Shown here one piece after another: positions 1 through 31,297 of a stretch of 31,297 nt of DNA. A program made the translations under genes and the position numbers. The notes under the pieces were generated by a model. That model saw nothing but the letters and a program-made list of their open reading frames with translations, did no database searches and was not told the origin of the DNA. Each line of letters begins with the position of its first letter. The stretch's first letter is position 1. Origin of the DNA: a virus; IMG/VR virus record IMGVR_UViG_3300045994_000108, positions 1 through 31,297 of that record. One strand, written 5' to 3'.

Positions 1-37
1 ACCCCGGCGGTCGCAACGGCGGCGTCGGCTTCCGCTG
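1..37 (+). repeat. DGR variable repeat (VR), 3' portion
   Basis: This stretch aligns without gaps to 1063-1099. The 31 identities include all G, C and T positions of the template. The six differences are at VR 7, 9, 10, 19, 21 and 22, where the template has A and the VR has G. Template adenines matching VR 1, 15 and 16 are unchanged. The similarity stops at position 37, after a G/C/T-only stretch (23-37) that is invariant and would serve as the initiation-of-mutagenic-homing region. The 5' part of the repeat lies outside the window. Confidence 0.93.
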
Positions 38-53
38 CACCAAAGGTCTCTGA
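1..53 (+). CDS. DGR target protein, C-terminal end only (partial)
   Basis: Only the last 16 codons and the stop are in the window, read in the frame whose stop is TGA at 51-53; the visible end reads PGGRNGGVGFRCTKGL. The N-D-N-V-G-F-R type ending, here with D and N changed to G, is the usual C-terminus of C-type-lectin or formylglycine-enzyme-fold proteins diversified by DGRs. Such proteins usually sit on a phage tail tip or cell surface and bind ligands through the variable residues. Residues 2-3 and 6-7 of the visible part (all Gly) match Asp-Asn pairs encoded by the template repeat at 1063-1099. The body of the protein, its length and its start lie left of position 1, so its identity as tail fibre or another displayed protein cannot be decided here. 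Confidence 0.85.
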   Translation, partial: PGGRNGGVGFRCTKGL

Positions 54-65
54 TCACCGGTCACT

Positions 66-87
66 GGTCGCGGCGTAAGCCGTGGCC
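66..87 (+). other. Hairpin downstream of VR (possible DGR target-recognition element)
   Basis: The arms 66-74 and 79-87 pair over nine positions around a GTAA loop, with two G.T wobbles, and lie 28 bp past the end of the VR. DGR target sites often carry a hairpin or cruciform with a 4-nt loop shortly after the VR that helps cDNA retargeting. The spacing here is larger than in the Bordetella phage element and there is no T-run, so a plain terminator is less likely. A role in retrohoming is inferred from position and shape. Confidence 0.5.
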
Positions 88-112
88 TTCACTGAAATAA
101 TTAGGAAACACC

Positions 113-961
113 ATGCAAGAAATACCTACACCAACCACTGACGAGATTACCCAGTTCAGCATCAGCGCTTTCAAAGGCATTGAAGCTGGTCTCGGGCAAG
201 CAGATCCAGTGGCCACTATTGCGAAAAAACTGGAATCGCAGCATCCAGGGCATTTGATTCTGGTTCAGGCTGGCAATTTCCTTCACGGTTATGATCGTAG
301 CGCCTATGCGCTGGCCACATTGAAAAAGTACAAGCTCAAGCTGGTCGGCGTCTCCACGGAGCCGCATATCCGCATCGGTTTTCCAGTTGGGAATTTCAAG
401 CGCCGTCTGTGGACGATAGTCGAAGAGTTTGGCATTCCCTACGTTGTCGCTCTGGGCAATCAAGCAACCGGCCACACGGTTTATATCTCAAACCAGCCGA
501 CCGGGAATAATTCAGTTCTGGAATCAGTATCAACGAAAGTCATTGAGGATGTGATCAATGATCTGAAGCAACGTGGCGAGGTGAATAAATCTGCCGCAGC
601 TCAATTGTTGGCCAGCCCTGATGCTGCCTGTTTCCAGTTGAAGGCTAAGGCGCAAGACTTGGACACGCAACTGTTACAGGACATCATCAAGTTGCCACGC
701 GATCTGCGCACCACCTATGGCGAGAATCTGCGCGTATGCATCGGTCGCATCATGCGTAACGTGATGGCTTACGGCCTTGAGGACAACAAACCGCTACTGC
801 TTAAATCGATTTCAGCCGACATTGACTTGCTCAAGCACTATCTTGCACAGGCTCAACGGTTAGGAATACTTGCGCTCAACTTCGAGCATCGAGCGGGTCT
901 AGCCGTTGAGCTTGGCCGCTTGGTTGGTGGACTTATCCGTTCAACACAGGTGCAGTCATGA
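113..961 (+). CDS. DGR accessory protein: MutS domain-I-like N-terminus joined to Avd-like helical bundle
   Basis: 282 aa. Residues about 34-117 follow the MutS mismatch-recognition domain I pattern: an ESQHP start like AQHP in MutS, then QAGNFLHGY in place of the GDFYE segment, then GFPVGNFKRRLWTIVEE in place of the GIPYHAVENYLAKLV segment. The stacking Phe of the F-x-E motif is kept (F56), but the Glu is His (H58). Residues about 185-282 are all helical and resemble Avd, the small RT-binding accessory factor of DGRs, including a near-terminal LGRLVGGLIRS like the GRMLGGWIK ending of that family. MutS-like and Avd proteins are both known beside DGR RTs. A Shine-Dalgarno AGGA lies 6 nt before the ATG. 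The stop overlaps an ATG that opens the next frame. Likely role: RT partner acting on template RNA or cDNA. No MutS ATPase domain is present. Confidence 0.8.
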   Translation: MQEIPTPTTDEITQFSISAFKGIEAGLGQADPVATIAKKLESQHPGHLILVQAGNFLHGYDRSAYALATLKKYKLKLVGVSTEPHIRIGFPVGNFKRRLWTIVEEFGIPYVVALGNQATGHTVYISNQPTGNNSVLESVSTKVIEDVINDLKQRGEVNKSAAAQLLASPDAACFQLKAKAQDLDTQLLQDIIKLPRDLRTTYGENLRVCIGRIMRNVMAYGLEDNKPLLLKSISADIDLLKHYLAQAQRLGILALNFEHRAGLAVELGRLVGGLIRSTQVQS

Positions 962-986
962 TTAACGAGGGGGATTTTCTGAAAGG

Positions 987-1099
987 TCTGGCAATGCGCT
1001 CATCCGTGGCAGCTACTGGAATTCCGACTCGAATGCGGGCGTCTTCAATCTCAACAACGACAACCCCGACAATCGCAACGACAACGTCGGCTTCCGCTG
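987..1099 (+). repeat. DGR template repeat (TR)
   Basis: The segment 1063-1099 is the direct counterpart of the VR at 1-37. The limit on the 5' side is estimated, because the rest of the VR is not in the window. Read in the VR frame (codons at multiples of 3), 990-1097 encodes a lectin-type C-terminus including LIRGSYWNSDSN and NLNNDNPDNRNDNVGFR, followed by TGA. The many AAC and GAC codons are the usual arrangement that lets adenine substitution diversify chosen residues. The TR lies between the accessory gene and the RT gene, the commonest DGR layout, and is on the same strand. Confidence 0.9.
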
Positions 1100-1218
1100 A
1101 CCCAAGAAACAACGGCCTAGACGCTGGGGATACCCACGGAAGGTTAACTCTTGGTCGAAAGTCTCCCGGAGCGCAAGCTCCAAAAGCACGGCAACACGCC
1201 CAGCCGGAAACCGCTGCA
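1100..1218 (+). ncRNA. Spacer of DGR template RNA, with GNRA-capped hairpin
   Basis: These 119 bases separate the TR from the RT start at 1219. They contain a perfect 5-bp stem (1168-1172 with 1177-1181) closed by a GCAA tetraloop. In studied DGRs the RNA running from the TR into the following spacer is structured and is bound by RT and Avd to prime cDNA synthesis. The RT frame happens to stay open across this stretch, but the peptide looks unlike an RT N-terminus. An RNA role is inferred from position and the hairpin. Confidence 0.55.
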
Positions 1219-2271
1219 ATGCCTACGGGTGTTGTGGCGGAATGCGGTAGCGATTTCTATCAACTTACCAGCCTGCCGAACCTATTCACATGCTGGCTCA
1301 ATACCCGCAAGAACAAATCGCATAATTTGCGCATTCAGCGGTTCTCTACCGACCCGCTGCGCCACCTGATCACCATTCAGCAGCGTCTGCGTGACCGGCA
1401 ATACACCTTCGGTCCGTATAAGACATTCACTGTCCAGGAGAAGAAAAGACGCGAGGTGGTGGATGCCCCGATGAAAGACCGGATCATCCATTGGCTGCTG
1501 TACCAGTACATGTTGCCAATCTGGCAGCCGAAGTTTATCCATGACACCTATGGCAACCTTCCCGCGCGCGGCACCCATGCTGCCGTGCGCAGACTAGCGC
1601 AGTTCGCGCGCAGTGAGAATGCTGTCTGGGTGTTGCAGCTCGACATCAGCAAGTATTTCTACTCGGTCAACCACGCCCTGCTCAAAGAGCGTGTATTGCG
1701 CCACATCGGCGACCACCAGCTGCGCGTGCTGATCATCAGCCTGATCGATTCATTCCGGACTGACGACAGCTACGATCACCTGTTTGATGCTGGCACACTG
1801 TATCGACAAACAGCGGCCAAGGGCATGCCAATAGGCAACCTATCAAGTCAGTTGTTCGCGAATATCTTCCTCAATGAGTTCGATCATTGGGTAAAGGAAA
1901 CGCTGCGCGTGAAGCGGTATATCCGATACGTGGATGATATGGTTGTCCTGGGCGAATCGCGGGAGGAACTACAAGCCCTGTGCGAACAGATCACCGCAAA
2001 GCTTGCCGGTGACGGCCTGATCATACACCCGCACAAAACCCGCTTGGCACCTGTCAGCGCGGGCATTCCATTCCTCGGATATGTCGTCTGGAAAAAACAC
2101 ATTTCAGCCGGGCACTACATGCGAAGTCGATATCACCAGCGGCTTCGTCAGCATGAATCAGGCGGACGCGATAGGAAGGATGCGCTTCGATCGTACCGAT
2201 CAATGCTCAATCACACCGGATCTACTCGACCAATTTCAATTAGCAAAATTACAAAGGGAAAAACAGCATGA
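1219..2271 (+). CDS. DGR reverse transcriptase
   Basis: 350 aa from the ATG at 1219; the frame is open from an ATG at 958, which would give 437 aa. Numbering from 1219: motif A is [10 protein letters not shown] with catalytic D142, motif B is [20 protein letters not shown] near 202-221, and the catalytic motif is YVDD at 237-240, followed by a VVLG strand and FLGYVVW. The IGNLSSQ form of motif B (SQ, not the SP of retrons and group II introns) is the hallmark of DGR RTs. No maturase or endonuclease domain follows. The enzyme copies TR RNA with errors at adenines. I chose 1219 because residues 1-87 of the longer form are translated from the TR and its spacer and are Thr/Ser-rich low complexity; a GGAAA lies about 9 nt upstream of 1219. 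The stop overlaps the ssb start. Confidence 0.93.
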
Positions 2272-2786
2272 GCGTGAACAAAGTTATCTTGATAGGCCGA
2301 CTTGGTAAAGACCCTGAAACACGTTACATGCCGAACGGCGACGCGGTCACCAATGCAACGCTGGCGACTTCCGAAAACTGGAAGGACAAGAGTGGCGTTA
2401 AGCAGGAAAAGACCGAATGGCACAATCTGACCTTCTACCGTAAGCTCGCTGAGATTGCCGGTGAGTACCTGAAGAAGGGTTCGATGATCTACGTCGAAGG
2501 CAAGCTGCAAACCCGCAAATGGCAGGATAAGGAAGGAAAGGACCGCTACACCACTGACATCATCGTCAACGATATGACCATGCTGGGCAGCAAGCGTGAT
2601 GCTGGCGACAACGATTCTCCAGAAGGTCGTCAACCATCCGGCGCAACTCGACAACAAAGCGCACCCGTCGAAACTTATGACAAAGGTCTTCGACAGCCAG
2701 CACAAGGCGGCGTATTTGCGAACTTCGACGATGACATTCCATTCGCCGACCCATACGGGCGCGCAGGCTGGAGGACGGCAGAATGA
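2268..2786 (+). CDS. ssb: Single-stranded DNA-binding protein
   Basis: 172 aa. Residues 1-110 form the SSB OB fold, starting [15 protein letters not shown] and including [20 protein letters not shown] and [16 protein letters not shown] Gln/Gly/Pro linker leads to the acidic tip DDDIPF at 154-159, which in bacterial SSBs docks partner proteins. In cellular SSBs this tip is the extreme C-terminus; here 13 more residues follow, possibly changing or blocking docking. The ATG overlaps the RT stop and the stop overlaps the next ATG, so the gene sits inside the DGR-to-integrase operon. It probably coats single-stranded phage DNA in replication or recombination; a role with DGR cDNA is conceivable but unproven. 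Confidence 0.95.
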
Positions 2787-3409
2787 ATTTCAACTACCAG
2801 AAAAGAGCATACAAAGCCTATCTGCTGCAATGGATTGGCACTAACCTTGGCGCGGTGTCCGCAGAATTGCGCGAACTGGGGTACACCAGTTTTGAGATCG
2901 AGCGCGGAACGATCATGGCACGTGGGGCGGGAATGCCTCTATTGTGCATCCACCAGGGTAACTGGCTGCGCTTCGGACAGAACGGATCGTTCAAGGTCAT
3001 GCGGCCAGATGAACAGGCGACGTATGTGCCTATCCAGAGCGATGACCGCGAAACATTGCAAACCCGTGGCGAAAATCCTGCGCCTTGCGCGAGACACTGT
3101 GAGGCGAATGCTTACCAGATTGCAGAGCGCCAGTATAAGGCGCAGATTGATAGGTTGAGCGCGGCCAATAAAGACCTGCAAAGCTGGTTTGATGCGGCAA
3201 AGGCTGAACTGGATGCGGTACGGAGTCAGAACGTCTTTGCACTTGCCCGCCGCCTCGCCCAGCTTGCGGCTGACATCGAGGGGCTTCCGGGATATTCCAA
3301 CCAAACGCACCCCGATATTTCAAAATGCGTGGTCGGGATGCATGACTTGGCGCAAACATTCGCCGGTGAACGAGCTGGTGAGATTTATGATGAAACAGAT
3401 GAGGACTGA
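2783..3409 (+). CDS. Unknown phage protein with central coiled coil
   Basis: 208 aa, family not recognised. The start overlaps the ssb stop (ATGA). The N-terminal ~75 residues are a mixed domain containing [19 protein letters not shown] and [14 protein letters not shown]. Residues about 110-150 ([20 protein letters not shown] and the following stretch) are predicted by eye to be a coiled coil. The C-terminus is acidic (ETDED). There is no membrane segment or signal peptide. Genes of this general shape are common among small proteins beside phage ssb and integrase genes. Co-translation with ssb suggests a DNA-metabolism role, but nothing in the sequence identifies a reaction. Confidence 0.75.
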
Positions 3410-3412
3410 ATA

Positions 3413-3697
3413 ATGAGCCTTAAATATATCACTGCAAAGAAGTTAGCTGAAGAGTCTGGCTATACAGAGGCTGCGCTTCGGGCTAAAGTATTACGAGGTG
3501 AATTTGCCGAAGGCCTGCATTACCGGAAATCACCGGATGGTCGCATACAGTTTAATGTTGAGGAATATACGAAATGGGTGGAGTCGCAGAGCATAGGGGT
3601 AAAGTCCAAATCACGTTCTACTGGAACGGGGAAAGACACCGTCCAACAATCAACATCCCATTTACAGCGGCAAACGCCAAGTATGCGAGCCGCCTAA
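3413..3697 (+). CDS. Excisionase-like helix-turn-helix protein
   Basis: 94 aa. The first ~60 residues read YITAKKLAEESGYTEAALRA, then a variable segment, then EGLHYRKSPDGRIQFNVEEY. This matches the winged-helix excisionase-like proteins placed just before integrases in proteobacterial prophages (the conserved tract is W/Y-x-K-x-PDGRI-x-x-x-x-E-x-Y-x-x-W). It should bend attP/attL DNA and direct excision, and may also repress. The last ~40 residues are Ser/Thr/Lys-rich and share DNA with the integrase start in another frame (124-bp overlap), so this tail may be under little constraint. It starts 3 nt after the previous stop. Confidence 0.75.
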   Translation: MSLKYITAKKLAEESGYTEAALRAKVLRGEFAEGLHYRKSPDGRIQFNVEEYTKWVESQSIGVKSKSRSTGTGKDTVQQSTSHLQRQTPSMRAA

Positions 3698-4734
3698 AGG
3701 CTGAGATCGAGCGTAGTATCGCATTTGGCACATACTCGCTCGACCAGTACGCAATTCACTTTCCTAACTCACGCATGGCAAAGTCAGCACCGAAGGCAGT
3801 GACTAAGCCAACTTTCCGCGAAATCTCTCAACTCTGGCTGCAAGCCGCTAACCACCTGTCGCATGGCACGCTGATTAAATACAATCAATGGCTAAAGTTC
3901 TGGCTTGATAACGTCGGAGATATGCCGATAGACGAGATTAAGTTCAGCATGCTTGCGGCGCTGGCGAATAGTCAGGATTGGAAGGCGAAGAACCGCAACG
4001 ATATTCTGATCCCGCTGCGCAAAGTGTTTGAGCTTGCGTTCCTCGATGGCATTATCGAAATCAATCCAACTCTTCGGATAAAGAACGCGAAAGTGCAGAA
4101 GATGCCGCCTGACCCACTGACCGCCGAAGAGGTGGATCTGGTGCTAGCACACATGGGGAAATACAACCCGCAGATCGTCAACGCCTTTGAGTTTGCATTT
4201 TTCACTGGAATGCGCCCGTCAGAATTGATTTCGTTGCAATGGGGCGATATTGATTTTACGGAAGGGCTTGCTCGGGTGCAGCGCGCGCGAACTTTTCAAC
4301 TAGAGCACGAGACAAAGACCTTCTCTGTTCGTGACGTTGAATTGAATACCCGCGCACTGGATGCGCTACGCCGTCAGAAGGCGCACACTTTTCTAAAAGG
4401 GAAATATATCTTTGAGAATCCTGTCACAGGATTGAGATACAGCGAAGAACGACCACTGAGAGAAAACTACTGGCATCCAACATTGAAAGCTTTAGGTATT
4501 CGGGAGCGTGTGTTTTATCAAACCCGCCATACTTACGCAACGATGTCGCTCATGTCGGGCAACCTGCCGATGTGGGTATCAAAACAACTCGGCCATACAA
4601 ATATGACCATGTTGCTGACGGTTTACGGGAAGTGGATAAACGGCGCTGACAAATCAACCGAACGCAATAAAATTGATTCGCTTTTTAATCAGACCGCCAC
4701 CACATTGCCACCAGATTCACAAAACGCCCTGTGA
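3574..4734 (+). CDS. int: Tyrosine recombinase integrase
   Basis: 386 aa. Residues 1-60 form an N-terminal arm-binding or AP2-like region (MGGVAEHRGKVQITFYWNGE), followed by a SAM-like core-binding domain at about 80-170 and the catalytic domain at 180-360. Catalytic set: R214 in TGMRPSEL, K248, the box Y-Q-T-R318-H319-T-Y-A-T (the usual first His is Tyr315, as in many phage integrases), H341 in LGHT and nucleophile Y351 in VYGKW. It catalyses attP x attB integration and, with the excisionase, excision. The start lies inside the excisionase-like gene. The gene ends 13 bp before the tRNA-like attachment core, the standard placement. Confidence 0.95.
   Translation: MGGVAEHRGKVQITFYWNGERHRPTINIPFTAANAKYASRLKAEIERSIAFGTYSLDQYAIHFPNSRMAKSAPKAVTKPTFREISQLWLQAANHLSHGTLIKYNQWLKFWLDNVGDMPIDEIKFSMLAALANSQDWKAKNRNDILIPLRKVFELAFLDGIIEINPTLRIKNAKVQKMPPDPLTAEEVDLVLAHMGKYNPQIVNAFEFAFFTGMRPSELISLQWGDIDFTEGLARVQRARTFQLEHETKTFSVRDVELNTRALDALRRQKAHTFLKGKYIFENPVTGLRYSEERPLRENYWHPTLKALGIRERVFYQTRHTYATMSLMSGNLPMWVSKQLGHTNMTMLLTVYGKWINGADKSTERNKIDSLFNQTATTLPPDSQNAL
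4693..4717 (+). repeat. Arm-type direct repeat, left copy
   Basis: This 25-bp element matches 4865-4889 at 23 of 25 positions (differences at element positions 11 and 13). Each copy contains GCCACCA twice. The copies lie on either side of the attachment core, the left one inside the 3' end of int. Direct repeats around attP are the typical binding sites of the integrase N-terminal domain. Function is inferred from position and similarity. Confidence 0.6.
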
Positions 4735-4747
4735 CCTGTATATTTAT

Positions 4748-4775
4748 TGGTCAGCGTGAGAAGATTCGAACTTCC
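4748..4775 (-). other. attP: attP core: 3' end of a tRNA gene (probably tRNA-Pro)
   Basis: Read on the minus strand: a T-arm stem GGAAG (4775-4771), the T loop TTCGAAT (4770-4764), the closing stem CTTCT (4763-4759), an acceptor 3' strand CACGCTG (4758-4752), discriminator A and encoded CCA (4750-4748). There is no anticodon or D arm upstream, so this is only the tRNA 3' end carried by a phage to rebuild its target tRNA. An acceptor ending in G72 (implying C1) with A73 is characteristic of bacterial tRNA-Pro; the identity is an inference. Phage genes lie on both sides, so the site is not occupied by a host junction here. Confidence 0.72.
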
Positions 4776-4840
4776 CTACTGTCGCACCATGTGGCACTAT
4801 GTTCAATTAATACAGCATGTCAATCAAGTTTTTAAGATCA

Positions 4841-4860
4841 TAGCACAACATAGCACAACA
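4841..4860 (+). repeat. Tandem 10-bp repeat in attP arm
   Basis: Two perfect tandem copies of TAGCACAACA lie between the attachment core and the right arm repeat. The spacing of one helical turn suits paired integrase or excisionase sites. The rest of 4735-4913 is AT-rich non-coding DNA between the convergent int and spanin genes; I saw no clear terminator in it. Confidence 0.45.
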
Positions 4861-4864
4861 CCAA

Positions 4865-4889
4865 ACCGCCACCAGACTGCCACCAGATT
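4865..4889 (+). repeat. Arm-type direct repeat, right copy
   Basis: This is the counterpart of 4693-4717, with two mismatches in 25 positions and the same orientation, on the other side of the attachment core. Both copies carry the doubled GCCACCA. It is a candidate integrase arm site. Confidence 0.6.
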
Positions 4890-4913
4890 TAAGCGACACC
4901 CTCAAAGCAATAT

Positions 4914-5363
4914 CTATTTTACTTCGGCGTTGATCCTGATTGCGTCGATGTTGAGCTGGTCGCAGCGTTTTGTGAGTTCGCCAACCCCGTCTTGAAGTCT
5001 TGCAAAAGACTCATCCACTGCGTTTGGAAGTATCCCGGCACCTCCACCGCTATCGGCGCTGGCTTCGGCATCACCGGACACGGAACAGGTTGGGATGTGG
5101 ACGTGCACGCGGTCAAGCTCATCATGCAGACCAGAAATAATAGTTTGATTTTTGTCATGCTGTTCTCCTGCGGTTTTGATGGTTTCGGTATAGGCCAGTA
5201 GAGCGGCCTGATTTTTGGTTTGCTGCTCGATCACTGCCGCGTTGCGCAGCTCGTCGTCTTCCAGACCCTGCACGTGCCTGCCATAGTGGTATGCGCCGTA
5301 CAGAATTCCCAGCACAGCAGCGACCGACAGCAGCCACAGAATCAACTTCGCTTGAATAGGCAT
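4914..5363 (-). CDS. Rz: Inner-membrane spanin (Rz-like)
   Basis: 149 aa. An N-terminal transmembrane anchor at about residues 7-24 (LILWLLSVAAVLGILYGAYH) is followed by a long periplasmic helical region, the plan of an i-spanin: single N-terminal anchor plus coiled coil. It should bind the outer-membrane lipoprotein encoded inside it and fuse inner and outer membranes in the last step of lysis. It is the last gene of the late operon, 2 nt after the small membrane-protein gene. The assignment rests on topology, position and the nested lipoprotein gene, because spanin sequences diverge greatly. Confidence 0.85.
   Translation of the reverse strand: MPIQAKLILWLLSVAAVLGILYGAYHYGRHVQGLEDDELRNAAVIEQQTKNQAALLAYTETIKTAGEQHDKNQTIISGLHDELDRVHVHIPTCSVSGDAEASADSGGGAGILPNAVDESFARLQDGVGELTKRCDQLNIDAIRINAEVK
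4919..5158 (-). CDS. Rz1: Outer-membrane spanin lipoprotein (Rz1-like), nested in Rz
   Basis: 79 aa, read in a different frame wholly inside the i-spanin gene. The signal peptide MTKIKLLFLVCMMSL ends in a lipobox L15-T16-A17-C18. The mature protein starts with Cys and is proline-rich (QPVPCPVMPKPAP), the Rz1 signature. It should be lipidated, carried to the outer membrane and paired with the i-spanin. A strong Shine-Dalgarno AGGAG precedes the ATG by 6 nt, which fixes this start. Confidence 0.88.
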   Translation of the reverse strand: MTKIKLLFLVCMMSLTACTSTSQPVPCPVMPKPAPIAVEVPGYFQTQWMSLLQDFKTGLANSQNAATSSTSTQSGSTPK

Positions 5364-5365
5364 GA

Positions 5366-5560
5366 TTATTTCTCCGATGCGTTTTTCAACGCGATAGCGG
5401 CGCCGATCCCGGCAAGGCCGATACCGAACGCCTGAAAATCAGGTGATGCAGTCGTGCAAAACTTGTAGATCATTGCCGCGCCACCCGATGCAAGTAATGA
5501 ACGGACAACACACATCGTCAAGTTGTCGCGCTCTGTCAGCCATTGTTTTACGAAATTCAT
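5366..5560 (-). CDS. Small membrane protein in lysis cassette (holin candidate)
   Basis: 64 aa. Two hydrophobic stretches are visible, at about residues 16-34 and 42-58 (FQAFGIGLAGIGAAIALKN), separated by a short polar loop; the N-terminus is charged (VKQWLTERDN). The ATG overlaps the endolysin stop. A small two-helix protein between endolysin and spanins is a reasonable holin or pinholin candidate, since the GH19 enzyme upstream has no obvious signal peptide and needs a way out. Similar small proteins in prophages are usually left as hypothetical, so the function is tentative. Confidence 0.75.
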   Translation of the reverse strand: MNFVKQWLTERDNLTMCVVRSLLASGGAAMIYKFCTTASPDFQAFGIGLAGIGAAIALKNASEK

Positions 5561-6162
5561 GCGAATATCTCCGATGCCTGCGCGAACAAAGCCAGTCTGT
5601 CAGCCTGCCCGTTCAATCCGCCGTTAATACGCTTGGTTATTCCGGCGAAATCGTCACGATCTGCCAGTTCATTGCAGCCATGCGCCGACCAGAACCACGC
5701 CGCCGATAACGCAGCGGCCTCTGGTTGCAACAACAGATCAGGATTCGCGACCAGCGACAAACCGGTTGCGATGCCGCATGACTTGTAGTTGTCCAAACCG
5801 GTTATCTGGATCAGGCCACGCCCTCGATACTGCCAGCCGTCTCCACTAATCTCAGTCTTGTTGCCCATACGGTTTGCATATACCCGATTGGCGATAGCCT
5901 GCGGCTTGCGCTCATATCGTGCCGCATCAGCAGGGCTAAAGTGAGTCGGAAATGTACGCAGCAGCGCCGTTGCTGAATAGTTCAGATTCTCTTCGACATG
6001 TTCCAGTCTGCCAGATTCATGCGCCACTTGTGCAATGAATGCCGCCTGTCGTGCCGGCGTGCTGATATTGAATTTATCCATACCTTTCGACAGCGGCAAA
6101 ACCCACTTTACCGACATCGCAACGCTACACCCTGCCGCCTTCGCCAATTGCGCGGGGGTCAT
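5557..6162 (-). CDS. Endolysin, glycoside hydrolase family 19 (chitinase-like)
   Basis: 201 aa, the usual size of phage GH19 lysins. Catalytic-domain landmarks are FIAQVAHESGRLEHVEENLN (the Glu of HES, E49, is the likely acid, with E57/E58 nearby), the substrate tract GWQYRGRGLIQITGLDNY and a C-terminal ITKRINGG. GH19 phage lysins cut the glycan strand of peptidoglycan. No signal peptide or SAR anchor is visible, so release should depend on a holin. It lies just downstream of a terminator hairpin (6194-6215) and overlaps the following membrane-protein gene by 4 nt. Confidence 0.93.
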   Translation of the reverse strand: MTPAQLAKAAGCSVAMSVKWVLPLSKGMDKFNISTPARQAAFIAQVAHESGRLEHVEENLNYSATALLRTFPTHFSPADAARYERKPQAIANRVYANRMGNKTEISGDGWQYRGRGLIQITGLDNYKSCGIATGLSLVANPDLLLQPEAAALSAAWFWSAHGCNELADRDDFAGITKRINGGLNGQADRLALFAQASEIFA

Positions 6163-6193
6163 TTGTTTGTCCTGTTCATTCTTACCCCTAAAA

Positions 6194-6215
6194 GTAAAAA
6201 ACCGCCGAAGCGGTT
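6194..6215 (-). terminator. Intrinsic terminator upstream of endolysin gene
   Basis: On the minus strand the 6-bp stem AACCGC/GCGGTT (6215-6210 with 6205-6200) has a TTCG loop and is followed by a T-run. It separates 6231-6602 from the endolysin gene. It must be read through or bypassed for lysis, which fits Q-type antitermination. Confidence 0.75.
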
Positions 6216-6230
6216 GTTAGTTGAATTCAG

Positions 6231-6602
6231 TTAACTTTTGTCAGATGCTCGTCGTCCATGATTTGCAATTGCTTCAGCTGTTACATGGCTCATCAGAGCC
6301 TCTGACATTCTGTCAAATTTTGATCCCAAACTATCGAATGAAATCTTAATAGTCCCTTCAAGTTTGTCAAAACGAGTATCTAGCTCACCTTTTTTGTAAT
6401 GTCCTTCTGCAATCTGCACCCTCAATTCCTGTAGAGCTGCTGCATCGTCATCATGTTTTTTAAACAAGAGATTCGTATCCGCCAAATGTTTGGCCTCCAA
6501 TGTATCAAGCGCTTTCTGTTGCTTGTCATCCTTTTGTTTTAACAGGTAGCACAGCACAGTAAGCAGACCAGATGCCAGCCAACCGACAACTTCGATATTC
6601 AT
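6231..6602 (-). CDS. Membrane-anchored coiled-coil phage protein
   Basis: 123 aa. One N-terminal transmembrane segment (about residues 6-22, VGWLASGLLTVLCYLLK) is followed by a charged helical region with heptad character to about residue 105, then a basic polar tail (NHGRRASDKS). It resembles in plan the small XhlA-type or holin-accessory membrane proteins found near phage lysins. It lies 16 bp before 6618 and just before a terminator. The exact role is unknown; a part in membrane lysis or in organising the lysis complex is possible. Confidence 0.75.
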   Translation of the reverse strand: MNIEVVGWLASGLLTVLCYLLKQKDDKQQKALDTLEAKHLADTNLLFKKHDDDAAALQELRVQIAEGHYKKGELDTRFDKLEGTIKISFDSLGSKFDRMSEALMSHVTAEAIANHGRRASDKS

Positions 6603-6617
6603 GTAGGAATCTTTCGT

Positions 6618-7166
6618 TTAAATTGAACAGGCAATCCACGGATTAGGGCTGAATACCAGCGACCGCACTTGACCGACTTGCAGATCGCCCCATAATTTCC
6701 AGCCAAGATTTACGCGCAGGCATTTCGTGTCAGTCCAGCCGTGGACGAAATAGAACTGCCAATAAGTATGGCCACCCGTGACAAGTTTGCGGAACACCCA
6801 GCCGTTGTGAAGTGGCGAGTTGCCTACCAACTCATCACCCCATGAGTAATATCCCCAAATCCACGATATTCGCGCACCCAGAACCGCAGAATCGAACCCA
6901 TACGCCGGATTACGCCACATCCAAAACACAGTCCATAGGTATTTACTCTGCGTCCACGACATCTGGTTGGCATGGAAAGCCGCGTCGCCGCAACATGGCG
7001 TGTCAGGTTGCTGAAACCACGAAAGCCATGCAGGCAGTCGGTCATCGGCCTGCCGGAATAAAGCCAGCGCGGGCGCGAGGATCATCGCCAGAATCGTGAT
7101 GACAATCCCAGCAACAGCGAGGAAAGCCCACTTGATAACGGCGGCGATCATGGCGCAACAGGCCAT
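6618..7166 (-). CDS. Phage membrane protein of lysis/tail-fibre junction, unknown function
   Basis: 182 aa. There is a hydrophobic N-terminus (about residues 4-36, with AVAGIVITILAMILAPALAL), then a Trp- and Tyr-rich soluble domain (LPAWLSWFQQPDTP, FWMWRNPAYGFD and GHTYWQFYFVHG). Proteins with this layout (one N-terminal anchor, then a W-L-x-W-F-x-T/Q-P-D motif) recur beside tail-fibre chaperones and lysis genes in proteobacterial phages but have no assigned function. The start overlaps the end of the fibre-assembly gene by 19 bp. Confidence 0.8.
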   Translation of the reverse strand: MACCAMIAAVIKWAFLAVAGIVITILAMILAPALALFRQADDRLPAWLSWFQQPDTPCCGDAAFHANQMSWTQSKYLWTVFWMWRNPAYGFDSAVLGARISWIWGYYSWGDELVGNSPLHNGWVFRKLVTGGHTYWQFYFVHGWTDTKCLRVNLGWKLWGDLQVGQVRSLVFSPNPWIACSI

Positions 7167-7462
7167 GTGATTGAATCAGGGAAACCCGCTTGTTTTGACA
7201 AGTCGCGGAGCGCCTGACGATATGGCTGCCATGCTGCGGCTACAGCATCCGGCACGTCGCGGCATTGCGTCCAGTCGCATGCGGAAAGCAAGGCATCTCG
7301 GCGGGCGCGAATATCATCAGCAGACGGCGGCGTAATCGCTGCGATACGAATTGCTTCCGCCTCATCGTCAGAAATCTCAACGCATCCGGCAGGGAGCAAA
7401 TACTCATGCTCGGAAGAATCAAGGGAATGAAGCTGGTTATTGCTATCTTTATAGTTTGGCAT
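7148..7462 (-). CDS. Tail fibre assembly / tail chaperone protein
   Basis: 104 aa. The C-terminal half has the conserved pattern of phage tail-fibre assembly chaperones: RARRDALLSACDWTQCRDVP, then AAWQPYRQALRDLSKQAGFP and a W-P-x-x-P ending. These small proteins help fold and trimerise the fibre encoded just upstream, here the gene ending 10 bp before. The ATG at 7462 has an AAGGA Shine-Dalgarno about 8 nt away. Confidence 0.88.
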   Translation of the reverse strand: MPNYKDSNNQLHSLDSSEHEYLLPAGCVEISDDEAEAIRIAAITPPSADDIRARRDALLSACDWTQCRDVPDAVAAAWQPYRQALRDLSKQAGFPDSITWPVAP

Positions 7463-7472
7463 TTTATTTTCC

Positions 7473-9203
7473 TTATCTCATCTCAAACCATGTTGCAACC
7501 GCGCTTCCAACTGTTGTCACGCTGTATGAAGCACCCGCCGGAACAATGAAATAAACATATACTTCCTCGCCTCCCGCCCCTACATTGGTTCTGCATGAGC
7601 AAACCTGAACGCCATTTACAACCCCTTGCAGAACAGATAGCGAAGTTATAGTTGATGTAACAGAAACCGCTATTGGTCTTCCGGTTGTATTGTAATAAGT
7701 TGTAGCGACTGCTCTCGATGCGGTTACGTTTTGATACGTTTGCCCATACCCCAACGAACTCATCGCCGCTAATGCTTGCCCGCCTATCCCTTGCACGGCT
7801 GTTGGGGCAGTCGCCCATGTTCCGGCGGTAGCCTCGGTAATATCAATGAATCCAATAACGCGGAATGGGACTGATGCGCGGGCAGTCGTCGAATAAATAA
7901 CATTCGCTGCTGTTGATGCTGCGCTGATAGCGGTGGTTGAAATCAGGGTTGTTTCGTCAAGATTCAGACCGCCAGCCAGATTCGTCACAGCCAATTCGAC
8001 CGTGCCAGCGTTGTCGATCGCCAGCAAAGCCAGCCGCGCAGCTGTTGCTGCAATCGTTCCCAGCGTTGCGCCGGATGGCACAACCAGCGAAAGCGCCGAA
8101 GCGACAGAGCGATTATTCGGGACGCCTGTTGTGAGCGTTGCGCTGCGGAAATCCAGCTTGCAGGGGTTTAGGGTTGCGGTAAGCGCATTCGCCGCAATAG
8201 CCGCGCCGATAGCGAGGAAACTTGACCCGTAGCGAGTATCAGCGGTTGCCGTACTCATCGCGGAGCTACCCGCATCCTGCACGTTCGTGCCATCGCAATA
8301 CAGCACCTTCGCTGTGCCTTGCGGGACAACGATACCCGTCCCGGCTGCCGTCTTGACCGTGGTCGTGAATGCTCCTGATGTGTTGTTCGATACGATCCAC
8401 TGGTCAGCGGATGCAGGAACGATCACGCTGATGCTGGCGGTTAAAGCGCCCAACAGGTTGATGATTGCGGCTGAAGCCTCGCCGACCGGATCAAGCGTGA
8501 CGTTTGCGCCGCCTGCAACACTCTTGTTCAAAGTTGATGTAAGCGCCCGCGAAATCGCCCCGCCAGTTGCGTTAAACGGCGCGCTGGCATACTGCGAAAT
8601 GTTCGCGTTGGTGATCGATGCTGCGCCGAAGGCCACGGTAACCACCCACAGGCCGACCGCGCTGCCGGAAGGTGTCGGAGTTACCTGCGATCCTGTAGTT
8701 GCAGCCGTTCCAGCGACAACGCTAACGCTGACGGTATTGGATCGGTTGGTTGCTTGTGCTACGCCGCTATTCCCTGCCCCGCTCCATGCCACAGACGGGT
8801 TGCTTGCATTGTAGTAAGGCAGCACAGCAGACGCGGCATCCACTTCACTGAATGCGGCCTGCACCAGATAGTTGATGCTCTGCCCTGCAGTCAATGGAGC
8901 CGGGCAATTAAGCGCCACGGCATCGAGCAACACGCCCTGTTTTAGAATCTGGTGCGTCGTATCTGCCGCAAGCGATGAATACGCCGTTCCGTCGATGTTT
9001 TGCAGGCTGTAGATTTCGCCCGCTCCAACGCTGACCGCCATGTTCGGCACAGCCGATTGCGAGCAGACAAGGCCATTAACGAATGTGCCTGTCCCGAACA
9101 TCGCGGCGGCAAGTTTGGAAAGGCCGATGTATGCGCTCTTGCTCGTATTGAGCAAGTCAGTTTCTAACGGGATTGCCCCCGGATAAATAAGCGGTCTGTC
9201 CAT
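7473..9203 (-). CDS. Tail fibre / receptor-binding protein
   Basis: 576 aa from the ATG at 9203 (MDRPLIYPGAIPLETDLL). The open frame extends to a TTG at 9230, but that extension is read through a terminator hairpin and the GGAGGA ribosome-binding site lies between it and the ATG, so 9203 is the start. The N-terminal ~200 residues resemble baseplate-attachment parts of fibres in Mu-like and related phages. The rest is Ala/Ser/Thr/Val-rich and repetitive (beta-structured). The C-terminus is a small beta domain ending in ATWFEMR, with no lectin-type VR. It is therefore not the DGR target. The gene follows the baseplate gene at 9293-9955 and precedes its chaperone. Confidence 0.88.
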   Translation of the reverse strand: MDRPLIYPGAIPLETDLLNTSKSAYIGLSKLAAAMFGTGTFVNGLVCSQSAVPNMAVSVGAGEIYSLQNIDGTAYSSLAADTTHQILKQGVLLDAVALNCPAPLTAGQSINYLVQAAFSEVDAASAVLPYYNASNPSVAWSGAGNSGVAQATNRSNTVSVSVVAGTAATTGSQVTPTPSGSAVGLWVVTVAFGAASITNANISQYASAPFNATGGAISRALTSTLNKSVAGGANVTLDPVGEASAAIINLLGALTASISVIVPASADQWIVSNNTSGAFTTTVKTAAGTGIVVPQGTAKVLYCDGTNVQDAGSSAMSTATADTRYGSSFLAIGAAIAANALTATLNPCKLDFRSATLTTGVPNNRSVASALSLVVPSGATLGTIAATAARLALLAIDNAGTVELAVTNLAGGLNLDETTLISTTAISAASTAANVIYSTTARASVPFRVIGFIDITEATAGTWATAPTAVQGIGGQALAAMSSLGYGQTYQNVTASRAVATTYYNTTGRPIAVSVTSTITSLSVLQGVVNGVQVCSCRTNVGAGGEEVYVYFIVPAGASYSVTTVGSAVATWFEMR

Positions 9204-9215
9204 GAATCCTCCAAT

Positions 9216-9237
9216 AAAAAACCCGCTCAAGGCGGGT
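9216..9237 (-). terminator. Terminator plus ribosome-binding-site cassette upstream of tail fibre
   Basis: On the minus strand the stem ACCCGC/GCGGGT (arms at 9237-9232 and 9226-9221) is followed by a six-T run and then ATTGGAGGATTCATG, so the hairpin abuts the fibre ribosome-binding site. The same cassette occurs at 23832-23855. Both copies are also flanked on the plus strand by GTTGTGAAACAAAA, which marks a dispersed repeat. Confidence 0.75.
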
Positions 9238-9292
9238 CAGTTGTGAAACAAAAAATCACGGTAACGGTAAACCGTGAAAATTAAGTGTTGCT

Positions 9293-9955
9293 TTAGTTGC
9301 TAATCTTGACCCAGACCTGCGTCCCGGCTGGTTTCACCGCATCGACAGCGGCATAGATCGACGCGTCAGAAACAACCTGCTGGATGCTGCCGATGCTGGC
9401 GTAATCGCTGCGTGACGGGATTCGGTAAGCGCCTGTTGATATGCCATACCCAGCAACCAGCGGGATTCCCGCGCTGGCCTGTCTGTATGCAGTGACGAGC
9501 GCCTGATAAGGCATCGACATTGAACCGTACGCACCAGCAGCGCCGTAACCGACAGCAAGGCGATAACCCCCAGTATCAGCCGGGCGCATAGGCTCAAAGA
9601 TCAACGGGGAGCGTCCGGTCAAGTGGTAGATCGCGTTATAAATCGCAAGTCGCGTGCCTTTCTCTTGCAATAGTGCTGCAAGGATGCGCACGCGAAATGG
9701 TGTATCCAGCTCATTCGCCAGTCGCGGCAAACTGGAACCGAAAAAATCAGCCGAAGCTAGATCAAGCCATCCGCCAGCTGCAGTCCTGATGCGCGTTTGC
9801 TGCGCGGCATACAGATAGAGCGAATACAGCCCAGCCCATGCCGTTGCCAATCCTGCCAGCACCGCATTGAGTATCGGCGCGAGGTCAGCGCCAAACCAGC
9901 GCGGGATGGTGCTTTTCAGCCGCGCGATAAAATCCTGAAGGTCTCCGGTCGCCAT
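9293..9955 (-). CDS. Baseplate protein, gpI/Mu gp48-like
   Basis: 220 aa. It is the gene after the J-like protein, the position of Mu gp48 or P2 gpI. Family-like features are an N-terminal GDLQDFIARLKSTIPRWF, a central LASADFFGSSLPRLANELDT, and FRVRILAALLQEKGTRLAIY, which leads to HLTGRSPLIFEP. In such phages this protein links the baseplate wedge to the tail fibre, which is the next gene. It lies 2 nt after the J-like gene. Confidence 0.8.
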   Translation of the reverse strand: MATGDLQDFIARLKSTIPRWFGADLAPILNAVLAGLATAWAGLYSLYLYAAQQTRIRTAAGGWLDLASADFFGSSLPRLANELDTPFRVRILAALLQEKGTRLAIYNAIYHLTGRSPLIFEPMRPADTGGYRLAVGYGAAGAYGSMSMPYQALVTAYRQASAGIPLVAGYGISTGAYRIPSRSDYASIGSIQQVVSDASIYAAVDAVKPAGTQVWVKISN

Positions 9956-9957
9956 GA

Positions 9958-11079
9958 TTAACTTACCGTAATCGTGCCGGGCATGACGCGCTGCTTGCTG
10001 GTCGCAGTCAGGTCGGCAGTTGCGCTATTCAGAGTAACTGCAGTCACATTGGTGATCGCTGGCGATGCGTCATAGGCAATCTGCGCCAATCGGCTATATG
10101 GCAGCGTCACACCAATACCGAGCGCGGCGATATAGGAATTGATGGCAGACTGCACCAGCGCTGCATCAGCGGCGTGGTAGACGCTGGTGACGGTCATGGA
10201 AACGTTCGCCGTTACCAGCGCAGGTGCAAACACACCGAAAGTGATTGTGAAGCCGCGCACCGTATCAATGGCGTTGCTGATCGATGCAAGAAAACCGGAT
10301 GAAGGCGTTCCACTGCCGTCATCTACCACCGCAAAGAAGTAACCCAATTTCACCGCCCCGCTGTAGTCAACATTCTCAGTAAGCGTGTAACTGACGCCTG
10401 ATTGCAGCGATGTGATTGCGGTTGCAATGGCGCTCTTAGTGGCTTTTGACAGGCTGCTGATATACGCAACGAAACGAGTGCGAAACGCGCCGTCTGCTTC
10501 GGCATTTGCACCGCTCACAAAAGCGACTGCGTTCGCGACCGTATCAACGCCCGGGATAGAGCTGGTCAGCACATTACATTGACCGGCAAGCACGTTACCG
10601 ACCGCACCCGCGACCGTTGCCAGCACCGGCACAGATACCGATACCGTTCCGGCTGGCACGTTGTAGCCGTTGCTCGATGCGTTCCAGTTCGCATTTGTGG
10701 CATCCGCAATCACGGCGAAAGTCTCCGGCGATGCGTCTGACGTTTGAATCTGCGTTCCAACCGGAATCAATGCGGGCAGTGTTGCGGTAAAGCGTGAAAA
10801 TACAACTTGACCACTGGCGGCCACGGCTGACAGACGATAGAAATTGTAATCTGCCGCCCAACTGTCCAGATCCGTGCCGGCTGAAGTTGCTGCGCGTGTC
10901 GTGGCGAGAAGTTGCAGGATCAGGCCTTGCACCCACAGCGCAACCGCTGAATTGCTCTCGACGATAGATCGCAGGATTGAACCGATAGTGAAGTCAATCA
11001 GCGTGCGTGCCGCGCCCTGAATCGCCGTTACCTGATCGCTGACAAGCTGCGCGAAGGTCTTGGTCGTTAAATTTGCCAT
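9958..11079 (-). CDS. Baseplate J-like protein (Mu gp47-like)
   Basis: 373 aa. The N-terminus FAQLVSDQVTAIQGAARTLI, then FTIGSILRSIVESNSAVALW, and the segment LDSWAADYNFYRLSAVAASG are the classic J-family beginning. A beta-rich middle follows (VFSRFTATLPALIPVGTQIQ) and then a C-terminal ~100 residues. The J protein is a wedge component that holds the fibre-binding arm at the baseplate edge. It lies between the W-like and I-like genes, as in Mu and P2. It is close to the usual ~360 aa. Confidence 0.92.
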   Translation of the reverse strand: MANLTTKTFAQLVSDQVTAIQGAARTLIDFTIGSILRSIVESNSAVALWVQGLILQLLATTRAATSAGTDLDSWAADYNFYRLSAVAASGQVVFSRFTATLPALIPVGTQIQTSDASPETFAVIADATNANWNASSNGYNVPAGTVSVSVPVLATVAGAVGNVLAGQCNVLTSSIPGVDTVANAVAFVSGANAEADGAFRTRFVAYISSLSKATKSAIATAITSLQSGVSYTLTENVDYSGAVKLGYFFAVVDDGSGTPSSGFLASISNAIDTVRGFTITFGVFAPALVTANVSMTVTSVYHAADAALVQSAINSYIAALGIGVTLPYSRLAQIAYDASPAITNVTAVTLNSATADLTATSKQRVMPGTITVS

Positions 11080-11081
11080 TG

Positions 11082-11444
11082 TCAGACTTTCACATTAAAT
11101 GAGAGGGTTTGCGCCGTGTTCGTCGGTGCGTCGGTGTACTTGATGTTGCAGCTGATGCCGTCCGCGATGGCCTGAATCGTGATGATTGGTGCTGGAAACT
11201 TTGCAACCGCATCTTCAAGCTGAATCTGGCCACGAATCAGCGCCGTAATCTTCGGGATGTCGACCGTGCCGCCGATCCATTGCGCCAGCCCTGCCCCATA
11301 TTCAGGATGAAAGCTGTAATCACCGGGATTTGTAAGCAGCCGGCGCAATATCCGCTGCTGGCCGCGTGCCGATCCGTCTACGGTCATGAGGTCACCACCA
11401 GAAGCCGCCGATATATCGCCGCCCCAAAACTGATAAATATCCAT
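11082..11444 (-). CDS. Baseplate W-like protein (gp25/Mu gp46-like)
   Basis: 120 aa. It is of Mu gp46 type: QRILRRLLTNPGDYSFHPEY, then GAGLAQWIGG, then LIRGQIQLEDAVAKF, the core of the gp25/W family (rilrrLlT.pGe....peyG). It anchors the wedge to the tube and sheath. It is packed 2 nt before the J-like gene and starts 1 nt after the spike gene stop. The N-terminus (MDIYQFWGGDI) matches the Mu-like subgroup. Confidence 0.85.
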   Translation of the reverse strand: MDIYQFWGGDISAASGGDLMTVDGSARGQQRILRRLLTNPGDYSFHPEYGAGLAQWIGGTVDIPKITALIRGQIQLEDAVAKFPAPIITIQAIADGISCNIKYTDAPTNTAQTLSFNVKV

Positions 11445-12062
11445 TTACATCCCCGCGTTTGGTGAGCCAACTGAGCCGCCTTGTGGGTCGCTGTGCGTGT
11501 GACTGTTGTAGACTGTGCGCATCCCTGCCATTGTCTTTGCACCTGCCTGATCCGCGATATTGAGTGCCGCAGTCACGTTTGCGTCAGTCGTTATGTCGCT
11601 AGAGGCGTGCAACGTGCCGGTGATATTCACCGGACCGGTATGATTCCATTGCGGCGCACTGCTGGTCAGCGTGCCAGCAGATACCAGCTGCACCGTGCCG
11701 TCGTTGTGAAACTTCAGCGACGATCCAGATTGATGCACCAGCCAGAACTCACCGGACGGAACACTGAGAGGCCTGTCAGCATCATTGAAAAACCGTTGGC
11801 AGATCATCCCGGCATCAAAATCACCCTCCTGATACTGCACCTCCACCAAGTCGCCAATCGTCGGCGGCGCGAACATACCCCATCCGTTTCCAATCCACGG
11901 CGAAAGCACCGGAAGCCAGCCTGTTTCAACGTTTTCGGGCTGAATCATCACCTTTGCGCAGTAGTTGGCAGGGTTGTAGGCGCTAACCGTGCCGATGCGC
12001 GTGTGCGCCAGCTGGCCGCTCTGAGCCTGAAGCCTCATTGCATTCAATAATCCACGCATCAC
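11445..12062 (-). CDS. Baseplate spike protein, gpV-like (Mu gp45-like)
   Basis: 205 aa. The gpV family OB-fold N-terminus includes RIGTVSAYNPANYCAKVMIQ, WLPVLSPWIGNGWGMFAPP and GDLVEVQYQEGDFDAGMICQ, followed by a beta-helical stem (LVHQSGSSLKFHNDGTVQLV). The C-terminal tip has YNSHTHSDPQGGSVGSPNAG; paired His residues of this sort bind iron at the membrane-piercing apex. It is the trimeric spike that punctures the outer membrane. The start overlaps the hub gene stop. Confidence 0.92.
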   Translation of the reverse strand: MMRGLLNAMRLQAQSGQLAHTRIGTVSAYNPANYCAKVMIQPENVETGWLPVLSPWIGNGWGMFAPPTIGDLVEVQYQEGDFDAGMICQRFFNDADRPLSVPSGEFWLVHQSGSSLKFHNDGTVQLVSAGTLTSSAPQWNHTGPVNITGTLHASSDITTDANVTAALNIADQAGAKTMAGMRTVYNSHTHSDPQGGSVGSPNAGM

Positions 12063-13183
12063 AACGTCACCTCGTTATCCTTATTGGTGTTCTTGGCGCT
12101 CACTTGCATCATGTAGCCTTCGTCAACGCTCATGCGACGGGTGATGCTGTCAGGGTAGTAAATCTGATCGAACGCCGTACCTGTACCAACCACCTTGATG
12201 ACGCTTGCCACGCCGAGAAGCTTGTCAGCGGGTAGCGATGCGGACAGCTTCATTTCGTGCTGCGTGATTTCGCGGTGTTTCTCCTGGGCGAACTGGAGCG
12301 CCTTTTCTGGCGTCATGGCCGCTTTACGGTAGGCATAAACCTGTGCATGCGTGCTGGACTGCCCGGGCATCGTTCCTTTTGCCTTTGCTGACGGATAGGC
12401 AATTGCATAAGTCTTTTTCGTCTTTGGATTGACGCTTTGCACCCAGACCACCACGCCCTTTGCCACCGTCAGATTGCGGGTGAAATCGATGCTGACGAAG
12501 TTGCCTTGAAAATAACCTCGATCCGCATCCGGCTCTTGCCACTGCAACACATAAGGCTCAACCGTCGCCGCTGGCTTCGGCTCAAAGTGCAGCGCGTTAC
12601 CCTGCGCATACACCACAAAGCCCTCGTGCGCAGCCAGCCACGTCAGCAAATCCCACTCGCTGTGTTCGTTGGTCATACGCACCGAATCGATGTCGTAGTA
12701 CGTGCCGACCTTTGAGGTAGTTGACACAATGTAGCTTGCATCCATGCCGTGAGCGGTTGCAATCTGTGCAGCAATCGCGGAAGCGCGCATGTTCTGCCAC
12801 TTCTTCGTTGTCTTCGTATCGATCATCAACGAGGTGTAATCACGCCCACTCAGATCCAGTGTCCTCGATGCCGGATTGAAGTCGATCGCATCCACGCGGC
12901 CGAGGATCAGGCTGTCCAGCTCAGCGACTGTGTAACTTTCCGCATTCACGGGAAAACCCGCGAAAATCTCCACATCAATTTGCGTTTGCACGGAAAACCA
13001 TGCCTGATTGAAGGCCACCGGAAGCATTGAAATCGCGAACGTCACGCGGAACGTGTCAGCCTGATAAAACGTATTGTTGTCCACCTCAAACGAAATCCAG
13101 CCGGGCACGATAACGCCATTGATTCTGACCGCCCCGCGTGGCTGCCTTGCGGCGGCTTGCGGTATAGCTGAATTGATTGTCAT
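12059..13183 (-). CDS. Baseplate hub protein, gpD/Mu gp44-like
   Basis: 374 aa. It has the architecture of the gpD/gp44 hub family: an N-terminal beta domain (RINGVIVPGWISFEVDNNTF), VDAIDFNPASRTLDLSGRDY, a helical insert with ASAIAAQIATAHGMD, then NEHSEWDLLTWLAAHEGFVV, typical of the Mu P protein. It forms the trimeric hub that connects the tube to the spike encoded immediately downstream (4-nt overlap). A polar C-terminal region with KAMTPEKALQFAQEK-like sequence is also family-like. Confidence 0.9.
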   Translation of the reverse strand: MTINSAIPQAAARQPRGAVRINGVIVPGWISFEVDNNTFYQADTFRVTFAISMLPVAFNQAWFSVQTQIDVEIFAGFPVNAESYTVAELDSLILGRVDAIDFNPASRTLDLSGRDYTSLMIDTKTTKKWQNMRASAIAAQIATAHGMDASYIVSTTSKVGTYYDIDSVRMTNEHSEWDLLTWLAAHEGFVVYAQGNALHFEPKPAATVEPYVLQWQEPDADRGYFQGNFVSIDFTRNLTVAKGVVVWVQSVNPKTKKTYAIAYPSAKAKGTMPGQSSTHAQVYAYRKAAMTPEKALQFAQEKHREITQHEMKLSASLPADKLLGVASVIKVVGTGTAFDQIYYPDSITRRMSVDEGYMMQVSAKNTNKDNEVTL

Positions 13184-13947
13184 TGCCCGAGGTTCTTTCC
13201 CATGCGTCCAAGTGTCGATTGCAGATTGTAGAGTTGCGGCAGTTGGTTCATTACGGCCACTTGACCAAGCATCTTGTTGGCCTGTTGCGATATTGAGTTG
13301 CCTGGCAGCAGGCCGCCGAACGTGCCGATATTGCCGACCACGCCACCGACTGAGCCAATCAGGATATTCACCCGCGATTGAACTGCGACCAGTGGCTGCA
13401 CCACGCTCTGAATCACACCGTTTGCGGCAGTAGCAAAGCTGGAAACACCCTTGATTGCCGTGTTCAGCGTACCGAGCGCGGTAGACAGCGGACCATCACC
13501 AATCGACCCGCCCAGCGTGTTCGCAGCGGCCATATCGTCACCGATCAAGGTATCCACGTCCGGCGCGATGATGGTCGTAATCGGGCTGGCGTTATCAGCC
13601 ACCACAATGCAACTGATCTTGTACGGGATATGGTAGAAGCGCTCAAAGTCAGCATGAAACGTTTCCACAATCACCAAGAAGTCGAAGCCATACCAGCGCA
13701 GCTGCTGCTGTTTCCCGGCAATACGCAATCCGTCCAGATACAACGCACGAAGCTGCGCGCTGTCACCACGGAAGATGCCCGACCACTCCAGCGGCATATC
13801 GGATCGCCCCATCGCGTCAACCACCCGAACCCCGCCGATCAGTTCATGCACGACCGCTTGCTGATCGCCGCCAAACGGGATCTTGTCCGGGACCTCAAAG
13901 CCTGAAAACTTAAACGCGCCTAGTTCTACAACGGTGTCGGCTTTCAT
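13180..13947 (-). CDS. Tail/baseplate protein in Mu gpN position
   Basis: 255 aa. It lies between the tape measure and hub genes, where Mu gp43 (N) and the equivalent tail-initiator proteins are encoded. Residues 1-115 contain LGAFKFSGFEVPDKIPFGG, HELIGGVRVVDAMGRSDMPL and LEWSGIFRGDSAQLRALYLD, a compact beta domain resembling the gpU-type fold. The rest is helical and Gly/Ala/Val-rich (VVGNIGTFGGLLPGNSISQQ). It probably joins the tape measure to the hub. Its exact family is assigned by position more than by motif. Confidence 0.75.
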   Translation of the reverse strand: MKADTVVELGAFKFSGFEVPDKIPFGGDQQAVVHELIGGVRVVDAMGRSDMPLEWSGIFRGDSAQLRALYLDGLRIAGKQQQLRWYGFDFLVIVETFHADFERFYHIPYKISCIVVADNASPITTIIAPDVDTLIGDDMAAANTLGGSIGDGPLSTALGTLNTAIKGVSSFATAANGVIQSVVQPLVAVQSRVNILIGSVGGVVGNIGTFGGLLPGNSISQQANKMLGQVAVMNQLPQLYNLQSTLGRMGKNLGQ

Positions 13948-15797
13948 TAATAAGCTCCGACAGGGCGCATAGACATCAAGCCGTCAAAGTGCTTCATGCC
14001 GGACTGAGGGCGAGACGCTTCTTTTTCTTGCCGAGCGGTCACGATTTCACCAACGATCCGGCCATCAAGATAAACGGCCATTTTTCCCGATGCTGTTTTG
14101 ACGTTGTGCGATTTCACGAACTCAGTCCGCTCTTCTATCTTGTTTTGAATTCTGTATTTTTGGTACGTCTCAGCCGCATCCTTATTGCCTAACATGCCAA
14201 GTAACCCAGCAATATTCCCGCCAATCGCGTCATTCGCACGATCCGGCAGCAGCTCATGAATCAGCGTACCGATTGTCCAGCCAACCAGTGCGGCTTTCAG
14301 TATGGGGATTGCATTCCCAAGCGTCAGCAGGCCGACACCGACACCTGATAGGCTTGTTGCCATTCCGGCCAGCGCAACACCACCGCCACCAAAGCCGCCG
14401 ATTGACAGCGCGAGACCCAAGGCTCTGAATCCTGCCGTTGCCAGCATCAACACGCCACCAACAGCCACAACTCCAGCCAACACACCGAATGCAACCGTGA
14501 GACCTTTGGTTAAACTCGGGTACTCCTTCGCAAATGAAATGGCACTTTTAAGCACTCCCGTCAGTCCTTCAACGGCTCGAATGGCAATTGGCAGAATAGT
14601 CGTGCCAAGCTCGTTCATCAATGTGGCCCACTTCTTATGTAGGTCAACCTCTTTACCGGCAAGCGTGCCAGATGCGCGCGTACTGGCTTGATCAAGGTTT
14701 TCAGCGTGATAGTTTGCATCGGTCTGCATGTGCAGCTTTTCGCGCTGCTGATAGATCCGCGACATCAAAGATGAACCAGTGCGATTTCCGAGGATCATGC
14801 CAAGCTCGCGCAACACCCCTTCTTCACTGGTGATGCCATTCTTTGCAAATGCAGGCAACAGCACCTTCTCAAGCAAAGCAAGCTCACCCTCACCTTCTAG
14901 CACCGCTGAACCGGAGAATGCACCCGGCAATGCTTTCTTCAACTTTCCGAGCTGGTTGAACTGCACCTTGTCTTTGTCCAACAAACCGAGCCTGTACAGC
15001 TCTTGCTGTGCAGTGATCGTGCCGCGCGATTGCACCAGATTCTGATAGATGCTCATGGCCGCAGTGCCGTACCGGCTCCCGCCAAACTCCTGAAGCAACG
15101 GCTCGGCACCCAAATAAAAGGCTTCGTTACTGCGTCGAGACAGCGCCACGCCGCCAGTTTTCAGCGCTTGCAGCATGGCGGATGGGTCAACCCTGTTCCG
15201 GCTACCTGCGATTGCTTGTTGCGCAAAGTTGGCTTGTCGCGCGAACTCTTCAGGGCTTTTCGTGCCGCCGCGAAACTCTGCGACCTTCATCATGTCCATC
15301 AGTTTCTTATCGCGATCACCGCTGTCAGCACCGAAAATCGCCTCATTGGCAAACTTCATCTTTGCCATGAGCGGCGCAACCATCTTTGCCTCGTTCAGAT
15401 CCTTGAAGACTGCCATCGCATCGCCAACAATTGACATGTTGTCTCGCGCGCTCGTGCCGATGGTGTTCATTCCTTTGGCGAATTGAATCGCCTGATTGTT
15501 TGTTACATCACCGAAGCCCAGCGATGAAAACTTTGCCGCCTCTGTCTGAAACTTCTTTGCCTCTTCCAGCGGCGCTTTGAACAGCATCAAGCCGAAACCG
15601 CCGGCAGCAGCCATGCCACCGCCAACCATTCCAAGACGTTTAATATCCAGCAGTTTCTTTTCCAAGCCAAGAAGGCTATGCTGTGTGCCGTTCACGTGCT
15701 TGTTCAGTGCTTGGAATTGCGCAGCCATCCCAACAAGCCCAGCACTTACGCCGTTCACCAGCGTTAATTTCACTGCGACTTTATAGGCATCAAACAT
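13947..15797 (-). CDS. Tape measure protein
   Basis: 616 aa, one of the longest proteins in the tail module and placed after the tube and chaperone genes. The N-terminus FDAYKVAVKLTLVNGVSAGL and LGLEKKLLDIKRLGMVGGG is standard for these proteins. Helical stretches dominate residues 75-400, followed by hydrophobic, glycine-rich membrane-like segments at about 420-510 (GVLAGVVAVGGVLMLATAGF). Tape measure proteins set tail length and enter or breach the inner membrane on DNA delivery. A 616-residue helix would suggest a tail of roughly 90 nm, a rough family-based estimate only. Confidence 0.93.
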   Translation of the reverse strand: MFDAYKVAVKLTLVNGVSAGLVGMAAQFQALNKHVNGTQHSLLGLEKKLLDIKRLGMVGGGMAAAGGFGLMLFKAPLEEAKKFQTEAAKFSSLGFGDVTNNQAIQFAKGMNTIGTSARDNMSIVGDAMAVFKDLNEAKMVAPLMAKMKFANEAIFGADSGDRDKKLMDMMKVAEFRGGTKSPEEFARQANFAQQAIAGSRNRVDPSAMLQALKTGGVALSRRSNEAFYLGAEPLLQEFGGSRYGTAAMSIYQNLVQSRGTITAQQELYRLGLLDKDKVQFNQLGKLKKALPGAFSGSAVLEGEGELALLEKVLLPAFAKNGITSEEGVLRELGMILGNRTGSSLMSRIYQQREKLHMQTDANYHAENLDQASTRASGTLAGKEVDLHKKWATLMNELGTTILPIAIRAVEGLTGVLKSAISFAKEYPSLTKGLTVAFGVLAGVVAVGGVLMLATAGFRALGLALSIGGFGGGGVALAGMATSLSGVGVGLLTLGNAIPILKAALVGWTIGTLIHELLPDRANDAIGGNIAGLLGMLGNKDAAETYQKYRIQNKIEERTEFVKSHNVKTASGKMAVYLDGRIVGEIVTARQEKEASRPQSGMKHFDGLMSMRPVGAY

Positions 15798-16023
15798 GGC
15801 AAAACCTTCCTTAAAATTCCGTCTGCATGAGTGGCTTGCAGATCACATAAACTGGGTTCAGTACCCGGGTGTAAGCATGGTCAGCGCTCAACCATTCTTC
15901 AAACATCAGATGCACTGGACTACACGCGTCTCGTTGCTGATGATCAGCCTGTTTGTTCTGGCAATATGCGCCGTTGCTCTGTTCTTCTTGGGACTATTGT
16001 TCTGGGCGCTATTTACGGCTTGA
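15796..16023 (+). CDS. Small membrane protein on the strand opposite to the tail operon
   Basis: 75 aa, plus strand, filling the only sizeable gap (15798-16012) among the minus-strand tail genes. The N-terminal ~44 residues are polar and basic (KPSLKFRLHEWLADHINWVQ), followed by a strong transmembrane segment at about 46-74 (SLLMISLFVLAICAVALFFL). Its ATG overlaps the tape measure ATG back to back, and its stop overlaps the end of the next gene. A weak AGG lies upstream, and a TTTATA could be a -10 box, but no good -35 is seen. An inverted single gene in a late operon suggests a moron, for example a superinfection-exclusion membrane protein. It could also be a chance ORF. Confidence 0.6.
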   Translation: MAKPSLKFRLHEWLADHINWVQYPGVSMVSAQPFFKHQMHWTTRVSLLMISLFVLAICAVALFFLGLLFWALFTA

Positions 16024-16507
16024 TTTCCATGTCGTAACCCAACGAGTGATGAATCACCTCACCACAGGTTAACCCTTCAATCGCAGCCTCGCCGATGATG
16101 TGCCGGATTTTCTCTTTGCTCCTGAATGCCGCCGGTCCAATGAAAGGCCGTGGCGGAATCGTCGCGGTACCGAATTCCTGATAAGCGGCAATGTCCGACT
16201 TACTGCCAATCACAGCCTCGTTACCATGGACTTCATGCTCGATCGAATCTCGCAGATCACCTTCGCGCAAAAGTGGCGCATCGTTCGCATAACCTAAGCG
16301 CGCCTTTTCTGTCTCAGTGCTTTCAGCCAGTGGTACCCAGTCCTGAAATGGGCCGACTTCCGGCTGATAGTGTCCGATTTCTGATTTCGCAGTTTTCTCA
16401 ATCAGTTTCGCGCACCGTTCAAGCGCCCTGTGTTCTGCAATCACCACAGCCGCAGACATGACGGCAAGGTGTTCGGCAAACTTTGCAAAACTATCAAATT
16501 CGCGCAT
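16013..16507 (-). CDS. HK97 gp10-like / virion morphogenesis protein
   Basis: 164 aa. It ends in the conserved block of the HK97-gp10-like family: LLREGDLRDSIEHEVHGNEA, then IGSKSDIAAYQEFGTATIPP followed by RPFIGPA. Members are tail-completion or head-tail joining proteins. Its usual place is between head and tail genes; here it sits between the tail chaperone and the tape measure. The ATG has AAAGGA about 7 nt upstream and lies 3 nt after the stop of the frameshifted chaperone extension. Confidence 0.85.
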   Translation of the reverse strand: MREFDSFAKFAEHLAVMSAAVVIAEHRALERCAKLIEKTAKSEIGHYQPEVGPFQDWVPLAESTETEKARLGYANDAPLLREGDLRDSIEHEVHGNEAVIGSKSDIAAYQEFGTATIPPRPFIGPAAFRSKEKIRHIIGEAAIEGLTCGEVIHHSLGYDMEIKP

Positions 16508-16510
16508 CGA

Positions 16511-16681
16511 TCAATCCTTTGTGAACTGCATCAGCGACCAGTCGAAGGTGGCGCCTTCCATTTCTGAGAAGATGATTGACCAGGCTGCTCGGGTAACTTC
16601 GTCCAAGCTAAACGCCACGTCGAAAGGAATGCCGTTTTTGATCAGCCACAGGCATTCCTTTATCGGCGCAGCGCGTGCTAG
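16511..16681 (-). CDS. Tail chaperone C-terminal extension reached by -1 frameshift
   Basis: 56 codons plus TGA in the -1 frame relative to 16678-17043, with no initiation codon of its own at the junction. It encodes LARAAPIKECLWLIKNGIPF, then DVAFSLDEVTRAAWSIIFSE and MEGATFDWSLMQFTKD, a sensible protein-like sequence with typical codon use. Ribosomes slipping at 16687-16681 would make a 177-aa fusion, equivalent to lambda gpGT or the Mu gp41/42 fusion, which binds tube protein and tape measure during tail assembly. The stop is 3 nt before the next start. The ORF is too short to be found by most ORF cut-offs. Confidence 0.85.
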   Translation of the reverse strand, partial: LARAAPIKECLWLIKNGIPFDVAFSLDEVTRAAWSIIFSEMEGATFDWSLMQFTKD

Positions 16682-17043
16682 TTTTTTAGCGCGGCCTTGT
16701 CAGCTTCTGGATTGGATTTGCCGAAGTTTTCAGACACGCCAGCCTGTACAGCAACAACTCCGGCTTCGTCCAAGCGCTGAATCAACGCCTCGATTTCGCG
16801 CTTTGAGGTTGGCTGAAACACTGTGTCGCCGTCGATTTCAGCAACGAAGATCAAGGGCAGCACCATGGCGGTGTAAACCTCGTTCTTTGCCGTTTCGCCC
16901 AATGTCTCAATCAGACGGTATTGCGCCAACACCCCGGGCTTTTTCAGCTTGATGCTGCGACCGGTTGCATCCACAACAACGACTTCAGCCTGAGCCTTTG
17001 CGACCACTTGCTCGCTTGGCGTGTTAATTGTCAATTTGGTCAT
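16678..17043 (-). CDS. Tail assembly chaperone, 0-frame product (Mu gp41-like)
   Basis: 121 aa. It lies directly after the tube gene and upstream of the tape measure, the constant position of the G/GT-type chaperone. It contains VVDATGRSIKLKKPGVLAQY and LGETAKNEVYTAMVLPLIFV. The frame ends ALKN-stop, and the last two sense codons form a slippery site, so part of the product is extended to about 177 aa. The chaperone keeps the tape measure protein extended during tube polymerisation and is not part of the virion. Confidence 0.9.
   Translation of the reverse strand: MTKLTINTPSEQVVAKAQAEVVVVDATGRSIKLKKPGVLAQYRLIETLGETAKNEVYTAMVLPLIFVAEIDGDTVFQPTSKREIEALIQRLDEAGVVAVQAGVSENFGKSNPEADKAALKN
16681..16687 (-). 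promoter_or_regulatory. Programmed -1 frameshift slippery heptamer
   Basis: The minus-strand heptamer A AAA AAC, phased so that AAA (16686-16684) and AAC (16683-16681) are 0-frame codons, is followed at once by the UAG stop (16680-16678). A-AAA-AAC fits the X-XXY-YYZ rule. The -1 frame is open for 57 codons (including its stop). A stimulatory pseudoknot downstream was not worked out. Confidence 0.85.
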
Positions 17044-17045
17044 GA

Positions 17046-17480
17046 TTAAGCCACCTTCAGACGACGAGCGGCACGGAAGCCGATGGTCATTGCGATTTTT
17101 GCATCAGCCGATTTCTTGCCAGCGTCCTGCAAGGTCAGTGATACGCCGGTGTAACGGTATTGCGACACAGCACCGTTGATTTCGGTGATTGTCTCGGTGA
17201 TTGTGACGGCGGTAGACGCAAGGCCGGAATAGAAGTTAGCTTCTTTCTGCGCGAAGAAGTCATCCACGGTTGAATCAGCACGATCCAGACTTAAACTACC
17301 ACTCCAGCCAGCTGGCAGGTCATCTAAACGATCCAGTCCGTCCATCCCTTTAGAATCAAGTGATTTGTAATTTGGCTTAGCATCGAAGCCAGTCATGATG
17401 CTGAAACGCAGTGGGCCAGACGGCCCGATGATGTCGAGCGATACATCCTTGCCGACGTTGAATTGATTGCTTGCTGACAT
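17046..17480 (-). CDS. Tail tube protein (Mu gp40-like)
   Basis: 144 aa. It follows the sheath gene, and its size and beta-rich sequence match tube proteins of Mu-like myoviruses (QFNVGKDVSLDIIGPSGPLR, LDRLDDLPAGWSGSLSLDRA and YRYTGVSLTLQDAGKKSADA). Hexamer rings of this protein form the inner tube through which DNA passes. The start at 17480 has a strong GGAGG ribosome-binding site directly after a terminator hairpin. The stop lies 2 nt before the chaperone start. Confidence 0.88.
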   Translation of the reverse strand: MSASNQFNVGKDVSLDIIGPSGPLRFSIMTGFDAKPNYKSLDSKGMDGLDRLDDLPAGWSGSLSLDRADSTVDDFFAQKEANFYSGLASTAVTITETITEINGAVSQYRYTGVSLTLQDAGKKSADAKIAMTIGFRAARRLKVA

Positions 17481-17498
17481 AGTGCCTCCAGAAATGAG

Positions 17499-17517
17499 AA
17501 AACCCGCCGAAGCGGGT
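17499..17517 (-). terminator. Terminator plus ribosome-binding-site cassette upstream of tail tube
   Basis: On the minus strand ACCCGC/GCGGGT pairs around a TTCG loop and is followed by TTTT, then CATTTCTGGAGG and the tube ATG. A near-identical layout precedes the sheath gene (19084-19105). In a Q-controlled operon these would be read through; they could also protect or punctuate the mRNA of highly made proteins. Confidence 0.72.
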
Positions 17518-17541
17518 CTTGTTGATGGTTTGAGTTACTGG

Positions 17542-19065
17542 TTATGCCAGGGCGACTGATTGACGATTGATCTGCACAGATTGACCGCCTTCCAAGTTGA
17601 TGATGAAGTATTCAACTACGCTCAGATAACGCACTTTCACATCCGCTTGCATGTAGCCAAGCGCCTGACGGTTCAAAGGGTTATTGGACAGGTCACAGAC
17701 CACGCTGTAATCGTCAATCATGCCCTGATCAACCATCGCCTGAAGGAATGCCGAGATAGTGGCGCCAGCTTCGCGGCGTGTTTTGTCAGTAGGTTTACTA
17801 GATTGCAGCTTACCAACGAAGATTCCCATGCCAGCATCAAGCGTTGACGCCACATAGTTAGTCATACGGGTGTAGTTATCGCCATGAATCACGGCGCTGC
17901 TCGAACTGTTGTGACCAAAGCGCGCCCCGAACATGCTTCCTGCTGGAATCGGGTTGACGATTACATCAATGCCAGCCTGCCCGAGCGCTTGCAGCTCTGC
18001 ACCAGAATACATCAGGCTTTGCATGCTCTTTTGTGTGCCGACAATGCCGTAAAGCGGTTTGTTCAGGCTGGATTGCTCAGGAGATAGATTGCTCAGTCGT
18101 CCGGCAACGTAGCCTTGAGGTGAAACCAGACGGGTGACGCCGTTAACGGTATCAAGGAAGTAAATCCAGTCGCCGAACACCGGTTTGAAAGCGTAACTAT
18201 CAATGCCTGCGGTGGCCTTCGTGGTGATCGCATTGGCGATAGAGTCGCCAGCTGGGCCAACGCCGATCATGTACGTACCTTCAGCCAATCCGTAGGCGAT
18301 TTGCGTACTCCATGTGGTCGAGTCGTCGCAATCGCACAACATACCGACCGATGCGCCCGAGCTGCGCAACGCATACATACCAGTGCGCGGCACAGTGTCA
18401 ACACCGACCAGCACAGAGCCGGTTATTGTGGCCACACCATCGGTGCCGCCAGTCAGGGTATAAGACGCCAGTGATGGAGCCGTAATACCAACACCAGCAG
18501 AGGCCACGATCAAATCAGACACGCCACGAATACCGGACTGTCCAGCATTGATTGCCGCAGCCATAGCGACCCACAGCGCGTTACCAGTACCGGCGATGTT
18601 GTCGAATACTTCCGGTACGCGACCGGCGCGCGCCACAACTGCCTTGAAGGTGCTGGCTTGCGAACCGGCTGCAATCGTAACCGTGTCGGCATTCGCCAGC
18701 GATCCGGTGTATTTCGATGTGAAGGTGATGCAGTTGGTCAGCACCGCGATCGATGCAGCCACGTCGGTACCATCCGTAACGCGAACAGCGCGGAAGTTCG
18801 AAGCGCCCTGTAAGACCGCAACCGCAAGCTGCGTGCCGAGGTCATACTTACGGTTTTGAATCGCGCCAAACAAGCGCGAATAATCGGCCATGCCGCCAAC
18901 GATTGCGGGTGCGTTCTTCGGCCCCCATTGCGCGGTACCGACCGCACCGAGAATATTGGTAGGCACGCCATTCAGCAGTGTGACGGAAGGCGGAACGATT
19001 TGAACGTAAAGATCTGGAACGACAAGCGCCGTGGTATTGATGCTACCTTGCTGGTTGATTGGCAT
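17542..19065 (-). CDS. Tail sheath protein (Mu gp39/gpL-like)
   Basis: 507 aa. The N-terminus MPINQQGSINTTALVVPDLY, then the segment IVPPSVTLLNGVPTNILGAV and TAQWGPKNAPAIVGGMADYS, are typical of Mu-like contractile sheaths. The C-terminal handshake-type domain includes KVRYLSVVEYFIINLEGGQS. It polymerises around the tube and contracts at infection, which establishes the phage as a myovirus. It has a strong ribosome-binding site (AGGAGG) after a terminator hairpin. The stop is followed by the hairpin before the tube gene. Confidence 0.95.
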   Translation of the reverse strand: MPINQQGSINTTALVVPDLYVQIVPPSVTLLNGVPTNILGAVGTAQWGPKNAPAIVGGMADYSRLFGAIQNRKYDLGTQLAVAVLQGASNFRAVRVTDGTDVAASIAVLTNCITFTSKYTGSLANADTVTIAAGSQASTFKAVVARAGRVPEVFDNIAGTGNALWVAMAAAINAGQSGIRGVSDLIVASAGVGITAPSLASYTLTGGTDGVATITGSVLVGVDTVPRTGMYALRSSGASVGMLCDCDDSTTWSTQIAYGLAEGTYMIGVGPAGDSIANAITTKATAGIDSYAFKPVFGDWIYFLDTVNGVTRLVSPQGYVAGRLSNLSPEQSSLNKPLYGIVGTQKSMQSLMYSGAELQALGQAGIDVIVNPIPAGSMFGARFGHNSSSSAVIHGDNYTRMTNYVASTLDAGMGIFVGKLQSSKPTDKTRREAGATISAFLQAMVDQGMIDDYSVVCDLSNNPLNRQALGYMQADVKVRYLSVVEYFIINLEGGQSVQINRQSVALA

Positions 19066-19083
19066 ATACGCCTCCTAGAAATG

Positions 19084-19105
19084 AAAAAACCGCCCGAAGG
19101 CGGTT
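19084..19105 (-). terminator. Terminator plus ribosome-binding-site cassette upstream of tail sheath
   Basis: On the minus strand the 7-bp stem AACCGCC/GGCGGTT (19105-19099 with 19094-19088) closes a TTCG loop and is followed by TTTTTT, then CATTTCTAGGAGG and the sheath start. The stem is different from that at 17499-17517, but the flanking CATTTCT(A)GGAGG is shared. Confidence 0.75.
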
Positions 19106-19127
19106 GGTTAATCTGATTTTTTGCTAC

Positions 19128-19278
19128 TTATTCGGCAGGAGCATCAGGCGCTTGCACAGAAAGAACGTGGGCTTGCGAATCACCCTCAAGGATCGTCGCC
19201 ACAGTGGCGGGGTCGTTGATTTCGTCACCCTTGGCGTATCCGTCAAAGGACTCAATTACGATTAGCTTAATTGCCATG
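19128..19278 (-). pseudogene. Small protein gene broken by one extra base (Mu gp38 position)
   Basis: An ATG at 19278 with a good ribosome-binding site (TAGGG, 7 nt away) opens a frame that stops after 8 codons (MAIKLIRN). If one C of the CC pair at 19261-19260 is removed, the frame runs for 49 codons: MAIKLIVIESFDGYAKGDEI, then NDPATVATILEGDSQAHVLS and VQAPDAPAE, ending at TAA 19128. The reconstructed protein looks like the small acidic proteins encoded between the tail terminator and the sheath gene in Mu-like modules. Either the gene is inactivated or the base is a sequencing or assembly error. Confidence 0.6.
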
Positions 19279-19285
19279 ATTTACC

Positions 19286-19882
19286 CTATCTGATAACGGT
19301 TGTAATGGTTGAAATCGGTACGTTTGTACCTGCGACCTGCGCAGACAATCCGAGGTTGACCTCGACAATCGGTGTCGCCGTCACTGTTTCGGTCGTTGCA
19401 TACTCAACCGAGTAATTCAAATCGCGGCGGTAAAGCTTTGATTTCTGATGATCGTCAATGACGCGGGTGTTGTGATACACCAGACGCGCGCCAAATCCAT
19501 CCGGCATCGTCAGGAACTGAGTCACCGCCAGCACCGGATCAATCGCCTGCGCCACCACGTCGCGGTGCGCTGGTGTGTCAGCCCATACCGTCACCATGTA
19601 TAAATGTTCTTGCCTACGAATCTCGCGGGACAGCTTGTTCCCTGGCATCGTCTGCCAGTCGGTCATCGGGTACCGCGTCGTGTTGCGTTCCGTTGTCGTT
19701 GGAAATACCGACACGTGAATCTTTCCAGCCAGCAAGTCGGCATCGAGCTGTTGCGGGTTGGGCCATCCGGCATAAACCACGCACGGCACGACCGCAACGC
19801 TTGGCTGTCCGGTCCCTGCCGGATACAGCGTGGCCGCAATCAGTGTGACCAGCGCATTCGACACATCAGATAGATCACTCAT
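19286..19882 (-). CDS. Tail terminator/completion protein (Mu gp37 position)
   Basis: 198 aa. It lies just upstream of the small broken gene and the sheath gene, which in Mu-like modules is the place of the gp37/tail-terminator protein. It contains LVTLIAATLYPAGTGQPSV, LLAGKIHVSVFPTTTERNTT and VTVWADTPAHRDVVAQAIDP, a pattern of beta strands around two helices as in gpU-like terminators. It probably caps the tube and sheath at the head end. The family is assigned mainly by position and general shape. Confidence 0.7.
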   Translation of the reverse strand: MSDLSDVSNALVTLIAATLYPAGTGQPSVAVVPCVVYAGWPNPQQLDADLLAGKIHVSVFPTTTERNTTRYPMTDWQTMPGNKLSREIRRQEHLYMVTVWADTPAHRDVVAQAIDPVLAVTQFLTMPDGFGARLVYHNTRVIDDHQKSKLYRRDLNYSVEYATTETVTATPIVEVNLGLSAQVAGTNVPISTITTVIR

Positions 19883-20532
19883 GTATGCACCTCTTGCGCG
19901 TTAATCCGCCATCCGAAATCCATCTGTTCTGCCGCTTCGATTGCATAACGTCGCCCCAGATCGTCGGTGGCAATGTCGCCTGATTTGATGCTTATTGGCA
20001 CAGAAGGCGGCAACATGATTCGCCAGCCTGACTGCCGAACGTCTGCGGGCAGATTCAAGGCGGCCTGACTTCTGCCGCCCAGCAGGATAGAGCAAGGCCA
20101 CAGCGCACCTGTCGTGCCGAGAACATCGGTTTCCTGCGCTGGTTGCATGCCACTGTATCCAACCGCACCAACCGCCGTGACCGGCACCTCGCGGGTGATT
20201 TTCAACTGGCGGTTGCATTCAACAACCACAATCGGAAGCAGTTCTTGTTGATTGGCGATGTAAAACGTGTCGCCATCAAAAACGCGGATCAGGTAATCAC
20301 CTGGTTGAGTAATGCGGCCATCAAGATCAGCGAACCACAGCGCATCACCGGGCAGATTCGGCGCTTTGTAGTTGCTGTCACCGGAGTTAAACGCGGCCTT
20401 GATTGTTGCAGCCAGATTACCCAGTGGAGCAGTTGCGGTTAATGGCCGGTATACAGAGCAATCACGCCCCATACGTAGCGCAGCTTTCCCGCGTCCTGCG
20501 TAAATCTTTGCCTGAATCGTTGCGCCGTCCAT
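19879..20532 (-). CDS. Head-tail connector region protein, unknown
   Basis: 217 aa. It sits between the adaptor-like gene (20534-20926) and the tail terminator, with a 4-nt overlap with the latter. It contains MDGATIQAKIYAGRGKAALR and LPGDALWFADLDGRITQPGD, then YLIRVFDGDTFYIANQQELL and a C-terminal GRRYAIEAAEQMDFGWRINA. Proteins with such YxxxxP...GD..vr..G..Y.i....L.P patterns occupy the head-closure or stopper slot in several proteobacterial phages. No catalytic motif is visible. Confidence 0.7.
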   Translation of the reverse strand: MDGATIQAKIYAGRGKAALRMGRDCSVYRPLTATAPLGNLAATIKAAFNSGDSNYKAPNLPGDALWFADLDGRITQPGDYLIRVFDGDTFYIANQQELLPIVVVECNRQLKITREVPVTAVGAVGYSGMQPAQETDVLGTTGALWPCSILLGGRSQAALNLPADVRQSGWRIMLPPSVPISIKSGDIATDDLGRRYAIEAAEQMDFGWRINAQEVHT

Positions 20533-20533
20533 A

Positions 20534-20926
20534 TCACACCACCAGCGACAGGCCGCCGCTACTTAATCCTGCACCAGGTGGAATGCCGAAGAATGCGCAC
20601 AGCTCACGCCGCGTGCCATTGAACAGCGCTTTTCGGTCTCTGTATTCATTCTTGTTATGTTTCCAGACCGCCGCCGTGTCAGTGTCCAGATTCGCCCGAA
20701 TGCCAGCAGAGCCGAGAATGTCAGACTCCAGCGTGTTCAGATTGGCGAGATAGCTTGTACGGACAACGGTTTCTTCAGCCGTGGACAGCGTATTCAGCTT
20801 GTATTCCAGCACGCCGTAATGCTGCGAGAAGCGGTAGCCGGATGCGGGCGTAGGCTGCCCACCTCCCCACACCCCGTACCCGCAGAAACGGCGCACGTCG
20901 ATTTTTTCGGCTTCTGTGAATGCCAT
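20534..20926 (-). CDS. Head-tail adaptor-like protein
   Basis: 130 aa, mostly helical. It contains EKIDVRRFCGYGVWGGGQP, LEYKLNTLSTAEETVVRTSY, LDTDTAAVWKHNKNEYRDRK and RRELCAFFGIPPGA. This combination (RRFCGY at the start, LDTD..AVW in the middle, R..LC.F.G.PPG at the end) is familiar among uncharacterised phage structural proteins encoded soon after the capsid gene, where portal-binding adaptors are found. It starts 2 nt after the upstream gene stop and is followed 1 nt later by 19879-20532. Confidence 0.72.
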   Translation of the reverse strand: MAFTEAEKIDVRRFCGYGVWGGGQPTPASGYRFSQHYGVLEYKLNTLSTAEETVVRTSYLANLNTLESDILGSAGIRANLDTDTAAVWKHNKNEYRDRKALFNGTRRELCAFFGIPPGAGLSSGGLSLVV

Positions 20927-20928
20927 GG

Positions 20929-21330
20929 TTACTCGGCCTTAAAGATTGCGCCGCGATCAACCAGCAGCGCGATTTCTGTTGCATCCGCTACCGTTTGACC
21001 CGCCAACCATTGATGCATTGCGCCCGCATCGTCATAGAATGCGTAAGGTGCGGCCAGCGTGAGCGATGCAGGCAGCACATCAACATCGTCATCCGTTATT
21101 TCGGTTTCAGTCAGCTCTTCAGCCGTAACAATGCTGGTGACCTGTTTCTGACGCTGGTGCCGCACTTTTGTTTTCACGGTTGGCGCGACGGGTGCCGGAA
21201 CTGGATCGACAACCACGGGCGCAACTTCAGGCGCTGTTGCAACCGGCTCAACAACGGTTTCCGGTGCGACTGGCGCACCCGAATCAATGACAGGCGCAAC
21301 ATCAACAGGTGCTTGTGTGGTTTCGTCCAT
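20929..21330 (-). CDS. Pro/Val/Ala-rich phage protein with C-terminal domain
   Basis: 133 aa from the ATG at 21330, which has GGAAGG about 8 nt upstream; a longer frame opening at TTG 21345 lacks that support. The first ~50 residues are low complexity (Pro, Val, Ala: APVVVDPVPAPVAPTVKTKV) and likely disordered. A basic patch (KVRHQRQKQ) and an acidic stretch (ETEITDDDVDV) follow, then a small domain with LAAPYAFYDDAGAMHQWLAG and QTVADATEIALLVDRGA. It lies next to the capsid gene, in the position of small head accessory proteins. The function is unknown. Confidence 0.7.
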   Translation of the reverse strand: MDETTQAPVDVAPVIDSGAPVAPETVVEPVATAPEVAPVVVDPVPAPVAPTVKTKVRHQRQKQVTSIVTAEELTETEITDDDVDVLPASLTLAAPYAFYDDAGAMHQWLAGQTVADATEIALLVDRGAIFKAE

Positions 21331-21367
21331 TTTATTTCCTTCCAATGAGGTTAAAAGCTGTGTCTCA

Positions 21368-21391
21368 TAGTGGCCGCGTCAGCAGCCACTA
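21368..21391 (-). other. Ten-base-pair hairpin after the capsid gene
   Basis: On the minus strand the arms TAGTGGCTGC and GCGGCCACTA pair with one G.U wobble around a TGAC loop, 19 bp past the capsid stop. The mismatch on the plus strand becomes a wobble in the minus-strand RNA, so the fold suits the mRNA. There is no T-run. It may be a 3' stabiliser of capsid mRNA or a weak pause. Confidence 0.5.
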
Positions 21392-21409
21392 CAGGCCTAA
21401 GCCTTGGGG

Positions 21410-22771
21410 TTAAACGTGTTCAATCACCACCGCACGTTTCAGGTATTGAGCGCCTGCCGTTGGGATGATGTTGCTGTTTGCGGTTGCGTCGGTTGGGGCA
21501 ACGAAGCCGCCGATCCAGAACCACGACTGCGCGATGATTTGTTGCAGACGATCGATTGGAGCGCGAACCACTTGAACCACGTCATCAACAACGTGGATTT
21601 CGGAGTTCATGCCAGCGATGTCATGCGCCTTTTCGGTCATGCCGTCGAAGTCGCCTTCTACCAGCGCGCCCTGTGCAACCAGAATCGGACGGCGAACTGT
21701 CAGACCAGCGGTTGATGGGTGTGCCTGAGTCAGGGCTTCGGTTGTTGGGATGAAGTTCGCACCCATCAACTGGAATACCTTGCCAGCCTGCACCGTTTCG
21801 CTGCCGTACTGGCCTTGATACATCAGTTTGAAGTCCTGATCCGCGAACAACTGACGCATAGAAACGTTGTCCAGGTACAGATTGAACATTTCGGTCTGGA
21901 CACCCGTGTTGTTGCGCAAGTTGGCGATCGCGTCTTCAATCACGCCCAGCGTCAGGTTGTCGGTGCTGGCCAGCGCGTTGGTGCTGGTCGTTGCCGCATA
22001 GCTTGCGCCACCTGTCCACTTACCGTTTGGACGCACTGCCACGGGAGCATTGGCATGATCCACACGGTTCAGCGCGGTACCGTCTGCAACAGTGACGTTA
22101 CCGGAGAAGGTCAGCGTGCCGGAGAAGCCGCCGGGGGTGGTTGACACGTTGGAGCCATCGCGAGCGGTACCGATCAGCGTGTACAGCGTCGAGCCGATCA
22201 ACACAGGAGCGGTAAACGTGCCAGAAACAGCCACATACTTACCAGCAGATGCGCCGGTACCGAGTACAGTTTCAAAGCCGCGCACATCATCCACGTTGAT
22301 AGTTGCAGCTGGAGCGCCGAGCGTGGTACGAACACGTGTGTGCCCGCCCAGATAAGCAGCAAACAGCGCATTACGAGCCAAACGATCAAGCGACTGCCGA
22401 GCCTGCACACCGTTGGTCATGGCGTTTTTCAGGAACTGATTCGCGATACCGACTTGAGACGTTACGGTATTCAGGTCGATCGAATCGCCGTACTGGTCAA
22501 TGCCGAGGGTGTATTGCTCGATGGTTTGAGCGGATGGGGTCATACCGTTGTCCAGATTGGTGTTGCCAGATGCGGACAATGGCGTGGTGACCGGTGCCTT
22601 CAAACCGAGACGGGTCTTAGTGACGGTTTCACCTACGTTGATTTTGACAGGCTCGCGGTCAGCGATGGCACGGAAGCCGAGTGCTGACTGAAGGCCGGTA
22701 TGAAACTCACGTTCGAGGAAACCTTGCTGAACTGCGTTCTGTAGCGACGCGGGCATATTTTGAATGGGCAT
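21410..22771 (-). CDS. Major capsid protein
   Basis: 453 aa. It is encoded directly after the scaffold-like gene. The N-terminal part (LQNAVQQGFLEREFHTGLQS, then VTKTRLGLKAPVTTPL) and the C-terminal part (LVEGDFDGMTEKAHDIAGMN, DDVVQVVRAPIDRLQQIIAQ) fit an HK97-fold capsid of the kind found with SPP1-like portals. A Gly/Thr-rich beta segment at about residues 165-245 (AGKYVAVSGTFTAPVLIGST) looks like an inserted surface domain. It has a strong GGAG ribosome-binding site. It is probably the most abundant head protein. Confidence 0.85.
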   Translation of the reverse strand: MPIQNMPASLQNAVQQGFLEREFHTGLQSALGFRAIADREPVKINVGETVTKTRLGLKAPVTTPLSASGNTNLDNGMTPSAQTIEQYTLGIDQYGDSIDLNTVTSQVGIANQFLKNAMTNGVQARQSLDRLARNALFAAYLGGHTRVRTTLGAPAATINVDDVRGFETVLGTGASAGKYVAVSGTFTAPVLIGSTLYTLIGTARDGSNVSTTPGGFSGTLTFSGNVTVADGTALNRVDHANAPVAVRPNGKWTGGASYAATTSTNALASTDNLTLGVIEDAIANLRNNTGVQTEMFNLYLDNVSMRQLFADQDFKLMYQGQYGSETVQAGKVFQLMGANFIPTTEALTQAHPSTAGLTVRRPILVAQGALVEGDFDGMTEKAHDIAGMNSEIHVVDDVVQVVRAPIDRLQQIIAQSWFWIGGFVAPTDATANSNIIPTAGAQYLKRAVVIEHV

Positions 22772-22875
22772 GTTTGCTCCTATAAAAGTGACGTTGAAAT
22801 GTCAGTCCCATAGGCGTCTTGCCCCGATAGACCTGCGCGAAATGCGCCGATTGTTGAAACCTTGTGATTCTTGAA

Positions 22876-22898
22876 GCCGCTGACATCGAGCCAGCGGC
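22876..22898 (-). other. Hairpin between scaffold and capsid genes
   Basis: A perfect 7-bp stem (GCCGCTG/CAGCGGC) with a 9-nt loop starts 8 bp after the scaffold stop. There is no T-run. The rest of the 134-bp gap (22772-22905) holds the capsid ribosome-binding site and no gene that I can see. It may adjust the scaffold to capsid expression ratio. Confidence 0.4.
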
Positions 22899-22905
22899 AT
22901 TTGTG

Positions 22906-23520
22906 TTACTTGATTGCTTTACGAGCCGCCGCGTATTCTTCGGCGGTCATTTCCTTGGCATTCTTTGCCGAGGGTGGATTGGAAGCTGGTGGCTTGCTGG
23001 GGTTGCTGCTGTTCTGCGTCGAGCCGAACAGGTAAGGCTTTGATTTCTTCATTTCTTCCAGCATGGTGTCAGCGCCATCAACAGTGCCGTCATCCTTCAG
23101 CGTGACTTTTGACAGGTCAGCCAATTTCAGGCCATCCAGATCAATCATTCCAGCTTTCAGCGCGGCGGCCTTCAGTTCAGAGCGTAAGATTCGATCGTTC
23201 GCTGCTGTTTCTGCCGCTTTTACCTTTGCTTCGGACTCCTGCGCAGCCTTTTCAGCTGCCGTCTTGTGTGTTGCGCTTTCCTGTTCAAGAGTGGACGCTT
23301 TCAAGCGCCAATTCTTGTTCTCTTCGCGCAGCTCCTTGACGTATTCGCGGCTGAAATGCTCTTTTGTGTCATTGTCGTTATTTCCACCGGCTGGCTTGCC
23401 GTCACCACCTGCACCACCCGAACCGCCTGCCCCGCCGCCATCACTGCCATCAACGCTGAAACGCATCAAGCCAATCGGCAAAAGGAAGGCAAGCAGCCTC
23501 GACATCATTGTGCGTTTCAT
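22906..23520 (-). CDS. Capsid scaffolding protein
   Basis: 204 aa. A Gly-rich N-terminal segment (GSDGGGAGGSGGAGGDGKPA) precedes a long charged helix (residues about 55-120, with ELREENKNWRLKASTLEQES), then a short C-terminal region ending KEMTAEEYAAARKAIK. A glycine-rich start, central coiled coil and basic C-terminal helix directly before the capsid gene are the standard marks of a scaffold that guides procapsid assembly. Several Met codons (1, 5, 6, 19) could serve as starts. The hydrophobic first 15 residues are odd, and a start at Met19 (MRFSVDG) would remove them. Confidence 0.85.
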   Translation of the reverse strand: MKRTMMSRLLAFLLPIGLMRFSVDGSDGGGAGGSGGAGGDGKPAGGNNDNDTKEHFSREYVKELREENKNWRLKASTLEQESATHKTAAEKAAQESEAKVKAAETAANDRILRSELKAAALKAGMIDLDGLKLADLSKVTLKDDGTVDGADTMLEEMKKSKPYLFGSTQNSSNPSKPPASNPPSAKNAKEMTAEEYAAARKAIK

Positions 23521-23819
23521 TGCGTTACCTCATTTCTTTCAAAGCGATCCAACTCGCGTTGGTGTTCTTGCGCATCGTGACCAGCAGCGCCTTGGCGCAC
23601 TAAGTCGTAATGCTGTGACAGATTCAAGTGAATCCCGACTGACAGCATTTCATTAGCTCGTGAATGATTAACTCCATGGGCTGTCATGCCAATTGAGCCA
23701 TCCTCATTCGAGATAAGAATAATTACTCCGGCCGCGCCAAGTCGTTTGGCGGTGAACGGTGCAATATTTCCCATGTGCAGATCTGGTGCTTCAGGTTGTT
23801 GCGTTGGTGTGTCAGACAT
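23517..23819 (-). CDS. Small phage protein, unknown
   Basis: 100 aa, not recognised. A polar N-terminus (MSDTPTQQPEAPDLHMGNIA) is followed by LGAAGVIILISNEDGSIGMT and AHGVNHSRANEMLSVGIHLN, a small alpha/beta domain, and a charged C-terminus. It overlaps the scaffold start by 4 nt. Its own start follows the terminator/ribosome-binding-site cassette at 23832-23855, with a GGAGG ribosome-binding site. The position suggests a head-assembly accessory protein. Confidence 0.7.
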   Translation of the reverse strand: MSDTPTQQPEAPDLHMGNIAPFTAKRLGAAGVIILISNEDGSIGMTAHGVNHSRANEMLSVGIHLNLSQHYDLVRQGAAGHDAQEHQRELDRFERNEVTQ

Positions 23820-23831
23820 CAGTCCTCCAAT

Positions 23832-23855
23832 AAAAAAGCCCGCATCGAGCGGGCT
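23832..23855 (-). terminator. Terminator plus ribosome-binding-site cassette upstream of 23517-23819
   Basis: On the minus strand the 7-bp stem AGCCCGC/GCGGGCT has a 5-nt loop and is followed by TTTTTT, then ATTGGAGGACTGATG. The sequence from the T-run to the ribosome-binding site is the same as at 9216-9237. The plus-strand flank GTTGTGAAACAAAA is shared too, so the two sites are copies of one dispersed element with changed stems. Confidence 0.75.
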
Positions 23856-23880
23856 GGGTTGTGAAACAAAATCCGATAAA

Positions 23881-24315
23881 TCAGTAGTCGTACATACACA
23901 TACTCAGGAGCAACACAGTCGGGATGCTGGTTGCGAGAACAATCTTCATCCGCAGTTTGTTCCCGATCGGGTAGAGCTGCATCTGAACCATGCTGCTTGC
24001 GGCACTGGTTGTCGATCCACCTGTCTGCACTGTGCTCGATGTTTTAAGCGGCAATGGCGGCTGTGCATATGCATTCAGCGCATCCTCCTGAACATTGACA
24101 CTGAACGTGTCGCCGTTGTTGGCGCTCGAAGTCTTGCTAGCGATGATCGTGCGAACACTTTCAGGCACATCGACGTCGATATAAACAGTGTCGCCGACCA
24201 CCAGCCCCGGCACAGCCAAGGCATTGAAGTGGCGCTCGTACCGGATGGCAGCTTGTGTTCTAGTGTTTGAGGCCACTTGATAGCCGGAGTAAGTTGCAAG
24301 ATTGTAAATAGCCAT
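23881..24315 (-). CDS. Head structural protein, unknown
   Basis: 144 aa. It contains YNLATYSGYQVASNTRTQAA, GLVVGDTVYIDVDVPESVRT and MVQMQLYPIGNKLRMKIVLA; the alternating pattern suggests beta structure. It lies between portal and scaffold genes and ends in an aromatic/Met-rich tail (MCMYDY). A decoration or minor head protein is possible, but no family is recognised. An AAGGA ribosome-binding site precedes the ATG. Confidence 0.65.
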   Translation of the reverse strand: MAIYNLATYSGYQVASNTRTQAAIRYERHFNALAVPGLVVGDTVYIDVDVPESVRTIIASKTSSANNGDTFSVNVQEDALNAYAQPPLPLKTSSTVQTGGSTTSAASSMVQMQLYPIGNKLRMKIVLATSIPTVLLLSMCMYDY

Positions 24316-24324
24316 GCTTTATCC

Positions 24325-25794
24325 TTAATCGTTTGCGTCAGGTGACGGGTTGCCGGTCTTCACCTCTGTACCAGGTGGCGGAGGCTCGGACTTGATAATT
24401 TTCAGCTCTTCCGCTGGATCGGCGATGTCGTAGCCCGGCGCCAGCGTCTTGACGGCGGTTTCCTGCGACAACAGCGCTTTATCTCGCAACGTGCCAAGCG
24501 TCAGCGCTTCAGATTGCTTATCCGCATAGGTTGGCGCGTACCAGTGAGGCCAGCGCAACGACAGATCATCACCTTGGCTCAAGTCACCAATCTCTTTGCG
24601 CTTGACCTTGATTTTCATCTTTGCCGATGCGGTCACGATCATTCGCAACAGAGACAGCAAAGCGCCCTCGCCGTAACTGATGCGCAACTTGTCAGCCAGC
24701 CAGATCAAAGACTGGTTCATCAGCTCCATTGCGCGGCCAGACTGCGCAGCGCTCAACTTGTCAGCGTTCGCCCTGTTGCCGTGTGCAGATTCCAGCGCCA
24801 GCTCACGCAGCGCCCGAACGTACTCAATGACGGCAGCCGAAGCCGTGCCGTTGATTTCCAGCATCTTCGCATCGCCGTCAGCGTTGACAACAATCGCATT
24901 GCCGCCCCCTTTGACCATCGTGCCATCATCACCCATCGCTGGCTCTTTAATGAGTAGCGTCGGGTCCATGGCGTACTTCAAGCCACGACCATTCTGTGAC
25001 AGCTGATAATCGATCTCGATCTGAGTGTCGATTGCTTCGGGCGGAAATGTGCATGCACCATCGATGTCATCACCGCCTGGCATGTTCTTGACCCAGACTA
25101 TCGGCACGAAACCAAGGTTATGCTGAACCGTGTTTTTCGGGTCTGGCTGCGGGGTAGATTCTTCAACCGATTTGACGTTCACCTTCCACGGAAGCATCCA
25201 CGTTTCAGCGATTGCATCCCACTCGCGACTGAACCAGAAATCAACAGTCACTTCGTCATCGGCAATCGTGTAGCCCATGCCTTTGAGGACAGCGCCCTTG
25301 ACCTTGTATTTCTCAACAACCTTTTCCAGCGTGTCCGGCTCGTCCGCCTTCCAGACTGGCGTCAGGTACTGCGTATTGAACACCGAGAAGAACAGGCGAT
25401 TGCTCAGTATGCACATCAAGATTGCCACAGAACCGACGCTTCCGACTGTTGCGGCTTCGATCATGATCTCGTTCAGCCGTGATTCCTTGATGATGTCGGA
25501 CAGCGCCAAGCGGGTTGCCTCGTCCACGCACTCAACAGAGGGGAAATGCCCTTCGCTGAACAGCAGTGACACAGAGTCATCCACCACAACCTTGCACAGC
25601 GCATAACGCACCGACGGCCTGCGATCTCTAATTGGTATGTATTCGTCTATCCCGTCAATCTTCTCCTGATTGAACGGGTGCTTGATGTGTTCGTACAGCT
25701 TCCCCTTGATAACCCGCGTCAATACGTCAATATCGAACTGACGCTGCGGAAAATCCGTGTCGCGCGTGATTTTCGATTTGATGGTTTTGAACAT
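24325..25794 (-). CDS. Portal protein (SPP1 gp6-like)
   Basis: 489 aa, the usual size of portals. It has VRYALCKVVVDDSVSLLFSE near the start, then a central DFWFSREWDAIAETWMLPWK and LGFVPIVWVKNMPGGDDIDG, and a C-terminal helical region (GRAMELMNQSLIWLADKLRI). These fit the SPP1-like portal family. The ring of portal subunits nucleates the capsid, holds the terminase during packaging and is the DNA exit. It is followed in transcription order by minor head proteins and scaffold. The proline-rich C-terminus (EPPPPGTEVKTGNPSPD) is likely flexible. Confidence 0.88.
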   Translation of the reverse strand: MFKTIKSKITRDTDFPQRQFDIDVLTRVIKGKLYEHIKHPFNQEKIDGIDEYIPIRDRRPSVRYALCKVVVDDSVSLLFSEGHFPSVECVDEATRLALSDIIKESRLNEIMIEAATVGSVGSVAILMCILSNRLFFSVFNTQYLTPVWKADEPDTLEKVVEKYKVKGAVLKGMGYTIADDEVTVDFWFSREWDAIAETWMLPWKVNVKSVEESTPQPDPKNTVQHNLGFVPIVWVKNMPGGDDIDGACTFPPEAIDTQIEIDYQLSQNGRGLKYAMDPTLLIKEPAMGDDGTMVKGGGNAIVVNADGDAKMLEINGTASAAVIEYVRALRELALESAHGNRANADKLSAAQSGRAMELMNQSLIWLADKLRISYGEGALLSLLRMIVTASAKMKIKVKRKEIGDLSQGDDLSLRWPHWYAPTYADKQSEALTLGTLRDKALLSQETAVKTLAPGYDIADPAEELKIIKSEPPPPGTEVKTGNPSPDAND

Positions 25795-25806
25795 GGATTC
25801 GCCTGA

Positions 25807-26964
25807 TTAACAGATGTACCAGCTCAAAGAAGCGTGGTCATATTGCAGATTGACCGGAGTATTGCCTACCAAAGCGGCTGGCGCGCCAACGATTGATCCC
25901 CCTGCGCTAGTCCATGTAGTTACTGGACGCGCCACGGTTGACATCACTGTTACTGTTAAACCGTCAATACCAATGGCAGCTGCGGGTAATGTCAGCGCGA
26001 AAGCAGCACCGGCAGCACCTGTGAAGAAAGTGTTGGCGGTGGTCAGAGTGGCAGCAACTAGAGCAGCTGTTGCGATAACCGATTTTGAAAAGTTTTGAAT
26101 GCCAGCAGACGACACTGTAAATTTACCAGGAATGGATAACGCACCGTTGATCGAATCAAAGGAATAAACTTGAGTCCATGCAGGAATAGACCCCGCAGCC
26201 CCAGAAACTGCTGACCAAATTTCCTGCAACCCCGCAGCGTCATTCCATTTTGACACCCAGCAAACATCCAATACATCGCGAACCCCGGTGAGGATGTTGT
26301 AGTTGTAGGTGATGCCGTACTCAGTTGATCCGAAAGCAGGCGTAAAGGTGATAGGTGTTGTAATCGGCAGCGCAGCCGTTGTTGCGGCGCTAAGAGTAAC
26401 AACCCCGGTCGCAGGAACATATGATGCAACATAAGCGCCTGCCGGAATATTCGCATTCCCTGTTACATTCATGCCGACATAAATTCCGGCCGTATTTACC
26501 GCGACGTTGAACGCAACGCCCGCTGCGCCTTGAGCCGCGCTGGTATTTATTACGTTAGCTGTCATATCCGCCCACTCGCGGATAAACGCGCCGCCAATTG
26601 GCGTAAGTGTGCGAACCAGACCTGAAAACAACTGCGACATAGCGCCTGTAGCCGACAGGGTGGAAAACGCCCCTGTATTCGGTGTCGCCGCCCCGATTGG
26701 CGTGTTATTTACAGATCCGCCAGTAATTGCGACAGCAGCAGGATTGAATATGGCGCTAACAGGCAACGATGCGCCAATCGCCACCCAGCCAGCACCACCC
26801 CAATAGTAGTAACCAAGCACGGTTACGATGCTGCCTGCCGTCTTGACGATCTTCAGTAGGGTTTCCGGATTCGATGGCGCGCCAATATTGGCAAATTCAT
26901 AGTCCTGCGCCTCGATCAAACTTTGAACATCGCCAGCGACCAGCGAATAGACCATTTTTGCCAT
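25807..26964 (-). CDS. Fibre-like structural protein between terminase and portal genes
   Basis: 385 aa from the ATG at 26964, which has AAAGG about 8 nt upstream; the open frame reaches 27030 inside terL, but that extension has no support. The N-terminus KMVYSLVAGDVQSLIEAQDY leads to VAITGGSVNNTPIGAATPNT, a motif common in attachment regions of phage fibres and appendages. The rest is Ala/Thr/Val-rich beta sequence, and the C-terminal ~90 residues (FALTLPAAAIGIDGLTVTVM ending YDHASLSWYIC) look like a small beta-sandwich cap. A head fibre or capsid-bound receptor-binding protein fits the location. The exact role is unknown. Confidence 0.7.
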   Translation of the reverse strand: MAKMVYSLVAGDVQSLIEAQDYEFANIGAPSNPETLLKIVKTAGSIVTVLGYYYWGGAGWVAIGASLPVSAIFNPAAVAITGGSVNNTPIGAATPNTGAFSTLSATGAMSQLFSGLVRTLTPIGGAFIREWADMTANVINTSAAQGAAGVAFNVAVNTAGIYVGMNVTGNANIPAGAYVASYVPATGVVTLSAATTAALPITTPITFTPAFGSTEYGITYNYNILTGVRDVLDVCWVSKWNDAAGLQEIWSAVSGAAGSIPAWTQVYSFDSINGALSIPGKFTVSSAGIQNFSKSVIATAALVAATLTTANTFFTGAAGAAFALTLPAAAIGIDGLTVTVMSTVARPVTTWTSAGGSIVGAPAALVGNTPVNLQYDHASLSWYIC

Positions 26965-26969
26965 TTTTA

Positions 26970-28244
26970 TTACCTTTCCATGCGGATAACTGTTGTTCTG
27001 TGTGCGCTGACCGGCTTCACGATGGGCCACTTGAAGTGTAGGAAGTAACCAAGCGCATCAGGCCCGTGGTCTTTGCCGTCTGACTTGTCAGGCTCGCCGT
27101 TGTCGTCGTAAATCTGTTGTTCCAGGCATTCGGTGATCGTCGGTGCCAGTCTGGTGTTGATCAGCAGCTTGCGTTCACCGATTGCATTGCAAATCAGTCC
27201 ATTCACCGCCATGACACGCTCTTTAACGAACGGGTTTTTGTTTGGGAACAGCACATTGAATCCGGCGCGCTTGAGCAGCAGAATGTCACTCTCAGTCGCG
27301 TTCACCGTCTTGTTGCTATTGCCGGATGCATCCGGGTAAATCGTGATCTTGTGATCAGGAAACTTTTCTTTGATCGTGCTGATAACGTGCGGCGTGTCGC
27401 GCATCTTCACCAGCTCACCGAGTATCTTTGGAGCGCCGAACCGGATTACACCGACTGCCGCCGTGCAGTTGTACACGTTGAAGTCGAGGCCGATGTGCAG
27501 CTCTTCGCCAGAACATATCTCTTCGTCTGTGTGATTCTTCGCGCGATCAAAGTCAGGATAAACAGCGCCAGCCGTCAGATTGACGAACTGCCCTTCAAGG
27601 TACGCGGCGATCAGCTGCGGCGGATATGACCGCTTGAGCGAATCAATGTAGCCAGCTGGTAGGTTGCGTTCGTTGCTGTACGTGCTGGCACGGATAAGCC
27701 GATAGCCTTCCAGCTGCTCTTTTGCCCATTGCTGATAAACGAACCTAAAGCCTTCCGGCGTTGTGGCTACACCAACAGTATTCAGCGATCCGTCAGCTTT
27801 CTTCTGCCGATTACGTGCAATCACCTGACGCCATGCGTGCTCAGCATCTTCTCGCTTCAGCGTGTCCAGCTCGTCAACGATACTGTCCGCAACCTCGTAA
27901 CCAACTATCCGCGCCGGATTGTCCAGCGTGCGAAAAATGATTTGCCCTTTGTCCTTGATCGTTAGAACGTGATCAGACTGATTCAGCTTGAACTTTACCC
28001 TGGCATTCGTCAGCACTTCGGTGAAGCGCGGATAACCGATCATCCGCACTAAGTCGTACGTCGGCAGGTAATAGGCAATGTTCTGTTTCGGATGCGCAAA
28101 CTTGAGACGCAACGCCCGCATGATCGCGGCCTGAGTCTTCCCAGACCCGAAGCCAGCCACCATTGCTGGAAACTGTTCGTTAGCGTTGACGAATGCCGCC
28201 TGCGGAATGCTTGCGCTACTCCTGAGCCTAACCTTCGTCATCAT
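26970..28244 (-). CDS. terL: Terminase large subunit
   Basis: 424 aa. The ATPase domain has Walker A AGFGSGKT (K36) and Walker B SIVDELD (D124, E125), with a coupling motif around VGVATTPEGF. The RNase H-like nuclease has D254 (HIGLDFN), D305 (YPDASG) and D392/D396 (KDHGPDALGYF). It pumps DNA into the capsid and cuts concatemers. It overlaps terS by 17 bp. Short TerL proteins of this kind occur with SPP1-like portals and usually package by headful, but the packaging type cannot be read from this window. Confidence 0.95.
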   Translation of the reverse strand: MMTKVRLRSSASIPQAAFVNANEQFPAMVAGFGSGKTQAAIMRALRLKFAHPKQNIAYYLPTYDLVRMIGYPRFTEVLTNARVKFKLNQSDHVLTIKDKGQIIFRTLDNPARIVGYEVADSIVDELDTLKREDAEHAWRQVIARNRQKKADGSLNTVGVATTPEGFRFVYQQWAKEQLEGYRLIRASTYSNERNLPAGYIDSLKRSYPPQLIAAYLEGQFVNLTAGAVYPDFDRAKNHTDEEICSGEELHIGLDFNVYNCTAAVGVIRFGAPKILGELVKMRDTPHVISTIKEKFPDHKITIYPDASGNSNKTVNATESDILLLKRAGFNVLFPNKNPFVKERVMAVNGLICNAIGERKLLINTRLAPTITECLEQQIYDDNGEPDKSDGKDHGPDALGYFLHFKWPIVKPVSAHRTTVIRMER

Positions 28245-28737
28245 AGGGAATCACATCAAAACCGGTAACCTCGTGAGCCGTATCGCCTTCACCATCGCCC
28301 TTGATCTGCTTTTCGATCAACTGCATCTGTAAGCGCTGTAATTCGAGCTTTCCGATTCTTGCCTGTAAGCGATCAACGTGCGCGTTGTAGTCGCGAACCT
28401 TCTTTTTCCGAGACTCACGAGCGACATTCTCACCGCCGCCATCGTTTTCCGTGACCTCATCCAGTTCAGGCTTGCCCTCTGCCAAGTTTTCAGCGGCCAG
28501 CGTCCTCGCCAATCGAATGCGCGCCAGAAGAATCTCATGGTCGACCTTCCCAAGCTCCAGCGCGTTGTACATCTCGCGCTCAGACTCTGTCAGGTGCTGT
28601 TGGTAGATTCCGTGGGTTTTGGCATTCAGGTTGCTGATGCTTGCCCCGCCATGCAACTTGCAGCGGTTTTTATTTCTTAACGGGGGCTTTTTACACGTCC
28701 CGCCGCTGCGAGTTTTAGCCCCACATGTATCTGCCAT
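28228..28737 (-). CDS. terS: Terminase small subunit
   Basis: 169 aa. The N-terminus carries a small metal-binding motif: C5, C15, C26 and H29 in CGAKTRSGGTCKKPP and RCKLHGG, a pattern seen at the start of many phage TerS-like proteins (HGG-K/A). The central region is helical (about 50-90), followed by a Gly/Glu-rich loop and a coiled coil (VDRLQARIGKLELQRLQMQL) for oligomerisation. It recognises the packaging site and activates TerL, whose gene it overlaps. It is the first gene after the late promoter and terminator region. Confidence 0.85.
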   Translation of the reverse strand: MADTCGAKTRSGGTCKKPPLRNKNRCKLHGGASISNLNAKTHGIYQQHLTESEREMYNALELGKVDHEILLARIRLARTLAAENLAEGKPELDEVTENDGGGENVARESRKKKVRDYNAHVDRLQARIGKLELQRLQMQLIEKQIKGDGEGDTAHEVTGFDVIPYDDEG

Positions 28738-28800
28738 GTGAGCGCCCTTTCATGGGGGGTTTTACAAAATTCGTTTCAACTCGGATATTTTGCGCAATGC

Positions 28801-28833
28801 AAAACGCCCACCGGAATCAACCGAATGGGCGTT
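28801..28833 (-). terminator. tR'-like terminator in the late leader
   Basis: On the minus strand AAACGCCCA pairs with TGGGCGTTT, with an upper CGG/CCG stem after a small internal loop, followed by TTTTG. It lies about 45-70 nt after the start point expected from the promoter at 28877-28904 and before terS. A terminator between a strong promoter and the first late gene is the lambdoid tR' arrangement. The remaining parts of 28738-28911 hold no gene. Confidence 0.72.
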
Positions 28834-28876
28834 TAATTTGTTCAGGGTGCAGGAATGAACCTACGAATAACTATGC

Positions 28877-28904
28877 ATTTTAGAGAGATTTTGCACAATG
28901 TCAA
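28877..28904 (-). promoter_or_regulatory. Strong sigma70 promoter for late genes (pR'-like)
   Basis: On the minus strand there is a perfect -35 TTGACA (28904-28899), a 16-bp spacer and -10 TAAAAT (28882-28877, five of six consensus). It lies just after the stop of the Q-like gene and points toward terS. Transcription would start near 28870 and meet the terminator within about 70 nt unless antiterminated. Confidence 0.8.
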
Positions 28905-28911
28905 ACTATTT

Positions 28912-29442
28912 TCACGGGATCAATCCTGCCGCCTGTAATTCGCGGTGCGCGCCCTCTTCCGCCCTCTCCCAGAGCTTGTGCAAACACGCGCGGATATTCT
29001 TCCATGCCGGGCTAACAGTGTTGCGATGCGCTCCAATTTCCTCAGCAACGTCCTGAACACCTATCTTCAGCCCGAAGTATTTCTGCACCAATGCGTCAGC
29101 AGCTCGTGCGCTATGCATTCCGGTACCGAGACTAGCCACTGCAACCGGAAGCAACGCCATCCGCGCCTCGTAGCACTCACGCTCGTTGGCCGCAAATCGC
29201 GCCGCAATCATGTTTCGCTCGTACACATCAAGCTTTCCAACGACCGCGCGCACAAGCCCAGCCTGAGCAGCCCCATCCAGTCCTGACAACCCCTTTCCGC
29301 TTCCAGTTGCCCCACGCATTGCGATCAGCATCAATGATGGGCTGTATTGCTGGCCTGAATAGCGAAATGCGAACGTGAGCGCCTGGTGAGCCCCATCAAA
29401 CAAATAATCATCGTACTGTTTCACCGCTGCGCTATTTACCAT
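28912..29442 (-). CDS. Q-like late antiterminator
   Basis: 176 aa from the ATG at 29442, which has GGAGGCGG upstream; a frame opening at TTG 29463 is less likely. The middle part (LDGAAQAGLVRAVVGKLDVY then ERNMIAARFA) and a C-terminal helix-turn-helix (IGVQDVAEEIGAHRNTVSPA) followed by a basic helix parallel the architecture of phage Q antitermination proteins. The context supports this strongly: it is the last early-side gene, directly before a strong promoter and a terminator that precede the late genes. It should load onto paused RNA polymerase and let it pass terminators. It could instead be another HTH activator of late genes. Confidence 0.7.
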   Translation of the reverse strand: MVNSAAVKQYDDYLFDGAHQALTFAFRYSGQQYSPSLMLIAMRGATGSGKGLSGLDGAAQAGLVRAVVGKLDVYERNMIAARFAANERECYEARMALLPVAVASLGTGMHSARAADALVQKYFGLKIGVQDVAEEIGAHRNTVSPAWKNIRACLHKLWERAEEGAHRELQAAGLIP

Positions 29443-29608
29443 GTGTCCCGCCTCCGTTTGCAATTACCTGTTTCACTAATTTCCTGATTCGCCGCTGCTT
29501 TGCCAGCCGCTCGTTTTCTGTTTTCCGTTTGACTACCTGGCGAAGTTTGCGCAGCTCGTCGATGTTGTCGGATGGGTCGCCGTAGAACCTTCTAGGCATT
29601 GCTGTCAT
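29432..29608 (-). CDS. Small basic protein, unknown
   Basis: 58 aa from the ATG at 29608, which overlaps the stop of the upstream gene (ATGA); a frame open from 29701 would overlap that gene by 97 bp and is rejected. The sequence (PRRFYGDPSDNIDELRKLRQ, then VVKRKTENERLAKQRRIRKL) is a strongly basic helix and could bind nucleic acid. Its end overlaps the start of the Q-like gene by 11 bp. It may be co-translated with Q. Confidence 0.65.
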   Translation of the reverse strand: MTAMPRRFYGDPSDNIDELRKLRQVVKRKTENERLAKQRRIRKLVKQVIANGGGTHGK

Positions 29609-29829
29609 TCGAGTCTCACTGTTAAATTTGCATCCCAAATAAACTGGCGCTTTGATCTGCCTTTCACCTGCCCCATTTCGAGCAACCTCCACTCTTTGCA
29701 TGAATCCTTGATCGCATCCTTCGGCGGCTTATCGGTACCAGTCTTTGTCATCGGCTGCAGCCAGCACTCGCCCTTTCCTTTGTGCGGACGGTGCGGGACG
29801 TAATAGCGGCAACCGATGCAATTTGGCAT
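29605..29829 (-). CDS. Small cysteine-containing protein, unknown
   Basis: 74 aa. Four Cys are seen (C4, C7, C22 and C44, in NCIGCRYY, GECWLQP and DSCKEW), a pattern that could hold a zinc ion. The rest is basic. Small C-x-x-C proteins of this kind are frequent in the ninR-like region before phage Q genes. It starts overlapping the upstream stop (TAATG) and its stop overlaps the next start. No function assigned. Confidence 0.7.
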   Translation of the reverse strand: MPNCIGCRYYVPHRPHKGKGECWLQPMTKTGTDKPPKDAIKDSCKEWRLLEMGQVKGRSKRQFIWDANLTVRLE

Positions 29830-30050
29830 TAGCGCCCATCCCTTTCAAAAATTGCACCACGTAAATAGCAGGACAGGTCTAGCGCCTCTTGATACGCATC
29901 GACCAACATATCCCTGCCGTTGTTTGCCTGAAGCGGCGTGCCGTAACGCTCACGACCTACCGCATCACGCTCTTTCATATCCGCCTGCACCAAATCCCAT
30001 ATTGCTGGGTTACTGTTCGGTACCGGCGCTGGCTGATCATTAATTCTCAT
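29829..30050 (-). CDS. Small phage protein, possibly nucleotide pyrophosphohydrolase-like
   Basis: 73 aa. It contains AIWDLVQADMKERDAVGRER, YGTPLQANNGRDMLVDAYQE and LDLSCYLRGAIFERDG. The YGTPL-x-x-x-NGRD-x-L-x-D-AYQE-x-LDL pattern is a recurring early phage family, helical and reminiscent of MazG-type all-alpha NTP pyrophosphatases, in which acidic residues bind Mg. That link is tentative. It overlaps its neighbours by 1-4 nt in the same early transcript. Confidence 0.72.
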   Translation of the reverse strand: MRINDQPAPVPNSNPAIWDLVQADMKERDAVGRERYGTPLQANNGRDMLVDAYQEALDLSCYLRGAIFERDGR

Positions 30051-30337
30051 GCCGTTAGCTCCTTATTTAAATTGATCACACCATCGATCCCGTTAATCAC
30101 AACAACGCGACCCTGCCATCCGGCATGAAAATCCTGCTCATCCGGTGTCAATGCTTGAGCTGACGGGCATTTGCTCCCATCCTTGATTTCAACCAGTATC
30201 GATTGGTGGTTTTTCGATACCAGGATGTCCGGACACCCTTTGCCGATTGTGTGCAGATGCAGCACGGACCAACCGAACTTACGGAATGCGGAAACTATCT
30301 CCGGCTGGTTTTTATCTATGCGCGCTGCAACCCTCAT
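30047..30337 (-). CDS. PD-(D/E)XK nuclease, VRR-NUC / resolvase-like
   Basis: 96 aa. The active-site pattern is E13, then GCPD37 after HLHTIGKG, then the E50-I-K52 pair in SILVEIKDG, followed by a LTPDEQDFHAGW helix typical of VRR-NUC phage nucleases. Such small proteins cut branched DNA (Holliday junctions or replication intermediates) or act as repair nucleases. The overlap with the rdgC-like stop and with the next gene suggests one recombination or replication operon. Confidence 0.85.
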   Translation of the reverse strand: MRVAARIDKNQPEIVSAFRKFGWSVLHLHTIGKGCPDILVSKNHQSILVEIKDGSKCPSAQALTPDEQDFHAGWQGRVVVINGIDGVINLNKELTA

Positions 30338-31239
30338 TACTTCGCTTCCTGCTCGCCGCCCAGTACATCAAGCATGCTGATGATCAACTTCGCCAGCTCG
30401 CCAGCCATCAGCGTGAAATCAAGCTCAAACATCTCCTCTGCTGTGTCGGCCAGCGTGGTGGATTCTTCCTTGATGATGTCCAGGAACTCGATGCGCTTGA
30501 TCTGCATCTGCTCAGTGAGGACGAATGAGATCCGGTCGTTCCATGTCATGCCGAGACGGGTTGAACGCTTGCCGGCTGCGATATGCGCAAGGATTTCTTC
30601 GCCGTCGAGCGCGTGTTTTGCGTAACGAACGGTTGCGTGACTCTCGCCGGTGGCGCGCAGCTCTAAATCACGATCAATGGTGAATCCAGCTGGAGCCGCA
30701 TCACCGGCCAGCCAGTCGGTCATTGCTGCAACGGGTGAAAGCTCAGTGTGAATCGACTTGATCGCCAGCCCGTCGATAGTTTTGTGCAGCAGCTCGATCA
30801 ACTCTTCAGCACGACCGACAGACGGCGCATCGATGATCAAGCGACCGGCTTTCGTGTCGATCCATGCGAAGGTGACACGCTGGGTTGAGAATGCCCGGGG
30901 CAACAACTCTTCAGTGATGGCCTCCTTGATATTCTTCAGCTCACGGCGTCCTACCTTGTAGCCCTGTTGCGCTTCGATATCAGCGACACGCTCTTTGGTG
31001 AACCGATTGATCACAGATGCCGGCAACAGCTTTGTTTCCGCACCCATGGCAAACAGGATGTGACCGGAAGACTCAAACACCATGCGATCATCACCACGGC
31101 ACGATACCCAGCCCTTGTTTTGCTTGTCGATGCCAGCGCATGAAACCAGCAGTTTTGATGCAAGCGCTTCGCTCAATGATGCGGCGGTGATAGCGGCGGC
31201 AATCTGAATCCGATACGCAAATACGTTCTTGAAAAACAT
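30337..31239 (-). CDS. rdgC: RdgC-like recombination-associated protein
   Basis: 300 aa, close to the ~300 aa of bacterial RdgC. It starts MFFKNVFAYRI like RdgC (W/F-FKN) and has the central VGRRELKNIKEAITEELLPR, then AFSTQRVTFAWIDTKAGRLI and VGRAEELIELLHKT, followed by RLGMTWNDRISFVLTEQMQI. RdgC forms a ring around DNA and limits RecA loading. Phage copies may protect replicating DNA from host recombination. Residues 26-50 differ from typical RdgC, with a shortened loop before GWVSCRGDD. A GAGGGAG ribosome-binding site precedes the ATG. Confidence 0.92.
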   Translation of the reverse strand: MFFKNVFAYRIQIAAAITAASLSEALASKLLVSCAGIDKQNKGWVSCRGDDRMVFESSGHILFAMGAETKLLPASVINRFTKERVADIEAQQGYKVGRRELKNIKEAITEELLPRAFSTQRVTFAWIDTKAGRLIIDAPSVGRAEELIELLHKTIDGLAIKSIHTELSPVAAMTDWLAGDAAPAGFTIDRDLELRATGESHATVRYAKHALDGEEILAHIAAGKRSTRLGMTWNDRISFVLTEQMQIKRIEFLDIIKEESTTLADTAEEMFELDFTLMAGELAKLIISMLDVLGGEQEAK

Positions 31240-31242
31240 GTT

Positions 31243-31297
31243 TTACTCCCTCGTGTTGTTTAAAATTCTGTCGCACATTTCCATCAGGCTGATCTGC
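31243..31297 (-). CDS. C-terminal end of an upstream early gene (partial)
   Basis: On the minus strand a frame enters from the right edge and ends at TAA 31245-31243 after about 17 codons (QISLMEMCDRILNNTRE), 3 nt before the rdgC ATG. The rdgC ribosome-binding site lies within its last codons, as in a tightly packed operon. Too little is visible to name it, and a non-coding leader is not excluded. Confidence 0.4.
   Translation of the reverse strand, partial: QISLMEMCDRILNNTRE

Follow-up and report, generated by a model that had tools for sequence, protein, structure and literature searches.

How are the late genes of this myovirus switched on, and does the small protein encoded directly 5' of the late promoter carry RNA polymerase past the terminator that follows it? 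In the text below, the window is the whole stretch of DNA that was analysed, i.e., positions 1–31,297 of the virus record IMGVR_UViG_3300045994_000108 (31,297 bases).

Late promoter, terminator and late operon in the window

The genes discussed here lie on the minus strand and are read leftward. The early region contains an RdgC homologue (30337–31239, minus strand; Pfam E = 5.5e-108), which is followed by small early genes and by a gene for a protein of 176 aa. Next come a promoter, a short leader, a terminator hairpin, terS and approximately 23–24 kb of co-directional myovirus genes (Table 1). Elsewhere in the window (1–2271, plus strand), a diversity-generating retroelement was observed, with matches to an Avd-like protein (113–961) and a reverse transcriptase (958–2271). 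Positions 1–43 and 1063–1105 form a 43-nt near-repeat with eight mismatches, seven of which have an A in the 1063 copy; a template and its variable repeat, the latter truncated by the contig end, would be expected to look like this.

A sequence-only reading had claimed that a gene for a Q-like helix-turn-helix (HTH) protein runs directly into the near-consensus promoter TTGACA-16-TAAAAT, and then into a terminator before terS. Its coordinates proved accurate, and the arrangement of gene, promoter and terminator is confirmed. The promoter starts 7 nt past the stop codon and agrees with the consensus at 11 of 12 positions. Five promoter-like sites were found between 27600 and 31297 (2.7 ± 1.4 in shuffled sequences), of which this one alone scored above 9/12. 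Judged by the position of the −10 hexamer, transcription would start at about 28870. The terminator has a stem ACGCCC...GGGCGT with a 17-nt loop, then TTTGCATT, and its U-tract is short (TTTT, then GCATT). A scan with a loop limit of 8 missed this hairpin because of the longer loop, and it was found with a script that admits loops of up to 18. The fold of leader and hairpin together was matched or surpassed by just one of 200 shuffles (z = −3.09). The sequence TTGACNTTGTGCA occurs in the window without mismatch only at 28892–28904 and the leader block is likewise present once; therefore, the window holds one switch, and the idea of further copies of the module was rejected.

Table 1. Features of the proposed late switch and the late operon in the window, with their positions.
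Feature	Position	Strand	Remarks
Gene of predicted Q-like (AlpA-fold) antiterminator	28912..29442	-	176 aa; ATG 29442, stop 28912
Sigma-region-4-like HTH			near C-terminus of the 176-aa protein; recognition residues HRNT
-35 hexamer TTGACA	28899..28904	-	promoter scan
Putative loading half-site TTGTGCA in -35/-10 spacer	28892..28898	-	relatives: full TGTGCA...TGCACA
-10 hexamer TAAAAT	28877..28882	-	promoter scan
Leader block TTATTCGTAGGTTCA	28856..28870	-	at or just 3' of the predicted transcription start; counterpart of ATTCGATAC in relatives
Promoter-proximal intrinsic terminator	28796..28832	-	hairpin 28832-28804 and T-rich tail
Late operon, terS to endolysin	5557..28737	-	all genes on minus strand
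Internal intrinsic terminator	23838..23854	-	19 nt 5' of ATG of gene 23517-23819
Internal intrinsic terminator	19089..19104	-	24 nt 5' of tail sheath ATG (19065)
Internal intrinsic terminator	17502..17517	-	22 nt 5' of ATG at 17480
Internal intrinsic terminator	9221..9237	-	18 nt 5' of tail-fibre gene ATG (9203)

The sequence-only reading had also described about 24 kb of myovirus late genes running in one direction from this point. This description holds: the late operon lies entirely on one strand, and its genes match late families in the order terS and terL (terminase), portal, scaffold, major head, tail sheath, tape measure, baseplate, fibre and endolysin. A strict scan of 5550–28740 detected four intrinsic terminators, all in the sense direction and all in intergenic DNA (5.2% of the region), with none antisense; in 20 shuffles, the mean was 0.35 and the maximum was 1. 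The hairpins end 18–24 nt before the next ATG, which leaves no room for a promoter, so that the genes behind them would be transcribed only via read-through. The start codons of the tail sheath and the tail fibre genes directly follow internal terminators, and the need for read-through therefore extends to these two. Promoter-like sites were not in excess in 4700–24690 (nine, versus 13.0 in shuffles). Under the same terminator rule, Bcep176 has five sense terminators, three of which lie between annotated genes, and one antisense; Shewanella phage QDWS has three sense and none antisense. Two of the late genes share a cassette at their 5' side (9193–9253 and 23806–23871, minus strand; 79% identical over 66 columns), which consists of TTTTGTTTCACAAC, a hairpin, a T-run, ATTGGAGGA and the start codon.

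The protein, its family and its predicted fold

The sequence-only reading saw no close likeness to the Q proteins of lambda, 21 or 82 and raised the possibility of a distinct antiterminator class. Profile searches bear this out. The window protein has no convincing match in Pfam, PHROGs or NCBIfam, and no Q model was matched in these libraries. With 32 aligned members, Pfam yielded no Q model at E up to 0.01; with 55 members and E up to 0.1, there was none among the 25 of 34 matched families listed. Profile comparison using hhalign gave probabilities of 0.2, 0.1 and 0.3% for lambda Q, QuuD and YdfT, respectively; the latter two, which we take to be 82-type Q proteins, stood in for 82 Q. In profile searches of the PDB with 7, 32 or 55 members, 21Q was absent from the matches listed. 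The matches that were obtained are weak: BFVD returned several, one of them named 'Antitermination protein Q' (E = 0.019), and a relative with 68% identity (P0002) matched sigma-70 region 4 (E = 3e-4 in Pfam and 0.0012 in NCBIfam). The same region was the commonest weak match in the family, found for nine of 55 members with a best E of 0.0011.

Relatives were found in five of 50,697 phage records, in 199 viral loci confirmed by an alignment-based viral scan, of which the best 80 were used, and in 38 loci of species genomes, mostly Burkholderiales. The family counts given below cover the best 80 of the 199 viral loci, the 38 genome loci, four phage records and the window. A near-duplicate contig (L011, of L010) was left out of the family counts, and two loci with frame problems (L049 and L111) were left out of all of them. 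All 55 aligned members have in common, in the N-terminal part, an A, the motif GxGLxGxxGA and a G; the N-terminal segment holds the invariant G-rich stretch GKGLxGLDGAAQAG. A C-x-C-x4-C-C insert is present in many relatives but absent from the window protein. One member, gp2 of Bcep176, carries no annotation beyond 'conserved hypothetical phage protein', and no paper recognised as describing this phage antiterminator family turned up in the open-access literature, which is weak evidence of novelty because the search covered open access only. In one locus from a Deltaproteobacteria MAG (L127), a gene about 130 nt past the Q-like stop has a start like that of the window terS (ATGGCTGATCCATGTGGGGC versus ATGGCAGATACATGTGGGGC).

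The fold was predicted with AlphaFold2 from an alignment of 32 members. The model has a pLDDT of 86.7, and its zones of low confidence are mainly the N-terminus and about residues 31–54, i.e., the G-rich stretch. Foldseek ranked chains of AlpA, the Q-like antiterminator of Pseudomonas aeruginosa, first and second (probability 1.00, TM 0.64–0.72, E 5e-3 to 7e-3). Using VIA, the AlpA chains scored Z 13.9 and 13.2 over 151 residues and the next row 6.5; for a second family member, one with the Cys insert, the values were 14.0, 13.3 and 5.3, respectively, where it should be noted that helical models may reach Z 13–14 through arrangement and that the Foldseek E-values are modest. A PDB profile search with 55 members also placed AlpA on top, at E = 0.023, which alone is not significant; with 7 or 32 members, AlpA was not among the matches listed. 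Neither 21Q nor lambda Q was among the structural matches listed for either model, an absence that excludes nothing. The model thus matches AlpA over its whole length, and the window protein is predicted to have the AlpA fold. Since AlpA is itself a Q-like antiterminator, this would be a new family of known mechanism.

The module and its spacer site in relatives

In relatives as well, the gene ends just 5' of a late promoter and a co-directional late operon. A strict module, i.e., a promoter followed by a terminator 3' of the gene, was found in 28 of 58 protein clusters, as opposed to three of 1033 random windows and six of 445 stop codons of other long reading frames in these loci. The clusters were formed at 80% identity and needed at least 330 nt downstream, which dropped one of 59, and the promoter had to start within about 218 nt of the stop. 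An earlier version of the terminator rule was narrower, detecting the module in 19 of 59 clusters and failing to pick up the window. Its limits were then relaxed, and both controls refer to the relaxed form. A few of the 28 may be chance cases, as one lies 193 nt downstream (L115) and another is without the leader block (L106). When the promoter rule was relaxed, a promoter lay within about 100 nt of the gene in 86 of 120 members and was missing there in 34. Of 63 distinct promoters, 35 have a −35 hexamer that shares bases with the stop codon of the Q-like gene. In part of the family, other sequence lies directly 3' of the gene and the module is absent there. The Q-like gene and the promoter are separated by an annotated tRNA-Val gene in Achromobacter phage CF418P1 (L007, 4656–4742). 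Two viral contigs whose protein is 98% identical (L001 and L002) are near-identical to the window in DNA through TTTTGCATTG and the terminator, and then enter a different terS region. The break in similarity marks a recombination boundary where the module ends, and gene and module therefore look like one exchangeable unit.

In most relatives, the spacer between −35 and −10 holds an inverted repeat (mean score 5.08, versus 3.73 in shuffles; 63 distinct cases). Both sides changed together in all five of the pairs in 19 aligned modules, which were picked from those with a clear module. When the spacer repeat and the terminator stem were taken jointly, 89.8% of cells could pair, and none of 500 shuffles reached any of the five measures. 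The spacer helix lies upstream of the transcription start and is therefore a DNA palindrome, not an RNA structure. The window's own repeat is no better than shuffles (3 versus 3.6): only the upstream half was kept and the palindrome is decayed. Given a start at 28870, this half-site lies at about −28 to −22.

The arms of the repeat follow the recognition residues of the HTH. Arms of the form GTGCA/TGCAC were found in 15 of 15 members with HRNT and in none of the 15 members with another HxNT, so that HTH and arms agree in all 30 HxNT members; the window combines HRNT with TTGTGCA. On the tree, each of the two traits changes four times and the three independent pairs are all concordant, a test that was framed after the data had been seen and in which three pairs cannot reach p = 0.05. 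In a partial Mantel test, a method known to be liberal, r was 0.42 after removal of overall protein distance (60 members), and none of 1000 permutations was as high. Three loci with promoters judged spurious (L110, L041 and L128) were left out of the HTH-arm and pause-element tests. Covariation points to a protein-specific site between −35 and −10, to which the protein is predicted to bind.

An inverted repeat in the promoter spacer is the classic position of an operator, and agreement between HTH and arms fits any DNA-binding role. Both would suit a repressor or autoregulator that keeps the late promoter silent up to the time of its removal. However, the predicted fold matches an antiterminator over the full length, N-terminal part included, and repression leaves the terminator 3' of the promoter in the family and the internal terminators unexplained. 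The site itself is exactly where known Q-like proteins are reported to bind, as described for the ABE of AlpA (PMC7969949), the QBE of 21Q (PMC6606751) and the ZBE of GafZ (PMC11150451). We consider a repressor quite improbable.

Downstream of the start, relatives share the block ATTCG(a)TAC. A canonical −10-like hexamer (A2, T6) was not in excess in 52 leaders (0.615 versus 0.635 shuffled), nor did scoring for TATAAT-like hexamers exceed shuffles. The Q logic of gene, strong promoter, early terminator and long late operon is supported, with a canonical pause element not above chance. A conserved leader RNA hairpin was considered and rejected, since no structure besides the terminator stem and the spacer repeat appears in the consensus fold of 19 sequences. 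Leader pairing is possible between GTAGG and CCTGC (or similar) in the window and the 68% relative, and between CACG and CGTG in Burkholderia members. A T-run followed by GCATT(G/T) recurs 3' of many leader terminators, distant relatives included (e.g., L091, L104, L109 and L116), and is also seen at 28803–28796 of the window.

Proposed mechanism and comparison with known antiterminators

Taken together, we read the 176-aa protein as a processive antiterminator of the Q-like kind, built on the AlpA fold, and as the switch of the late operon, with a probability of roughly 0.85; antitermination is predicted. The gene, its promoter and the terminators, the degree to which these are conserved, the match to the AlpA fold and the parallel changes in HTH and spacer site lead us to infer the following course. 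RNA polymerase would start at about 28870 and, as long as the protein is lacking, would halt at the leader hairpin. Expression of the early operon would end with this protein, whose C-terminal HTH would then bind the −35/−10 site of the promoter directly 3' of its own gene. The N-terminal segment with the G-rich stretch, which has low confidence in the model, would then insert into the RNA exit channel as a ring. The polymerase modified in this manner would run past the hairpin in the leader and, within the 23-kb late operon, past four or more further terminators.

About as improbable as a repressor is a sigma-like or contact activator that raises initiation at the late promoter and for which the terminator is incidental. 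The recurrent weak match to sigma-70 region 4 speaks for it. However, the promoter is already close to consensus, and activation would not bring the polymerase through the leader terminator or the four internal ones that abut start codons; AlpA, moreover, is reported to antiterminate rather than activate (PMC7969949). Least probable of all is a stand-alone small RNA or attenuator independent of the protein, since, well as the leader and hairpin fold, conserved RNA structure is limited to the terminator stem (the spacer repeat being upstream of the start), there was no Rfam match and the module travels with the protein family.

The preferred reading, antitermination by an AlpA-fold protein, puts a name, and a mechanism open to testing, on a family for which library searches came up blank, and it locates the late switch in many Burkholderiales phages. 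The Q region looks ordinary on inspection; the probable phage AlpA-fold antiterminators with a putative palindromic loading site are a family absent from the libraries searched. A broader picture, which we offer tentatively and at less than even odds, is a large, as yet unannotated family of AlpA-fold, palindrome-loaded antiterminators with many co-evolving orthogonal HTH/arm pairs and without a canonical pause element, which read through operons where each gene has a gate of its own, a terminator fused to a ribosome-binding site. The natural pairs of HTH and site would offer a direct route to which residues read which bases and to whether two subunits load on a palindrome. The result also bears out a prediction in the AlpA structure paper that structure-based annotation finds more Q-like antiterminators (PMC9371919).

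Among known systems, lambda Q and 82-type Q share the gene order of Q, late promoter, terminator and late operon, whereas lambda Q, QuuD and YdfT have no profile similarity to the family. In lambda, the distance from promoter to terminator is also much greater. GafZ of the Caulobacter gene transfer agent resembles the family in being an antiterminator with a near-palindrome between −35 and −10, but it is described as acting with GafY and IHF and as being without sequence or structural similarity to AlpA or Q (PMC11150451). 21Q and its QBE follow the same promoter-terminator logic in late-gene control, with a sigma-region-4-like HTH, and AlpA and 21Q are reported to have a common fold without sequence homology (PMC9371919). 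Differences are that 21Q was not among the structural matches listed for the family models and that its QBE is described as a direct repeat of TGAGCA (PMC6606751), in contrast to the inverted repeat or half-site of the phage family.

The closest likeness is to AlpA (PDB 7XYA and 7XYB), which the model of the window protein resembles over its whole length at about 22–24% identity by structure, with a C-terminal HTH and an N-terminal ring segment as described in PMC9371919. AlpA also has an element between −35 and −10, at −25 to −20, and transcription soon meets an intrinsic terminator (at PA0807, 26 bp past the start); antitermination, not activation, is reported as demonstrated (PMC7969949). 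The phage family differs in the C-x-C-x4-C-C insert of many members, in the inverted repeat of most relatives as opposed to the single GGGACG of AlpA, in adjoining late genes rather than a cell-death operon and in its leaders, where, unlike AlpA, no canonical −10-like hexamer was detected. In the tentative broader picture, the palindrome suggests that two subunits load on inverted sites, whereas 21Q has a direct repeat and AlpA a single site, and the half-site of the window would then be a one-subunit form. In its action, the protein most likely works as AlpA and 21Q do.
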